A program made the position numbers and the translations under genes. This document shows positions 1-64,000 of a stretch of 64,000 nucleotides of DNA, in pieces. The notes below the pieces were generated by a model, which worked only from the letters and a program-made list of their open reading frames with translations, was not told the origin of the DNA and did not search any database. Source of the DNA: Halomonas sp. CUBES01 (lineage in GTDB: Bacteria > Pseudomonadota > Gammaproteobacteria > Pseudomonadales > Halomonadaceae); assembly GCF_020991005.1 (NCBI RefSeq), contig NZ_JAJLLW010000001.1, positions 62,001 to 126,000 on the forward strand, read 5' to 3'. Each line of letters opens with the position of its first letter. Position 1 is the first letter of the stretch.

Positions 1-471
1 AGCGGCGCGCGCCTGTTCAACGGCATGAACCGCCTCGTCGCCACTGTGAATACGGCCAAGTGCTTCAAGCTGTGCGGCATGAAAGCTCTGCACACCCAGC
101 GACAGTCGATTGATACCGGCTTCCCGATAGCCGACAAACCGAGTCTGTTCGGTCGTACCGGGGTTCGCCTCGAGGGTAATCTCGATATCGTTGGCTAAAG
201 GCAGCCGCGCACCAATTTCATTCAATAACTGCCGATAAAAGTCGGGTGACAGCAGGCTCGGCGTACCGCCGCCAATGAAAACCGTCTCAAGCGTACGTCC
301 CGCTGCCAGCGCAAGATCCGCATCCAGATCCTGCAGAAGCGCCTGAAGGTAGCGTGCTTCGGGCAGTGTCTGACTATGAGGTTCATGAGAGTTGAAGTCA
401 CAGTAAGGACATTTGCGGACACACCACGGCGTATGGATATACAGCGAAAGCGGTGGCAATGGCTCACCCAT
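1..471 (-). CDS. hemW: HemW, radical SAM haem chaperone (N-terminal part)
   Basis: Partial gene; the first 157 codons are present and the frame is open through the left edge. The start region reads MGEPLPPLSLYIHTPWC, followed by the radical SAM cluster motif C17-x3-C21-x2-C24 and, further on, GGGTPS, the SAM-binding glycine motif typical of HemW/HemN. HemW binds haem and a 4Fe-4S cluster and is thought to deliver haem to respiratory proteins; it is no longer regarded as a true coproporphyrinogen oxidase. The ATG lies inside the end of rdgB (8-nt overlap), so the two are probably cotranscribed. The pair rdgB-hemW is a common gammaproteobacterial arrangement. Family assignment is secure; the C-terminal HemW domain is not visible here. 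Confidence 0.93.
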   Translation of the reverse strand, partial: MGEPLPPLSLYIHTPWCVRKCPYCDFNSHEPHSQTLPEARYLQALLQDLDADLALAAGRTLETVFIGGGTPSLLSPDFYRQLLNEIGARLPLANDIEITLEANPGTTEQTRFVGYREAGINRLSLGVQSFHAAQLEALGRIHSGDEAVHAVEQARAA

Positions 472-1072
472 GGGCCAACCTTAAAACCTCCACCAGGCCG
501 GCAAGTGCCCGGCCACGATGACTGAGACGGTTTTTGCTCTCGCTTGGCAGTTCCGCCACGCTCATTCCCTGGTCAGGCAGCCAGAACAGCGGATCGTAAC
601 CGAAACCGCCTTCTCCACGCGGGTGGGCCAGCACCTCGCCCTCCCAGCTGCGTTGCACGATGACCGGCACCGGGTCATGAGGGTGGCGCAGATACACCAG
701 CACACACCAGTAACGCGCCGTGCGCTGCCCTTCGGGGCAGTCCTGTAACGCCTCGAGTAACTTGGCGTTATTGCGCTGATCGCTCTTGGGTTCGCCCGCA
801 TAGCGTGCGGAATAGATCCCCGGCGCGCCATGCAATGCGTCCACTTCCAGACCCGAGTCATCGGCCAGGGCAGGCAATCCGCTTTGCCGGCTTGCCTCAC
901 GCGCTTTGATCAGGGCGTTCTCAACGAACGTCACACCCGTTTCGGCCACGTCATGCACGCCAAAATCGGCCTGCGGTCGTACGTCAAAACCAAGCGGCGA
1001 TAGTAATTCGTTAAATTCTTTCAACTTACCAACGTTTCCGCTGGCAAGCACGAGCGTTTGCGTGCTGGTCAT
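464..1072 (-). CDS. rdgB: XTP/dITP diphosphatase (RdgB/HAM1 family)
   Basis: 202 aa, full length for the family. It hydrolyses dITP, XTP and related non-canonical purine triphosphates to monophosphates, keeping deaminated bases out of DNA. The N-terminus carries the signature SGNVGK (residues 11-16), which binds the triphosphate; ADDSGLEVDAL holds the catalytic/metal Asp residues, and FGYDPLF is the conserved C-terminal substrate loop. It overlaps hemW downstream by 8 nt. Its start faces the divergent csgD promoter region. Nothing in the sequence is unusual. Confidence 0.97.
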   Translation of the reverse strand: MTSTQTLVLASGNVGKLKEFNELLSPLGFDVRPQADFGVHDVAETGVTFVENALIKAREASRQSGLPALADDSGLEVDALHGAPGIYSARYAGEPKSDQRNNAKLLEALQDCPEGQRTARYWCVLVYLRHPHDPVPVIVQRSWEGEVLAHPRGEGGFGYDPLFWLPDQGMSVAELPSESKNRLSHRGRALAGLVEVLRLAHG

Positions 1073-1101
1073 CCGGCGACCTCCTGGAATGGATGATCAG
1101 T

Positions 1102-1140
1102 TTACATGCTACTGCCATGACAAAGGCAGTCATAATGTAA
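1102..1140. repeat. Imperfect hairpin/inverted repeat between rdgB and csgD
   Basis: An outer pair TTACAT (1102-1107) / ATGTAA (1135-1140) encloses an inner pair ACTGCC (1111-1116) / GGCAGT (1125-1130). It sits just upstream of the rdgB start and at the beginning of the A+T-rich csgD leader. It could be an operator for either gene or an RNA hairpin; nothing here decides between them. Confidence 0.4.
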
Positions 1141-1337
1141 CGGCATGTTTCTATAAAAACTATCTTTCAAGTATTATAAAAATAATATTTGTTATTATTC
1201 ATATATTTAAATCAGAAAAACACTACTTAGGCGAATTTTAATCCTACAAATCAAGTAACATACATTTACATTTAAAAACTAATAGATACACTCAAGTGAC
1301 TACCTGCTCATGCGTTCTTTCTACGAGGATCTCCCCA
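1141..1337 (+). promoter_or_regulatory. A+T-rich csgD upstream region
   Basis: Roughly 200 bases of strongly A+T-rich DNA, unlike the G+C-rich neighbours. Curli master-regulator promoters are characteristically long, A+T-rich and bound by many factors (known for E. coli csgD). I cannot name a single confident -35/-10 pair because many A+T hexamers fit. Confidence 0.45.
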
Positions 1338-2027
1338 ATGCCGCAGGAAAAGGCTACCAACACGGTATTTGTCGTTACCGAAAAAAGCCCACAGTCACAA
1401 CTATTTGCGGAATATCTGGCGGCTCATACCGAGTGCCATGTGCAGATTCAGTCACCCCATGAAAAGGTCACTGCACCGCCAGTAGGTGACACCTTGATGC
1501 TGATCGATAGCGATCATATTGGCGTTGATACCCTGCCGGACTGGCAACATCAGTTACCCGAGGCGCTCAGCAACGCGCCATTGGCCGCGTTTAACATTCG
1601 CGATATGGATCACGCCCTTGAAGCTCTGTCGTGTGCGCAATTGAAAGGGGTGTTCTATCGCCAGGAGAGCCTGGATGTCATTTGCAAGGGGATTCATGCG
1701 TTGCTGGAAGGCGAATTGTGGATGTCCCGCGAACTCATGACCCGGTTGATCCTGTTCTATCGCAAGTATCAGAACAACGCCTTTCGCCCCGCCTGCGGCC
1801 TCACGAACCGGGAAATGGAAATTATCTCGCTGCTGAGTGCCGGCGCATCGAACCATCAAATCGCCGAAAAACTGTTTCTCAGCGAGCACACCGTCAAATC
1901 TCACCTGTACAACATTTTCCGCAAAATCAACGTACATAACCGTATTCAAGCGTTGAACTGGATTCATCAGAATCTGGGCCCGATTCTGCCCAACATCGAA
2001 ACTGCACGAAGCCTGCAACGCCACTGA
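1338..2027 (+). CDS. csgD: CsgD-like LuxR-family regulator of curli
   Basis: 229 aa from the ATG at 1338, which is preceded by an ACGAGGAT ribosome-binding site; an in-frame GTG at 1296 lacks one. The N-terminal half resembles a receiver fold without a standard phosphorylation Asp pocket. The C-terminal 70 residues are a clear LuxR/FixJ helix-turn-helix (LTNREMEIISLLSAGASN, then SEHTVKSHLYNIFRKI). The mid-region segment LKGVFYRQ and the overall layout match E. coli CsgD. In Enterobacteria CsgD switches on curli subunit genes and biofilm functions. It is followed by csgE-csgF-csgG on the same strand, so it probably controls its own operon and the curlin genes at 4.2-5.6 kb. Confidence 0.9.
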   Translation: MPQEKATNTVFVVTEKSPQSQLFAEYLAAHTECHVQIQSPHEKVTAPPVGDTLMLIDSDHIGVDTLPDWQHQLPEALSNAPLAAFNIRDMDHALEALSCAQLKGVFYRQESLDVICKGIHALLEGELWMSRELMTRLILFYRKYQNNAFRPACGLTNREMEIISLLSAGASNHQIAEKLFLSEHTVKSHLYNIFRKINVHNRIQALNWIHQNLGPILPNIETARSLQRH

Positions 2028-2053
2028 TAACGTCTTACAAGAGTGAACTGGCT

Positions 2054-2575
2054 ATGGCACCGCTACGTTACTGTCGACACGCCCTGACAGGGTTATTGAT
2101 ATGGATGAGTCTTTCACTGGTGCTAGCCAATGAACCTACGCCCCCAAATGAACCAGCGCCCGTCGATGAGCAGGAGGCGGTAGACGCCATTAACCAACTA
2201 TCAAGCCCTGATGGCCCCTCCATCCAAGAACGCGGCAGCCCCAGTAGCGAGCTCACCGGTGTATTGGTCGACCGCACCATCACCATGGCAGGTAAAACCT
2301 TCTATCGCGCCTTCAGCCAGCGAGCCATGGGTAACATGATCATTGGCAACGCCACCATCACCATTCAGGAACGCCCCGACGCCCGTTGGGGAAGCCAGCT
2401 GTGGATTATGCAAGGCAACCAGATGTATTTCCGTACACAGCTCTCTCCGCGCATCAGCGAAGCTGACCGTGCCGCGGAGGAAGCCGTACAAACCGTGGAA
2501 GAAGCACTACTACGTCAACAACTGAGCTCAGCGCTATCTTCCGACAAAGACTTGGGAAGAGAGGAGTTACGATAA
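2054..2575 (+). CDS. csgE: Curli assembly factor CsgE
   Basis: 173 aa with a signal peptide ending near residue 25 (LSLVLA/NEP) and a Pro/Glu-rich spacer of about 40 residues that E. coli CsgE lacks. The core matches the family: TGVLVDRTITMAGKTFYRAF, then TIQERPDARWGSQLWI, and a C-terminal helix EEALLRQQLSSAL. CsgE is periplasmic; in E. coli nine copies cap the CsgG pore and bring curlin subunits to it. It begins 26 bases after csgD, and its stop overlaps the csgF start by one base (TAATG), which indicates translational coupling. Confidence 0.93.
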   Translation: MAPLRYCRHALTGLLIWMSLSLVLANEPTPPNEPAPVDEQEAVDAINQLSSPDGPSIQERGSPSSELTGVLVDRTITMAGKTFYRAFSQRAMGNMIIGNATITIQERPDARWGSQLWIMQGNQMYFRTQLSPRISEADRAAEEAVQTVEEALLRQQLSSALSSDKDLGREELR

Positions 2576-2997
2576 TGAAAGCAAAGGCAATTCGCACCGC
2601 AGGTATAGGCACAGCGCTGCTGGCTGGGCTGTTAACGCTGCAGGCTCACGCGGGAGACCTCGTCTACGAACCCATCAACCCGTCATTTGGCGGGAACCCT
2701 TTTACAGGAAGTTATCTACTAGGCAAAGCACAGGCCCAAGATACTAATACCGACCCTAACTCTCGTCGCTCTGAACCGCTTTCATCGACGGCTCGTTTAA
2801 TTCAGAGCCTGGAAAGCCGACTTATTTCACAGCTTATCAGCGATGTGGGAAATGGTGACGTTGGAGAAGGCAGTTTCGATAGCGACGAGTTTGGTGTGGT
2901 CGTCAGGGATGATGGTGGCCAACTGACCGTCCGAGTCGTAGATAAGATCACCGGCGATGTTACAAATATCAATGTTGGCGGTTTATTCAACCCTTGA
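2575..2997 (+). CDS. csgF: Curli assembly factor CsgF
   Basis: 140 aa with a signal peptide cleaved after about residue 26 (LQAHA/GDL). The mature N-terminus LVYEPINPSFGGNPFTGSYL is the CsgF hallmark; in E. coli this segment inserts into the CsgG channel and forms its second constriction. CsgF is surface-exposed and couples the exporter to the CsgB nucleator. The C-terminal part (FGVVVRDDGGQLTVRVVDKI) is the family's beta domain. It overlaps csgE by one base and is followed by csgG after 55 bases. Confidence 0.95.
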   Translation: MKAKAIRTAGIGTALLAGLLTLQAHAGDLVYEPINPSFGGNPFTGSYLLGKAQAQDTNTDPNSRRSEPLSSTARLIQSLESRLISQLISDVGNGDVGEGSFDSDEFGVVVRDDGGQLTVRVVDKITGDVTNINVGGLFNP

Positions 2998-3052
2998 ACT
3001 CCACCGATACACCCAATCAAAAAAGTAGACACTATAAAACAAGGGGACAGTC

Positions 3053-3883
3053 ATGAGAATTGTTATCGTTGCAATGCTGGCGCTGTGGCTGAGTGGATGT
3101 GCCAGCACTATGGCCACGTCAGAAAACCTGGAAGGCGCACCGGCAACGCTCACGCCAAGGGGCGCAACTTACCAGGATCTTGTATCACTACCGCCACCGG
3201 CTGGGCGCATCTTTGTCTCAGTCTATGATTTCAGAGACCAGACAGGCCAGTACCGACCGGCCCCCGCCAGCACCTTCTCCACTGCGGTAACTCAGGGTGC
3301 CGCAGCAATGCTGACCGGGGCACTGGCAGACTCGGGCTGGTTTATTCCCCTTGAGCGGGTCGGCTTACAGAACCTGCTAACAGAAAGGCGCATCATCCGT
3401 GCGGAATTCGAACGCTTTGGACAACCTGACACATTGCCATCGTTACGCGCCGCTTCCGTTATGCTGGAAGGCGGTATCATCGCCTATGAATCCAATATAC
3501 GTACCGGGGGTGCCGGGGCGGAATATTTCGGTATTGGGGCCTCAGGCCAGTACCAGGTGGATCAGGTGACGGTCAACCTCAGGGCAGTGGAGATTTCATC
3601 AGGCGAGGTATTGGCGAATGTCACTACGACGAAAACGATCTACTCCAAAGAATTACGGGCGGGTGTCTACCGTTTCATCGACTTCAGCCGATTGCTTGAG
3701 CTTGAAGCGGGGGTTACCACCAATGAACCCGTACAAATGGCCGTCATGTCGGCTGTCGATGCTTCAGTTATCCATTTGATCGCAAAAGGGGTAGAAAACC
3801 GGTTATGGAATCTGCCCAACGATGTCAACTTCAATGACACCATTTTGGCGGACTACCTGAACGCGCCCATACCTCAGTTATAA
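3053..3883 (+). CDS. csgG: Curli secretion channel lipoprotein CsgG
   Basis: 276 aa, the usual length. A lipoprotein signal peptide ends in LSGC (Cys16), so the mature protein is lipid-anchored. The body contains the CsgG/HfaB core: RIFVSVYDFRDQTGQYRP near residue 53, FIPLERVGLQNLL, and IIAYESNIRTGG preceding the transmembrane hairpin. CsgG forms a nonameric outer-membrane pore that passes unfolded curlins. An intrinsic terminator follows 40 bases downstream, closing the csgDEFG unit. Confidence 0.97.
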   Translation: MRIVIVAMLALWLSGCASTMATSENLEGAPATLTPRGATYQDLVSLPPPAGRIFVSVYDFRDQTGQYRPAPASTFSTAVTQGAAAMLTGALADSGWFIPLERVGLQNLLTERRIIRAEFERFGQPDTLPSLRAASVMLEGGIIAYESNIRTGGAGAEYFGIGASGQYQVDQVTVNLRAVEISSGEVLANVTTTKTIYSKELRAGVYRFIDFSRLLELEAGVTTNEPVQMAVMSAVDASVIHLIAKGVENRLWNLPNDVNFNDTILADYLNAPIPQL

Positions 3884-3923
3884 CGACGAATACCCCAACA
3901 AAAGCCCAGCCAGGCTCACGCTG

Positions 3924-3952
3924 AAGGTCATGCTTATACATGACCTTTTTTT
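3924..3952 (+). terminator. Rho-independent terminator after csgG
   Basis: Perfect 9-bp stem AAGGTCATG / CATGACCTT with loop CTTATA, followed by a T tract. Confidence 0.88.
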
Positions 3953-4210
3953 ATGAATAAAAATTCATATCCAGCTGTAAGAGGCCTGATGATAGATTAC
4001 CTCCTCGTTAAAGTAGTGGTTTTTTCTATTTCTCATTATAAGCCTATAGCAAATCCTACCAGTATGAAAAAATTCACTTTTACTTCGCTCATGAACATGA
4101 GTTTTTTAACTTTCAATTCAACTTAAGTGTCTATGGTAACCGCGTCGATTCCCTCCATACTTAACTCAACAAACAATTACACAAAGTCACAAAAAGGCAG
4201 GATTGTAACC
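3953..4210 (+). promoter_or_regulatory. A+T-rich intergenic region upstream of the first curlin gene
   Basis: The csgG-curlin gap is about 330 bases including the csgG terminator. The remainder is very A+T-rich and must hold the curlin promoter. It contains a perfect palindrome CTCATG-AA-CATGAG (4088-4101) followed by six T, which could be an operator or a weak hairpin. A 20-codon reading frame (4064-4126) runs through it but has no ribosome-binding site. I see no convincing -35/-10 pair. Confidence 0.45.
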
Positions 4211-4780
4211 ATGGAAATCAAATGGGTCGGCTCTATCGTTTCGCAACGTGGTATTACGTTCAGGGGTACTCAAGCTAGCTTGTTTTTTGGGCTGGTGACA
4301 GTACTCATGGCGTTCTCCGTTACTGTTTCGGCAAAAGAAAACCAAGTTAATAATGAGCAAGCTCAAATGTTTATTACTGAGAATAGCGTTCAATTAGACA
4401 GTTTTGAAGAAGCTTTTGCTCAAAGCCGAGCCAATGTAGCGGTGATCCGGCAAATAGGTGATGGAAATACCAATCTCATCAACCAGGGTCGCAGCCGCCA
4501 AGATAAGGCTAATTTAGCTTCCATTGTACAGAACGGCAACTATAACGACGCCATGATTAATCAGAAAGGCTCGGACAACACCGGCCTGATACGTCAAGAT
4601 GGTAATCGACACGAAGCCAACATTACGCAGATCGGTAACTCTCTTGACTCGCAAATCATCCAGAACGGTCAAAACAGTAACGTCAGCATTTCGCATTCGG
4701 GGAGTGGCTCCTACGGCATTAGCATTGAACAGCAAGCGTTTTCAGGCAATGCACGCTCGGTCACCGTCGAAACTTACTGA
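4211..4780 (+). CDS. csgB: Curlin-repeat protein, probable CsgB-like nucleator
   Basis: 189 aa from the ATG at 4211, preceded by GGCAGGA; an upstream in-frame ATG at 4133 has no ribosome-binding site. A signal peptide ends around FSVTVSA/KEN. From about residue 77 there are five to six imperfect curlin repeats of 20-23 residues with the pattern IxQxGxxNxxxIxQ (for example IRQIGDGNTNLINQ and IVQNGNYNDAMINQ). Such repeats form the stacked beta-helix of curli. Being the first and shorter curlin gene with a divergent last repeat (ISIEQQAFSGNARSV), it is best read as the surface nucleator CsgB. That choice is inferred from order and length. Confidence 0.82.
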   Translation: MEIKWVGSIVSQRGITFRGTQASLFFGLVTVLMAFSVTVSAKENQVNNEQAQMFITENSVQLDSFEEAFAQSRANVAVIRQIGDGNTNLINQGRSRQDKANLASIVQNGNYNDAMINQKGSDNTGLIRQDGNRHEANITQIGNSLDSQIIQNGQNSNVSISHSGSGSYGISIEQQAFSGNARSVTVETY

Positions 4781-4837
4781 GCAACATGGGTTGTTTCAGT
4801 AATAACTAAAGCAAGTATATCGTAAAGGGGAAACACC

Positions 4838-5560
4838 ATGAAACTGCAATTAACTACTATCGCTGCCGCTGTTGCCATCGCTTTAAGTTCTGCAAGCTTT
4901 GCTCAAACAACGCCAAGCACAACCTTCAACGGTAGTATCAATACCATTGATACCATGGCTGGATATACAAAAGGCAGCGGTGCTGGCAGTGATTCCTACA
5001 TCACACAAACAGCTGGTAGCGATGACAACGTAAACAACGTGACCCAATGGGGAACTCAGTACTCACGAATTACACAAACCGGAGACCGTAACCGAGTAAC
5101 GGTTGTTCAGGATGACGAAGTTGGAGTTGCGAAAGTGTCACCTGGATTCAATGAGTCAATTGTTCGGCAAGAAGGTAACGATAACAAAGTTAAACTCAAC
5201 CAACTGGGTGAGTATAATGATTCATGGATCAAGCAGGATGGAAGCGATAACGACTCTTTAGTCGAGCAAGATGGCAACCGTAATGATAGCTATATTTCCT
5301 CAGTAGGAAATGGAAATATAGACCGTGTTTATCAAGGCGGTAATGAACTGGATAGTCACATCCTGACTGATGGAAATCGTAACTTTACTAAAATCACACA
5401 AACAGGAGAAGGCCACGATTCGTTTGTGCGCACCGTCGGAAATGACAATCGTCAAATTGTCAGTCAGTCAGGTGTTGGTGGACTAAGCAATGGTCAACAC
5501 TTTAGCCAAATTTTGACCACTGGTAGCGGTAATACTAACAGTGTTTATCAAGGCTACTAA
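4838..5560 (+). CDS. csgA: Major curlin-like subunit (CsgA-like)
   Basis: 240 aa, longer than E. coli CsgA (about 150 aa). Start ATG follows AAAGGGG. Signal peptide ends LSSASFA/QTT. An N-terminal spacer of about 30 residues leads into roughly eight repeats built on SxIxQxGxxNxxxxxQ, e.g. DSWIKQDGSDNDSLVEQDG. Several repeats have Asp-Ser before the first strand and are rich in Asp and Asn, giving an acidic curlin, as expected for a halophile. Some repeats lack the second Gln (SYISSVGNGN), which in CsgA can act as a gatekeeper slowing polymerisation. It is secreted through CsgG and polymerises into extracellular fibres. A strong terminator follows. Confidence 0.87.
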   Translation: MKLQLTTIAAAVAIALSSASFAQTTPSTTFNGSINTIDTMAGYTKGSGAGSDSYITQTAGSDDNVNNVTQWGTQYSRITQTGDRNRVTVVQDDEVGVAKVSPGFNESIVRQEGNDNKVKLNQLGEYNDSWIKQDGSDNDSLVEQDGNRNDSYISSVGNGNIDRVYQGGNELDSHILTDGNRNFTKITQTGEGHDSFVRTVGNDNRQIVSQSGVGGLSNGQHFSQILTTGSGNTNSVYQGY

Positions 5561-5581
5561 TTAGAAGCCTTGCCTAAGACT

Positions 5582-5609
5582 ACCGCCCCTTTTCAGGGGC
5601 GGTTTTTTT
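5582..5609 (+). terminator. Rho-independent terminator after the curlin genes
   Basis: Perfect 8-bp G+C stem ACCGCCCC / GGGGCGGT with a TTTTCA loop and seven T. It lies one base before the stop of the convergent small gene. Confidence 0.92.
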
Positions 5610-5610
5610 G

Positions 5611-5976
5611 TTAGCGGATCAATACCGTTAACGTGCCGCCCTTGCCCTGAGTGGATGATCGCGAGCGGTTAGTGCCTTTTTGAATATCCACTTCCAGACG
5701 ATCACCGTCGCTCAACAGCGTTACCGTGCCCTCAAGTGCTTCGCCCTCATAGCTGAATTCAGCCGGTACGCGACCGTTTTCCTCAACGTGCTCGGTGGTT
5801 TCACCCTCGTGGGTCACTTTCCAACGGGCGGAAAACGCAGCGCCCTCAGTGCCTTCCATGGTGATGCGGATTTGAGACATTGATGCCTCCTGTGGCGTCT
5901 GTGCCGTAATCGGTGGATGAAAGGTCAGCCCAATGGCCAATAGCGCGGCGCCTGGCCACGTAAAGCAATGTTTCAT
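5611..5976 (-). CDS. Small secreted beta-rich protein of unknown function
   Basis: 121 aa. The long start at 5976 has a strong ribosome-binding site (GGGGAGGGCCATTATG) and gives a signal peptide (AALLAIGLTFHPPITA/Q). A second in-frame ATG at 5880 also has a near-perfect site (CAGGAGGCATCAATG) and would give an 89-aa protein without signal peptide. The mature part has no cysteine and alternates hydrophobic and charged residues (SQIRITMEGTEG, GTVTLLSDGDRLEVDIQKG), suggesting a small beta sandwich. It is convergent with the curlin genes. CsgC and CsgH, curlin anti-aggregation chaperones, are also small periplasmic beta sandwiches, but I see no sequence motif proving kinship. Function unknown. 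Confidence 0.72.
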   Translation of the reverse strand: MKHCFTWPGAALLAIGLTFHPPITAQTPQEASMSQIRITMEGTEGAAFSARWKVTHEGETTEHVEENGRVPAEFSYEGEALEGTVTLLSDGDRLEVDIQKGTNRSRSSTQGKGGTLTVLIR

Positions 5977-5991
5977 AATGGCCCTCCCCTT

Positions 5992-6024
5992 ACAAAAAGA
6001 GCCGCTGGTTGTCAGCGGCTCTTA
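5992..6024 (-). terminator. Rho-independent terminator downstream of hemL
   Basis: On the minus strand AGAGCCGCTG pairs with CAGCGGCTCT (imperfectly centred loop ACAAC) and is followed by TTTTTGT. It separates hemL from the small secreted gene. Confidence 0.85.
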
Positions 6025-6053
6025 GAGTATAGCGGGATACTCGTTACTTACTG

Positions 6054-7334
6054 TTACATGCTTGCAAAGGCTTTTTCTGCGGCGTCCAGGGTTAACTGGA
6101 TATCTTCCGGCGTGTGGGCGCTGGACATGAAACCGGCTTCGAACGCCGATGGTGCGAGATAGACGCCGTGGTCGAGCATGGCGCCAAAGAAGCGGCGAAA
6201 CGCTTCCGGATCACAGGCCGTCGCCTGAGCAAAGTTATCCACACGGCGCTGGCCGGTAAAGAACACCCCGAACATGCCGCCGGCCGACTGGGTCATCATC
6301 GGAACGTCGGCCGCATTCGCGCGTTCCTGCAGGCCATTGCACAGCGTTTCGACCCGCTGCGCCAACGCATCGTGGAAGCCGGGCACTTGAAGCTTGGTCA
6401 GCAGCGCAATCCCCGCGGCCATGGCCAGCGGGTTACCGGAGAGGGTACCCGCCTGATAGATCGGCCCCATCGGCGAGATGTTCTGCATGATCTCACGCTT
6501 GCCACCAAAGGCACCGACCGGCATGCCGCCGCCGACGATCTTGCCCAAACAGGTCAGGTCGGGGGTTACGCCGTAGTAAGCCTGAGCACCGCCAAGGGCT
6601 ACCCGGAAGCCGGTCATCACTTCATCGAAAATCAACACGCTATCGTGCTCATTGCACACCCGACGCAGGGTTTCCAGAAAGCCCGGCTGCGGCGGAATAC
6701 AGTTCATGTTGCCGGAGACCGGCTCGACGATAATACAGGCGATCTCATCGCCCATCTCTTCGAAACAGGCTTCGACGCCTTCGGGATCGTTGTAAGACAG
6801 CGTGATGGTATGCGCCGCCAGCGACGCAGGCACGCCCGGCGAGCTGGGCTCACCATGGGTCAACGCACCGGAGCCCGCCTTGACCAGCAGCGAGTCAGAA
6901 TGGCCGTGGTAATTGCCTTCGAACTTGACGATCTTGTCGCGCCCCGTCGCGCCGCGTGCCAGCCGAATGGCCGACATGGTCGCCTCGGTGCCGGAGCTGG
7001 TCATGCGTACCATTTCCATCGACGGAATCATCTCGCAGATCAGATCCGCCATAGTGGTCTCGACCGCCGTGGGCGTGCCAAATGACAGGCCGTTGTCCAG
7101 CCGCGCACGCACGGCGGCAAGGACGTCCTGATCCGCATGGCCGGTAATCATGGGGCCCCAGGAGCCCACGTAGTCGACGTAGCGATTGCCTTCCACGTCG
7201 AACAAATGAGCGCCCTGGGCGCGTTCCATGAAGACAGGCGGGCGGTGCAGTCCTTTGAAAGCCCGCACCGGCGAGTTTACGCCGCCCGGAATATGGCGGC
7301 TGGCAAGTTCAAACAGTTCAGCGGAAGTCGTCAT
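6054..7334 (-). CDS. hemL: Glutamate-1-semialdehyde 2,1-aminomutase
   Basis: 426 aa, full length. This PLP enzyme converts glutamate-1-semialdehyde to 5-aminolevulinate in the C5 pathway of tetrapyrrole synthesis (cytosol). Visible family marks: [11 protein letters not shown] near the N-terminus, [16 protein letters not shown] for cofactor phosphate binding, FDEVMTGFR with the PLP Asp, and Lys265 in [17 protein letters not shown], which forms the Schiff base. The start is supported by AGAGGACGCC-ATG. It is 35 bases downstream of thiD and close to hemJ, a haem/thiamine cofactor cluster on the minus strand, and is ended by its own terminator. Confidence 0.98.
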
Positions 7335-7369
7335 GGCGTCCTCTTGATTAATCGCATGGCGTCATAGAG

Positions 7370-8179
7370 TCAAAAACGTGAAGTATGCGGGGAACGGTTG
7401 GGTAAACACTGCCCGCTTGTCGGCTGATAGCCTTGTGACAAGCTATGCCAGGTAAAGTGCTGTGCCTGCTCGCAGGCTATAAGTAAGCGCTCACCATCAG
7501 CCAGGCGCGCCGCAATGGCGGATGACAGCGTGCATCCTGACCCATGGAACGTCTCGGGTAAGCGGGGCCACTGCCACTGCCGGGTGTTATCCGGCGAATG
7601 CAGCGTCAACACAACCTGATCGTCATTGCCGGGCAGCGGATCATCCGTGGCCGACACCAGGACGGCCTGGCAGCCAAGAGACAGCAGCGCCACGGCTCTC
7701 GCCGTATCGTCATCGCTTGGCGGACACTCAGGGGTGAGCATGGCCAGCTCAGCGCGATTGGGCGTCAATATATCCACCATCGGAAGCAGCTGCTCGCGAT
7801 ACTGCTGACGTAATTCAGGGGTCGAGAGCTCGGCACCGCCGCCGGCCTTCAATACCGGGTCGGCCACCACCGGTACGCCTGGAAAACGTCGAATGATCGC
7901 CACGGCGGCTTCAAGCGTCGCCTCATGGCTGATCAGGCCCAGCTTGATGGCCGCCACCGGCATGGAGGCGATCTCATCCACCATCTGGCCCATCAGTTGG
8001 GCATCCGTCGGCATCACGCGAACGACGTCCTGGCAGCTCTGCACGGTCAGCGCCGTGGGAATAGTAACGGCCCAGCCGCCACACGCGGAGATCGACTGGC
8101 TATCGGCGATCAGCCCGGCGCCGCCGGTCGGATCATGGCCAGCCAGCACGAGTACAACAGGCGGTAATGGTTGGGGCAT
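7370..8179 (-). CDS. thiD: Hydroxymethylpyrimidine (phosphate) kinase
   Basis: 269 aa. A ribokinase-fold enzyme that phosphorylates HMP and HMP-phosphate for thiamine synthesis. Marks: LAGHDPTGGAGLIADSQSI at the N-terminus, VADPVLKAGGG in the middle and GSGCTLSSAIAARLADG, the anion-hole motif, near residue 220. The N-terminus overlaps the stop of hemJ by one base (TGATG), so the two are coupled. I see no TPP riboswitch upstream. The extreme C-terminus (HTSRF) is variable in the family. Confidence 0.95.
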   Translation of the reverse strand: MPQPLPPVVLVLAGHDPTGGAGLIADSQSISACGGWAVTIPTALTVQSCQDVVRVMPTDAQLMGQMVDEIASMPVAAIKLGLISHEATLEAAVAIIRRFPGVPVVADPVLKAGGGAELSTPELRQQYREQLLPMVDILTPNRAELAMLTPECPPSDDDTARAVALLSLGCQAVLVSATDDPLPGNDDQVVLTLHSPDNTRQWQWPRLPETFHGSGCTLSSAIAARLADGERLLIACEQAQHFTWHSLSQGYQPTSGQCLPNRSPHTSRF

Positions 8180-8610
8180 CAGAACGGTTTCACCACCGCC
8201 AACAGGATGATGCCGATCAGCGCGATCACCGGTGCCTCATTGAACCAGCGGAAAAACACATGGCTTTTGGTGCAGCGTGCCTGGCTGAACTGCTTCAGGT
8301 AAATCAGACACACGTGGTGATAAGCAATCAGCAGCACGATCAGCAGCAGCTTGGCGTGCATCCACCCCTGGCTTAACCAGACCGGCGCAAGAAACAGCAG
8401 CCAACCGCCAAAAATCAGCACGGCAATCATCGACGGCATCATGATGCCCCGATAAAGCTTGCGTTCCATTGTCGTGAAGTAGGCCATCGCCTGACTGTCA
8501 CCTGCATCCCGCGCCTGGGCGTGATAGACAAACAGCCTGGGTAAATAGAACAGGGCGGCAAACCAGGTCACCATGGCGATCAGGTGAATCGCTTTGATCC
8601 ATAAGTACAT
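8179..8610 (-). CDS. hemJ: HemJ-type protoporphyrinogen IX oxidase
   Basis: 143 aa integral membrane protein with four hydrophobic segments. The N-terminus MYLWIKAIHLIAMVTWFAAL contains the conserved His of HemJ (UPF0093), and the second segment is followed by LYRGIMMPS; WMHAKLLLIVLLIAYHH carries further conserved His/Lys residues. HemJ oxidises protoporphyrinogen IX to protoporphyrin IX, the penultimate haem step, in bacteria lacking HemG and HemY. The linkage to hemL two genes downstream fits. It overlaps thiD by one base and starts 9 bases after the ClC gene stop. Confidence 0.93.
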   Translation of the reverse strand: MYLWIKAIHLIAMVTWFAALFYLPRLFVYHAQARDAGDSQAMAYFTTMERKLYRGIMMPSMIAVLIFGGWLLFLAPVWLSQGWMHAKLLLIVLLIAYHHVCLIYLKQFSQARCTKSHVFFRWFNEAPVIALIGIILLAVVKPF

Positions 8611-8619
8611 TGTAACTCC

Positions 8620-10422
8620 TTAGGCTGAGGACTCTTTGTGAGACGAATCGCTGTCGCGAGGATCGCGGTAGTGGTAGTAGCGTTCGATAGCGCCCCGGGT
8701 GATGATACCCGAAATACGCTGTTGTTTCGGTCGATATCCATGCACCACGTAAAGCGCATCGAGGGTGTTGTTCTGCAAGGCCAGAAAAGCTTCCGACAGG
8801 GTTGCCTGCAGCGCAATCGGGGCCATTTCCAGCCGTTGACCGGGAATCTCCAGGAGATCGATCATGTCATCTGCGGGGGCATTGATGCCGTGAGTTTCGT
8901 CGTGCTCGATCAGCCAGCGCGCCAGCTCAGCTGCCTTGAGTCCGAGCACCGGTTTATCGCCACTGGAACGCTCGATCACCAGCCACACCGGATTGGTTTC
9001 AAGCAAGCGCCTCGCCTGGTCAGGGCTTATCATTCGCGTCGTCCGCACCAGGTTGCGCTCCATCACAGCCGGCACCGATACCCTCGATAACGCCTGCATC
9101 AGCGGTTGCTGAAGCGGGTGCAGGCCATAGCGTATGCTGCTGATGAAAAACCCCTCACAGCCGGTGAGCTGACGCGAGGTCAGGCACGCCACCACGACGA
9201 CAAGCATGCCCGGCAACATGATACCCGGCGTATGGGTGAGTTCCAGGAGTGCCATCAACGCCGCCAGCGGTGCCTGAAGCACCGCGCCCATCATCGCCGC
9301 CATGCCCAGCATGGCATAGACACCGGGATCGGCCGCCTTGGCCTCCCATACCCAGGCGCCCAGCAAGCCACTGAGTGCGCCGGTGGCGGCCCCCATCACC
9401 AGTACTGGACCGATAATCCCGATAGGCACGCCGCCGGCCACCGTTAACCCGGTAACCACCAGCTTGACCGCCATCAGCGCCAGCAGCACCTGAACCGTCA
9501 GCTGGTTATTGAGCGCAGCAGCCACGCTGTCATAGCCGATCCCCTGCACCTCGGGAAACCAGAAGGCGGCAACGCCCGTTACCGCCGCCACCGTACCCAA
9601 GCGGAACCACAGCGGCCATTGCTGGAAACGCTGCAGCCGCGATAAATGAATGAAGCCGCCGGCCAGCAAACCAATCACCAACCCCAGCAGGATCACCCAC
9701 GGCAGGTTCATCAGCGAACCCAGCGCAACGTCGGGAATATCGAACGCCGGCTGGTTGCCATACACCAGCTGCGCCACCAGCGCGCCCATCATCGACGCCA
9801 GGATAACGGGCATGAAGCTCATCAGGGTGTATTCCATCATGACCACTTCCATGGCGAAGATGACCCCGGCAATCGGAGTATTGAACGACGCTGAAATCGC
9901 CGCCGCCGTGCCGCACGCCACCAGCACCCGCAGGCTATTGTGGGGCAGGCGCATCCGCAGGCCCAGGCCGCTCGACGCGGCGGCGCCCAGATGAATGGCA
10001 GGCCCCTCCCGGCCTGCCGAGAGACCACCGAGTACCGCTATTACCCCCACCCACCACTGGTTAAGCCAGTTGCGCAACGGAAAGCGGCCCTGATGATACG
10101 TCAGACGCTCAATGACATGGCCGACACCGAGCTTGCGGGCAGCCGCTTTTTGTCGATAAAGCAACACACCGATCAAGGTGACGGCGAGAAACGGCAGTCC
10201 GGCGCGCACCCAAGGCGCCAGCCCCTCAAAGGCTTCCGGGTCGCCATCGGGCATCAACAGCAATCCCCCCGCCGACAGCAACAGGCGGAAGATGACCATC
10301 AAGGCGCCGGTGATCAGACCCGAGACCAAACCCAATACGCATAGCTGCGGCAACGCATCGACGTTTGCCAGCTGGCGTCGGAAACTGTCCAGGGTGAAAT
10401 CGGATCGAGAAAAACGCGCCAC
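8620..10422 (-). CDS. ClC-family chloride channel/transporter with C-terminal CBS pair
   Basis: 600 aa from GTG 10422, which is 6 bases after AAGGAAGG; an upstream TTG (10428) directly abuts that site and is less likely. About ten or more membrane helices, then two CBS-type domains from about residue 430. The ClC motif GREGP is present (residues 137-141, gating Glu139). The first ion-binding motif is GVGHV instead of GSGIP, and the third is GIIGP. At the place of the internal proton glutamate of CLC-ec1 (Glu203) there is Val193, with Glu192 one step before it. This may mean channel-like or uncoupled transport. Likely substrate chloride or a related anion; the exact mode is not decidable. Confidence 0.9.
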   Translation of the reverse strand: MARFSRSDFTLDSFRRQLANVDALPQLCVLGLVSGLITGALMVIFRLLLSAGGLLLMPDGDPEAFEGLAPWVRAGLPFLAVTLIGVLLYRQKAAARKLGVGHVIERLTYHQGRFPLRNWLNQWWVGVIAVLGGLSAGREGPAIHLGAAASSGLGLRMRLPHNSLRVLVACGTAAAISASFNTPIAGVIFAMEVVMMEYTLMSFMPVILASMMGALVAQLVYGNQPAFDIPDVALGSLMNLPWVILLGLVIGLLAGGFIHLSRLQRFQQWPLWFRLGTVAAVTGVAAFWFPEVQGIGYDSVAAALNNQLTVQVLLALMAVKLVVTGLTVAGGVPIGIIGPVLVMGAATGALSGLLGAWVWEAKAADPGVYAMLGMAAMMGAVLQAPLAALMALLELTHTPGIMLPGMLVVVVACLTSRQLTGCEGFFISSIRYGLHPLQQPLMQALSRVSVPAVMERNLVRTTRMISPDQARRLLETNPVWLVIERSSGDKPVLGLKAAELARWLIEHDETHGINAPADDMIDLLEIPGQRLEMAPIALQATLSEAFLALQNNTLDALYVVHGYRPKQQRISGIITRGAIERYYHYRDPRDSDSSHKESSA

Positions 10423-10448
10423 AGGCAACCTTCCTTGCTCTTGTGTCT

Positions 10449-10464
10449 ATACACTCTTGTGTAT
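10449..10464. promoter_or_regulatory. Palindrome in the ClC-argC divergent region
   Basis: ATACAC-TCTT-GTGTAT is a perfect 6-bp inverted repeat between the divergent ClC and argC starts, in an A+T-rich stretch with partly repeated CTCTTGTGT. It could be an operator or lie over the promoters. Confidence 0.35.
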
Positions 10465-10553
10465 CATAGCTGGATACGCATAAACAGCTTGGTATCCTAT
10501 GCTTAAGCCGTTGGCGATTCGATTTCCGCTCAGAGATCCGCAAGGAGTATGGT

Positions 10554-11588
10554 GTGATAAAGGTAGGTATTGTTGGCGGCACAGGCTACACCGGCGTTGA
10601 ACTGCTGCGGCTACTCGCCCAGCACCCCCAGGTTAGCGTGGCCATGATCACGTCGCGCTCTGAAGCAGGCGTAAAGGTCAGCGACATGTACCCCAATCTG
10701 CGCGGCCATTACGACACGCTGGCGTTCAGCGAGCCGGATGCCGACCAGTTGGGCAGCCTGGACGCGGTATTTTTCGCCACTCCCCACGGGGTTGCCCATG
10801 CGCTGGCGGGGGAGCTGCTGAACAAGGGCACCCGTGTCATCGACCTGTCTGCGGATTTTCGACTACGCGACGCCGACGAGTGGGCGGCCTGGTACGCCCA
10901 GCCCCATGGCGCCCCTGAACTATTGGATGAAGCCGTTTACGGACTGCCCGAGCTGTATCGCGAACGAATCAAGACCGCGCGGTTGGTCGCCGTGCCTGGC
11001 TGTTACCCCACCGCCGTTCAACTGGGCTATCTCCCCCTGCTGGAAGCAGGCCTGGTGGATACCGGACGGCTGATTGCCGACTGTAAATCCGGCGTCACCG
11101 GCGCGGGTCGCGGCGCCAAGGTCGGTTCGCTGCTCGCCGAAGCCGGCGAATCCATGAAGGCCTATGGCGCCTCAGGACATCGCCATCTACCCGAAATCCG
11201 TCAAGGCCTGGGCGATATGCATTCAGCGCCGGTAGGACTGACGTTCGTTCCCCACCTGACGCCGATGATTCGCGGTATTCATGCCACGCTTTACAGCCAG
11301 CTCACCGTTGACCCCGGCGACCTTCAGGCGCGCTTTGAACAACGTTACGCAAACGAGCCGTTTGTCGATGTGATGCCTGCAGGCAGCCATCCAGAAACGC
11401 GCAGTGTCAAAGGCATCAATACGTGTCGCATCGCCATTCACCGCCCTGAAAATAGCGACACGATCGTTGTACTCTCGGTGATTGATAACCTGGTCAAGGG
11501 CGCGTCCGGACAGGCCATCCAGAACCTTAACCTGATGTTTGGCTTTGACGAAACCACCGGACTCAGCGCGCCGGCGGTCATGCCCTGA
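10554..11588 (+). CDS. argC: N-acetyl-gamma-glutamyl-phosphate reductase
   Basis: 344 aa, GTG start after AAGGAG. It catalyses the NADPH-dependent reduction of N-acetylglutamyl-5-phosphate to the semialdehyde, the third step of arginine synthesis. The N-terminal Rossmann motif is [18 protein letters not shown]; the catalytic Cys150 lies in [11 protein letters not shown]; the C-terminal [15 protein letters not shown] is the family signature. It stands alone, followed by erpA in the same direction but with a separate promoter. Confidence 0.98.
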
Positions 11589-11610
11589 CATCGATCAGGT
11601 CGGGTAATAG

Positions 11611-11640
11611 TTGACCCTTTTGCTGGGTGTTACGCATAAT
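11611..11640 (+). promoter_or_regulatory. Sigma70-type promoter for erpA
   Basis: TTGACC (11611-11616), 18-base spacer, CATAAT (11635-11640), about 80 bases before the erpA start. Confidence 0.6.
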
Positions 11641-11722
11641 CATTGCTAGTTCAGACTAATTGTTAAGGGGCGTGTGTTTTACACCAAGCATTAGCCGCCC
11701 CACTCGCTCACGGGAGGTAGCC

Positions 11723-12076
11723 ATGAGCAGCGCAGAATCCTTCGTTCCTACGCCACTATTGTTGTCCGATAGCGCACAAAAACGGATCAACGCCTTGATG
11801 GCAGAAGAAAAAAATTCCACCTTGAAATTACGCGTTTACGTTACCGGAGGGGGCTGTTCGGGATTTCAATACGGCTTTGACTTTGCCGATACCGTTGCCG
11901 ATGACGACACGGTGATCGAATTCGGCGATGCCGCCCTGGTGGTCGACCCGCTGTCTTACCAGTACCTGGTGGGATCAACCGTCGACTACGAAGAAGGCCT
12001 GGCAGGTGCCCGCTTTCGGGTACAGAACCCCAATGCCACCACCACTTGCGGGTGCGGCGCCTCATTCATGGTGTAG
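11723..12076 (+). CDS. erpA: Iron-sulphur insertion protein ErpA (A-type carrier)
   Basis: 117 aa from ATG 11723, preceded by GGGAGGTAGCC; a longer in-frame reading to 11660 has no support. The three invariant ligands Cys45 (GGGCSGFQY), Cys109 and Cys111 (TTCGCGASF) mark an A-type Fe-S carrier. The N-terminal [11 protein letters not shown] and FADTVADDD fit ErpA more than IscA or SufA. ErpA passes 4Fe-4S clusters to apo-enzymes, including IspG in isoprenoid synthesis. Radical SAM HemW nearby is a typical cluster user, but they are not linked transcriptionally. Confidence 0.94.
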
Positions 12077-12260
12077 CCTCTCCATCGGCTGTTCCGGTGG
12101 TTCCGCACCGGCCCAGCGTTTACCACATGCCATTCCCGTGACTTGACGCCCTGAGCGTTTCTCGCCAAGGTTATAGTGTCAATAACAGACTCAGACGCCT
12201 GCTATGCGGCAGCCCTCGCTGCTCCAGACGTACTGAGCCATACAAATCACGGGAAAACTC

Positions 12261-13025
12261 ATGAAATCACTACGACGCACCACCCTTCCCCTCTCGGCGC
12301 TTGCGCTGGCATTAAGCGGCGCGGCCCACGCCCAGGAAACTCCCAGCGTCAATGTCGCGACGGATCCAAGCTTCGTACCTTTCGAAATGATGGACGAAGA
12401 TACCGGTGAAATGGTCGGTTTCGATATCGACATCATCAATGAAGTGGCTGACCGTGCCGGGTTCGACGTCAACCTGACCACCATGGACTTCTCGGGCATT
12501 ATTCCTGCGGTGCAAACTGGCAACCAGGAAATTGCCATTGCCGGTATCACCATTACCGAAGAGCGGGCGGAAGTCGTTGACTTCTCTGATCCCTACTACG
12601 ATTCCGGTCTGCGGATCATCGTTCGTGCCGATAGCGATGTTGAAGACATCGATGATCTGGAAGGCATGACCATCGCCACCAAGACGGGTTCAACCAGCTA
12701 CGACTTCCTGGAAGACAAGTTTGGTGACGACGCTGACTTTACTCCCTACCCGGGCACCTCCGACATGTACATGGCGCTGTTGGGACGTAATGTGGATGCC
12801 GTCTTCTACGATGCCCCTAACGTCGCGTACTTCTCCCAGACCCGCGGTGAAGGCCGCACCAAGGTCGTAGGCCCGCTTTATGAAGGTCAGCAGTATGGCA
12901 TCGTCTTCAACAAGGGCAGCGAATGGGTAGAACCCACCAACGACGCCTTGGCCGAGATGCGCGAAGACGGCACCTACGATGAAATCTATGAAAAATGGTT
13001 TGGGGAAGCCCCCAGCGACGACTGA
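12261..13025 (+). CDS. glnH: Glutamine-type ABC transporter periplasmic binding protein
   Basis: 254 aa with a signal peptide cleaved near residue 24 (GAAHA/QE). It follows E. coli GlnH closely in the ligand-binding core: [57 protein letters not shown] and [11 protein letters not shown]. It is very acidic (runs such as DEDTGEM and [11 protein letters not shown]), as expected for a periplasmic protein of a salt-loving cell. It delivers a polar amino acid, most likely glutamine, to the permease/ATPase encoded next. A stable hairpin follows, separating it from glnP. Confidence 0.9.
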
Positions 13026-13056
13026 TCAGCGCTGATCATGATTTAACCATTTCATC

Positions 13057-13084
13057 AGGGCCGGGCGGCATAGCCCCCGGCCCT
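13057..13084 (+). repeat. Intercistronic hairpin between glnH and glnP
   Basis: Perfect 9-bp stem AGGGCCGGG / CCCGGCCCT. Such hairpins after binding-protein genes often stabilise the upstream mRNA or partly terminate, giving an excess of binding protein over membrane parts. Confidence 0.7.
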
Positions 13085-13119
13085 GTTCGTTTGTCTTCTC
13101 ATCTCTCAGGAGAACGCGC

Positions 13120-13791
13120 GTGGATCCTAGCTTTGAGTTTAATTGGGAAGCGACCATCAACTCGATTCCCCACCTGTTGCCGGGGATTCCCTATACCCTG
13201 CTGATTTCGTTTGGCGGCCTCGCCATCGGCTTTTTTATCGGCATCTTTTTTGGTCTGCTGCGTATCAGCCCACTTCGCTGGCTGCGCTGGCCTGCCATCG
13301 TCTACGTTGAGGTGTTTCGCGGCACGCCAATTCTGGTCCAGGTGCTGTTTATCTTCTATGGTCTGCCGCAGCTGCTCGGAAGTCCTATCAATGCCCTGGT
13401 GGCCGGTATTGCCGCCATTGCGGTCAACTCCGGCGCCTATATCTCCGAAATTGTACGGGGCGGCGTCCAGTCCATTGAACGCGGCCAGCGCGAGGCCTCC
13501 CTGTCACTTGGCCTGTCGCGTACCCAGGCGTTTCGTTATGTCATCTGGCCGCAGGCGTTTCGCCGCATGATCCCGCCGCTGGGTAATCAGGGCATTATCA
13601 GCATCAAGGATACGTCCCTATTTTCAGTGATCGGCGTGGGTGAACTGGTTCGCCAAGGGCAGGTATATATCGCCAGCACCTTCACGGCCATGGAGGTTTA
13701 CCTGATGGTGGCCCTCATGTACCTCGCCATTACCTGGACCCTATCGATTGTCCTGCGCCAGCTTGAAAGCAAAGGCCTGGTCGGCCAATAA
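13120..13791 (+). CDS. glnP: Glutamine-type ABC transporter permease
   Basis: 223 aa; GTG start after TCAGGAGA. Five to six membrane helices. The HisMQ-type signature is clear: [23 protein letters not shown] near residue 65 and the cytoplasmic coupling loop [23 protein letters not shown] (EAA motif). It forms the membrane channel of the importer, probably as a homodimer since only one permease gene is present. It is followed by glnQ after 11 bases. Confidence 0.93.
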
Positions 13792-13802
13792 GGAGACGCA
13801 CA

Positions 13803-14561
13803 ATGAACGACACACCCCAGCGAATTGTGCGTATGCAGCAGCTCAATAAACACTTTGGCAGCCTGCACGTACTCAAGGATATCGACATGGAGATCACCCC
13901 CGGCGAAGTCGTCGTGGTGATTGGCGCCAGCGGCTCGGGTAAGTCCACCTTGATCCGCTGTATCAACGGGTTGGAAGAATTCCAGACCGGTAAGCTGGAG
14001 GTCGATAGCAACGAATTGCTACCCCATGGCAAAAGTGGCAAGGCGCTGCAGACCATCCGCACCGAAGTCGGCATGGTGTTCCAGCAATTCAATCTGTTTC
14101 CACACTTGAGCGTTATCGACAACATTACCCTGGCCCCGATGAAAGTACGCGGCTGGAGCGCGTCCGACGCCCTGGAGACTGCCAAGCGACTGCTCGAGCG
14201 GGTCGGCATCTCGGATCAGGCGGACAAGTACCCAAGCCAGCTGTCAGGCGGCCAACAGCAACGCGTGGCACTGGCCCGCGCGTTGGCCATGGAACCCCGG
14301 CTGATGCTGTTTGACGAGCCTACCTCGGCCCTTGATCCGGAAATGATCGGTGAGGTGCTGGATGCCATGCGCGAGCTGGCAAAAGAAGGTATGACCATGG
14401 TGATCGTTACCCACGAAATGGGTTTTGCCCGCGAGGTTGCTGACCGGGTGATATTCATTCACCAAGGCGAAATTACCGAACAAGGCCCTCCTGAACAGCT
14501 CTTCGATACGCCTCAGCACGAACGCACCCAATCGTTTTTAGCGCGGGTACTCAAGCACTGA
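13803..14561 (+). CDS. glnQ: Glutamine-type ABC transporter ATPase
   Basis: 252 aa cytoplasmic ATP-binding subunit. Walker [11 protein letters not shown]-loop [10 protein letters not shown], signature LSGGQQQR, Walker [13 protein letters not shown] and switch His in VTHEMGFA are all intact. It belongs to the polar amino acid (GlnQ/HisP/ArtP) family. It is last in glnHPQ, and a terminator lies 36 bases downstream, just before the replication origin. Confidence 0.94.
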
Positions 14562-14596
14562 TTCAGCCAATTATCCCGATCTAAAGACCGCGTTTC

Positions 14597-14627
14597 ATGG
14601 CCTGTGATCTTCACAGGCCATTTTTTT
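14597..14627 (+). terminator. Rho-independent terminator after glnQ
   Basis: Perfect 11-bp stem ATGGCCTGTGA / TCACAGGCCAT with loop TCT, followed by seven T. It would also shield the origin region from read-through. Confidence 0.93.
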
Positions 14628-15118
14628 GCCTGTGGATAGTATTTTTTTACGATCCATGCCAATCCGCTGCCATCCAGCGGCACGCTGGCGTTAGGCGCGA
14701 TACACCAGGTGGCTTGCCTCTTGTTCACAGTCGCGGTAACAACTCCGGTATGCAGCGGTGGACAAGGCGTGTTTTATTTTACCGGTGGATAAACTGGCAT
14801 TTCATCCACAGGCCCAGCACCGTTTCTACGCAGCTAGTACGCCGTTTAATCACGTAAAGATCAACAATGCAATTTTCTGATAAATATGTGCTTTATAGAC
14901 TTATCAACAGATTTTGTCCACACCAGTAATTACAGCATTAACAGAACTTCTCTTATTTTATATTTATGTTGTTATTAATAGAGGCCAAGGAACAAATCGG
15001 GGTGTGGAAAAACCTGACGGTTACCCACAGGGGGTTTATACTTGCCGACCTAGTGAATTAAGGTGCCTGTGCACCGGCTCAACTCATCCGTGCCTCAGGG
15101 CACAAGACGAGGTGTCTC
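14628..15118. other. Probable chromosomal replication origin (oriC)
   Basis: A non-coding stretch of about 490 bases between glnQ and mnmG. DnaA-box-like 9-mers (consensus TTWTNCACA): minus strand at 14631-14639, 14784-14792 and 15003-15011 (TTTTCCACA, exact); plus strand at 14721-14729 (TTGTTCACA), 14802-14810 (TCATCCACA), 14901-14909 (TTATCAACA), 14914-14922 (TTGTCCACA) and 15021-15029 (TTACCCACA). Most differ from consensus by one base. An A+T-rich tract lies between the last groups. The position next to mnmG-rsmG-parAB-atp is the classic gammaproteobacterial origin neighbourhood. I did not find a parS site. Confidence 0.82.
14936..14982. other. A+T-rich tract, candidate DNA-unwinding element of oriC
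   Basis: Almost G+C-free run (CTTATTTTATATTTATGTTG and on) flanked by DnaA-box-like sites at 14901-14922 and 15003-15029. Position and composition fit a duplex-unwinding element. Confidence 0.6.
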
Positions 15119-17023
15119 TTGAATTACCCCGACCGCTTTGACGTGATTGTCATCGGCGGTGGCCATGCGGGAACCGAAGCCGCACTGGCCTCTGCTCGCA
15201 TGGGCTGTCAAACCCTGCTGCTGACCCATAACATCGAAACCCTCGGTCAAATGTCGTGTAATCCGGCGATTGGCGGGATTGGCAAGAGCCATCTCGTCAA
15301 GGAAATTGATGCCCTGGGCGGTGCCATGGGGCTCGCCACCGACATGGGCGGTATTCAGTTTCGTGTGTTGAACGCCCGCAAGGGGCCGGCGGTACGCGCC
15401 ACTCGTGCCCAGGCCGACCGAGTTCGTTACAAAGCGGCTATCCGTGGCATGCTGGAACACCAGCCCAACCTGACGATTTTCCAGCAGGCCGCCGGCGACC
15501 TGATGGTGGACAACAACACCGTGCGCGGCGTGGTCACGGAAACCGGCATCCGGTTTCATAGCGAGACGGTCGTTCTCTCGACAGGCACCTTCCTCGGCGG
15601 GATCATTCATATCGGCCTCGATCAAAGCCGCGGTGGCCGGGCCGGCGATGCGCCTTCGAATGCCCTGGCAGAGCGACTGCGTGCATTACCGTTTCGGGTT
15701 GACCGGCTTAAAACCGGTACGCCACCGCGCATCGATGCCAAGACGGTGGACTTCTCGCAAATGGAGGAGCAGCCCGGTGATACCCCCACGCCGGTGATGT
15801 CTTATCTGGGCTCGCGGGATATGCATCCCCGGCAGATGAGCTGCCATATCGCGCAGACCAACCCGCATACCCACGAGATCATCATGGCGAACCTTGAGCG
15901 TTCGCCGATGTACTCAGGCGTCATCGAAGGCATCGGGCCGCGTTATTGCCCATCCATCGAAGACAAGGTGCATCGCTTTGCCGATAAAGCGAGCCACCAG
16001 ATATTCGTCGAGCCCGAAGGCTTGGACACCAACGAGCTGTACCCGAATGGCATTTCAACGTCGCTGCCGTTCGATATCCAGTTGCAGGTCGTGCGCTCGA
16101 TAAAGGGCCTGGAAAACGCGCATATCACCCGGCCCGGCTACGCGATCGAATATGACTTTTTCGATCCGCGGGATCTGCAGCACTCGCTGGAAACCAAATT
16201 TATCCACAACCTGTTTTTTGCCGGCCAGATCAACGGCACTACCGGTTACGAAGAAGCCGGCGCCCAGGGGCTACTCGCCGGGTTGAATGCCGCGCGCCGC
16301 GCCAGGCAGCTCGACGCCTGGCATCCTCGCCGCGATGAAGCCTATCTTGGCGTGCTTGTGGATGACTTGATCACCATGGGCACCAAGGAGCCCTACCGCA
16401 TGTTCACGTCACGTGCGGAATATCGTCTGTTGCTGCGCGAAGACAATGCCGACCTGCGGCTGACTGAAAAGGGCCGTGAGCTGGGATTGGTGGACGATGA
16501 ACGCTGGTCGGCATTCAGCAAGAAACGTGAGGCCATCGAAACCGAATCAGCCCGCCTCGCCAGTATCTGGATTCAGCCGAAGAGTGCAGCGGCGACAAGC
16601 GTTGCCGAGTACACGGGCCAACCGCTGAACCGCGAGTATCGGTTGAGCGACCTGCTCAAGCGGCCAGAGTTGAATTATGCCGCCTTGACGACGCTTCCCG
16701 GGGTGGAAGGCTCGCCGGTTACCGACGAAGCAGTGGCCGAACAGGTCCAGATCCAGGCCAAGTATCAAGGCTACATCGATCGGCAGCAGGATGAGATTGA
16801 TAAGCTTAAGCGCCATGAAGCCATGCCGCTGCCCGCTGACCTGGATTACCAGCAGGTGGAAGGCCTGTCCCACGAAATCCGTCAGAAATTGAGCGAGGCG
16901 CGGCCAGAAACCCTTGCCCACGCCGCGCGAATTTCAGGGGTTACCCCCGCCGCCGTGTCGATCCTGCTGGTTCATCTCAAGAAGCGCCGTCTGGTGTCAA
17001 CCTCAGCGGTCGCCACCGGATGA
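15119..17023 (+). CDS. mnmG: tRNA uridine-5-carboxymethylaminomethyl modification enzyme MnmG (GidA)
   Basis: 634 aa; TTG start 6 bases after GAGGTG. With MnmE it installs the cmnm5 group at U34 of certain tRNAs, using FAD, NADH and methylene-tetrahydrofolate. Marks: dinucleotide motif [18 protein letters not shown] at residues 11-28, [16 protein letters not shown], the FAD segment [15 protein letters not shown], and the C-terminal [18 protein letters not shown]. Immediate downstream neighbour of oriC, as in E. coli. The 4-base overlap with rsmG (ATGA) shows coupling. Confidence 0.98.
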
Positions 17024-17685
17024 GTCACTTGATGACGCTGTTGAACAGCTTGCCTGGGCAAGTGGCTCCGCGCCTGACGCAAGGACTTGATGCCTTGGGC
17101 ACCTCGGTCACCGCCGAGCAGCAGGATCAGCTGCTCGGCCTGCTGGCGCTGTTGCACAAGTGGAACCGGGCTTATAACCTCACAGCGGTACGGGACGTCA
17201 ACGACATGGTGTCACGCCACGTACTCGACAGTGCTGCGGTATTACCCTTCATCAAGGGGGCAACGCTGCTCGACGTCGGGGCCGGGCCAGGGCTGCCAGG
17301 GCTCGTTCTGGCGATCCTCAAGCCGGAACTGGCCGTGACGCTGCTGGACAGCAACGGCAAGAAAGTCCGCTTTCAACGCCAGGCGGTGATGGAGCTTGGG
17401 TTAGCGAACGTCACCCCGGTTCAAGCCCGTGTAGAAGCGTTTACCGAAAGCGCCTTTGATCAGGTGATTTCACGCGCATTCGCAAGCCTGGTGGACTTTG
17501 TTACGCTGACCCGCAAGCTGCCCGCCGCCCAGGGACAGTGGCTGGCGATGAAAGGCCCGGGTGCCAATGACGAATTGCTTGATCTGCCGGACGGTATTCA
17601 GCTTTGCGCCCGTCACACGCTGAATGTCCCCTTTGAGACGGCCGAGCGACAGCTGTTGATCCTGACCCCACAAGGAGTTGAGTAA
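17020..17685 (+). CDS. rsmG: 16S rRNA (guanine527-N7)-methyltransferase RsmG (GidB)
   Basis: 221 aa. Methylates G527 in the 530 loop of 16S rRNA using SAM. Motifs: [12 protein letters not shown] near residue 48, SAM-binding [29 protein letters not shown] and VISRAFASL. It overlaps mnmG by 4 bases and abuts parA with no gap. Confidence 0.97.
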
Positions 17686-18453
17686 GTGAGCCAGATCATT
17701 GCCCTGACCAACCAGAAAGGCGGCGTGGGCAAGACCACTTCAGCCGTGAACCTGGCAGCGAGCCTCGCCGGACTCGATCGTCGGGTACTGCTGGTGGATC
17801 TTGATCCGCAAGGCCACGCCAGCATGGGCAGTGGTATCGACAAGCACAGCTTGGATAAAAGCGTGCTCGACGTTCTTCTGGGGGAAGCCTCTGCCGCCGA
17901 TACCATCGTCCGGCAATTACCGGTCAACTACGACGTACTGCCGAGCAACGGCGACTTGACCGCAGCGGAAGTGGAGTTGATGCACGCCGATCAGCGTGAA
18001 AGCGGCTTGAGCGCCGCGCTCACCAGTGTCTTTGCCGAGTACGACGTGGTGCTGATCGACTGCCCACCATCGCTCAACATGTTGACCGTCAATGCGCTGA
18101 CGGCCGCCCACGGGGTGTTGATCCCGCTACAGTGTGAATTCTACGCGCTGGAAGGACTGTCAGCGCTGCTCGATACGGTTGAGCAAATCAAGCAAAGTAT
18201 CAATCCCGATCTGGCGGTGTCCGGTATTCTGCGCACCATGTACGACAAACGGACGAGCCTGACCCGTGAAGTCGACAAGCAGCTGCGCGACTATTTTGGC
18301 GATGCTCTGTTGAAAACCACGATTCCGCGTAACGTCAAGGTGGCCGAAGCACCCAGCCATGGCCTGCCGGTCACTCAGTACGCGCGTTTTTCCCGCGGTA
18401 GCCAAGCTTACCGCGTGTTGGCAAAAGAACTCATTCGACGACTCGCGCTATAA
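17686..18453 (+). CDS. parA: Chromosome-partitioning ATPase ParA (Soj)
   Basis: 255 aa; GTG start immediately after the rsmG stop. Deviant Walker A motif KGGVGKTT at residues 11-18, LVDLDPQGHASMG, and VLIDCPPSLNMLTVNAL are intact. ParA binds the nucleoid in its ATP form and moves ParB-parS complexes to segregate the newly replicated origin. It lacks the N-terminal DNA-binding extension of plasmid SopA/ParA types, so it is the short chromosomal form. Followed by parB. Confidence 0.97.
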   Translation: MSQIIALTNQKGGVGKTTSAVNLAASLAGLDRRVLLVDLDPQGHASMGSGIDKHSLDKSVLDVLLGEASAADTIVRQLPVNYDVLPSNGDLTAAEVELMHADQRESGLSAALTSVFAEYDVVLIDCPPSLNMLTVNALTAAHGVLIPLQCEFYALEGLSALLDTVEQIKQSINPDLAVSGILRTMYDKRTSLTREVDKQLRDYFGDALLKTTIPRNVKVAEAPSHGLPVTQYARFSRGSQAYRVLAKELIRRLAL

Positions 18454-18491
18454 TCAGCGACGACGGACCTATTTATCACGAGGGAATGCCC

Positions 18492-19421
18492 ATGACGCGT
18501 AAACCTGCGCTGGGACGTGGACTGGATGCTCTGATTGGTGCCGGTGCCCGCCGCCGCGATAGCCTGGACGTTGCCACGGGCGCGTCTCCGACGCCGGTCG
18601 AAAGCGCGAGCACCCCAGAAGTGGCACCTGCACAGAGCGAGGAACGCCTCGAACGTCTACCGCTTGGCCAGCTTACGCGGGGTAAATATCAGCCACGCCG
18701 GGATATTCAGCCCGAAGCGCTCGAAGAGCTGGCCGATTCGATTCGTGCCCAAGGGGTCATGCAGCCCATCGTCGTGCGCCCGATCGGCCAGGATCGCTAC
18801 GAGATCGTGGCCGGTGAACGCCGCTGGCGTGCCGCACAGCTGGCCGAACTGGACGTTATCCCCGCAGTCATCCGCGATGTCAGCGATGAAGTCGCCCTCG
18901 CCCTGGCGCTGATCGAGAACATTCAGCGTGAAAACCTCAATGCCATTGAAGAAGCGCTGGCGCTGAAACGGTTAGGCGACGAGTTCGAGCTGACACAGCA
19001 GCAGATGGCCGATGCGGTGGGCAAGTCGCGCACCCAGGTCGCCAACCTGCTACGCCTGCTGGCGCTGGATAGCGAGGTTCAGACGCTGCTTGAACGCGGC
19101 GACCTGGATATGGGGCATGCGCGTGCCCTGCTGACGTTGAACAGCGCCCAGCAGCGTCAGGTCGCACATGAAGTCGTCAATAACGATCTCACCGTGCGTG
19201 CCACTGAGGCGCTGGTAAAAAAAATGCAAAGCCAGCCGGTAGCGCCACCGTCATCGAAACGCCAAACCAAAAGCGCAGATGTGGCGCGACTGGAAACCCA
19301 ACTGGGGGAACTGCTCGGTGCGCCGGTGTCCATTGATCATGGCCAGCGAGGCAAGGGAAAAGTCACGATTCGCTACACCAGCCTCGAAGAACTGGATGGT
19401 ATCCTGGGGCATATTAAATAG
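18492..19421 (+). CDS. parB: Chromosome-partitioning protein ParB (Spo0J)
   Basis: 309 aa from ATG 18492, 7 bases after GAGGG; an ATG two codons earlier is too close to it. The N-terminus KPALGRGLDALIG is the ParA-stimulating motif. The CTP-binding ParB/Srx domain includes GERRWRAAQLAEL and ENIQRENLNAIEEA. The helix-turn-helix LTQQQMADAVGKSRTQVANL follows, and the C-terminal dimerisation domain ends in YTSLEELDGILGHI. It loads on parS sites near the origin; none was recognised in the window. Confidence 0.97.
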   Translation: MTRKPALGRGLDALIGAGARRRDSLDVATGASPTPVESASTPEVAPAQSEERLERLPLGQLTRGKYQPRRDIQPEALEELADSIRAQGVMQPIVVRPIGQDRYEIVAGERRWRAAQLAELDVIPAVIRDVSDEVALALALIENIQRENLNAIEEALALKRLGDEFELTQQQMADAVGKSRTQVANLLRLLALDSEVQTLLERGDLDMGHARALLTLNSAQQRQVAHEVVNNDLTVRATEALVKKMQSQPVAPPSSKRQTKSADVARLETQLGELLGAPVSIDHGQRGKGKVTIRYTSLEELDGILGHIK

Positions 19422-19534
19422 CAGGCTTTGTATTTATCACTAGCAGGCTTATTAATAAAGCGACAAAAAACGACGATTTCTTCCCCTTTGGTCGCAGGAA
19501 ACTGCCCGAACGCGTGAAATACGCGCAACGTCGG

Positions 19535-19563
19535 TTGAAGGTGTGGTAGCCCTTCCCTATAAT
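19535..19563 (+). promoter_or_regulatory. Sigma70 promoter of the atp operon
   Basis: TTGAAG (19535-19540), a 17-base spacer and a perfect TATAAT (19558-19563), 55 bases before the likely atpI start. It lies in the parB-atpI gap, which otherwise shows only a repeated TAGCAGGCTT. Confidence 0.8.
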
Positions 19564-19618
19564 CGCGCAAGATTTGTGCAGGCTGCCCAAGGATGTTCAT
19601 GCCTGTGAACGTATTTCA

Positions 19619-20873
<1,255 letters not shown>

Positions 20874-20892
20874 CTAGAGCAATGCTTGCACG

Positions 20893-21180
<288 letters not shown>

Positions 21181-21190
21181 TGACAGCTTG

Positions 21191-21212
21191 ACCGAGCGGT
21201 ATCCCGCTCGGT
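21191..21212 (+). repeat. Hairpin between atpE and atpF
   Basis: Perfect 9-bp stem ACCGAGCGG / CCGCTCGGT with loop TATC; no T tract. Probably protects the atpE message or trims downstream expression. Confidence 0.65.
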
Positions 21213-21257
21213 TCTGTTTCACTCCGGTCGCCACGAACTTGTCAGAGGTACATCCCT

Positions 21258-21728
21258 GTGAATATCAACATGACGCTAATCGGACAGACGATCGCCTTCG
21301 CGATCTTTGTCTGGTTTTGCATAAAGTATGTGTGGCCGCCGATCAGCAACGCGCTTCATGAGCGTCAGAAAAAGATTGCTGATGGCCTGGACGCCGCTAG
21401 CCGTGCTTCGCGCGACCTTGAGGTCGCTCAAGAACAAGCCGAGCAGACGCTGCGTGAAAGTAAAGAACAGGCATCCCAGATCCTCGAGCAGGCCAATAAG
21501 CGCTCTGCCCAGATCGTTGAGGAAGCCCGCGAGCAGGCCCGCGCCGAAGGCGAGCGCCTGGTGGCAAGCGCCCGTTCCGAGATCGAGCAGGAAGTGAATC
21601 GCGCTAAAGAGGATCTTCGTTCCCAGGTCTCGCACCTTGCCATCATCGGTGCCGAGCGTGTCTTGGAAGCGTCGGTCGATGAACAAGCCCATCGCAAGTT
21701 ACTCGATGAGCTTGCTGCCGAACTGTAA
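21258..21728 (+). CDS. atpF: F1Fo ATP synthase subunit b
   Basis: 156 aa; GTG start. A single N-terminal membrane helix ([19 protein letters not shown]) is followed by a long charged coiled coil rich in Ala, Glu and Arg. Two copies form the peripheral stalk that holds F1 against rotation. Downstream atpH follows after 11 bases with AAGGAGGTGATCT. Confidence 0.97.
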
Positions 21729-21739
21729 GGAGGTGATCT

Positions 21740-22276
21740 ATGGCGGAATTACTGACCGTCGCTCGTCCTTACGCTAAGGCGGCGTTTGAATACGCGCGTG
21801 ATCATGAGGCGCTGGATAGCTGGTCGAAAGCGCTTGACCTATTGAGCCAAGCCGTTACCCACAGTGACGTGCATCGTCTGTTGAGCAGTCCGAAACTAGC
21901 GGCTGAGCAGAAGGCCGAGTTGCTGGCGGGCATGTTGCCCGAAGATGGCGACAGTGCCCTGCGCCGGTTCTTGGATACGCTGGCAGACGAAGGTCGACTC
22001 CATGCCCTGCCCTCAATGTCTGATCAGTTCGAGCGCCTGCGCGCCGAACATGAACAGCGGGTTGAGGTGCTGGTGACATCGGCCTACAAGCTTGATAGCA
22101 AGCAGAAGACCAAGCTAAAGAACGCGCTCAAGAAACGTCTGAATCGCGAAATCTCCATTACCACTCAGGTGGATAAAACGCTGATTGGCGGCGTTATCCT
22201 GCGTGCCGGCGATACCGTCATCGACGGATCGGTACGTGGTCGACTGAACCGCCTAACTGACGCGCTAACCGCTTGA
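21740..22276 (+). CDS. atpH: F1Fo ATP synthase subunit delta
   Basis: 178 aa; excellent ribosome-binding site AAGGAGGTGATCT. N-terminal [15 protein letters not shown] and C-terminal [21 protein letters not shown] are the OSCP/delta signatures. It links the peripheral stalk to the top of F1. Confidence 0.97.
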
Positions 22277-22292
22277 GTCTGAGGGACATGGC

Positions 22293-23837
22293 ATGCAGCA
22301 ACTGAATCCTTCCGAGATCAGCGACATCATCAAGCAGCGAATCGAAAAGCTTGACGTCGCATCCGAAGCCCGTAACGAGGGCACCATCGTCAGCGTTTCC
22401 GACGGTATCGTGAAAGTTCACGGCCTCGAAGACGCGATGTTTGGTGAAATGATCGAATTCCCCAACAGCATCTTTGGCATGGTACTCAACCTGGAGCGTG
22501 ACTCCGTGGGTGCCGTGGTGCTGGGTGACTACCTGAAACTTGAAGAGGGCATGACCGCCAAGTGTACCGGTCGCATCCTCGAAGTGCCGGTAGGCCCCGA
22601 GTTGATTGGCCGCGTGGTCGATGCGCTGGGTAATCCCATCGACGGCAAGGGCGATATCAACGCCAAGATGACCGATGCGGTGGAAAAGGTCGCCCCGGGT
22701 GTTATCACCCGCCAGTCGGTCGATGAGCCGATTCAAACCGGCCTGAAGTCCATCGACTCCATGGTGCCGATCGGCCGTGGTCAGCGTGAGCTGATCATCG
22801 GTGACCGTCAGATCGGTAAATCCGCCATTGCCATTGATGCCATCATCAACCAAAAAGGCAAGGGCGTGACCTGTGTGTATGTGGCGATCGGTCAGAAGCA
22901 GTCGACCATCGCCAACGTGGTACGCAAGCTCGAAGAGCACGGCGCCATGGAGCACACCATCATCGTCGCGGCCGGCGCTGCCGACCCGGCGCCGATGCAG
23001 TTCCTGGCCGCGTATTCCGGCTGCACCATGGGCGAATACTTCCGCGACCGCGGTGAAGACGCGCTGATCGTCTATGATGATCTTTCCAAGCAGGCTGTGG
23101 CCTACCGCCAGGTATCGCTGCTGCTGCGTCGTCCGCCGGGTCGTGAAGCCTATCCGGGTGACGTCTTCTATCTCCACTCGCGTCTGCTCGAACGGGCCGC
23201 CCGCGTGAACGTCGACTACGTCGAGAAGTTTACCGGCGGCGAAGTGACAGGCAAGACCGGTTCCTTGACCGCGCTGCCGATCATCGAAACCCAGGGTGGT
23301 GACGTATCGGCGTTCGTTCCGACCAACGTGATCTCAATCACCGACGGTCAGATCTTCCTGGAAACCAACCTGTTCAACTCAGGTATCCGTCCGGCGATCA
23401 ACGCCGGTCTGTCGGTTTCCCGTGTGGGTGGCTCGGCACAGACCAAGATCATCAAGAAGCTCGGCGGCAGCGTCCGTCTGGCCCTGGCTCAGTACCGCGA
23501 ACTGGCGGCGTTCTCGCAGTTTGCTTCTGACCTTGATGAAGCCACGCGCAAGCAGCTCGAGCACGGTCAACGTGTCACCGAGCTGATGAAGCAGAACCAG
23601 TACTCGCCGATGTCGGTCGCCGAGATGGCGCTTACGCTGTACGCCGCCAACGAAGGGCACCTGGATGATGTTGACGTGAATAAAGTGCTGGACTTCGAAC
23701 GTGCCCTGCACGATTACATGAAGTCCGAGCACGGCGATTTGCTCGACAAGATCAACCAGACCGGCGACTACAACGACGAGATCAAGGACGGCTTGAAGTC
23801 AGGTCTCGAGAAGTTCAAGGCGACTCAGAGCTGGTAA
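22293..23837 (+). CDS. atpA: F1Fo ATP synthase subunit alpha
   Basis: 514 aa, full length. P-loop GDRQIGKSA (a Thr-to-Ile and Thr-to-Ser variant of the E. coli GDRQTGKTA; within known variation), the arginine finger region in [12 protein letters not shown], and the C-terminal [11 protein letters not shown]. Three alpha subunits alternate with beta in F1 and bind regulatory nucleotide. 16 bases after atpH. Confidence 0.98.
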
Positions 23838-23905
23838 TGCCCCAGCCCGTCTTGTCAGGCGGGCTTGCATGCTTTCTGAGAGCCACGAACGAAAGGTAGA
23901 TCGCT

Positions 23906-24793
23906 ATGGCAGCTGCAAAAGAGATACGCACCCAGATCGGGAGCATTAAAAATACGCAGAAGATCACCAGCGCCATGGAAATGGTGGCTGCATCGAAAAT
24001 GCGTAAAGCGCAAGAGCTGATGAAGGCTAGCCAGCCTTACGCCAAGCAGATCCGCAACGTGGTCAGCCACTTGGCCGATGCCAACCCTGAATACCGCCAC
24101 GACTATATGCTCGAGCGGAGCGAGGTGAAGCGGGTCGGTTACATTGTGGTATCCACTGACCGTGGTTTGTGCGGCGGTTTGAACCACAACCTGTTCAAGG
24201 CCGTGGTAAAAGACGCCAAGGCCTGGCATCAGGAAGGCGCTGGGCTTGACTTCTGCGCCCTGGGCTCAAAGGCCAGCGGCTTTTTCCGCAACTATGGCGG
24301 CAACCTGGTGGCCGCCAAGAGCGGATTGGGTGAGTCGCCGACGGTCGAGGGTCTGATTGGCAGCATCAAGGTCATGCTCGAAGCGTACGATGAAGGCCGT
24401 ATTGACCGTCTGTACGTGGTGCATAACGAGTTTATCAACACCATGACCCAACAGCCGGTGGTACGTCAGCTTCTTCCGCTGACGTCGGATATTGGCGAAG
24501 ACGCAGAGCAGGACGACGAAAACGCCCGTCCCGGAAGCTGGGACTACCTGTATGAGCCGGATGCCAAGGCGTTGTTGGATAGCCTGTTGATTCGTTTCAT
24601 TGAATCGCAGGTGTATCAGGCGGTCGTGGAAAATGGGGCCTGCGAGCAGGCAGCCCGGATGATCGCCATGAAGAGCGCTACCGATAACGCAGGCAATCTG
24701 ATTGACGATCTGGAAATGGTCTACAACAAGGCCCGCCAGGCCGCCATTACCCAGGAAATTTCCGAGATCGTCGGCGGCGCTGCTGCCGTATAA
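23906..24793 (+). CDS. atpG: F1Fo ATP synthase subunit gamma
   Basis: 295 aa, slightly longer than E. coli (287). N-terminal rotor helix [20 protein letters not shown] and C-terminal [16 protein letters not shown] are the conserved coiled-coil parts; [15 protein letters not shown] is the family signature. An acidic insertion near residue 195 ([14 protein letters not shown]) fits a halophile. It is the central rotor shaft. Confidence 0.97.
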
Positions 24794-24800
24794 CGCCTAG

Positions 24801-26246
<1,446 letters not shown>

Positions 26247-26270
26247 TCCCGTCCATTAGGGGGATTCGCT

Positions 26271-26699
26271 ATGGCGAATAGCTTCACTTGCAATATCGTC
26301 AGCGCTGAAGCGTCCATCTACTCGGGAACGGTCGAGATGGTGGTTGCGTCTGGCATCACGGGCGATCTGGGGATTTTACCCGGACACGCCCCGCTGTTGA
26401 CGGAACTCAAGCCTGGACCGGTACGGGTGATTCACGATGGCGGCGAAGAAGAACACTTCTTCGTCACGGGGGGCTTCATGGAAGTCCAACCCAACATTGT
26501 GACCGTTTTGGCTGACGCCGCCTCGCGGGCCAGCGACCTCAACGAGGCGGCTGCCGAAGAAGCGCGTCAGCAAGCGCTGAAAGCGTTTAACGACAAGTCG
26601 TCCGAGCTCGACTATACCCGGGCTGCCGCGGAACTTGCCGAAGCCGTTGCCCAGCTGCGCACGATCCAGCAGCTGCGCAAGAAGGCGGGGAAAGGCTAA
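26271..26699 (+). CDS. atpC: F1Fo ATP synthase subunit epsilon
   Basis: 142 aa; N-terminal beta sandwich ([19 protein letters not shown]) and a C-terminal helical hairpin ([16 protein letters not shown]) that can inhibit ATP hydrolysis. Last gene of the operon, followed by a strong terminator. Confidence 0.97.
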
Positions 26700-26723
26700 C
26701 CGCCCCGTCTGGCGATTACGACG

Positions 26724-26767
26724 ACGCCCCTTGATCCTGTCGCCAGGTTCAAGGGGCGTTTTTTTTT
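26724..26767 (+). terminator. Rho-independent terminator of the atp operon
   Basis: 11-bp stem ACGCCCCTTGA / TCAAGGGGCGT with a 14-base loop, then nine T. Confidence 0.93.
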
Positions 26768-26832
26768 GTCTGGTAGTATGGCGTATGGGAATATCGGCGG
26801 CGGAGCGCTCGTCAGGGTAAAGGGGAAATGCC

Positions 26833-28215
26833 ATGTCATTGAATGATGAAACCTTGCAAGCATTGAAGACGGAGCTTGTTGACGAGCTGAGAAAGGAAGC
26901 GCCCGACAAGACAATGCTGTCAGAACGCCTGTCCGAAATTCGCTCGGCGGATATTGGTGAGGTGCTTGAACAACTCATCGAGGACGATGAAGCGTTGAGC
27001 GACGCACTGGCGTTACTCGATAGCCTGTCGACCGAGCGTGCCGCCAACGTGCTGGGCTATCTGCCCGGCGAAAGTCAGTTGGAAGTGGTCGGTGGACTTT
27101 CGGATACCCATGTCCTGAAGCTGCTGGAGGAAATGGGTTCGGACGAACGGGCCGACCTGTTTAACCTGCTCGACGAAGACCGCCGTGAGGCATTGCTCCG
27201 GCGCATGGCGCACCAGGAACGCGAAGACCTCAAACGGTTGGCCAGCTACGAAGAGGGTACCGCCGGGGCCATCATGACCTCGGACTACGTGGCCATTGCC
27301 AGCGGCATGACGGTTTCCCAGGCCATGATGCGCGTGCGCCAGACTGCCCCCGACGCGGAGACCGTCTATCAGCTCTATGTGCTGGACAGCGACGGCCAAC
27401 TGATAGGCACTATGTCGTTGCGTCAACTGATGGTCGCGCGGCCAGGCGCGCTGGTCGACGACATCATGATCAAGGACGTGATCAGTACACCGGTGGATAA
27501 AGCGCAGGAAGACGTGGCCAGAATCGTGGCCCGCTATGACCTGCTGGCGGTGCCGGTAATCGATGCCGATGAGCGCATGGTGGGTATTGTGACCCACGAC
27601 GACGCCATGGACGTTGCCGAGTCGGAAGCGACAGAAGATATCCACAAGGGGATGTCCATCGGCCAGTTGGAGGACGGGGTCAGCCGGGTGCCGCTATGGT
27701 CGCTGTACCGCAAGCGGGTGTTCTGGCTGGTGTTGCTGGTGTTTGCCAACCTGTTTTCCGGCGCGGGGATTGCCTACTTTGAAGACACCATCGCCGCCCA
27801 GGTGGCGCTGGTGTTCTTTCTGCCGCTACTGATCGGCAGCGGCGGGAATGCCGGCGCCCAGGCGGCGACCCTGATGGTGCGCGGGATGGCGACCGGTGAC
27901 GTTGGCGTGAAGGACTGGGGAAAGATGCTGGGCCGCGAACTGCTGGTGGCCGGCTCGCTCGGGATTACCATGGCCATTGCCGTGGCGCCCATCGGAGTGA
28001 TTCGCGGCGGCGAGGCGGTGGCCGTTATCGTCGCGCTGAGCATGGTGACCATCGTATTGTTCGGCAGCCTCATTGGCATGTGTCTGCCGTTCGTGCTGGA
28101 GCGCTTCAAGGTGGATCCGGCCACGGCATCGGCGCCGCTGGTGACGACGCTGATTGATGCCTCGGGGGTACTGATTTACTTCAGCATTGCGACCGCCATT
28201 CTCAGCCCGCTTTGA
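26833..28215 (+). CDS. mgtE: Magnesium transporter MgtE
   Basis: 460 aa, normal for MgtE. N-terminal helical domain (residues 1-130), two CBS domains (about 135-260, starting after GTAGAIMTSDYVAI) that sense cytosolic Mg2+, then a connecting helix and five membrane helices. Pore signatures LLIGSGGNAGAQAATLMVRG and APLVTTLIDASG are present. It is a gated Mg2+ channel. It is convergent with the CDF gene, 7 bases apart. Confidence 0.96.
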   Translation: MSLNDETLQALKTELVDELRKEAPDKTMLSERLSEIRSADIGEVLEQLIEDDEALSDALALLDSLSTERAANVLGYLPGESQLEVVGGLSDTHVLKLLEEMGSDERADLFNLLDEDRREALLRRMAHQEREDLKRLASYEEGTAGAIMTSDYVAIASGMTVSQAMMRVRQTAPDAETVYQLYVLDSDGQLIGTMSLRQLMVARPGALVDDIMIKDVISTPVDKAQEDVARIVARYDLLAVPVIDADERMVGIVTHDDAMDVAESEATEDIHKGMSIGQLEDGVSRVPLWSLYRKRVFWLVLLVFANLFSGAGIAYFEDTIAAQVALVFFLPLLIGSGGNAGAQAATLMVRGMATGDVGVKDWGKMLGRELLVAGSLGITMAIAVAPIGVIRGGEAVAVIVALSMVTIVLFGSLIGMCLPFVLERFKVDPATASAPLVTTLIDASGVLIYFSIATAILSPL

Positions 28216-28222
28216 CAGACGC

Positions 28223-29416
28223 CTAGCGCATGCTGTAGCTGGCGGCGCGGGTAATGAACAACACTTCCACATTGCCCAGCCACTCGATATCACTGGCCAG
28301 CGCTTTCAACTGGCTGGCCAGGCATTGGGGGGGCTGATGGACGGCATCGCCAATGATCAGCGACACCGATATTTTATCGTTCAGATAATGCAGCTGCAGC
28401 TCGCTGAGCGTGCGCCATACCGGATGTTTGTACCAGCGCGCGTCCAGCGCTGCCTCGACTTCCGGGCGAAGTGGCAGGCCGGGCAGGCGGCTTGGGTCAC
28501 CCTCACCGGCGTCGTCCTCGGGGTCGATATGGAAGATCACGTCGGTCAACGCCGGGAACTGATGGCGCAGCCGGCGGCTGACCTCGTTACCGATCTCGTG
28601 GGCTTCGGATACGGTAATCTTGGGGCCGACCACAATGTGCAGGTCGACCATCACCCAGCCGGCGGACTGGCGGGTACGCAGGTCGTGCACGCTATCCACG
28701 CCGGGCACCCCACAGGCAACATCGTGCATCTGTTGCTGGGCATCTTCGGGCAGGGCGGTATCCACCAGCTCACGAGCCGATTCCCAAAGCAGGTCCCAGC
28801 CCACCTTGCCGACCAGCAGCCCGACGATGATGGCGGCCACGGCGTCAAGCCACCCCAGGCCGAACTGGGCGCCTAGCAGCGCGATCAGCACGACGGCAGT
28901 GGACAGTGCATCGCTGCGTGAATGCCAGGCGTTGGCCTCGAGCAGTTTAGAGCCGTAGCGCTTGGCGATGCGCATGGTATAGCGGTAGATCCATTCCTTG
29001 GCGAACAGCGCGACAATGGTGATGACGATGGCGACAAGCCCCGGGGCGGAGACATGCGTACCGCTGAACAGCCGATCCAGGCTCGACCAGGCGATACCCC
29101 CGGCGACAAAGATCAGCACGCTCCCCAGTAATAGCGTGGTAAGGGTTTCGATGCGGCCGTGGCCGTAATGATGGTCTTCATCGGGTGCCTGGCGGCCGTA
29201 GTGAATCGCCGCCAGCACAAAGCCGTCGGTGATCAGGTCAGAAAATGAATGAACCGCATCGGCGACCAGCGCCGCTGAGCCTACCCAGAAGCCGACGAGG
29301 AATTTCACGATGCCCAGCAGCCCATCCAGCCAGGCGCCGATGTACGTAACGCGCTTGGCCTCGCGGCTTTGCAACTGCGGATCCTGGCTTATCGAGGAGT
29401 CGACGCTCTGAGTCAT
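28223..29416 (-). CDS. Cation diffusion facilitator, probable Zn/divalent metal exporter
   Basis: 397 aa from ATG 29416. Six membrane helices. Metal-site residues are His56-x3-Asp60 in VADAVHSFSD and His165-x3-Asp169 in NAWHSRSD, the H-D/H-D arrangement usual for zinc-type exporters rather than the all-Asp site of FieF. A His-rich loop (DEDHHYGHGR) follows helix 2. The cytoplasmic metallochaperone-like domain is followed by an extra C-terminal region of about 100 residues (from EDDAGEGDPSRLPG) that is not part of the basic CDF fold and resembles a second ferredoxin-like domain. Likely antiports metal for protons. Exact metal unknown. Confidence 0.88.
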   Translation of the reverse strand: MTQSVDSSISQDPQLQSREAKRVTYIGAWLDGLLGIVKFLVGFWVGSAALVADAVHSFSDLITDGFVLAAIHYGRQAPDEDHHYGHGRIETLTTLLLGSVLIFVAGGIAWSSLDRLFSGTHVSAPGLVAIVITIVALFAKEWIYRYTMRIAKRYGSKLLEANAWHSRSDALSTAVVLIALLGAQFGLGWLDAVAAIIVGLLVGKVGWDLLWESARELVDTALPEDAQQQMHDVACGVPGVDSVHDLRTRQSAGWVMVDLHIVVGPKITVSEAHEIGNEVSRRLRHQFPALTDVIFHIDPEDDAGEGDPSRLPGLPLRPEVEAALDARWYKHPVWRTLSELQLHYLNDKISVSLIIGDAVHQPPQCLASQLKALASDIEWLGNVEVLFITRAASYSMR

Positions 29417-29603
29417 GAGGTACCTTGAAGGAACGCACATTGGCTAATAGGCCGACATTGTAGCGCACTCACCCGCGTGCCCTATAGTCCTTCGCTTTAT
29501 CGATCGTCTCGGGCCGCCATGCCAATGGCGGACAAGCTTCGCAGGGATGTGTATCCTTAGGCGCCATTCACTCCCTCAATCAAGGTATCAATGAGGATCC
29601 CCC

Positions 29604-30404
29604 ATGGATTGGCTTCAGATTGTGGTACTCGCCCTGGTTCAGGGGGTCTCCGAATTTCTGCCGGTGTCCAGCTCCGCCCATTTGATCCTGGTGCCGGTAC
29701 TCACCGAGTGGCAGGATCAGGGGCTGGCGTTCGACGTGGCGCTGCATCTGGGGAGCCTGATGGCCGTGGTGATCTATTTTCGCCGCGAACTGTGGCAGAT
29801 GATGACAAGCTGCATGGCGGCGGTAAAAGGGCAACGGGTCGATCACGATGCGCGCCTGGCCGGCTGGGTGGTCATTGCCACGCTGCCGGTCTGCATCGTG
29901 GGGTTCCTTCTGCGCGACGTGGTGGCGGACTACATGCGTTCTCCGCTGATCATTGGCGTGAGCCTGATCGTCTTTGGTCTGTGGCTTGGCTATGCCGACT
30001 GGCGCAAGCGCGGCACGCGCAGCGAGTACCAACTCACACTTAACGACGCGCTGTTGATTGGCGGGGCCCAGGCGCTGGCGCTGATTCCCGGCACGTCGCG
30101 CTCCGGGGTCACCATGACCGCAGCGCTGATGCTGGGAATGAGTCGCGAGGGTGCGGCGCGCTTTTCCTTCCTGCTCTCGATACCGGTGATTGTGCTGGCC
30201 GGCGGTCTGGAGGCGCTGGAACTCATCGGCCAGCCCAATCCTGTCGACGCGTGGGCAATGGTGGCCGGCGCACTGCTCTCCGGGGTGAGCGCCTACGCCT
30301 GTATTCACTTTTTTCTGGCGCTGATCAAGCGGATGGGGATGCAGCCCTTCGTGCTATATCGCGTGCTTTTTGGCATTTGGCTGCTATGGTTCTTTCATGG
30401 TTAG
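29604..30404 (+). CDS. uppP: Undecaprenyl-diphosphatase UppP (BacA)
   Basis: 266 aa polytopic membrane protein. Motif 1 GVSEFLPVSSSAHLIL (residues 15-30) and motif 2 LIPGTSRSGVTMTAALMLGMSR hold the catalytic Glu, Ser and Arg. It dephosphorylates undecaprenyl diphosphate for reuse as the carrier of peptidoglycan and other polymers. Start is followed shortly by apbE and glmU, so a wall-precursor context fits. Confidence 0.97.
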   Translation: MDWLQIVVLALVQGVSEFLPVSSSAHLILVPVLTEWQDQGLAFDVALHLGSLMAVVIYFRRELWQMMTSCMAAVKGQRVDHDARLAGWVVIATLPVCIVGFLLRDVVADYMRSPLIIGVSLIVFGLWLGYADWRKRGTRSEYQLTLNDALLIGGAQALALIPGTSRSGVTMTAALMLGMSREGAARFSFLLSIPVIVLAGGLEALELIGQPNPVDAWAMVAGALLSGVSAYACIHFFLALIKRMGMQPFVLYRVLFGIWLLWFFHG

Positions 30405-30416
30405 GGTGGGGTCACG

Positions 30417-31538
30417 ATGATGCGAGAAAAGCGTACTTGGCGGCACGATGGCGTGCTGCTCATGGTGCTGCTGGTCATGCTGGCAGGCTGTTCGGAAACG
30501 GATCGGCCGCTGGAATCACCGGTCAAACTGGAAGGTAATATCTTCGGCACCTTCTACCAGGTGACCATGGTCGACAGGCTGACCCAGGGGCAGGTCAACG
30601 AGCTCGAAGCGGGGATCAAGACGGAACTGGAAAGCGTGGATCAGTCCATGTCGACATACCGTGACGACGCGGAGCTGATGGCTTTCAATCAGGCCCCGTT
30701 GGGCGAGTGGCAGCCGTTGTCCGATGGCCTCATCGACGTATTGGCGATCAGCCAGTCGATTGCCGAGGCAAGTAACGGCGCCTTTGACATCACCGTTGGT
30801 GACCTGGTCAACCTGTGGAGTTTTGGCCCTGAGGCGCGGCCCGAAGAAGTGCCCTCGGATCAGGAACTTAACGAACGCCTGGCGCGGGTGGGCCATGATG
30901 CTATCGACCTTGATCTGCAAGCACTTGAGGCGCGGCGCACACGGGATGTGTTTGTTGACCTCTCGGCCATTGCCAAGGGCCATGCTACCGACCGCGTGGC
31001 GGCGTATCTGGATCAGCAGGGGATCGAGAATTACCTGGTCAACCTGGGCGGGGACTTGATTACCCAAGGCTACCGTGACGTGGACGAGCAGACCGCCTGG
31101 CGCGTCGGTATCGAAGTCCCCGAAAACGGCCTGCAACGCGCCCAGCATGTACTGCCTCTTGAGTCGATCTCGGTGGCGACGTCGGGGGATTATCGGCATT
31201 ACTTTGAAGCTGGCGGCCAGCGCTACTCGCATACCATCGATCCGCGTACCGGTCGGCCGATTACCCACGATCTGGCCTCCGTGTCGGTCTTTCATCCCTC
31301 CAATGCCTGGGCTGACGGCTGGGCCACGGCGCTGGACGTGGCAGGCGATGAGGAAGGCATGGCCATGGCCCGCGAACATGACCTGAATGTCCTGATGCTG
31401 GTGCGCGATGGTGACCAATGGCGAAGCGTGGCCAGTCCCGCCTTTGCCCGCTATTTTGGCGATGAGCTCGTCGATTCCTTGGGAATAGAAATTGCGGTTG
31501 CCCGCACGGACGAACGCGAAACCGCGACAGGTGATTAA
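30417..31538 (+). CDS. apbE: FAD:protein FMN transferase (lipoprotein)
   Basis: 373 aa. Lipobox MLAGC (Cys25) anchors it to the membrane on the periplasmic side. DLSAIAKGHATDRVA and YSHTIDPRTGRPI are the FAD- and Mg2+-binding signatures. ApbE attaches FMN covalently to Thr of Na+-NQR or Rnf subunits and other flavoproteins; those partners lie outside this window. Only 12 bases after uppP and one base before glmU. Confidence 0.95.
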   Translation: MMREKRTWRHDGVLLMVLLVMLAGCSETDRPLESPVKLEGNIFGTFYQVTMVDRLTQGQVNELEAGIKTELESVDQSMSTYRDDAELMAFNQAPLGEWQPLSDGLIDVLAISQSIAEASNGAFDITVGDLVNLWSFGPEARPEEVPSDQELNERLARVGHDAIDLDLQALEARRTRDVFVDLSAIAKGHATDRVAAYLDQQGIENYLVNLGGDLITQGYRDVDEQTAWRVGIEVPENGLQRAQHVLPLESISVATSGDYRHYFEAGGQRYSHTIDPRTGRPITHDLASVSVFHPSNAWADGWATALDVAGDEEGMAMAREHDLNVLMLVRDGDQWRSVASPAFARYFGDELVDSLGIEIAVARTDERETATGD

Positions 31539-31539
31539 C

Positions 31540-32910
31540 ATGCAGGAACTCGATATTGTCATTCTGGCGGCCGGTAAAGGCACGCGAATGCGTTCACAGA
31601 CGCCCAAGGTGCTGCATCCGCTGGCCGGCAAGCCGATGGTTCACCACGTGCTGGATACTGCCACCGGGCTATGCCCGACACGTATCCATGTGGTTATCGG
31701 CCACGGGGCTGAGCAGTTGCGCCAGTCGCTGATCGATTACCCCGTACAGTTTGCGGTTCAGGCCGAGCAAAAAGGCACCGGCCATGCGGTCGCCCAGGCG
31801 CTACCACAGCTGGGCAATGGCAAGGTGCTGGTGCTGTATGGGGACGTGCCGTTGATTCATCGCGATTCGCTTGTGACCTTGTTGGCTGAAGTAGACGATC
31901 AGCACATGGGGCTATTGACGGTGACCATGCAAGACCCCACAGGCTACGGCCGCATTGTCCGGAATGCGGCAGGCGAGGCCGAAGCGATTGTCGAACAGAA
32001 AGATGCGAGCGATGAGCAACGGGCGATCACCGAGTGCAACACCGGGATGATGGCGATGACCAGCGAGCAGCTGAAACGCTGGATGCCGCGGCTTTCCTCA
32101 GACAATGCCCAGGGTGAGTATTATCTCACCGACGTGATCGCCATGGCAGCAAGCGATGGGGTCAAGGTAAGCACTGTGCAGCCTTCAACCGTCATCGAGG
32201 TGGAAGGGGTCAACGATCGTGCGCAAATGGCCCGCCTGGAGCGAGCTTACCAGTGTCAGACCGCCGAAAAGCTCATGCAGGAGGGCGTGGCGTTGGCGGA
32301 TCCCGCGCGGCTGGATGTACGCGGTAAACTCACCTGTGGGCACGACGTCTTTATCGATGTGGGCTGCGTGTTTGAGGGTGAAGTGGAACTGGGTGAGGGG
32401 GTTCACATTGGCCCCTACTGCGTGATTAAAAACAGCACCATCGGTGCGGAAAGCATCGTGGACGCCCATAGCGTGGTGGACACCACCGTGGCTGCCGGGC
32501 TCAACCAGATCGGTCCCTTCGCGCGTTTGCGCCCCGGCACCCGGTTAGCGGTGAAGGCGAAAGTTGGCAACTTTGTCGAGACGAAAAATGTCGACGTGGG
32601 TGAAGGTAGCAAGATCAATCATTTGAGTTACGTGGGTGATGCAAACCTTGGCCGTGGCGTCAATGTCGGTGCGGGCACGATCACCTGTAACTACGACGGC
32701 GCAAACAAGCATCATACCACCGTGGGGGATTATGCTTTTATCGGCTCCAATACCGCTCTGGTAGCCCCGGTGACGATCGGAGAAGGTGCCACGGTAGGGG
32801 CTGGTTCCACTATTGCTAAAGACGTCAGCGATCATGCCCTGGCGGTATCCCGAGGGCGTCAATTAGAGAGACGTGATTGGCAACGTCCGCGTGGACGTAT
32901 AGCCCCCTAG
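31540..32910 (+). CDS. glmU: Bifunctional UDP-GlcNAc pyrophosphorylase/GlcN-1-P acetyltransferase
   Basis: 456 aa from ATG 31540 (MQELDIVILAAGKGTRM). N-terminal nucleotidyltransferase with LAAGKGTRM and YGDVPLI, C-terminal left-handed beta helix with hexapeptide repeats and the acetyl-CoA region AKVGNFVETKN ... GDANLGRGVNVGAGTITCNY. Makes UDP-GlcNAc for peptidoglycan and lipopolysaccharide. Followed by glmS, the preceding step of the same pathway; no glmS ribozyme between them. Confidence 0.98.
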   Translation: MQELDIVILAAGKGTRMRSQTPKVLHPLAGKPMVHHVLDTATGLCPTRIHVVIGHGAEQLRQSLIDYPVQFAVQAEQKGTGHAVAQALPQLGNGKVLVLYGDVPLIHRDSLVTLLAEVDDQHMGLLTVTMQDPTGYGRIVRNAAGEAEAIVEQKDASDEQRAITECNTGMMAMTSEQLKRWMPRLSSDNAQGEYYLTDVIAMAASDGVKVSTVQPSTVIEVEGVNDRAQMARLERAYQCQTAEKLMQEGVALADPARLDVRGKLTCGHDVFIDVGCVFEGEVELGEGVHIGPYCVIKNSTIGAESIVDAHSVVDTTVAAGLNQIGPFARLRPGTRLAVKAKVGNFVETKNVDVGEGSKINHLSYVGDANLGRGVNVGAGTITCNYDGANKHHTTVGDYAFIGSNTALVAPVTIGEGATVGAGSTIAKDVSDHALAVSRGRQLERRDWQRPRGRIAP

Positions 32911-32999
32911 TGCTAAGAATCATTAAAAGGACGTATTCATATTCCACTGCAGCCGGTTTACCGTTTGCGCGCATGGATGAGTAACTCAGGAGAGCTGTT

Positions 33000-34829
33000 A
33001 TGTGTGGCATTGTGGCCGCCGTTGCCCTGCGCAACGTCCAAGAGATCCTGCTGGAAGGACTGAAACGCCTCGAATACCGTGGCTACGACTCCGCCGGCAT
33101 GACGGTCTTTGATGGCCAGGGCCTGACGCGCCACCGAGCCGTCGGTAAGGTCGCCGCGCTGGCCGGCAAGCTCAAGGCGTCGGCACTGCCCGGCACATCG
33201 GGTATCGCCCACACCCGCTGGGCGACCCATGGACGGCCCTCGGAGGCCAATGCTCATCCGCATCACAGCGGTGAGGACGTCGCCGTTGTGCATAACGGCA
33301 TTATCGAAAACTACGAGACAATCAAAGACCAACTGCAAGCCAGCGGCTATCCATTTAGCTCGGAAACCGATACCGAAGTTATTGCTCACTTGCTGGCTGA
33401 TAAGCTGGATAGCGGTCTTAGCCTATTGGAGGCGACCCGGCAGATCGTGAATGGTCTGGGCGGCGCTTACGCATTGGGTGTCATGAGTGCCAAAGCGCCG
33501 GGGGTGGTGGTCGGCGCTCGCCAGGGTAGCCCGCTGGTGGTGGGCGTGGGCATTGATGAAGCCTTTCTGGCGTCAGACCCGTTGGCGCTTCTCCAGGTAA
33601 CCGATCGGTTCATCTATCTGGAAGAAGGCGATCTGGTCGAGCTGCGCGACAAGGGCGCGATCCGAATCGTCGATGGCCGGGGCAATGACGTCGAACGGCC
33701 GGTTCAGACGTTTGAACACAGCGATGGGGCCGTGAATAAAGGCGACTACCGTCACTTCATGCTCAAGGAAATCTTCGAGCAGCCCGAGGTGATCCGTGCC
33801 GCGCTGGAAGGTCGCCTGAGCGATGACCATGTGCTGGTGGAAAGCTTTGGCCCCGATGCCCAGAATATTTTCCAGACGGTCAAGCAAATTCACATCATCG
33901 CCTGTGGCACGAGCTATCACGCCGGGTTGGTGGCACGCTATTGGCTGGAGCGCTACGCAGGCATACCGGTGCAGGTAGAGGTTGCCTCCGAGTACCGTTA
34001 CCGCTATCCCATAGTGCCTGAAGGCACGCTCTTCGTGACGCTTTCCCAATCCGGTGAAACCGCCGATACCCTGGCGGCGCTTCGTTATGCCAAGCAGCTG
34101 GGTTACATCGGCACGCTGGCGGTCTGCAACGTGCCCGGCAGTTCGCTGGTGCGCGAATCGGACATTACCCTGATGACCCGAGCGGGGCCCGAAATCGGTG
34201 TGGCGTCGACCAAGGCCTTTACCACCCAACTGATTGGACTGATGCTGCTGACCCTGGCGATCAGCCGCGTTCAGGGCGGCCATCATCAGCACGCGGAGAT
34301 CGTCGCGGCGCTCAAGGCACTACCAGCCCTTTGCCAGCAGGTGCTGGCACTGGATCCGGCGATCGAAGTACTGTCGGAGGCGTTTGCCGAAAAACAGCAT
34401 GCGCTGTTCCTGGGGCGTGGTGCTCACTTTCCGGTCGCCCTTGAAGGGGCGCTCAAGCTCAAGGAAATCTCCTATATCCATGCGGAAGCCTATCCCGCCG
34501 GTGAGCTGAAGCACGGCCCGCTGGCGCTGGTGGATGCCAACATGCCGGTGATTTCCGTGGCGCCTAACGATGAGCTGCTGGAAAAACTCAAGTCCAACCT
34601 TCAGGAAGTGCGCGCGCGCGGCGGGCAGCTCTTCGTGTTTGCCGACGAGCAGGTGGGGATTGAAGAGCGCGACGATATTCGGGTGCTACACCTGCCGCAT
34701 ATCCACGAAGCCCTTACGCCGCTGCTGTATACCTTGCCGCTACAGCTGCTGAGCTACCACGTGGCGGTGTTGAAAGGCACCGATGTGGATCAGCCGCGCA
34801 ACCTGGCGAAAAGCGTCACAGTCGAGTAG
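33000..34829 (+). CDS. glmS: Glutamine--fructose-6-phosphate aminotransferase
   Basis: 609 aa. Catalytic N-terminal Cys in MCGIVAAVALRNVQEILLEG (glutaminase), HTRWATHG, two SIS sugar-isomerase domains (LSQSGETADTLAAL; STKAFTTQLIGL) and the C-terminal PRNLAKSVTVE typical of GlmS. Converts fructose-6-P and glutamine to glucosamine-6-P, entry into amino sugars. Same strand as glmU, 89 bases apart. A G+C hairpin lies just downstream. Confidence 0.98.
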   Translation: MCGIVAAVALRNVQEILLEGLKRLEYRGYDSAGMTVFDGQGLTRHRAVGKVAALAGKLKASALPGTSGIAHTRWATHGRPSEANAHPHHSGEDVAVVHNGIIENYETIKDQLQASGYPFSSETDTEVIAHLLADKLDSGLSLLEATRQIVNGLGGAYALGVMSAKAPGVVVGARQGSPLVVGVGIDEAFLASDPLALLQVTDRFIYLEEGDLVELRDKGAIRIVDGRGNDVERPVQTFEHSDGAVNKGDYRHFMLKEIFEQPEVIRAALEGRLSDDHVLVESFGPDAQNIFQTVKQIHIIACGTSYHAGLVARYWLERYAGIPVQVEVASEYRYRYPIVPEGTLFVTLSQSGETADTLAALRYAKQLGYIGTLAVCNVPGSSLVRESDITLMTRAGPEIGVASTKAFTTQLIGLMLLTLAISRVQGGHHQHAEIVAALKALPALCQQVLALDPAIEVLSEAFAEKQHALFLGRGAHFPVALEGALKLKEISYIHAEAYPAGELKHGPLALVDANMPVISVAPNDELLEKLKSNLQEVRARGGQLFVFADEQVGIEERDDIRVLHLPHIHEALTPLLYTLPLQLLSYHVAVLKGTDVDQPRNLAKSVTVE

Positions 34830-34838
34830 ACGACCTCA

Positions 34839-34871
34839 TGGCCACCGTGGGGTACCCGCCGGCGGTGGCCA
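34839..34871 (+). terminator. Hairpin after glmS
   Basis: 9-bp stem TGGCCACCG / CGGTGGCCA with a 15-base loop; no T run, so terminator function is uncertain. Confidence 0.45.
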
Positions 34872-34968
34872 GCAGTGAACGATAATGTTGCATTGCCACA
34901 TTCTGTTAGGCGGCTTATCATTATGGCGGTTTATCCTTCCTTCGTTCCACCGCTGGGATTTATCCGCC

Positions 34969-36435
34969 ATGAAACCACCCGATAACGCCATCGCCGGGCG
35001 CTCACAACGCCAAGTGATGGTTTTGCTGTTCGCGTTTTGCTGTCTTGCCGTTCCTTCCCTTTCTTTTGCCGCTGCCGGGTCGCTCGACCTGACCCGTTCC
35101 TTGGCCGGCATTCTCTCCGTTCTCATTTTTGTTCTGGCTTATGCGCTGGTCATGGCCGAAGAGCTGTTGCACATGCGCAAGTCGAAGCCCGTTCTGGTTG
35201 CGGCCGGCTTGATCTGGGCGCTGGTCGCCTGGGTGTATGTTCAAGCCGGCTTGCCCGACGAAGCAGAAATGGCGTTTCGCGAGACGCTGCTTGAGTACAC
35301 CGAGCTGTTGCTGTTCCTGCTGGTGGCGATGACCTATATCAACGCCATGGAAGAGCGACGGGTATTTGATGCCTTGCGCGCCTGGCTGGTGCGCAAGGGC
35401 TTCAGCTACCGGAGCCTGTTCTGGATCACCGGCGTGCTGGCGTTTGGTATCTCGGCCATCGCCAACAACATGACCACGGCCATGCTGATGTGTGCCGTGG
35501 TATTGAAAGTGGCCGAGGGGGACGACCGATTCATAAGCCTATGCTGTATCAACGTGGTCGTGGCCTCCAATGCCGGCGGCGCCTTCAGTCCCTTTGGCGA
35601 CATCACCACCCTGATGGTATGGCAGGCAGGCCAGGTCGCTTTCACCGATTTCTTCAAGCTGCTGGTGCCGTCGATCGTCAATTTCATGGTGCCGGCCGTG
35701 ATCATGAGCTGCTTTATCCACAATCGAAAACCCGAATCGCTGTCGGAAAACGTGTGGCTCAAGCGCGGCGCGCGGCGGATTATCGTGCTGTTCCTGATCA
35801 CCGTGGCGATTTCGGTGCTCAGCCATTCGGTGCTGCATTTACCGCCGGCCATGGGCATGATGTTCGGTCTCGGACTGCTGCAGTTCTTTGGCTACTATCT
35901 GCGTCGCAGCCTGCCGCGTTCCCTGGAGCGCAAGCGCGAGCGGTACTCGCGCCGCGGTGACTGGAAAAAGCTCGAGCAGCTGGGCAGTGTGGTGCCGTTC
36001 GATATCTTCAGCCGGATTGCCCGTTCCGAGTGGGATACGCTGCTGTTTTTCTACGGGGTAGTCATGTGCGTGGGTGGCCTGGGGTTCATTGGCTACCTCG
36101 GCCTGCTGTCGGAAACCCTGTACGGCAGCTGGAATCCGGTGTGGGCCAATGTGGTGTTGGGGCTGATGTCAGCGGTGGTCGACAACATCCCGGTGATGTT
36201 CGCGGTGCTCTCGATGGCGCCCGACATGTCCACGGGTAACTGGTTGCTGATTACCCTGACGGCGGGCGTCGGCGGCAGCCTGCTGTCGATGGGCTCTGCG
36301 GCAGGCGTCGCCCTGATGGGACAGGCGAGGGGGATTTATACCTTCGCACGGCACCTGCGCTGGGCACCGATCATCCTGCTGGGCTATATCGCCAGTATCG
36401 GCGTCCATATGCTGATCAACGCCGGATTGTTCTAA
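34969..36435 (+). CDS. nhaD: Na+/H+ antiporter NhaD
   Basis: 488 aa from ATG 34969; upstream in-frame starts are possible, and the ribosome-binding site is weak. A cleavable signal-like helix (LLFAFCCLAVPSLSFA) precedes about eleven membrane helices. NhaD marks: FGISAIANNMTTAMLMCAVV, VVASNAGGAFSPFGDITTLM and GLMSAVVDNIPVMFAVL, with the conserved Asn, Asp and Thr of the ion site. It exports Na+ (or Li+) for protons, central to pH and salt tolerance in halophiles. Convergent with the CBS gene. Confidence 0.95.
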   Translation: MKPPDNAIAGRSQRQVMVLLFAFCCLAVPSLSFAAAGSLDLTRSLAGILSVLIFVLAYALVMAEELLHMRKSKPVLVAAGLIWALVAWVYVQAGLPDEAEMAFRETLLEYTELLLFLLVAMTYINAMEERRVFDALRAWLVRKGFSYRSLFWITGVLAFGISAIANNMTTAMLMCAVVLKVAEGDDRFISLCCINVVVASNAGGAFSPFGDITTLMVWQAGQVAFTDFFKLLVPSIVNFMVPAVIMSCFIHNRKPESLSENVWLKRGARRIIVLFLITVAISVLSHSVLHLPPAMGMMFGLGLLQFFGYYLRRSLPRSLERKRERYSRRGDWKKLEQLGSVVPFDIFSRIARSEWDTLLFFYGVVMCVGGLGFIGYLGLLSETLYGSWNPVWANVVLGLMSAVVDNIPVMFAVLSMAPDMSTGNWLLITLTAGVGGSLLSMGSAAGVALMGQARGIYTFARHLRWAPIILLGYIASIGVHMLINAGLF

Positions 36436-36464
36436 CGCGGGATCGCAGCGTCGTTCCTACCTGA

Positions 36465-36498
36465 AACGCCCTTTACCGACTGTTCGGTAAAGGGCGTT
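36465..36498. terminator. Bidirectional hairpin between nhaD and the CBS protein
   Basis: Perfect 15-bp stem AACGCCCTTTACCGA / TCGGTAAAGGGCGTT with loop CTGT; no long T tract on either side. Confidence 0.65.
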
Positions 36499-36528
36499 GT
36501 ACGTCAGGGAGCCATCAGTGACGACGGC

Positions 36529-37128
36529 TTACAGGTCGTGACCGGTAATGACCTGGCAAATGTCGGCAAAGCTTTTCGCTCTGGGCACCGGGCTGATCTC
36601 CTTGCCGATCGCATTCTGGATATCGGTGGCGGAGACGAGGCCGCGGATTCTCAGTTCGTGGTCATCGTTCTGCTCGGTGATCAACAGGTGCTGGTCGGTG
36701 ACCGCTTCCATCGACAGCACCAGATCCTCAATGGTCAGCGAGGCCAGCTGGGCGATCGGCATGGCACTGAGCTTGTGCCAGGGCGTCATGACCATTTCCG
36801 CAGTGATGTCTTCGCGAGACAGGTTGCGCTGCTGCATGGCGATATTGATACGCCGAGTGCCAATCACTTCTTTCGAGGTAACGATGCCGATGCAGTGCGC
36901 CGCCGTGTCCATCACGAAGAGCAGTCTCACGCCGCCATAGCGCATCTTGAGGTGCGCTTCGTCGATGGGCGTATCGGCATCGACCGATTGAGGTACCACC
37001 TGCGAAAAGTCGGTCAGTACGGCCATGGCCGGGCTAGTAGGTGCGAGGCGTCGTGCCGCCGGCATCGCCAGTAGCGGTGTTGAGCCGAGTTGGATCAATG
37101 GTTTGGGCGAAAAGGTGGCTTGATTCAT
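36529..37128 (-). CDS. CBS-domain protein
   Basis: 199 aa from ATG 37128, which has a fine ribosome-binding site (ACGGAGGTTCC). Two CBS-like units: residues 45-110 (QSVDADTPIDEAHLKMRYGG, GIVTSKEV) and about 115-190 (MVMTPWHKLSAMPIAQL, IRGLVSATDI). CBS pairs bind adenine nucleotides and usually regulate partners. It has no other domain, so the partner is unknown. It is convergent with nhaD. Exact function not known. Confidence 0.85.
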   Translation of the reverse strand: MNQATFSPKPLIQLGSTPLLAMPAARRLAPTSPAMAVLTDFSQVVPQSVDADTPIDEAHLKMRYGGVRLLFVMDTAAHCIGIVTSKEVIGTRRINIAMQQRNLSREDITAEMVMTPWHKLSAMPIAQLASLTIEDLVLSMEAVTDQHLLITEQNDDHELRIRGLVSATDIQNAIGKEISPVPRAKSFADICQVITGHDL

Positions 37129-37247
37129 TGGAACCTCCGTGTGGAGAAAAGGGTAAACCCTGATGGCTGGCTTACCATGCACTTCCACAGTTGCACGCAA
37201 TTCTTATGGCAACCTTAAGAGATCCATCCAACGGATAAACAGAGGGT

Positions 37248-38639
37248 TCAGGGTGATTCTGTTGTGCGGCGTGGCAGATCAATACGTATCCGCAACCCGC
37301 CACCGGGGGCCTCATCAAGCTGCAGGGTGCCGCCGTGACGGGCAACCAGCCTCTCGACAATGGAAAGCCCAAGCCCAGAACCGGCGCCGGGCCCTGCACG
37401 CTGAAAGCGCTCAACGGCAGTTTGACGTTCATCCGGCGGGATACCAGGGCCTTGGTCGTCCACCCACACCACAAATCCCGGCGGCACCGTTGCCAGGGTA
37501 ATGCGGATGGCACTCCGGGGTGGAGAGTGCTGGATGGCATTGCCCACCAGGTTTTGTATCAGGGTGTCCATGGCGCCGAGCTCTTCTTCGATTGACCAAT
37601 CCGCCTGTTCGTCGGCGTCGAGCCGCAGTTCCTGTTCGCGCTCGGCGGCCAGCGGCGACAGCTTGGCCAGGGTCTCGCGAACCTCGACGAGCAGGTTGGC
37701 CGTCCGGTACTCGACGCGTAATGCGTCATCAGGTGCCAGGCGCGCCAGGGTCAACAGCTGGGTGACCAGACGTGTCGCCCGGGCAACGCCGCCGCGCAGG
37801 AGGTGGAGGGCTTCTTCACGATCCGCATGGTTATCCGCAGCCAGGGCATTCTGGGCGTGCAGATCGAGCACCGCCAGGGGGGTGCGCAGTTCATGGGCGG
37901 CATCGGCAATAAAGCGCGTCTCACGCTCGCGCATCATGCGGATGCGCGCCAACAGCCGGTTGAGGGCGCCGGCGATAGTGCCGAGTTCCTGAGGGAGCGC
38001 ACCAAACGACAGGGGCTGCAGGTTCTGCGGGTCGCGATGGCGGATCTGCGCGGCCATGCGCGATAAGGGCGCCAGCCCCCACCCGATTGACCACCACAGC
38101 AGAACGGCGAGAAACGGCAGGCCAATCAGGTCGGGCATCAGGGTGCGCAGTGCCACCGCGCGGATAATATCGCCTCGAACATCCTCCCGCTCGCTGATCA
38201 CGATGCGCCGGTTCGTATCGCGGACGTCATGGATATACAGACGCCACTCGTGATCGCCGATGAGGTCGCTGGTGAAGCCTGTGGGGTCATCGGCAAGCGC
38301 CACGTCAGGGGCATGGGCGGAGTGCAGCAGGCGATGCTTGCCCTGCCACAGCTGAAAGCCCAGTTGGCTATCCTCGCGGCGCGCGGTCGTGGCTTGTTCG
38401 CCGCTCGCCACCTTGCCAAGGGCCTGTTCCAGGTTACTAAGCAGTTCCTCCTGTGTCGCTTCGGGCAGCGGGGCTTGCAATACGCCTTCCAGCAGCCGGG
38501 CGGTTTGGGCAAGGCTTGAATCGTACAGCGTTTCGACTTCGTGGGTGGCGTAGCGGTAGCTGGTAAACCCGATCACCAGCATGCTGATCCCGAATACCAG
38601 CAGCGAAAGCCCCAGCGTACGTCGGCGGATCGACGTCAT
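37248..38639 (-). CDS. Two-component sensor histidine kinase (QseC/PmrB-like)
   Basis: 463 aa. Two membrane helices (about 8-28 and 165-190) flank a periplasmic sensor of about 135 residues; a HAMP segment follows (LAPLSRMAAQIRHRD). The H box is FIADAAHELRTPLAVL, the N box LIQNLVGNAIQHSP, and G boxes DDQGPGIPPDER and GSGLGLSIVERL. It should autophosphorylate on His and pass phosphate to the regulator encoded just upstream, whose stop overlaps it by 4 bases. Signal unknown; the general class includes metal, polymyxin and catecholamine sensors. Confidence 0.93.
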   Translation of the reverse strand: MTSIRRRTLGLSLLVFGISMLVIGFTSYRYATHEVETLYDSSLAQTARLLEGVLQAPLPEATQEELLSNLEQALGKVASGEQATTARREDSQLGFQLWQGKHRLLHSAHAPDVALADDPTGFTSDLIGDHEWRLYIHDVRDTNRRIVISEREDVRGDIIRAVALRTLMPDLIGLPFLAVLLWWSIGWGLAPLSRMAAQIRHRDPQNLQPLSFGALPQELGTIAGALNRLLARIRMMRERETRFIADAAHELRTPLAVLDLHAQNALAADNHADREEALHLLRGGVARATRLVTQLLTLARLAPDDALRVEYRTANLLVEVRETLAKLSPLAAEREQELRLDADEQADWSIEEELGAMDTLIQNLVGNAIQHSPPRSAIRITLATVPPGFVVWVDDQGPGIPPDERQTAVERFQRAGPGAGSGLGLSIVERLVARHGGTLQLDEAPGGGLRIRIDLPRRTTESP

Positions 38640-39313
38640 ATAACATCCTTGGGCGGTTTATCCATCACGTAGCCGATGCCGCGCACCGTGCGAATGACGC
38701 CGGGAAACAGCTTGCGGCGTAAATGGTGGATATGTACCTCGATGGCGTTGCTTTCGACATCCTCATCCCAGCCGTAGACCAGGCGGGTCAGCGTGCCGCG
38801 AGTAAACACTCGGCCAGGATGGCTCATGAACTCCTGTAGCAGGGTGAGCTCCCGGCGCGATAGCGCCACGTCTGTGCCCTGGTAGCTGACGCTCAGCGTG
38901 TGCGGATCCAGACGTATGCCCCAGCCGCTCAGGACGCTGCTGATCTGACCCTGGCTGCGACGTAGCAGGGCACGCAGGCGGGCTTTCAGCTCGGCCACTT
39001 CAAACGGCTTGGTCAAGTAGTCATCGGCACCGGCATCCAGCCCGGCGATCAGGTCGTCCACCGCATCGCGGGCCGTCAGCACCAGAATGGGCACCTGGCT
39101 GCCGTGGTGTCGAACCGCCTTCAACACTTCTCGACCGTCCAGATGGGGCAGGCCAAGATCGAGAATCACCGCGTCAAACGGCTCGCCTTCGGTCAAGGCA
39201 TGCAACGCGGTGGCGCCATCGCTTATATGATCGACCGTGTAGTGCTCGGGCTTCAGGGCGAGGTGAATACCCGAGGCTAAACTTGCGTCGTCTTCTACCA
39301 ATAAAATGCGCAT
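38636..39313 (-). CDS. OmpR-family response regulator
   Basis: 225 aa from ATG 39313 (MRILLVEDDASLASGI); upstream extension is unlikely. Receiver with acidic pocket EDD and phosphorylation Asp52 in VILDLGLPHLDG, Thr in LVLTARD, Lys in YLTKPFEV. C-terminal winged helix with NAIEVHIHHLRRKL and TVRGIGYVMD. Partner of the kinase that follows. Target genes unknown. Confidence 0.94.
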   Translation of the reverse strand: MRILLVEDDASLASGIHLALKPEHYTVDHISDGATALHALTEGEPFDAVILDLGLPHLDGREVLKAVRHHGSQVPILVLTARDAVDDLIAGLDAGADDYLTKPFEVAELKARLRALLRRSQGQISSVLSGWGIRLDPHTLSVSYQGTDVALSRRELTLLQEFMSHPGRVFTRGTLTRLVYGWDEDVESNAIEVHIHHLRRKLFPGVIRTVRGIGYVMDKPPKDVI

Positions 39314-39448
39314 GGCGCGGAGGTCTCTTGCCGATCCAGGACGTGCCAGCTTAATGAAAAAGGCTGGCATGCCAAGACGTAGACGGTCAGGATAAACGTA
39401 TGAATAGTAACGTAGCACGCTTTGTTAAGTATTCGGAGCCCGCCCTTG

Positions 39449-40372
39449 ATGCAATCGCCCCAGCATGCCGCCGACGCCTTGAACGTCATTCCCTGTCCGC
39501 CGGAACAGCGCCGTGAAGCGCTACTGCAGCTGGCGGCCGCCCACGATCCGGCACAGCAAACAGCGCTTGGCGCTGCGATCAACGCCATGACAGATCAGCC
39601 GAATGCCCAATGGGACGGGCTTTTGATCGGCCGTGCAGGGACGCGGCTTGTGGGCGCCATCTGGGTGCAAGCCCTGCCCCTGAACATGGCGCAGCTGTGG
39701 CTGCCCGACGCTCAGGGCGAACATCGCAACGCGCTCATCGAGGCGGCGCGCGCCTGGGTCATGGATCAGCGACGCACGCTCTGCCATGTCGAGATATCCC
39801 CTGACGCCACCCGCACCAGGGCGCAATTACTGGCCCACGGGATGAAGCCGCTTGTATCGCTGCACTGCTTGAAGAGCGCCACAGACAATCGTCTTCCCGG
39901 CAAGGCACCGGCGGCCTCACTGCGCTGGGCGCCCTGGGAAGCGCTGACGCCCGCGCAACAGCATGACCTGTTGGCAGCGGTGGAACATGAATCGCTGGAC
40001 TGCTGCGTGTTGCGCGAGATCCTGTCGGTGGAGGATTTGCTGGCAGGCTTTTATCAGCAGGATGCTCTCGCCCCGGCGCACTGGTATGCGTTATGGGTGG
40101 ATGACTCGCCGACGCCGGTGGGCGTGTTGCTGCTGGCGCCGCGTCACGAGATCAACCGTTGGGAACTGATGCTCATGGGCGTGGTGCCCGAATGGCGTCG
40201 TCAGGGGCTGGGCCAGCATATTATCAACCACGCCCTGGCACTCGCCGAGCAGGCAGGCGCCGAAGAGCTGCTGCTGTCGGTGGATCACGACAATACGCCG
40301 GCCTTTGATCTCTATTCCCGCGCGGGTTTCAGCGAATATGCCCGGCAGCAGGTGCTGGCCTGGCGCGGTTGA
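39449..40372 (+). CDS. GNAT-family N-acetyltransferase
   Basis: 307 aa from ATG 39449; a TTG at 39422 is also possible. The C-terminal half is a GNAT domain: MLMGVVPEWRRQGLGQHIINHAL contains the acetyl-CoA pyrophosphate motif RRQGLG, then LLLSVDHDNTPAFDLYSRAGF. The N-terminal half (to about residue 150) looks like a second, degenerate GNAT unit without that motif. Substrate unknown. Divergent from the two-component pair. Confidence 0.86.
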   Translation: MQSPQHAADALNVIPCPPEQRREALLQLAAAHDPAQQTALGAAINAMTDQPNAQWDGLLIGRAGTRLVGAIWVQALPLNMAQLWLPDAQGEHRNALIEAARAWVMDQRRTLCHVEISPDATRTRAQLLAHGMKPLVSLHCLKSATDNRLPGKAPAASLRWAPWEALTPAQQHDLLAAVEHESLDCCVLREILSVEDLLAGFYQQDALAPAHWYALWVDDSPTPVGVLLLAPRHEINRWELMLMGVVPEWRRQGLGQHIINHALALAEQAGAEELLLSVDHDNTPAFDLYSRAGFSEYARQQVLAWRG

Positions 40373-40537
40373 CTGGGTGCTCTAGGCGTCGTTATCTCGT
40401 TGACCCACCAGGCGCGGTTGGTTTTGTCGCCCTTTCAATTGCCACTATACTGCTAATATTCGTTGACGAGGCGTCTCGGCAGCCCAAGGTATTTCAGCCG
40501 CCCAAACGCCGACAATAATAACGATGAGGTGGTGCGC

Positions 40538-40981
40538 GTGAATAATAAATGGAGTGTGAGGGGGCTTTTCGTGCTGGGGGTCGCCATGACGGGTGGCCCG
40601 GGCTTGCTGGCCGATACGTCGGATGAGGCCATTGCCGAGCGGCTGGCGCCCGTGGGGAGCGTTTGCCTGCAAGGCCAGGATTGCGGCACGGCGGCCGCCG
40701 AAGCGCAGGCTGGAGCAAACGACCAGAGCAGTGGCGGTGGCTCGGATGGTGCCGCGCTTTATGCCAGCACCGGCTGTGCGGCGTGCCACGACAGCGGGGC
40801 GGCAGGCGCGCCCAAGCTCGGCGATACCCAAGCGTGGTCGGCGCGGCTGGCGCAGGGTAACGAGGCGCTCTATCAAAGCGTGTTCAACGGCAAGGGCGCA
40901 ATGCCGGCGCGGGGTGGCAGCAGCGCCTCCGATGACGAGATCGAAGCGGTCGTCGACTACATGGTGGCCGAGGCGGAATAA
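40538..40981 (+). CDS. Cytochrome c5-like periplasmic c-type cytochrome
   Basis: 147 aa from GTG 40538, 7 bases after GAGGT. Signal peptide through about residue 25 (GGPGLLA). A linker of about 45 residues, with Gln/Ser/Gly-rich stretch, leads to a class I haem domain: haem-binding CAACH, and distal Met in GKGAMPARGG. The pattern VFNGKGAMPARGG and DDEIEAVVDYM is that of cytochrome c5/cbb3-type soluble electron carriers. It would carry electrons in the periplasm. Convergent with rep; two DnaA-box-like sites lie between. Confidence 0.9.
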   Translation: MNNKWSVRGLFVLGVAMTGGPGLLADTSDEAIAERLAPVGSVCLQGQDCGTAAAEAQAGANDQSSGGGSDGAALYASTGCAACHDSGAAGAPKLGDTQAWSARLAQGNEALYQSVFNGKGAMPARGGSSASDDEIEAVVDYMVAEAE

Positions 40982-40982
40982 G

Positions 40983-41019
40983 CTATCCACAGGGTGTCGC
41001 AACAACCGGCTGTGGATAA
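40983..41019. repeat. Inverted pair of DnaA-box-like sequences
   Basis: CTATCCACA (40983-40991) faces TGTGGATAA (41011-41019, reverse complement TTATCCACA, exact consensus) across 19 bases; together they form an inverted repeat GCTATCCACAG / CTGTGGATAAGC between two convergent genes. Could equally be a transcript-ending hairpin. Confidence 0.55.
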
Positions 41020-41040
41020 GCTTGTGTCAACAGAGCGCCC

Positions 41041-43110
41041 TCAGCCCAGCAAGGAACGCAGCCCGGCAATGGCATCCTGGCCACGGGCCTGTTTTTTCTC
41101 GGGATTTTCTTTATCTGCGCGGCCTTCCCACTCCAGGTCTTCAGCAGGCAGCTCGTCCAGAAAGCGGCTGGGCTGGCAATCCATCAGCTCCCCATAGGCC
41201 TTGCGCTGGCGGGCAAGGGTCAGCGTCAGCGAGCGGCGGGCCCGGGTAATGCCCACGTAGGCCAGGCGCCGTTCTTCTTCCACCGTGCCCATTTCAATGG
41301 CGTTGCGGTGGGGCAGCAGGTCTTCCTCCAGGCCCATTAGATAGACATGCGGGAATTCCAGCCCCTTGGAGGCGTGCATGGTCAGCAGCTGCACGCGGTC
41401 GGAGTCATCCTCTTCGGCCTGCTGCTCGAGGATATCGCGCAGAACCAAGCGGGATATCGCCGCCTCGACGCCGTCGGTTTCGGTGCTTTCAGACGCCGTA
41501 TCGTCTTCCGGGTCGCGGTTGAGCGATTTCTCCAACTGATCAATCAGTATCCACACGTTAGCCATGCGCCGCTCGGCGACGGTCGGCGCGCTGGCGTTTT
41601 GATACAGCCATGCCTCGTAATCCATATCGCGCAGCATGTCGCGAATCGCGGCAATGGCATCGCCTTGATCCATGCGCTTGCGCACGCCGTCGATAAAGTG
41701 GGTAAAGCGCGACAGGCGCTCCACCGCCCGGGTGGGAAGAACCTGCTCCAGGCCGAGCTCATGGCAGGCAGCAAACAGCGAAATGGAACGCTCTGTCGCA
41801 TAATTGGCCAGCTTTTCGACGGTGCCGGGGCCGATTTCGCGACGCGGCACGTTGACGATGCGTAAAAAAGCGTTGTCGTCGGCGGGGTTAATCAACAGCC
41901 GCAGATAGGCCATGGTGTCCTTGATCTCGTTGCGCGAGAAAAACGACGTGCCGCCCGACAGCTTGTAGGGAATCTGGTAGTGCTGCAGCTTGAGCTCCAG
42001 CAGCCGCGCCTGAAAGTTGCCCCGGTAGAGCACCGCAAAATCCCGCCATTCGGCGTGTTCCTTGATCCGCCGGGTGAACATTTCGCTGGCGACCCGTTCG
42101 GCTTCGGCTTCCTCGTGGCGATTGACCACCACCCGAATGGGCGCGCCGTCGCCCATGTCTGACCACAGGGTTTTGGCATAGACGTGGGGATTGTTGGCGA
42201 TCAATGTGTTGGCGGCGCGCAGGATGGTGCCGGTGGAGCGGTAGTTCTGCTCCAGCTTGATGACTTTCAGGCGCGGGAAATCCTCGCCCAGGGTGATCAG
42301 GTTTTCCGGCCTGGCACCACGCCAGGCATAAATCGACTGATCGTCGTCGCCGACCACGGTAAACGTCGCCCGCTCGGCCATCAGCAGTTTGACCAGCAGG
42401 TACTGGGACACGTTGGTGTCCTGGTACTCATCCACCAGCATGTAGTGAATCTTGCGCCGCCAGCGCTCAAGCGCGTCGGGGTCGCGCTGCAGCAGTACCA
42501 CCGGCAGCAGAATCAGGTCGTCGAAATCCACCGCGTTGTAGGCTTTAAGGTGGCGCACGTAAGCCTCGTAGACCCGGGCGGCGAAGTGCTCGTTGTCATC
42601 CGCAGCAAACGAGAGCGCATCGCTGGGCAGCACAAGGTCGTTCTTCCAGGTGGAAATCTTGCTCTGCACCGCGTTGATCTGTTCGGCGTCCACCTGGGCG
42701 TCCTTGTTCATCAAATCGCGTAGCAGCGCCTTGGCATCTTCTGGGTCAAATAGCGAAAAGCCCGACTTGTAGCCCAGGGTTTTAAGCTCGCCGCGGATGA
42801 TGTTCAGCCCCAGGGTGTGGAAGGTCGAGACCGTCAGCCCGTGGCCTTCCTTTCCCTTCAGCATCTGGCCCACGCGCTCTTTCATTTCCCGGGCGGCCTT
42901 GTTGGTAAAGGTCACCGCGGCAATCTTGCGCGCGCTCATGCCGCATTCCTGCACCAGGTAGGCAATCTTGGTGGTGATCACGCTGGTTTTGCCGGAACCG
43001 GCCCCCGCGAGTACCAGGCAGGGACCATCGATATAACGCACCGCTTCCTGTTGGCGTGGGTTCAGCCCGTTAATGCGGCTAAGAATGCTTTTTGGCGGTT
43101 GGGGCGTCAT
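41041..43110 (-). CDS. rep: ATP-dependent DNA helicase Rep
   Basis: 689 aa, near E. coli Rep (673) with a short N-terminal extension. Walker A AGAGSGKTS (residues 35-43), motif Ia AVTFTNKAAREMKERVGQ, Walker B VDEYQDTN, VVGDDDQSIYAWRGA, LEQNYRST, SGGTSFFSR and LTMHASKGLEF are all intact. A 3'-5' superfamily 1 helicase that helps forks pass bound proteins. The order of motifs and identity to Rep exceed that to UvrD. It starts 21 bases from the region before trmL, divergent. Confidence 0.96.
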   Translation of the reverse strand: MTPQPPKSILSRINGLNPRQQEAVRYIDGPCLVLAGAGSGKTSVITTKIAYLVQECGMSARKIAAVTFTNKAAREMKERVGQMLKGKEGHGLTVSTFHTLGLNIIRGELKTLGYKSGFSLFDPEDAKALLRDLMNKDAQVDAEQINAVQSKISTWKNDLVLPSDALSFAADDNEHFAARVYEAYVRHLKAYNAVDFDDLILLPVVLLQRDPDALERWRRKIHYMLVDEYQDTNVSQYLLVKLLMAERATFTVVGDDDQSIYAWRGARPENLITLGEDFPRLKVIKLEQNYRSTGTILRAANTLIANNPHVYAKTLWSDMGDGAPIRVVVNRHEEAEAERVASEMFTRRIKEHAEWRDFAVLYRGNFQARLLELKLQHYQIPYKLSGGTSFFSRNEIKDTMAYLRLLINPADDNAFLRIVNVPRREIGPGTVEKLANYATERSISLFAACHELGLEQVLPTRAVERLSRFTHFIDGVRKRMDQGDAIAAIRDMLRDMDYEAWLYQNASAPTVAERRMANVWILIDQLEKSLNRDPEDDTASESTETDGVEAAISRLVLRDILEQQAEEDDSDRVQLLTMHASKGLEFPHVYLMGLEEDLLPHRNAIEMGTVEEERRLAYVGITRARRSLTLTLARQRKAYGELMDCQPSRFLDELPAEDLEWEGRADKENPEKKQARGQDAIAGLRSLLG

Positions 43111-43206
43111 GGCGAAGCGTGACCTCTACAAGTGTTCCTGGAAGATATCCATTACAATCGGTGGCGCTGGTCGAATGCACAATGCGTCAATAATAGGCAG
43201 GTGGTG

Positions 43207-43683
43207 ATGTTTGAAGTAGCGCTATTTGAACCGCGCATGGCCCCCAATACAGGGAACATCATGCGCCTGGTGGCCAACAACGGCTGCCGTTTACACCTGA
43301 TTGAACCGCTGGGCTTTGATCTCGAAGAGAAAAAGCTGCGCCGCGCCGGGCTGGATTATCGTGATCTGGCCAACGTCACCCGTCACGCGGATTTTACGGC
43401 CTTTCAAGACGCCATGCAGGGGCGCACCATCTGGGCGATCACTACCCAAGGCCGCCGCACCCATAGCGACGCCGCCTTTGCCCCGGGCGATGTGCTGCTG
43501 TTCGGCTCGGAAACCGCCGGGCTCTCCCCCGAGGTACACGCTGCGTTACCCGACGCGCAGAAGCTGCGCCTGCCCATGCAGCCCAATAACCGCAGCCTCA
43601 ATCTCTCCAACGCCGTGGCCATCGTCAGCTACGAGGCGTGGCGCCAGCAAGGCTATGCCGGTGCCGGGCTCGCCTCACCCTAA
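43207..43683 (+). CDS. trmL: tRNA (cytidine/uridine-2'-O-)-methyltransferase TrmL
   Basis: 158 aa from ATG 43207 ([20 protein letters not shown]), aligning to the start of E. coli TrmL; GTG codons just before are possible. SPOUT-fold motifs: [25 protein letters not shown] and [17 protein letters not shown]. It methylates the wobble ribose of certain leucine tRNAs. It ends 3 bases before pyrE (convergent). Confidence 0.96.
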
Positions 43684-43686
43684 CAT

Positions 43687-44352
43687 CTAGCCCGCGATGC
43701 CGTAGCGGTCGCGGTAGGCGCGTACCGCTTCAGCGTAGGCGAGCATCTCGCCACCGGCATGCTCTTCAAGATACGTAAGCACCTGCTCAAGGGTGACGAT
43801 ACTGACCACCGGCATACCATACTGGGTCTGAACGTCCTGAATGGCGCTCTGCTCGCCCTGGCCGCGCTCCTGACGGTCGAGGGCAATGATCACGCCGCCC
43901 GCCCGGGCGCCGCTTTGTTCGATCAGGTCCATGACCTCACGAATGGCGGTGCCGGCGGTAATCACGTCGTCGATGATCAGAATATCGCCAGAAAGCGGTG
44001 CGCCGACGATATTGCCGCCTTCGCCGTGGGTCTTGGCTTCCTTACGATTGAAGGCATAGGGCATGTCGCGGTCGTGGTGGTCCGACAGGGCCGCCGCAGT
44101 CACCGCCGCCAGGGGAATCCCCTTGTACGCCGGGCCGAACAGCACGTCGGCCTGCAGGCCGCTATCGGCGATCGCCTGGGCGTAAAAGCGGCCCAGCTTG
44201 GCCAGAGCACGGCCGGTTTGAAACAGCCCGGCGTTGAAGAAGTAAGGGCTCACTCGCCCCGACTTGAGCGTGAACTCGCCAAACTTGAGCACGCCCTGCT
44301 CGATGGCAAAGGCAATGAAATCGCGCTGGTAGGGTTGTAGAGTGTTGGCCAC
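43687..44352 (-). CDS. pyrE: Orotate phosphoribosyltransferase
   Basis: 221 aa. PRPP-binding motif [18 protein letters not shown] and the [15 protein letters not shown] loop identify it. Makes OMP in pyrimidine synthesis. Next to crc in divergent orientation, as in Pseudomonas. Confidence 0.98.
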
Positions 44353-44490
44353 GGCGGTCTTCTCTTGTCAGTCGGCATGTAGGGCAAAGGCAACAATAAA
44401 AGCTAGGTAAATAGCAAGATTAGGTTTGTCTATTTACCCAAACGTCTAAACGTCGGGTATCATACAGCAGCGACGCAAAAGGGACGATTT

Positions 44491-45258
44491 ATGAAAATTG
44501 CCAGCATCAATGTCAATGGTATACGTGATGCCGTTGATCGTGGCTTCCTGGACTGGCTGGCTCAGCAGGACGCCGACGTGGTCTGCGTGCAGAACATCAA
44601 GGCAAAAAGTTTTGAACTGGGTGACCATATTCTCTATCCGGAAGGCTACGAAGGCTATTTCCTGGATGCCGAGGAAGACGGTTTCTCCGGTGTGGCACTG
44701 TATTGCCGCAAGATCCCCAAGGCGATCATGTATGGCCTTGGGTTCCCCCAGTGCGACCACGAAGGGCGCTTTCTGCAGGCGGACTATGACCGCTTCAGTA
44801 TAGCCACCTTCCTGATGCCTGATGGAAGCGACCAGAAAGCCAAGCAGGCGTTCATGGAGCAGTACCAGGAATACCTGACCAAGATGTCGCGCAAACGTCG
44901 CGAATACATCATTTGCGGAACCTGGCACATTGCCCACAAGACCGTCGACTTGGCCAACTGGTCGGACAACCAGCTCACCCCGGGGTTTCGCCCGGAAGAG
45001 CGCGCCTGGATGGATCAGGTGCTTGGCCCAACCGGGTTTATCGACACGTTCCGGGAAATCAACCGCGACGCGGGCGAATATACCTGGTGGCCGAAGCTAG
45101 ACCAGGACGTGCCCCGTGAGCGCCAGGAAGGCTGGCGGATCGACTATCAGCTGGTCGGCCCCAACTTCCGCCGCCACGTGGTCGACGCGTGGATCGATTA
45201 CGAGGCGACTTTCTCCGAATTCGCCCCGTTGATCGTCGAGTACGACCTGGTGCTTTAA
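44491..45258 (+). CDS. crc: Crc, catabolite repression control protein (catalytically inactive ExoIII fold)
   Basis: 255 aa, exonuclease III fold, but the catalytic residues are replaced: the metal Glu (VQE in active enzymes) is Asn35 in CVQNIKAK; the GDxN pair is Thr144 and His146 in ICGTWHIAH; the terminal SDHAP is SEFAP (Phe244). These positions, together with KRREYI, NWSDNQLTPGF and ERAWMD, match Pseudomonas Crc rather than XthA. In Pseudomonas Crc has no nuclease activity; it strengthens Hfq binding to A-rich sites (AANAANAA) near starts of catabolic mRNAs and blocks translation when preferred carbon is present. Adjacent to pyrE, as in Pseudomonas. Hfq itself is outside the window. Confidence 0.9.
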   Translation: MKIASINVNGIRDAVDRGFLDWLAQQDADVVCVQNIKAKSFELGDHILYPEGYEGYFLDAEEDGFSGVALYCRKIPKAIMYGLGFPQCDHEGRFLQADYDRFSIATFLMPDGSDQKAKQAFMEQYQEYLTKMSRKRREYIICGTWHIAHKTVDLANWSDNQLTPGFRPEERAWMDQVLGPTGFIDTFREINRDAGEYTWWPKLDQDVPRERQEGWRIDYQLVGPNFRRHVVDAWIDYEATFSEFAPLIVEYDLVL

Positions 45259-45309
45259 GCACCCGACAGCGTACTTTCCCGCGTCGCCGCCTGGTAACGG
45301 GCAATCAGC

Positions 45310-45337
45310 AACACGCCGACCCTTGAGTCGGCGTGTT
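45310..45337. terminator. Bidirectional hairpin between crc and rph
   Basis: Perfect 11-bp stem AACACGCCGAC / GTCGGCGTGTT with loop CCTTGA, between convergent genes; short T content only. Confidence 0.7.
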
Positions 45338-45360
45338 GCGTTGTGGCTGTGGGTGGGCGT

Positions 45361-46098
45361 TTAGCCACGAATCCCCAGCGCTTCGCGCTGCTGTTCGCGT
45401 AGCTCACCGCCCGCCTTTTCGGCCAGATCGAGCATGGCATTCAGCTCGGCGCGGTTGAACGCCCCTGCTTCCGCCGTGCCCTGCACTTCGATCAGCTCGC
45501 CGCTTTCAGTCATCACCACGTTCAAGTCCGTGTCGGCTTTGCTGTCTTCCGGGTAGTCCAGATCCAGCACCGGCACGCCCTTATAGATGCCTACCGAAAT
45601 GGCGCTGACCAGCTGCTTGAACGGGTCGCCCTTGATTTTCTTCTCACGCTGCAGATAGCGGATCGCATCCACCAGGGCGACGCAGCCGCCAGTGATCGCC
45701 GCGGTACGCGTGCCGCCATCGGCCTGGATGACGTCGCAATCCACGGTGATGGTGAATTCGCCGAGCTTTTTCAAATTCACCGCGGCGCGCAGGCTGCGAC
45801 CGATCAAGCGTTGAATTTCCAGCGTACGGCCGCCCTGCTTGCCGCGAGTCGCTTCACGGCCGCTGCGCGAGTGAGTGGCGCGGGGCAGCATGCCGTACTC
45901 GGCGGTGATCCAGCCCTGATGCTTGCCACGCAGCCAGCGCGGTACGCCCGCTTCCACGCTCGCGTTACACAGCACCTTGGTATCGCCAAACGCCACCAGT
46001 ACGGAGCCTTCCGCGTGGCGGGTGTAGTCGCGGGTCAAGCGAATGTCGCGGAGCTGGTCGGCTTCGCGACCGCTGGGGCGAACAACATCAGGACGCAT
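45361..46098 (-). CDS. rph: Ribonuclease PH
   Basis: 245 aa. Phosphorolytic 3'-5' exoribonuclease that trims tRNA 3' ends. Motifs: [38 protein letters not shown] and [18 protein letters not shown]. Full length with intact phosphate-binding residues, unlike the frameshifted allele of E. coli K-12. Divergent from yicC, a frequent pairing. Confidence 0.97.
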
Positions 46099-46242
46099 AG
46101 CACCTCACATCAAATCTTGGAGTAGGAAAGCCTCCTATTGTACACGTCAATGCCACCGCCGATGCGCCTATTCAAGGCGGACATCGCAACCGGCAGCAGA
46201 TCGGGTAAACTGGCGTAAATGCGCGATTAACAGGAATCCCCC

Positions 46243-47121
46243 ATGGCCAGCCCCCGTCACGTCCACAGCATGACCGCCTTTGCCCGCGCCGAGCAGGCCG
46301 CCCCGTTCGGCACCCTGCAGGTGGAGATTCGCTCGGTCAATCAGCGCTACCTGGAGCCGCACTTTCGCTTGCCCGACGCCCTGCGCGACCTGGAACCGCT
46401 GCTGCGCGACGCCCTGCGTAACCGCCTGGCGCGCGGCAAGGTCGAATGCAGCCTGCGTTTTGACGCCGCCGAGGACAGTCAGGCACCCGCCGTCAATACC
46501 CGCCGGCTGGCGGAAATCGCCGAAGCGCTGAGCGTGGTGCACCACCAGGTTCCCCACGCCGGCGTGCCCACTACGCTCGACCTGTTAAATCAGCCCGGCG
46601 TCATGGAGACCCAGCATCTCGACCAAGAGGCCATCAAAGCCGCTGCTGCCACGCTGTTTGAGCAAGCGTTGGACGAGCTGATTGACGCCCGCGCACGAGA
46701 AGGCGCAAAGCTCGCCGAGATGATCACCTCTCGCCTGGACGCCGTGAGCGAGCAGGTCGCCACCGTGCGCGGCCTGCTGCCGCAGATTCTGGAGCGCCAA
46801 CGCGCCCAGCTGCTGGAGCGGCTGGAGGTCGCCAAGACCGAACTCGACCCGCAACGCCTGGAAGCCGAGCTGGTAGTGGTCGCGCAAAAAGCCGATGTGG
46901 ACGAAGAACTCGACCGCCTAACGGCCCATGTGGAAGAAGTGCGCCGCCAGCTGGCCCAGAAAGGCCCCAAAGGCCGCCGCCTGGACTTCCTGATGCAGGA
47001 ACTCAACCGCGAAGCCAACACGCTCTCATCCAAATCCGTGGTCGCCGACACCACCCGCTGCGCGGTGGAACTTAAGGTGCTGATCGAGCAGATGCGCGAG
47101 CAGATTCAGAATATTGAGTGA
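46243..47121 (+). CDS. yicC: YicC-family endoribonuclease
   Basis: 292 aa. N-terminal HSMTAFARAEQ and EIRSVNQRYLEPHFRLP, and C-terminal DFLMQELNREANTLSSKS, are the YicC signatures. E. coli YicC cleaves RNA and affects RyhB turnover. Divergent from rph. The downstream 170 bases to dabA hold only a long-loop G+C hairpin (about 47204-47242). Confidence 0.94.
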   Translation: MASPRHVHSMTAFARAEQAAPFGTLQVEIRSVNQRYLEPHFRLPDALRDLEPLLRDALRNRLARGKVECSLRFDAAEDSQAPAVNTRRLAEIAEALSVVHHQVPHAGVPTTLDLLNQPGVMETQHLDQEAIKAAAATLFEQALDELIDARAREGAKLAEMITSRLDAVSEQVATVRGLLPQILERQRAQLLERLEVAKTELDPQRLEAELVVVAQKADVDEELDRLTAHVEEVRRQLAQKGPKGRRLDFLMQELNREANTLSSKSVVADTTRCAVELKVLIEQMREQIQNIE

Positions 47122-47293
47122 TGTGCTTGAGTGTTTGATGTTGTTTTTAAGCCTTTATAAATCAGATGGTTATTAGCCTAGATTCCTCACAGCATCTCAA
47201 CTAGCCCCGCAAGCAGGTCGTATGGCGCGCTTTGCGGGGCAACCTGAAGGGCTGTGCTCGTCTTTATCCTTGGCCCGGCCGTGAGCGACACGT

Positions 47294-49672
47294 TCAACAG
47301 ACCCCGGATGTCACGTCTGCCGTTATCGTCTGCCACCCCTCCGATGAATAAACGTCGACGTCATCGTTGTGTAACCGAGCCAACCAAAGCCAACGGTGGT
47401 TGACCAAGTCTGCAAGCATCGAATGGCGTGCAAGGATTGCTTCGATGCGATCCTTGGGTGCGTCAATTACCACGGTTAGACGCAACGGTTCGTGGTAAAG
47501 CGTGTTGCCATCACGTATCGACTGATCCGGTAGGCCGATACGCAGTTGAGGCGAATTACCTTCGATTACACCCAAGTGCCCGCCCACCACCGAATGCAGG
47601 AGCTTGTTGCCAGCGCCGTATAGCGGGGGCATCACGGTGGACGCGTAGTACTGCAGATTGATCCAGCTCGCGACGAGCATGGGCGCCGTCATCAGCCCTT
47701 CCAACACCTTTCCATCGGGATCTTGAGCGGGATGATAGTCATGCAAGAATGTACGCCCTTCCAGTACCTTACCTTGGGTACGCGCTCTCGGCGCCAAAAT
47801 CAACGCCGCGTTATTTACCAGTCCCCATTCAGGACGAGGTTGAGACCAGTCAGCACCGCGCATGGCCAGAGTACTCAAGCGCTCACGGTGGTTGGTTTCA
47901 TCCACGCCCAGGGCGGGTGCGCGCTCTGACCGGGTGGCGTCGCCAGCGCGTTGCGCGCCGTTTTCGAATTCGGCTAAAGCGGGTTCCAGCGCCCTGGGCA
48001 TCTGCTCATCCCGATAAACATGCACACGGTCGGTCAGGGTGCAGTGGGTCGCCGCCAGCACATAAAACGGGTTGGGTAATGATACGGCGACGTGTTGCAA
48101 GGCGTGCTGAACGTCCGGGTCGTTCAGGAGTGCAGCGGCGACCCGCGCATTCATGCTGCCGCCTTGCCCACCGCAGGCGCCGCAGGTTAGCCCTGCGTGG
48201 TGCGGATTATTGTCGCTTTGCGAGTCATGGCCTACCAACACCAGCAGCGAGGCAGTAGGACTGCCCAGCAGCGTCAGCAGATTTTTAGCCAGGGCTATTT
48301 TTTCATGGCGCGCAATGGGCTCGCCGTCGTAGGTATGGAAAAGCCCGGCGGGTGCCTCGCACTGTGGCACCGATGTCTGCTTGCGCAGAGTGTCTTTTAT
48401 CAGTTTCCAGCCCCAGGCAAGGCCGGTCGTTTCGACGAGGGTGAAGGTCGAGAGCGGCGCGTACTTGGCATGGCGTACACTTTGACGCTGACTCTCTTTC
48501 TGGTAGCGCTGAACGCCGCGCTTTTGGGGCTGCGCAACGCCTACCCGGTAAGTGGGCTTTATCAAGCCTGGCACACGGGGCTGGGCCCGTTCTGGTCCAG
48601 TGGCAGCATCGGTAACCGGCATAGCAAAGAACCCTGCCACCCCGAGGGTTGCCACCGAGGGGGCAGCATGTTCTAAATGGCGACGAAAACGTTCAGAGCG
48701 CACGTCGATACAAAACGCGGCCTGAACGTCTGGCGCAGTGCTGTGGGTGGCGCTCGGTGCCGTCAACGTAGCGGCCAGCGCCCGCTGGTAGCCAAGCTCA
48801 TAGGCGTGTTGCCAGCACCATAGCGCTTCATGCTGAGCGGGCAAAGTGGCATCGGCGGCTTGCCATTGGGCAAGCCACTCGCTCTGCTGAATACGCGGGA
48901 GTTGTTTAAACCCTAACCACTCCCAGGCCAGCACCATCGTGGCAAGCTGGGTAATGCCAGCCGCCGTCTGTTGGTGGGCCGAGTGCCAGCCAATGCCCTG
49001 ACACCAGGAAGCCCAGCCGTTCACGCGCAGCAGCAGCGTATGGGCAAGCACTTCAAACGCTTCCGGTGTTAATGCCCAATCGGCGGCTATATGCTCAATG
49101 GCTGCGGTGGTTTCATTCGGCAGTGCTAGCAGTGCTTGGCGGAGCGCTTTGGGCCAGCGTAAATCGTGCTGCGCCGTACGCTTCCAGAAGCCGTAAAGCG
49201 ACGCTTCCGATTGGTTTGGCCAACGCTGCTGATGCTGGTCGAAGTAGCTGGCACAGCTCTCCGCAAGCGGATCAAATCCCGCCGCGTTTTCTAGCGTGTC
49301 CCAGGCACTGCGTAAGGGCGTCACGGCGTCCGGGGGCGATGATAGATAGTCGACTAGACGCTGCTCGCTATAGGCGTAGCCGCCCAGGCGAAGGGCCTGC
49401 TTCACGTCGTGGGGGGTAATGCGCCCCGCTTCCCAAGCGCTGCGATAAAACGCGGCGGGCATGGTCATCGGCTGCCCAGCTCGGCGGCTCAGCGCGTCGC
49501 TCACCTGCTCGATAGGCTGGTGTCTCAGACCCCACCAAGGGTTTACCGCAATCCACTGATCCAGCGGCCACACCGGCGCAATGGCATTGGTCGCCCGCTT
49601 TAGCGACGCATGGTACGGCTGATATTGCGGGGTAGATGACATAAAGTTTTCAGGCACAGCCGGTTGACTCAT
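47294..49672 (-). CDS. dabA: DabA, inorganic-carbon accumulation protein
   Basis: 792 aa, UPF0753/DUF2309. The putative zinc site resembling beta carbonic anhydrase is present: Cys321 and Asp323 in AFCIDVRSE, His482 in LVGHDSQSDN and Cys497 in GLTCGACGG; the 15-residue His-Cys spacing equals that of characterised DabA. DabA sits on the inner face of the membrane and, energised by DabB, hydrates CO2 one way to trap bicarbonate. Its start overlaps the dabB stop by 4 bases (ATGA). In a heterotroph it supplies bicarbonate to carboxylases at low or alkaline CO2. Confidence 0.93.
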   Translation of the reverse strand: MSQPAVPENFMSSTPQYQPYHASLKRATNAIAPVWPLDQWIAVNPWWGLRHQPIEQVSDALSRRAGQPMTMPAAFYRSAWEAGRITPHDVKQALRLGGYAYSEQRLVDYLSSPPDAVTPLRSAWDTLENAAGFDPLAESCASYFDQHQQRWPNQSEASLYGFWKRTAQHDLRWPKALRQALLALPNETTAAIEHIAADWALTPEAFEVLAHTLLLRVNGWASWCQGIGWHSAHQQTAAGITQLATMVLAWEWLGFKQLPRIQQSEWLAQWQAADATLPAQHEALWCWQHAYELGYQRALAATLTAPSATHSTAPDVQAAFCIDVRSERFRRHLEHAAPSVATLGVAGFFAMPVTDAATGPERAQPRVPGLIKPTYRVGVAQPQKRGVQRYQKESQRQSVRHAKYAPLSTFTLVETTGLAWGWKLIKDTLRKQTSVPQCEAPAGLFHTYDGEPIARHEKIALAKNLLTLLGSPTASLLVLVGHDSQSDNNPHHAGLTCGACGGQGGSMNARVAAALLNDPDVQHALQHVAVSLPNPFYVLAATHCTLTDRVHVYRDEQMPRALEPALAEFENGAQRAGDATRSERAPALGVDETNHRERLSTLAMRGADWSQPRPEWGLVNNAALILAPRARTQGKVLEGRTFLHDYHPAQDPDGKVLEGLMTAPMLVASWINLQYYASTVMPPLYGAGNKLLHSVVGGHLGVIEGNSPQLRIGLPDQSIRDGNTLYHEPLRLTVVIDAPKDRIEAILARHSMLADLVNHRWLWLARLHNDDVDVYSSEGWQTITADVTSGVC

Positions 49673-51264
49673 GACCCCTCTCCTTTGAAACCGGGAACAA
49701 ATGCCGCCGAATGCCGCCGTGGTCGCGAGGGAGCAACGCTACCCAGAGCTCGTTGAAACGGCATTGCCAGGTAGAGCCCCTGGCTAAAGTGCACGCGCCA
49801 GCGCGCCACCCAGGCTGCCTGGGGAAACACCATGACTACGCCGGCGGCCAGTATCAGGCTTGCCAGCATCAGTGAGCCAAGCAGCCCCGCCGTCAAGGTT
49901 AACGGAGCGTAAGCACTGGGAAGCGCAGGGGCCAGCAAGCTGTGCAGCAAGGCATAAAGCGGCACCAGGGCCAGCGCCATGACGAACAACGCCAGGCGCC
50001 TTGGTTTGGTCATCCCGACCGGCATCCCCAGCAGCGTGCTGCCCACCGCCAAGCTCAGCAGTGCCCCCAATAGCGGGTTGTGACTGATGAGTGAAGGCCA
50101 TGCCACCAGCGCCGCTGCGGCCAGTGCTGCCGCAGGCAGCGCGATGGAAAGACGCTGCCGCAGCGGGGCAAGCGGCAAACGTTCGCAGCGCGCTGCCCTC
50201 ACGGCACGACCAGAGGCCAAGAAGGAGTGTGCCTTGTAGAGGGAGTGTGCGAGCAGGTGGGCCAGCGCCAGGGTGTAAGCCCCCACGCCAATTTCAAACA
50301 GCATAAAGCCCATTTGTGCACAGGTAGACCACGCCAACGCATGCTTCACAGAGGCTTGGGTCAGCATCGTCATCACCGCCACCAGGGCGGTGAAGCCTCC
50401 CACGGTAATTAGCAGGTAGTGCCCCAACGTGAGGCCATCAAACACCGGGAAGAGTCGCAGCCACACGAATCCCCCCAGGTTAATCACCCCGGCATGAAGC
50501 AACGCGGAGACCGGCGTAGGCGCTTCCATCACTTTAATCAACCAGCCGTGCATCGGTACCTGGGCACATTTACACAGCGCCGCGATGGCCAGCGCCACCG
50601 ATGCCGCTTCTACCTGCCAGCCGCCGGAAGTGACAGCCGCAGCGGCGAACAGCTCGGGCAGCTCAAAGGTACCGAAACGCGCGTACAAAAACGCCACCGC
50701 AGCGATTAGCGCGGCATCACCGATGCGGCTGACAACGAACTTCTGCCACGCAGCACGCTGGGCTTCGACACGCTCAGGGTATAGCGTCAGAAGATGATGC
50801 AGCGCGACGCTCACGCCGATCCAGGCAATCAGCATCACGACCAGGTGATGGGTAAAGACCAGCAGCATCACGCTAGCGAACACAACCTGACACCAGGGTA
50901 AGAAACGACGCTCGCCACGGTCACCCTTCAGGTAGCCTTCTGCAAAGTGCAGCAGCACCGTCCCTAACAAGCTGATCAGCATGGCCATCCAAACGGCAAG
51001 GCCATCTGGATAGAGACCCAACGGCCGCGCGGTTTCCGGCAGGCCGGTGGAAACGCCCAGCGTATCCAGCACAAACAGTATGCCGACCGCCAAGCTGGCC
51101 ACCAACGCGCTCGCGGTTAGACCACGGCCGATTTTCCAAGCCCGCTGCAAAGATGCCGGGGTGCTAGCCCGTGCGCTTATACCCGCCATCACCAGCAGCG
51201 ATATTGGAATCAACAACCATAGCGCCAGTAGTAATCGTACGATCACGTCGACAAACGTTGGCAT
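49669..51264 (-). CDS. dabB: DabB, proton-conducting membrane subunit (NuoL/MrpA-like)
   Basis: 531 aa with about thirteen or more helices. The proton-pumping core is clear: VVMLIAWIGVSVALHHLL with a conserved Glu/Lys network, CKCAQVPMHGWLIKVMEAPTPVSAL (the HGWL...EAPTPVSALLHAG signature) and LAWSTCAQMGFMLFE. It lets cation flow drive DabA. Although it resembles complex I NuoL and Mrp antiporters, the neighbour dabA fixes the assignment. First gene of the dab operon. Confidence 0.92.
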   Translation of the reverse strand: MPTFVDVIVRLLLALWLLIPISLLVMAGISARASTPASLQRAWKIGRGLTASALVASLAVGILFVLDTLGVSTGLPETARPLGLYPDGLAVWMAMLISLLGTVLLHFAEGYLKGDRGERRFLPWCQVVFASVMLLVFTHHLVVMLIAWIGVSVALHHLLTLYPERVEAQRAAWQKFVVSRIGDAALIAAVAFLYARFGTFELPELFAAAAVTSGGWQVEAASVALAIAALCKCAQVPMHGWLIKVMEAPTPVSALLHAGVINLGGFVWLRLFPVFDGLTLGHYLLITVGGFTALVAVMTMLTQASVKHALAWSTCAQMGFMLFEIGVGAYTLALAHLLAHSLYKAHSFLASGRAVRAARCERLPLAPLRQRLSIALPAAALAAAALVAWPSLISHNPLLGALLSLAVGSTLLGMPVGMTKPRRLALFVMALALVPLYALLHSLLAPALPSAYAPLTLTAGLLGSLMLASLILAAGVVMVFPQAAWVARWRVHFSQGLYLAMPFQRALGSVAPSRPRRHSAAFVPGFKGEGS

Positions 51265-51342
51265 CGCCTTTCCCCATAAGGTGTATGCGAACGACTATGC
51301 CCCTCTCGTCATCATATAAAAAATAGTTTATTTTTCATAAAA

Positions 51343-51361
51343 CGTTCTTTAAAAAAGAACG
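51343..51361. promoter_or_regulatory. Palindromic operator-like site between dabB and the LysR gene
   Basis: CGTTCTTT-AAA-AAAGAACG, a perfect 8-bp inverted repeat in an A+T-rich gap between divergent starts. Likely binding site of the adjacent LysR-type regulator. Confidence 0.6.
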
Positions 51362-51393
51362 AAAAGCCAAGCCACTGTCGAGGCCGCGATGTC

Positions 51394-52296
51394 ATGAAGC
51401 TCAATTACCACCATCTTTACTATTTTTGGCAAGTGGCCAAATCGGGTCATCTGACCCGCACTGCCGAGTCGCTGCACGTATCGCAGTCGTCACTTTCCCA
51501 GCAAATTCGCCAGTTGGAAGCGCGCTTGGGCCAAGCGTTGTTTATCCGCGAAGGACGCCAGCTCCATCTTTCCGAAGCAGGTAGGCTTGCCTTTGATTAT
51601 GCAGAGGCCATTTTCACCCAGGGTGAAGAGCTTAGCGCGCTGTTCGCTGAAGGCGGACACGCTCATCGAGAAGTGGTGCGAGTGGGAGCGGTAGCGACGC
51701 TCTCGCGTAACTTTCAGGAGGGATTTGTGCGGCCGCTGCTGGGCCGAGATGATCTGGATTTGATATTGCAAAGCGGTGGTATGGATGACCTGCTGCGGCG
51801 GCTTGCTGCTCATAAGCTGGACGTCGTGCTCTCGAACCAGCCCGTGCGTGGCGATAGCGAACACCCCTGGCACTCACAGCGCTTGGCACGCCAATCGGTG
51901 AGCTTGATTGCATCGCCCCATCTGTCGCCGTCACCGGTATTCCCTCATGGGCTGAGCGAGCACGCCCTTATCCTGCCCGGCGTCGAAAACGCCACCCGCC
52001 TCGCCTTCGACCAACTCTGCAGCCACTACCGGCTAATCCCCAATATTGCCGCCGAGGTAGACGACATGGCCATGATGCGCCTGCTGGCCAGGGATACCCA
52101 GCATATTGCCGTGATGCCACCTGTCGTCGTGCGTGACGAACTGCAGCAGGGTACGCTCACCGATTACGGCGCGCTGCCGGGCGTATGGGAAGAGTTTTAT
52201 GCCATCACCATTCAGCGGCGATTTAACTCATCCGTACTACAAGAAATGCTCAATCAGCCTCAAGACTTGCTGTTAGGTCCTGGACTCATGGAATAA
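51394..52296 (+). CDS. NhaR-like LysR-family regulator
   Basis: 300 aa. N-terminal winged helix MKLNYHHLYYFWQVAKSGHL, then SESLHVSQSSLSQQIRQLE-type HTH; the YHHLYYFW start and C-terminal pattern (EEFYAITIQRRF) are those of NhaR, the Na+-responsive activator of nhaA in E. coli, rather than CbbR/CynR types. It is divergent from dabB-dabA with a palindrome between, so it probably controls them and itself. Inducer unknown (Na+, pH or inorganic carbon are candidates). Confidence 0.9.
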   Translation: MKLNYHHLYYFWQVAKSGHLTRTAESLHVSQSSLSQQIRQLEARLGQALFIREGRQLHLSEAGRLAFDYAEAIFTQGEELSALFAEGGHAHREVVRVGAVATLSRNFQEGFVRPLLGRDDLDLILQSGGMDDLLRRLAAHKLDVVLSNQPVRGDSEHPWHSQRLARQSVSLIASPHLSPSPVFPHGLSEHALILPGVENATRLAFDQLCSHYRLIPNIAAEVDDMAMMRLLARDTQHIAVMPPVVVRDELQQGTLTDYGALPGVWEEFYAITIQRRFNSSVLQEMLNQPQDLLLGPGLME

Positions 52297-52507
52297 CCAC
52301 TGCAATCTCTCCGGCGCATCGGCAGCCCGCCGATAATCAACTCAAACGCTATTCCCGGCAGCGACCCCCTGCCCGGAATACCGTCCGTGCTTTTAGCCAT
52401 TAGTCGATGCCCCCGAGCGGGTTGCCGATCTGTGCTAACGCCCTTGCCCTGCGATGCGCATGATGAATGGCACCGCATTCCAACAAGCACTTGTCGAGGG
52501 CCACGAA

Positions 52508-53647
52508 ATGAACAACAACACCAGGATCGATTTCATTTACCTCTCCGAGCAGGACATGATCCGGGCTGGCGTGACCGATATGGCCGCCTGCGTGGACACC
52601 ATGGAAGAGGTCTTCCACCTGCTTCACATCGGCGATTACCGCATGGCCGGGCCCAACAACGACTCCCACGGCGCGATGATCATGTTTCCGGAGGAGTCGC
52701 CCTTTCCCACCATGCCGAAACCGACTGCGGACCGTCGGATGATGGCGATGCCCGCTTACCTGGGCGGCAGCTTCTGCACCTCCGGCGTGAAGTGGTATGG
52801 CTCCAACATCGCCAACCGGGAAAAGGATCTGCCCCGCTCCATCCTGATGTTCACGCTGACCGACCCGGACACCGCCGCACCGTTGGCGTACATGTCGGCC
52901 AATCTGCTGTCGGCCTACCGCACCGGCGCCGTACCGGGGGTCGGCGCTCGCCATCTGGCGCGCAAGGATTCCCGCGTTATCGGCCTGCTGGGTCCGGGGG
53001 TGATGGGCCGCACGAGCGTGGCCGCGTTCATGGCGGTCTGCCCGGAGATCGACACCATCAAGATCAAGGGGCGCAGCGAGAAGAACATCAACGGCTTCAT
53101 CGACTGGGTGAAGGCGCACTATCCGCAGGTCACCAACATTGAGGTAGTCGACTCCGAGGAAGCCGTGGTACGCGATTCGGACATCGTGACCTACTGCGCC
53201 TCCGGCGAAGTCGGTAATCCCGACCTCTACCCGATGGTCAAGCGCGAGTGGGTCAAGCCCGGCGCCTTTCTGGCAATGCCGGCGCCGTGCAACTTCGATG
53301 CCGGCATGGAAGCGCCGGACATCCGCAAGGTGCTCGATGACACCGGCCTGTACGAAGCCTGGTACGAAGAAGTGCCCAAGCCTGCCCATAGCGTGATTCC
53401 GCTGGTCGGCGTCAAGTTCATGGACATGCTCCACGCCGGCAAGCTCGAGGCCAAGGCGCTGGAGGACCTTGGCGCCATCGTCTCCGGCGACAGTCCGGGC
53501 CGAAAAAGCGACGACGAGATCATCATGATGTCGGTCGGCGGCATGCCGGTGGAAGACGTTGCCTGGGCCACAGTCGTCTACCGCAAGGCCGTAGAGCAGG
53601 GCATCGGCGTCAAGCTGAACCTGTGGGATCAGCCCGCGCTGAAATAA
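52508..53647 (+). CDS. Ornithine cyclodeaminase/mu-crystallin family protein
   Basis: 379 aa from ATG 52508, after GAGGGCC; a GTG-type extension upstream is less likely. The NAD(P)-binding Rossmann motif is VIGLLGPGVMGRTSV near residue 160, preceded by ANLLSAYRTGAVPGVGARHL with the conserved Arg-Thr-Gly-Ala of the family. It is longer than ordinary ornithine cyclodeaminase. Members reduce or oxidise imines. It heads a cluster with a Rid protein and an FAD oxidase, so it may act on an imine from amine oxidation. I associate such trios with arylethylamine breakdown but cannot verify that here. Its first codons carry a Crc/Hfq-like A-rich tract. Confidence 0.86.
   Translation: MNNNTRIDFIYLSEQDMIRAGVTDMAACVDTMEEVFHLLHIGDYRMAGPNNDSHGAMIMFPEESPFPTMPKPTADRRMMAMPAYLGGSFCTSGVKWYGSNIANREKDLPRSILMFTLTDPDTAAPLAYMSANLLSAYRTGAVPGVGARHLARKDSRVIGLLGPGVMGRTSVAAFMAVCPEIDTIKIKGRSEKNINGFIDWVKAHYPQVTNIEVVDSEEAVVRDSDIVTYCASGEVGNPDLYPMVKREWVKPGAFLAMPAPCNFDAGMEAPDIRKVLDDTGLYEAWYEEVPKPAHSVIPLVGVKFMDMLHAGKLEAKALEDLGAIVSGDSPGRKSDDEIIMMSVGGMPVEDVAWATVVYRKAVEQGIGVKLNLWDQPALK
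52511..52520 (+). promoter_or_regulatory. Candidate Hfq/Crc catabolite site (CA motif)
   Basis: AACAACAACA directly after the ATG of the ornithine cyclodeaminase-family gene; it matches the Pseudomonas CA motif AANAANAA exactly. Inferred from sequence and the presence of crc. Confidence 0.5.
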
Positions 53648-53728
53648 CGCACCGACAAGTTCCAGCGCGGATGCCTGGCTCGGGCCAGCGCCCGCGCTGC
53701 CCATCGACTGCATAGCGAGACTTCCATA

Positions 53729-54154
53729 ATGAGCACGATCACCAAGGTCAAAACCGGCTCCAAATTCGAGGAACACGCCAGCTATTCGCGCGTGGTGGCC
53801 GTCGATAACTGGATCCTTGTCTCCAACACCGCCGGGCGCAACCCGGTGACCAAGGAGATTCCAGACGACGTCAGCGAACAGCTGACACAGGTTTTTGCCA
53901 ACATCGAAGGCGCTCTCGGCGCGGTCGAAAGCGACCTGTCCGACATTGTATCGGCGAGGATTTTCATCCAGAACCCGGCCGATACCGAAACGGTCATGAC
54001 CCAGTTCGGCGAGACCATGCGCGGCGTCGACCCGGTCATTACCGTGACCTGCCCGCCGCTCGGCGCCGAGGTCTACAAGGTCGAGCTGGAAGTGACCGCC
54101 TACCGTGGCGCCGGCAGCGCCGAGACCATCCGGATCGACACCTCCGCTCAGTGA
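53729..54154 (+). CDS. Rid-family (YjgF/UK114) protein, probable imine deaminase
   Basis: 141 aa. The RidA fold is recognisable (SRVVAVDNWILVSNTAG, then IEGALGAVESDLSDIVSARIF and VYKVELEVTAY). The Arg that binds substrate carboxylate in archetypal RidA, just before the VEIE strand, is Lys here, placing it in another Rid subgroup that may act on imines without a carboxylate. It would hydrolyse imines to carbonyl and ammonia. Between the ornithine cyclodeaminase-family gene and the FAD oxidase in one apparent operon. Confidence 0.88.
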   Translation: MSTITKVKTGSKFEEHASYSRVVAVDNWILVSNTAGRNPVTKEIPDDVSEQLTQVFANIEGALGAVESDLSDIVSARIFIQNPADTETVMTQFGETMRGVDPVITVTCPPLGAEVYKVELEVTAYRGAGSAETIRIDTSAQ

Positions 54155-54244
54155 GGCGTCGTTCGGCTTCTAACCTGATCGGGCGGGTGTGACCGGCCAT
54201 ACCGGCTGGCGCCCGTTCGATCACCGACCGATCAGGACGCGTTC

Positions 54245-55534
54245 ATGGCACCGACTATCGCCCCCGTCGAGACCTCTCACGACTTTCCCGCTTCGACCAC
54301 CGTAGTCATCATCGGTGGCGGCATTATCGGCCTGACCGCCGCCCTGACGCTCGCCGAGCGTGGCGTGCCCGTCACGGTACTGGAAAAGGGCCGTATTGCC
54401 GGTGAGCAGTCCTCCCGCAACCTGGGCTGGATCCGCAAGACCAGCCGCCACGGCGAGGACGTGCCGCTGGCGCTGGCCTCCGACCGGCTATGGGCCACCA
54501 TGGCCGAGCGCACCGGCAGCGACGTGGGGTATCGCCAGTCGGGCATCATGTTTTTGTCGCGCACGCCGGATCAGCTCGCCGTCCACGAAGCCTGGCTCGA
54601 GTCGGTTTCGGACCTGTCGCTGGATTCACGAATGCTGAGTGCGCGGGAGATCGATGCCAAGGTACCGGGCGGTCGCGGCGATTGGGCCGGGGCCATCCAT
54701 ACCCCCTCCGACGGCTACGCCGAGCCCACACTTGCCGCAAGCGCCATTGCCCGGGCGGCCATCGCCCGTGGCGCGGTGATCGTCGAGCACTGCGCGGTGC
54801 GCACCATTACTCGCGCCAGCGGCCGGGTGAGCGGGGTGGTGACCGAGCGCGGCGAGATCCGGTGCGACCAGGTACTGCTGGCCGGCGGCATGGGGTCGCG
54901 GCGCTTTCTGGGCAATATCGGCATCTCCCTGCCGACGCTGCCGCTGATCCTGTCGGTGTTCAGAACCGCCGCCATGGAGGGCCCCACCGACTGTGCCGTG
55001 GGCGGGCCGGATTTCTCCTTTCGCAAGCACAAGGATGGCGGCTTCATCGTGACCCAGCGCGGTGCGCTCGATGCGCCGCTGACGCTGGATCATCTGCTGG
55101 TCGGCGCCAAGTACCTGAGCGCACTACGCGCCCAGCGGGGGCTTTTGCGGATGTCGCTGGGCAAGCATTTCTGGCGGGAGCTCGCGCTGCCGCGGCGCTG
55201 GAAAACCGGCCCCTCGCCCTTCGAGCGCGAGCGCACCATCGACCCGCCGATCAACCAGGGGCTGAACAACGAGGCCCACCGCCACCTGTCGGCGGCCTGG
55301 CCGGTGTTCGAAAAGGCGACCATCGAAGAAGCCTGGGCGGGCATGATCGACATCACGCCGGACTCCAACCCGGTCATCGATGCGGTACCCGGCGTGCCCG
55401 GGCTGACCCTGGCCTCCGGTTTCTCGGGGCATGGCTTTGGCACTTCGCCAGCCGCCGGCCAGCTCGCCGCCGATCTGATCATGGACAAGACGCCGATCAT
55501 CGACCCAAAACCCTACCGCTTCGGACGGTTCTAG
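54245..55534 (+). CDS. FAD-dependent amine/amino-acid oxidoreductase (DAO family)
   Basis: 429 aa. FAD-binding VVIIGGGIIGLTAALTLAERG at residues 20-40 (shown in part: GGGIIG), ribose Glu in VLEKGRI, a DAO middle, and C-terminal GLTLASGFSGHGFGTSPAAGQ for the flavin. Members oxidise amino acids or amines to imines. Its relatives include DadA and sarcosine/glycine oxidases; substrate not decidable alone. No signal peptide. Its stop overlaps that of the convergent AraC gene by 3 bases (TCTAGA). Confidence 0.88.
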   Translation: MAPTIAPVETSHDFPASTTVVIIGGGIIGLTAALTLAERGVPVTVLEKGRIAGEQSSRNLGWIRKTSRHGEDVPLALASDRLWATMAERTGSDVGYRQSGIMFLSRTPDQLAVHEAWLESVSDLSLDSRMLSAREIDAKVPGGRGDWAGAIHTPSDGYAEPTLAASAIARAAIARGAVIVEHCAVRTITRASGRVSGVVTERGEIRCDQVLLAGGMGSRRFLGNIGISLPTLPLILSVFRTAAMEGPTDCAVGGPDFSFRKHKDGGFIVTQRGALDAPLTLDHLLVGAKYLSALRAQRGLLRMSLGKHFWRELALPRRWKTGPSPFERERTIDPPINQGLNNEAHRHLSAAWPVFEKATIEEAWAGMIDITPDSNPVIDAVPGVPGLTLASGFSGHGFGTSPAAGQLAADLIMDKTPIIDPKPYRFGRF

Positions 55535-56475
55535 ACCTCTGACGCCGCGTCCTTTTGGTCGGTGTCGAGCGCCCGCGCCCGCGCCCGAGTGGCTGAGGGC
55601 AGCTCCTGAAACAGGCGGCGGTATTCGCGGCAAAAGTAGCTTTGGTGGAAAAAGCCCTGGCTCGCGGCAGCGTCGGCCAGGCGCTGGCTGGGGTCGTGTA
55701 ACAGGCTGCGACGCACGGCATTGAGACGAAGGGCACGCAGGTAATGCACGGGGGATTGTCCGACCTCGGACTGAAAACTGTATTGCAGCGTGCGTCTGGA
55801 AATCCTCAACTGATGGCACAGGGCCATCAGCGAAGGCGGTTCGTCCGGGCATTCGCGTACCCGTGCCTGGCAGCGGTCGACAATGTAGCGCCGAGTCCGG
55901 TAATTGGTGGTATCAGGCTCGTTCGAGAGAACGCAGTCGCCGAGCAGCCATTCGATGCTGTCGTCGAGCTGGCGCACCAGCGACTCCTGCAGCGCCGGGG
56001 TCATCAATTCATGGCGGGGGCGCTGGCGCAGGTAATCGGTCATCAACTGCCACTGCTCGCGTACCTGGTTCAACAGCACCACCGGCACGTCGAGCCGTCG
56101 CAGGCGATGTTCATCGCGGCCAAGCCAGGCATGACGGCAGCGGTTGATGGAGACCACCAGCAGATCGTAGTTCGAGGGCGCCACGCTCCAGAACTGATCG
56201 CAGCGCGGCAGGACGGTCACGGTATCGGCGCCGTACAGATCCTCGCCTGGCCAGCGAATGGGCGTGACCAGGTGCCACTGCGAGTCGGGAAAGTGCATCT
56301 GCTGAAAGAGCCCCAGATTGGCGCTTTCACGAAACAGCCGTATTTCTTGGCTCGATATGTCCACGATCTCGCCCGAGAAAACACCGGCTTCGATCTGGCT
56401 GGATTCCTGCTGCCAGCCCTCCAGACGCTGGGCATGCTCCGCCGCATCAAGACAGTGGTGCAGTGCAATGGTCAT
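55531..56475 (-). CDS. AraC-family regulator (EutR-like)
   Basis: 314 aa from ATG 56475, after GGGAGGC; longer in-frame readings lack support. N-terminal effector domain of the EutR type (IRLFRESANLGLFQQMHFPDSQ), C-terminal two HTH units: LMALCHQLRISRRTLQYSFQ and VHYLRALRLNAVRRSL. EutR activates ethanolamine use; here it is next to an amine island, so it may sense an amine or its product. Divergent from the FeaR-like gene. Confidence 0.9.
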   Translation of the reverse strand: MTIALHHCLDAAEHAQRLEGWQQESSQIEAGVFSGEIVDISSQEIRLFRESANLGLFQQMHFPDSQWHLVTPIRWPGEDLYGADTVTVLPRCDQFWSVAPSNYDLLVVSINRCRHAWLGRDEHRLRRLDVPVVLLNQVREQWQLMTDYLRQRPRHELMTPALQESLVRQLDDSIEWLLGDCVLSNEPDTTNYRTRRYIVDRCQARVRECPDEPPSLMALCHQLRISRRTLQYSFQSEVGQSPVHYLRALRLNAVRRSLLHDPSQRLADAAASQGFFHQSYFCREYRRLFQELPSATRARARALDTDQKDAASEV

Positions 56476-56655
56476 GAAAAGCCTCCCGCCCGTGGCGCTT
56501 GTGGCACGCAAATTGCTGTTTGCAAATGACCCGTGCAGTGCGAGCGCACGGTGCAACCAGGTAACCTGAAACTTGACCAATGAAGGGTGGTGCCAAGGCG
56601 CTTTTTTATCTAGAGTGAGTATAACCATTAAAATGTTAATAAAAATGGTGACCCA

Positions 56656-57618
56656 ATGCTACACACGACTTCAACACCGACTCCTGCAACCTCTGCAACA
56701 TCCATGCCGTTCGATGCCTGGCTGGGCGCGCTGCGCCAGACCTGCGGTCACTTCGACTGCACCCCTAGAGATCGGCGCAGTTTTCAGGGCAGCGTTTCGA
56801 CGCGTACCAACGGTGGCATCGACATTGCCAACATCGTCACGAACGCCGAGAAGGTGACCAGCAGCCGTGCCCAGCGTCGCGACGAAGATCGTTACTGTTT
56901 TCTGGTCGTGCAGAAGCAGGGGCGCGCCACACTGGTGCAAAACGATACGGCGATTGTGCTGCGTCCGGGCGAGATGGCGCTGATGGATTCCATCGAGGCC
57001 TGTGACGTTATCCCCCACGGACTGATCGAGCACGATTCGCTTCACCTGTCGCGCCGTGAAGTCGCCCAGCGCTTCGGCGAGACGTCGATCCCCTTCATGA
57101 AGATCACGGCAGACTGCGCCAGCAGCCAGATTCTGCAACTGGTGGTTAATCGTATGGTGACCGAGCCGCTGGCATCGGCCGAACAAGAAGAGGAGGGGGT
57201 TTCGGACTCGCTGGTGGCGCTGCTGCCGACGATCTACCGACATCAGGCGCTGTCGCCGTCGTTCATGGAGCAGGCCGATGGCACGCTGTTCAATTGCGTG
57301 CAGCAGTTTATCGACCAGCACCTGCATGAGGACGAACTCGGGCCGGAACGCCTGGCGTTGGCCTTCCACATGTCGGTTCGCCAGCTTTATCGGCTGTTCG
57401 AACAGCACGGCGAAACGGTGTGCCGCTACGTTCAGCGTCGCCGCCTGGCGCGCTGTGCGGAGGAACTGGCAAGCCCGATGCTGATCAAGCGCTCGATCAC
57501 TCAGATTGCCTACAAATGGGGCTTTACCGATTCGGCGCACTTCAGCCGTGCTTTCAAGCGCGAGTTTGCAAGCTCGCCCCGTGAATACCGTCGCGCGTAC
57601 CTGGCGCGGGCCGCATGA
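56656..57618 (+). CDS. AraC-family regulator (FeaR-like)
   Basis: 320 aa. C-terminal HTH with LALAFHMSVRQLYRLFEQHG and IAYKWGFTDSAHFSRAFKREF; the pattern WGFTDSAHFS...SPREYRR and the N-terminal domain match E. coli FeaR, which activates tynA and feaB for phenylethylamine and tyramine. It lies between the EutR-like gene and a FeaB-like dehydrogenase, which strongly supports this role. AATAAAAA in its leader (56638-56645) also fits a Crc-type motif. Confidence 0.9.
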   Translation: MLHTTSTPTPATSATSMPFDAWLGALRQTCGHFDCTPRDRRSFQGSVSTRTNGGIDIANIVTNAEKVTSSRAQRRDEDRYCFLVVQKQGRATLVQNDTAIVLRPGEMALMDSIEACDVIPHGLIEHDSLHLSRREVAQRFGETSIPFMKITADCASSQILQLVVNRMVTEPLASAEQEEEGVSDSLVALLPTIYRHQALSPSFMEQADGTLFNCVQQFIDQHLHEDELGPERLALAFHMSVRQLYRLFEQHGETVCRYVQRRRLARCAEELASPMLIKRSITQIAYKWGFTDSAHFSRAFKREFASSPREYRRAYLARAA

Positions 57619-57714
57619 TGCGCGGCGTGCCGACCCGCGGGCGTACTGCACACCCGCTGATCGGCACCGGCCATCTTGCCAATCACACGGCGGCCGGCCG
57701 CTGTACGTTTCTAT

Positions 57715-59199
57715 CTAGTAGGCGATGCAGACCGACTTGAGCTCGGTGTAGGCGTTGACCGCTTCGGGGCCGAATTCCTTGCCCAGCCCGGACATCTTGA
57801 GCCCGCCGAACGGCATGGCCGGATCCAGGGTGACATGGGTGTTGACCCAGACGGTGCCGGCCTCGATGCGTGGCGTCAACGCCATGGCTTTGGAAAGGCT
57901 CTCGGTCCAGAGGCTAGCCGCCAGCCCCAGCTCGCTGTCGTTGACCATCCGCAGCGCCTGCTCGTCATCGTCGAAGGGAATCACCGTGAGTACCGGACCA
58001 AACACCTCTTCCCGGGCGATTTCCATATCGTGATCGGCGCCGCTGATCACCGTGGGCGAGACATAGAAGCCCTCGGATGGCACCTTGTTGCCTACATGGA
58101 CGTTGGCGCCCTGATCGCGGGCACGGTCGATGTAGCCCTGCACGCTCGCCTGCTGACGCTTCGAGACCAGCGGATTGACCTGTGCCTGCGGATCCATCCC
58201 GGGCCCTGCCTGCATGCTATCGACGGCCTGGGCCAGTCGCTCACAGAAGGTGTCGTGGAGGCTACGATGCACGTAGAACCGCGAGGCGGCCGCGCAGACC
58301 TGTCCCTGGTTGAACAATCCACCCAGCAGCGCGCCATTGACGGCCTTGTCGATATCGGCGTCCTCCAGCACCAGCATCGGATTCTTGCCGCCCAGCTCCA
58401 GCGAGAAGTGCGCCATGTGCTCGACGGCGGCATGGCCGACCTGCTTGCCGATCGCGGTGCTGCCGGTGAAGGTGACCTTGCCGACGTCGGGATGCTCGGC
58501 AATACGCGTCCCGACTGTGGCGCCAGAGCCCAGCACTACGTTGAATACGCCTTTTGGCACCCCTGCCTCGACCGCCAGTTCAGCCAGACGCAACACGCTC
58601 AACGGCGTTTCCGAGGCGGGCTTGAGCACCACCGAACACCCCGCCGCCAGCGCCGGCACCACCTTCCAGAGCGCGATCATCATCGGAAAGTTCCACGGCA
58701 CGATAGCTGCCACCACGCCGATGGGCTGGCGAAGGGTGTAGGTATTGAACTTAGCGCCCTCGGGCATGCCGATGGACACCTCACGGGTGCTGCCCTCAAG
58801 CTTGGTGGTCCAGCCGGCCATGTAGCGAATGAAGTCGACCGAGAAGCCGACATCGACGCCGCGGGCGATATTGATCGACTTGCCCTGGTTGAGGGTCTCG
58901 ATCTGGGCAAGTTCCTCGCCGTGCTCCTCCAGAAGGTCCGCAAAACGTAGCAGAATCCGCTCGCGGGCGGCGGGTGTCATCCCCGACCATCGGCCGTCCT
59001 CGACGCTTTGCCGTGTCAGTGCCACTGCCCGGTCTGCCAGTGATGTATCGCCCTCGGCCACCCGGGTCAGCGGCTGGCCGGTGGAGGGGTCGAGCACGTC
59101 GCGGGCCTGGCCGTCGGCCAAAAAGGCACCGTCGATGAACGAGCCCGTCGCTCGCGTGAAGAAATCCTGTACGACCTGTGATGCGGTGTGCTGATTCAT
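57715..59199 (-). CDS. Aldehyde dehydrogenase, FeaB (phenylacetaldehyde dehydrogenase)-like
   Basis: 494 aa from ATG 59199, after CAGGAGATCGCTC. Catalytic Cys302 in NQGQVCAAAS, general-base Glu268 in LELGGKNP, Asn170 in IVPWNFP, NAD motif FTGSTAIGKQ. Resembles E. coli FeaB along its length (ERILLRFADLLEEHGEELAQ; TVWVNTHVTLDPAMPFGG). It oxidises aldehydes, probably arylacetaldehydes, to acids. Convergent with the FeaR-like gene, followed by a porin gene upstream on the same strand. Confidence 0.93.
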   Translation of the reverse strand: MNQHTASQVVQDFFTRATGSFIDGAFLADGQARDVLDPSTGQPLTRVAEGDTSLADRAVALTRQSVEDGRWSGMTPAARERILLRFADLLEEHGEELAQIETLNQGKSINIARGVDVGFSVDFIRYMAGWTTKLEGSTREVSIGMPEGAKFNTYTLRQPIGVVAAIVPWNFPMMIALWKVVPALAAGCSVVLKPASETPLSVLRLAELAVEAGVPKGVFNVVLGSGATVGTRIAEHPDVGKVTFTGSTAIGKQVGHAAVEHMAHFSLELGGKNPMLVLEDADIDKAVNGALLGGLFNQGQVCAAASRFYVHRSLHDTFCERLAQAVDSMQAGPGMDPQAQVNPLVSKRQQASVQGYIDRARDQGANVHVGNKVPSEGFYVSPTVISGADHDMEIAREEVFGPVLTVIPFDDDEQALRMVNDSELGLAASLWTESLSKAMALTPRIEAGTVWVNTHVTLDPAMPFGGLKMSGLGKEFGPEAVNAYTELKSVCIAY

Positions 59200-59349
59200 G
59201 AGCGATCTCCTGCGCATGCAAGGCTTCAAATGAGGCGACATCGGCATGTCGCGCGATGTCGCAAAAGGGTTAGCTGAGCGTCAGGCTAATGCGCCATTCC
59301 CCCGACAACTTGTCCGTGTCTGCCGGTTGCATGACGCTATCTGCCAAGT

Positions 59350-60693
59350 TTAGAAATTAAATCCAACCAGCAACTGGCTGTAATAGTTGGTATCGCTGTC
59401 GCCCAGTTGGCTTCCGCCGTCGTTCGCGGAAACGTCGGGGCTGTAGCGACCCAGCAGCGGCATGACCCACCAGCGCTCGCTCGGCGACCACACGGCATAC
59501 AGATCGATCTCGTTGCCGCTGAGATTCGGTCCCGCCTCCGTGGAGAGGGTATCGAAGTCGTAGAGCATCGCTCCGAGGCTCACGCTCGCCGACGGCGTCA
59601 GCGTCAGGTTGATCTGCTGCACCCGGGCATTGGTATTGAAGGGGCCGGCGTAGTTGGCGGCGACCTCACCCTGGAACCAGGTACCGAGCGCGCGTCCGTT
59701 ACCGTAGAACAGCGGATCGTACTGCTCGGAAAAGCGGCTGAAGCGGTAGCTAACGGCAGGCGAGCCGGGCAGCTTGTCGAAGGTCCAGCCCGCCTCCAGA
59801 TACCAGGCGTTCTCGTGGTCGTCGCTGCCGTTTTCCTGCCAGGCGTACTGGCCGGCGAGAAACAGGTTCTCGACGCCGGCGTTGCCCTGGCCGCGCAGGC
59901 TGTAGACCCGGGTATCCTCGCGCTCGGGGTAGAGAAAGGCGTAGTCGTCATCGATGTCGAGGACGTCGAGGTAGGTCGCTCCCAGTGTTCCCGCGTCGGA
60001 GACGTGCTCCAGCGTGGCGACGCTGAGTTCCGGCTCGGCCTGGGCGGGGTTGCCCGACGTCAGCCACATCAGGTCACCCCGCCACCCCTGATCGCCGCCG
60101 AGGCGCAGCACCGCGGTATTCTCGAAGGACTGGCGCGCTGCCAGATAGTAAGCGCCGCCACGGTCGAGGTCGCCGCCCAGCACCCCCTCGCCGAAATTGA
60201 GCGAATCCCCCGCGATCAGGAAGCCGTCGCCGACCTGGACATGCTGACGTCCCACGGACAGGTCGACGCCATCCTGGCCCAGCGCCGGGAACAACCCGCC
60301 GGACTTCCAGCCGGCGTAGAGATTCTCGAGATGGGTGCGCCGCTCATCGCCGGTGGTGAAGCCGGCGGCGTCGCCCTGGCCGAACGTTCCTCCCGAGACC
60401 CCGGCCACGTTGGCATAGAGCGAACTGCTGTCACCGCCCAGCGCGTGCGTGACATCGAGCCCGTACTTGACGAACCCCTCCTGCCAGTCTCGGCTTCCGG
60501 CCTCGGCGGTTTCGGATTGGGCGTAGCCCTTCTGGCTGTGAAAGGCCCCGGCCACGCCCGTGACGTTCAGGTTGATCTGGGTCTGTGCCGTGTCATGGAT
60601 CTCGACAGCCGAGGCATTCCCGCACATTGAAAGCGTGATGATCGAGCCAACGGCAAGTCTTGTCAGTATGGGGCAGTAGCGTGAGGTGATCAT
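59350..60693 (-). CDS. Outer-membrane porin (probable substrate channel)
   Basis: 447 aa with signal peptide (CGNASA/VEI) and beta-barrel alternation throughout, ending in the aromatic VGFNF typical of outer-membrane proteins. Acidic (DDDYAFLYPEREDTRV). Similar to OprD/alginate-export style channels only in general; family not named with confidence. Same strand as the aldehyde dehydrogenase and TRAP genes, suggesting uptake of the cluster's substrate. Confidence 0.84.
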   Translation of the reverse strand: MITSRYCPILTRLAVGSIITLSMCGNASAVEIHDTAQTQINLNVTGVAGAFHSQKGYAQSETAEAGSRDWQEGFVKYGLDVTHALGGDSSSLYANVAGVSGGTFGQGDAAGFTTGDERRTHLENLYAGWKSGGLFPALGQDGVDLSVGRQHVQVGDGFLIAGDSLNFGEGVLGGDLDRGGAYYLAARQSFENTAVLRLGGDQGWRGDLMWLTSGNPAQAEPELSVATLEHVSDAGTLGATYLDVLDIDDDYAFLYPEREDTRVYSLRGQGNAGVENLFLAGQYAWQENGSDDHENAWYLEAGWTFDKLPGSPAVSYRFSRFSEQYDPLFYGNGRALGTWFQGEVAANYAGPFNTNARVQQINLTLTPSASVSLGAMLYDFDTLSTEAGPNLSGNEIDLYAVWSPSERWWVMPLLGRYSPDVSANDGGSQLGDSDTNYYSQLLVGFNF

Positions 60694-60845
60694 GGGTCAG
60701 TCGTCCACGGTTGTTGTTGCGATGCGTGTTGATGCAAGGGTCGCCGCACCGAAGGCGTGCGACCGCTGATCCCAGGCTAGCGAGCTGTTGGAACCCGCGC
60801 TTGTCTGCCCCTGACGAAAACCTGCCTCGCGCTGCCGCCGCGCGG

Positions 60846-62168
60846 CTAATCGAGCCACACCAGCGAAAGCGCCGGCACCAACACCACGATGGCGATACGC
60901 ACCATGTCCGCGCCGATGAACGGCAGGATGCCGCGGCTGACGGTGGCAAGCGAGGTGCCGTGGCTGTACTTCTGCACGATGAACAGGTTCATGCCCATGG
61001 GGGGCGTGATCAGGCCGATTTCCACCACCATCAGCGCGACGATGCCGAACCAGATCGACTTGGCGGTGTCGTCGAGGCCGAACAGGTCGAGCTCGAGAAT
61101 GATCGGATAGAAGATCGGAATGGTGAGCAGAATCATCGACAGCGAATCCATCACACAGCCCAGCAGCAGATAGATCAGCAGGATGATCAGCAGCACCGTC
61201 AGCGGCGCCAGGCCGCTGCCCATGATCCACTCCGCCAGCGCCGTGGGCAGTTGGCCGAGCGCCAGGCCGCTGTTCAGCAGGTCGGCGCCGACCACCACCA
61301 GGTAGATCATGGCGGTCGCCTCCGCGGTGCCCGCCAGACTGCGGTAGACGCCCTGCCAGCGCATGCCGCCGCGCCAGACGGCATAGAGACCGCAGGCAGC
61401 GGCGCCGATCGATGCGGCCTCGGTGAGGTTGGCCCAGCCGCCGTAGAGCCCGTAGATGACCACGGCGAAGATCACCAGTATCGGCGCGATATCGCCCAGG
61501 CTTGCCAGCCGCTCGCCCCAGCCGTAGCGTGGCGCCCGCTCGACGTCGCGCATTGTCCGCGTCGCCACGATGCGGATCACCACCAGATAGCCCGCCACTG
61601 CCAGCAATCCCGGCAGGATCGCCGCCATGAAGAGCGCGGCGATCGACTCTTGGGTCAGCACGGCGTAGACGATCAGCGGTACCGAGGGCGGGATCAGAAT
61701 CCCCAGGGTCCCTGCCGCGGCGATGGTGCCCGTGGCCAGTCGCTTGCCGTAGTGGTAACGCGCCAGTTCCGGCAGGGCCACCTGACTCATGGTGGTCGCC
61801 GTGGCCAGCGAGGAGCCACAGATGGCGCCGAAACCGGCGCAGGCCCCCGCCGCCGACATCGCCAACCCGCCCCGCCAGTGGCCAATCCAACTGGCACTGG
61901 CGCGGAACAGCGCCTTCGATAGCCCGCCGTGGATCGCGAATTGCCCCATCAGCACGAACATGGGAATGACCGCCAGGTCGTAGCTCGAGAATCGGGCATA
62001 AACGAGATTGTTGAGGGTGAACAGCAACGCCCGGGTATCGCCGTCATTGACCAGCCAGTAGCAGAGAGCCCCCGCCAGCAACATGGCGACCCCCACATGC
62101 CAGCGACAGCCCAGCATCACCAGCAGGACACCGAGCGCGATGGCGCCCACTTCCAGGCCACCGATCAT
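60846..62168 (-). CDS. dctM: TRAP transporter large permease (DctM)
   Basis: 440 aa, about twelve helices. DctM marks: SYDLAVIPMFVLMGQFA, ACAGFGAICGSSLATATTMSQVALPEL, GTLGILIPPSVPLIVYAVLT and TPPMGMNLFIVQ. It is the transport subunit driven by Na+ (usual in halophiles). The start overlaps the small permease stop by 4 bases. About 150 bases follow it before the porin. Confidence 0.95.
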   Translation of the reverse strand: MIGGLEVGAIALGVLLVMLGCRWHVGVAMLLAGALCYWLVNDGDTRALLFTLNNLVYARFSSYDLAVIPMFVLMGQFAIHGGLSKALFRASASWIGHWRGGLAMSAAGACAGFGAICGSSLATATTMSQVALPELARYHYGKRLATGTIAAAGTLGILIPPSVPLIVYAVLTQESIAALFMAAILPGLLAVAGYLVVIRIVATRTMRDVERAPRYGWGERLASLGDIAPILVIFAVVIYGLYGGWANLTEAASIGAAACGLYAVWRGGMRWQGVYRSLAGTAEATAMIYLVVVGADLLNSGLALGQLPTALAEWIMGSGLAPLTVLLIILLIYLLLGCVMDSLSMILLTIPIFYPIILELDLFGLDDTAKSIWFGIVALMVVEIGLITPPMGMNLFIVQKYSHGTSLATVSRGILPFIGADMVRIAIVVLVPALSLVWLD

Positions 62169-62671
62169 GGACGCTCTCCTCCCGTTGCCGCTTCCCTGGC
62201 GTCCCCGGTCAGTTGGAGAACGCTCTTATGGAGCGCGCAGACCCCGAGCAGAGCGAGGCCCGCCAGCATGGCGACCTGGGGGATCCATTGCGGAATGCCT
62301 AGTTGCACGCTCTGGGCGCCGTAGTCGAGGCTGTCGACGGCCAATAGCGCCGTTCGCCATACCAGCAACGCGCTGACCAGCGCCAGCATAAGGTGCGAGA
62401 TCGCCAGCAGGGCGCGATTGAGCCTGGCCGGGAAGAGCGTGGCAACGATATCGACCCGGATGTGTCGGTCGTTGACCTCGCACAGCGGCAGGAAACAGGC
62501 CACGGTGACCGCGACCAGCATCTGCAGCAGCTCGATGTCCCCCGTAATGGGCGTGGAGAAGAGCCGGCGGCCGAGCATCGAGACCAGCGACATGCCGATC
62601 GCCGTCATCAGCAGCACACCACCGACCATGGCCAGCGCCATTGCCGAGCGTTTCAATATGACACCCATCAT
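62165..62671 (-). CDS. dctQ: TRAP transporter small permease (DctQ)
   Basis: 168 aa from ATG 62671, 7 bases after GGAGG. Four hydrophobic helices with the DctQ pattern (GRRLFSTPITGDIELLQMLV; CEVNDRHIRVDIVATLFP). Partners DctM in the membrane. Confidence 0.93.
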   Translation of the reverse strand: MMGVILKRSAMALAMVGGVLLMTAIGMSLVSMLGRRLFSTPITGDIELLQMLVAVTVACFLPLCEVNDRHIRVDIVATLFPARLNRALLAISHLMLALVSALLVWRTALLAVDSLDYGAQSVQLGIPQWIPQVAMLAGLALLGVCALHKSVLQLTGDAREAATGGERP

Positions 62672-62722
62672 AAAGGCCTCCGTGCGCCTTCGGCACGCCA
62701 TTCGGTCAATCCGGTCATCGCG

Positions 62723-63799
62723 TCACTCCGCGCGTCGCAGGTCAGGGGCATGCTCGGCGACGACCGACGCGAGTTGCTCGACCAGTGCACCACGGTCAGT
62801 ATCGTTGTCGCCGGCGGCGATCCAGTCCTCGACGATGCCACGGGTGGCGTCGCGCATATCGTCATAGGCGGCGTCATCAAGCGTTATCATCGTCTGGTCG
62901 GGGTCGCCTTCCAGGCGTGTCTTGACCTTGTCGATCGCTTCGTCCCAGGCGCGGCCGAAGCGAACCGACAGCGTCTCTCCGCTCAGCGAATCGAGTACCT
63001 GACGCGCCTTCTCGGGTAGCCGGTCATAGCTTTGCTGGTTCATCAGCAGCGCCAGCACCGTCACCGTCGGCGTCGCCTGATCGGCCGCCGTCTCGATGTG
63101 GTAGCGGGTAACCTCGTCGAGTTTCGTCGGTGGCACGACTTCCCAGCCAGCCGATGCGCCATCGATAACGCCCTTGGCCAGTGTGTCGGCGATCTGGGCC
63201 GGTGGCATGCTCACCGCCGAGGCGCCGAGCATGTCGATCACGTTCGAGGCCATGCGCGTGGGCGCGCGCAGTCGCAGCCCCTGCATATCGGCGCGGTCGT
63301 GGACCGGGGTTTCCCGGGTATGGAAGACGCTGCCGCCATCGCTATGTACGGCGAGCACCTTGTAATCGGCAAAGTCCGCCGCGGCGGGCCCCTGGGTGAA
63401 TGCCCAGGCGATACGGCTGGCCTCGACGCCACCGGCAGGCAGCATGAAGGGCAGTTCCAGCGCCTCGCTGCGCGGGAAGCGACCTGCTGAATAACCCAGT
63501 GCGGTCCAGGCGACATCGACGACCCCGTTGCGCACCATGTCGGCGAGCTGCGCCGGGGTGCCGCCCAGTTGCATGGACGGGTATATCTGGCAGCGCAGCT
63601 CTCCCTCGGACTGGGTTTCGAGATCCTCGCACCAGGGCTCGATGACGTGCTGCTGGGCGTTGGACATCGCCGGCAGGAAATGCGCAATGCGCAGGGTGGT
63701 TGCCGCCGACGCCGCCTGGCTGGTCAAGCTGAGTACCAGACAGAGCCCCCACACCCGTTTCAAGCAGTGCATCATGGTTGCCGCGTTTTTCATTGTCAT
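62723..63799 (-). CDS. dctP: TRAP transporter substrate-binding protein (DctP)
   Basis: 358 aa from ATG 63799, after AGGAGGCAATCCA; longer in-frame reading is not supported. Signal peptide ends TSQAASA/ATT. Typical DctP core: IAHFLPAMSNAQQHVIEPW, LGGTPAQLADMVRNGVVDVAW, and QGLRLRAPTRMASNVIDMLG with the conserved Arg that binds a carboxylate. So the ligand probably has a carboxyl group. It is the first TRAP gene; dctQ follows after 51 bases. Confidence 0.93.
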   Translation of the reverse strand: MTMKNAATMMHCLKRVWGLCLVLSLTSQAASAATTLRIAHFLPAMSNAQQHVIEPWCEDLETQSEGELRCQIYPSMQLGGTPAQLADMVRNGVVDVAWTALGYSAGRFPRSEALELPFMLPAGGVEASRIAWAFTQGPAAADFADYKVLAVHSDGGSVFHTRETPVHDRADMQGLRLRAPTRMASNVIDMLGASAVSMPPAQIADTLAKGVIDGASAGWEVVPPTKLDEVTRYHIETAADQATPTVTVLALLMNQQSYDRLPEKARQVLDSLSGETLSVRFGRAWDEAIDKVKTRLEGDPDQTMITLDDAAYDDMRDATRGIVEDWIAAGDNDTDRGALVEQLASVVAEHAPDLRRAE

Positions 63800-63863
63800 T
63801 GGATTGCCTCCTAACTCCGTTGATAGGACCTCTGGGCGGGTGCCAGTCGCGACACCGGCGTCC

Positions 63864-64000
63864 TCAGGCCGGCAGCTTTGCCTCGCTCGCCACCAGGGCC
63901 AGCACGCCCTCTGCCCAGTCCAGCGCCACGTCCGAGGCGGCAAGCGCGCCGCTGGCATCGTGGCGGCCGTACTCCCCGATTTGCGTTGCACCGCAGGCTA
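63864..64000 (-). CDS. C-terminal fragment of an unidentified protein
   Basis: An open frame enters from the right edge and ends with TGA at 63864-63866. The last 45 residues include ACGATQIGEYGRHDASGALA and WAEGVLALVASEAKLPA, with coding-like composition. It is 64 bases upstream of dctP on the same strand. I do not recognise the family. Confidence 0.5.
   Translation of the reverse strand, partial: ACGATQIGEYGRHDASGALAASDVALDWAEGVLALVASEAKLPA

Follow-up and report, generated by a model that had tools for sequence, protein, structure and literature searches.

Gene content and organization of the locus

Six long open frames span 52454-59247 of the window (the whole 64-kb stretch of Halomonas sp. 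CUBES01 DNA analysed), and all six lie where an earlier sequence-only reading had placed an ornithine cyclodeaminase (OCD)-fold gene, a Rid gene, an FAD gene, two AraC genes and a dehydrogenase gene (Table 1); we refer to the first three as the triad. The OCD gene probably starts at 52508 rather than 52454, since the NF004848 model and most relatives align only from about residue 19. For the minus-strand AraC gene the start is uncertain, because the aligned lengths of its relatives differ: the alignments of most close relatives cover 300-316 of its 365 residues, those of two (L029 and L032) at least 360.

Table 1. Features of the locus, in window positions
Feature	Position	Strand	Basis or remark
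OCD-fold protein, 'tyramine oxidase subunit B' family	52508..53647	+	NF004848 701 bits; frame open from 52454
Rid-family protein, not classical RidA type	53729..54154	+	PF01042 66 bits
FAD protein, DAO superfamily, L-amino acid deaminase type	54245..55534	+	PF01266 238 bits
AraC-family regulator, distantly EutR-like	55531..56628	-	HTH_18 76 bits; start uncertain, maybe ~56475
AraC-family regulator, FeaR family	56656..57618	+	HTH_18 78 bits; FeaR equivalog
Arylacetaldehyde dehydrogenase, FeaB/StyD-like	57715..59247	-	PF00171 560 bits
Porin-like outer-membrane protein, probable; tentatively in cluster	59350..60693	-	sequence reading
TRAP transporter DctM, DctQ, DctP genes; tentatively in cluster	60846..63991	-	Pfam
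18-base element TTGCCGATCTGTGCTAAC, possible operator/promoter element	52422..52439	+	upstream of OCD gene
Probable divergent intergenic region between two AraC genes	56476..56655	.	if minus-strand gene starts ~56475

The gene following the dehydrogenase has a probable outer-membrane porin-like product, for which neither Pfam nor NCBIfam gave a match at E 0.001; of 88 relative loci, 25 have it at an identity of at least 40%, frequently next to the dehydrogenase gene. The TRAP transporter genes matched Pfam profiles PF06808 (275 bits), PF04290 (83 bits) and PF03480 (158 bits), and dctM was found at the same minimum identity in 9 of the 88 loci.

Among non-coding features, the element TTGCCGATCTGTGCTAAC is exact in 7 of 11 aligned upstream regions (this locus included), carries one mismatch in three and is absent from one (L040). 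It is possibly an operator or promoter element; its low chance count is no independent test, because the element was picked from that very alignment. A 16-base inverted repeat (52346-52384) was rejected as a regulatory element, as it showed no conservation across the 11 aligned upstream regions. Conserved stretches were seen in most of 10 aligned relatives in the AraC intergenic region, whose boundaries rest on the inferred minus-strand start. Scans gave 0 promoter-like sites (mean of 1.4 in shuffles) and 6 terminator-like sites (mean of 4.9), in neither case anything beyond chance.

The plus-strand AraC protein scored 310.4 bits against the FeaR equivalog model (cut-off 199), bearing out its earlier description as FeaR-like, and is 28% identical to FeaR of E. 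coli. The minus-strand AraC protein had EutR as its best named model, at 116 bits against a cut-off of 319, and the 'EutR-like' label given to it survives as a distant resemblance only. This resemblance, together with a weak match (87 bits) of a downstream permease to an ethanolamine permease model, could be taken to mean that the substrate is ethanolamine or another small amine, a reading that we consider very improbable: both scores fall far below their cut-offs (381.75 for the permease), whereas the FeaR cut-off is passed and the dehydrogenase is of phenylacetaldehyde type. EutR and ethanolamine were rejected as the theme of the locus on these scores.

Conservation and distribution of the triad

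Across 84,980 species genomes, scanning gave 418 stretches encoding a relative, and the best 80 of these were examined. Among the 80 closest named relatives the Rid gene was present in 79 and the FAD gene likewise in 79. The triad was also found in all eight loci from a further genome set, and in all eight plasmid loci at 69% identity or above, from 23 such records at 60-80%; no FAD gene adjoined any of four distant relatives. The OCD and FAD genes are adjacent even at a locus without the Rid gene (L061). Because the first three genes keep their order in nearly every close relative examined, the gene set is, judged by that order, more than a chance association. Thus conserved clustering, offered earlier as a check on the proposed module, holds for the triad, and the other genes accompany it only in some relatives. 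One frame at a relative locus (L026:10171-11262) had no family match and may be false.

Within the genus, 8 of 82 genomes carry the triad, and of 369 genomes sampled from the class two do, this one being counted; its distribution is patchy, yet it reaches across gamma- and alphaproteobacteria and onto plasmids. Outside the Halomonadaceae and near kin, most loci have no close FeaR or dehydrogenase in their 10-kb flanks, and two plasmids of Sphingobium carry the triad amid nicotine genes; both observations speak against a tyramine module. In Aminobacter its neighbourhood is the beta-hydroxyaspartate cycle. Such varied neighbourhoods would suit a triad that acts on external amino-acid-like or N-substituted amino-acid (opine-like) substrates, its tyramine name having been over-propagated, as would the resemblance of the FAD protein to L-amino acid deaminase (LAAD), carboxylate arginine included, and the names of the OCD relatives, which are mostly those of enzymes acting on amino or imino acids. 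The FeaR regulator, FeaB-like dehydrogenase and hpa genes here point instead to an arylacetaldehyde and an arylacetate, and we regard opine-like substrates as unlikely.

Conserved residues of the triad proteins

The OCD-fold protein scored 700.9 bits against NF004848 ('tyramine oxidase subunit B', cut-off 362) and 239 bits against PF02423; its score for ornithine cyclodeaminase proper (NF005762) was 51 bits, against a cut-off of 350. This partner had earlier been left as an unexplained extra component, but the curated NCBIfam family already names it, and in public plasmid records that name adjoins Rid and FAD genes. The tyramine label of NF004848 probably rests on a publication. The nearest solved relative is SbnB, with which, as with other OCD/mu-crystallin enzymes (4m54, 1omo, 6t3e), the protein shares a fold family. 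Numbered from the start at 52508, R45, K95, R138 and R189 are invariant in 85 of 85 aligned sequences, and G162 and G164 are kept in all 85 (position 167 is G or A). In the alignment-based residue mapping, K95 aligns with AlaDH K65, and AlaDH D219, which we take to be the catalytic Asp, falls at variable position 260; D264 is Asp in 84 of 85. The second Rossmann strand ends in Gly-Arg, where 4m54, 1omo and 6t3e have Asp plus a neutral or aliphatic residue, which suggests NADP(H) as cofactor. On these alignments the protein retains enzyme residues for which a subunit with a purely structural role would have no use.

Among solved structures, the FAD protein has its best relative in the Proteus LAAD (5fjm, 321 bits). 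In a profile alignment its R272, present in 83 of 83 sequences, aligns with the substrate-carboxylate arginine of pvLAAD (R315), and the LAAD-type hydrophobic membrane insertion is kept (seven positions are hydrophobic, each in 80-83 of the 83 sequences); arginine and insertion are thus common to this protein and the Proteus enzymes (5fjm, 5hxw). LAAD differs in having an N-terminal Tat/transmembrane peptide, whereas the protein here begins about 20 residues before its FAD motif, and inspection by eye found no such peptide in its first 30 residues. Proteus LAAD is membrane-associated and has been reported without H2O2 production. The 'flavin oxidase' of the sequence-only reading is thereby weakened: the FAD protein is closest to LAAD and, by alignment, retains an arginine for carboxylate binding that would be redundant for a simple amine.

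The Rid protein reached 42 bits against TIGR00004 (RidA, cut-off 106). None of 84 aligned Rid sequences has Arg at the position of E. coli RidA R105, the substrate-binding arginine, so that classical RidA chemistry cannot be assumed; the Rid gene is there as claimed, and its proposed hydrolysis of the imine loses ground.

Dehydrogenase, ring-cleavage genes and substrate

The dehydrogenase is 50% identical to FeaB of E. coli across 488 residues and misses the cut-off of the StyD (Pseudomonas type) equivalog (615 bits against 850); for both reasons we call it FeaB-like only. Copper amine oxidase (PF01179) had no match in this 99.7%-complete genome (G000), so the absence of TynA holds genome-wide; with the NF004848 match and the FeaB-like dehydrogenase, this bears out the copper-free amine-to-acid module proposed before. 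PaaA (phenylacetyl-CoA epoxidase), HmgA and HpaB (PF03241) had no match in this genome either.

At 3-12 kb past the end of the window lie homoprotocatechuate genes (hpaE, D, G-like, H and I) and, at G000:C10:129154-131028, a phenol-hydroxylase-like gene, all hpa genes falling within 12.1 kb of the window end and the first about 14 kb beyond the FAD gene. HpaE (761 bits) and HpaD (426 bits) are both over their cut-offs, HpaH is just below (349 against 351.5) and the HpaG-like protein is below (173 against 276); an HpcH/HpaI aldolase domain is among these genes, and a phenol-2-monooxygenase-like flavoprotein adjoins them. Because homoprotocatechuate genes are nearby and PaaA had no match, tyramine or dopamine fits better than phenylethylamine; of the pair 'tyramine or phenylethylamine' put forward earlier, the first stands (or dopamine) and the second is disfavoured as main substrate. 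A homogentisate route was rejected on the lack of an HmgA match. Three Marinomonas loci (L058, L080, L101) and one from a gammaproteobacterial MAG (L098) likewise have hpa-like genes close to the triad. HpaD was over cut-off in four of nine triad genomes checked; in three of the nine (G031, G076, G226) none of HpaD, PaaA and HmgA passed its cut-off, so the substrate range may be wider or may vary with lineage.

From these comparisons we consider it quite likely that the locus is a copper-free arylethylamine catabolic module of Tyn type. Its triad would turn tyramine (or dopamine) into an arylacetaldehyde, releasing nitrogen, and the dehydrogenase would make 4-hydroxyphenylacetate (or homoprotocatechuate) from the aldehyde. 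The phenol-hydroxylase-like enzyme may stand in for HpaBC, and HpaD, E, G, H and I would carry the ring to central metabolism; the flavin would probably hand its electrons to the membrane chain.

Chemistry of the first step

For the first step we tentatively, and slightly, favour a relay via an N-alkyl amino acid, direct oxidation being about as likely. In the relay, the OCD-fold protein with NADPH would join the amine to a 2-oxo acid; the FAD protein, anchored by its carboxylate arginine, would oxidise the resulting N-alkyl amino acid on the alkyl side; and Rid or water would hydrolyse the imine to aldehyde and amino acid. The kinship with SbnB supports this, as does CRYM, an OCD-fold enzyme reported to join alkylamines to 2-oxo acids; on the other side, CRYM had no or weak activity on the test amines and oxo compounds of one study, in the results shown. 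Support also comes from FAD R272, with its match to the LAAD carboxylate arginine, and from OCD K95 and R189, with the invariance given above; the NADP-type site of the OCD-fold protein fits the relay too. Against the relay, NADPH is spent, SbnB works in the oxidative direction and the residue mapping is alignment-based; we also know of no N-alkyl amino acid here.

In direct oxidation, which we hold to be possible, the FAD protein would oxidise the free amine, the OCD-fold protein would be a second subunit that lends structure or stability, and Rid would hydrolyse the imine. The NCBI family name 'tyramine oxidase subunit B' argues for it, as do the adjacency of the OCD-FAD pair where the Rid gene is missing (L061) and a Rid protein whose lack of the carboxylate arginine suits an imine without carboxylate. 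Nonetheless K95, R138, G162, G164 and R189, kept in 85 of 85 OCD sequences, would be superfluous in a purely structural subunit, and the FAD carboxylate-binding arginine, kept in 83 of 83, would be of no use for a free amine; these counts are not independent, since many of the sequences come from close relatives. Direct oxidation is close to the view of the sequence-only reading and to the name 'subunit B'. That reading keeps its copper-free amine-to-acid module overall; the novelty of the OCD partner and phenylethylamine fall away, and flavin oxidase and Rid hydrolysis are weakened.

Relation to known systems and significance

The Tyn-Hpa (3,4-dihydroxyphenylacetate) catabolon of Pseudomonas putida U, reportedly described by Arcos et al. 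in 2010, is said to couple a tyramine/dopamine module to the homoprotocatechuate pathway and to include the HpaBC hydroxylase. Homoprotocatechuate ring-cleavage genes are present in this genome also (HpaD and HpaE over cut-off), but it has no HpaB match and has the phenol-2-monooxygenase-like flavoprotein beside its hpa genes; the EutR-like regulator and TRAP transporter genes are features of the locus here. The triad of P. putida NBRC 14671 (L072) is accompanied upstream by a FeaR regulator (397 bits) and a StyD-like dehydrogenase. With the E. coli TynA-FeaB-FeaR and Paa route (NC_000913.3) the locus shares a FeaR-family regulator and a FeaB-like dehydrogenase, and it differs in that this genome has no copper amine oxidase match and no PaaA match. 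Among the literature matches listed, none dealt by title or abstract start with an OCD/Rid/FAD module; one source names tynA and tynB in Pectobacterium (Alcorniella) cacticida.

The module adds one more example of an amine-degrading system that already has a name; the gene set is known but little studied and, judging from the genes, probably breaks down tyramine-like amines without copper. Its oddity is that a 'subunit' keeps enzyme residues and that its FAD partner keeps a carboxylate arginine for which a simple amine would have no need. If true, the relay would be a widespread primary-amine route distinct from copper, quinone and MAO-type oxidases and from gamma-glutamylation, and settling the chemistry of the triad would test the annotation of the whole set of 418 relatives.

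Gene content and conservation of the triad

The CUBES01 genome comprises 3.6 Mb at 99.7% completeness, and the six genes that the sequence-only reading had placed in a possible catabolic module were all found at the positions it assigned to them, with profile matches to the expected families (see table). The first three, encoding an ornithine cyclodeaminase-fold (OCD) protein, a Rid protein and an FAD protein, are here called the triad. The OCD-fold partner had been regarded as an unexplained component; this was not borne out, as it matches the NCBIfam model NF004848, 'tyramine oxidase subunit B', at 700.9 bits (cut-off 362). The dehydrogenase, 50% identical to E. coli FeaB, scores 615 bits with the StyD model and does not reach its cut-off of 850 bits. 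The FAD gene is convergent with the adjacent AraC gene, and their stop-codon ends share four bases (window 55531-55534). Upstream, a 792-residue protein encoded within window 47294-52296 matched no family at E 1e-30; the same stretch also encodes a protein of the NADH-quinone oxidoreductase subunit L type and a LysR regulator resembling NhaR (151 bits, below the cut-off of 219); these genes presumably resemble the DabA/DabB inorganic-carbon system.

Features of the module (window, contig C10 positions 62001-126000) and of the same contig beyond it
Feature	Position	Strand	Match
OCD/mu-crystallin family protein	window 52508-53647 (probable start; frame open from 52454)	+	
Rid family protein	window 53729-54154	+	
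DAO-superfamily FAD protein	window 54245-55534	+	
EutR-like AraC-family regulator	window 55531-56628 (start uncertain)	-	
FeaR-family AraC-family regulator	window 56656-57618	+	FeaR model, 310 bits (cut-off 199)
FeaB-like aldehyde dehydrogenase family protein	window 57715-59247	-	
Phenol-2-monooxygenase-family flavoprotein	C10:129154-131028 (L026:3154-5028), just past window		1009 bits (cut-off 560)
HpaE	same contig, beyond window		761 bits (cut-off 638)
HpaD	same contig, beyond window		426 bits (cut-off 321)
HpaG-like protein	same contig, beyond window		173 bits (below cut-off 276)
HpaH	same contig, beyond window		349 bits (just under cut-off 351.5)
HpcH/HpaI aldolase domain	same contig, beyond window		
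Succinate-semialdehyde dehydrogenase	same contig, beyond window		

A module of this kind is already known, given that a Tyn plus Hpa catabolon was reportedly described in Pseudomonas putida U by Arcos et al. in 2010, that in P. putida NBRC 14671 genes for a FeaR regulator and a StyD-like dehydrogenase lie upstream of the triad, and that tynA and tynB are named as genes for tyramine oxidase in a passage of PMC10850344. The CUBES01 module differs from Tyn-Hpa locally, in its hydroxylase, extra regulator and TRAP transporter. On the chemistry of the triad no paper was found among the matches listed, most subscription journals lying outside the coverage.

Distribution of the OCD protein is patchy, with NF004848 exceeding its cut-off in 8 of the 82 searched genomes of the genus and 2 of the 369 drawn from the class, CUBES01 among them. 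Among 84,980 species genomes scanned, 418 stretches encoded an OCD relative. In the best 80 of these, the OCD gene was followed by the Rid gene in 79, L061 from Afifella being the exception, and the FAD gene was present in 79, the exception being L039, whose locus is cut short close to the gene by the end of the contig; the OCD-Rid-FAD order was also kept in 8/8 further loci. Plasmid records matching the OCD protein numbered 34, of which 23 showed 60-80% identity and the other 11 less than 60%. The triad was present in all eight loci fetched from the former group, and none of the four fetched from the latter had a Rid or FAD match in its flanks. In the eight records with the triad the OCD product is labelled 'tyramine oxidase subunit B' and adjoined by Rid and FAD genes. 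Proteins of the same name from Agrobacterium, Paraburkholderia and Rhizobium plasmids (L129, L130, L131) are 43-44% identical, are flanked by neither a Rid nor an FAD gene, and diverge at positions R45 and R189; this clade has probably received the name by over-propagation.

The other genes are less fixed than the triad: at 40% identity or more in fetched flanks, the dehydrogenase gene was found in 27, the FeaR gene in 17 and the EutR-like gene in 13 of 88 loci, a set containing at least three duplicate genomes. The window's arrangement is shared by other Halomonadaceae and their near relatives, among them L029-L035 and L040, but not by all: L028, L037 and L044 depart from it.

Residues and proposed chemistry

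OCD residues K95, R138 and R45 are kept in 85/85 sequences, as is R189, in the Gly/Ala-Arg ending the second Rossmann strand. Because SbnB, alanine dehydrogenase and structure 6t3e have Asp where this protein has the aligned Gly, NADP(H) is, by general rule, the likelier cofactor. In four distant relatives (34-44% identity) lacking Rid/FAD neighbours, Asp takes the place of the aligned Gly, position 189 is not Arg, and position 45 is Leu or gapped, so that in this small sample of sequences the three features track the triad. At the substrate-arginine position of RidA, Arg occurred in 0/84 Rid sequences.

The best solved relatives of the FAD protein are Proteus L-amino acid deaminases (LAADs; 5fjm, 321 bits; 5hxw, 291), with a sarcosine oxidase far behind (162 bits). 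Passages of PMC5651824 describe the LAAD substrate carboxylate as held by Arg315/316, a hydrophobic insertion (Val321-Met375) as touching the membrane, and the enzymes as working without H2O2 production, one passage allowing use of O2 at lower efficiency. By profile alignment rather than structure, and with a conversion of chain index 298 to residue 315 that assumes a 12-residue tag, Arg315 corresponds to R272, which is Arg in 83/83 FAD sequences, many of them close relatives; in the same set, hydrophobic residues occupy each of the seven named positions of the insertion in 80 to 83 sequences. The LAAD kinship, R272 and the insertion together make the FAD protein a probable dehydrogenase, associated with the membrane and carrying an amino-acid-type pocket.

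With free tyramine as substrate, it would be odd to find an NADPH-type imine reductase paired with a flavoprotein expecting a carboxylate. The pairing would be understandable if an initial step, carried out by the OCD enzyme, linked the amine to a 2-oxo acid. Oxidation of the product on its alkyl side would then fall to the FAD protein, and hydrolysis would yield the aldehyde and an amino acid. Alkyl-side oxidation is the mode of sarcosine oxidase, and the substrate type of SbnB is an N-substituted glutamate. The OCD-fold enzyme CRYM reportedly couples alkylamines with 2-oxo acids; passages of one study describe only weak imine reduction by it. We hold such a relay, which draws on sequence comparison, as tentative; that the amine is instead oxidised directly, with the OCD protein as a helper subunit, is a possibility in which we likewise place low confidence.

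Proposed downstream pathway and substrate range

The gene for the phenol-2-monooxygenase-family flavoprotein adjoins the hpa genes and is divergent to them, in a genome where the copper amine oxidase, PaaA, HmgA and HpaB families have no match anywhere. This flavoprotein likely replaces 4-hydroxyphenylacetate 3-hydroxylase. The nearest reading is that tyramine or dopamine would be converted to homoprotocatechuate by way of a single-component hydroxylase instead of HpaBC, followed by ring cleavage. Homoprotocatechuate-like genes also lie near the triad in Marinomonas (L058, L080, L101) and in L098, a gammaproteobacterial MAG. L034, L085 and L098 have a gene of phenol-hydroxylase-like type close to theirs.

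Nine triad-bearing genomes were checked for HpaD, PaaA and HmgA. HpaD exceeded its cut-off in four (CUBES01, G014, G027 and G066); in G027 its gene and the triad are some 600 kb apart. PaaA likewise exceeded its cut-off in four genomes (G010, G027, G030 and G066); none of the three proteins did so in G031, G076 or G226, the last from another genus. On Sphingobium plasmids (L112, L134) the triad and an aldehyde dehydrogenase gene are flanked by ndpC on one side and ndpB on the other, both nicotine genes, and here the triad may handle an amine released in nicotine breakdown. On an Aminobacter plasmid (L111), bhcABCD of the beta-hydroxyaspartate cycle begins 3.2 kb beyond the triad FAD gene, with an aldehyde dehydrogenase gene between. 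Given these gaps and varied neighbourhoods, the triad may, depending on the host, act on several different primary amines or do no more than provide nitrogen.
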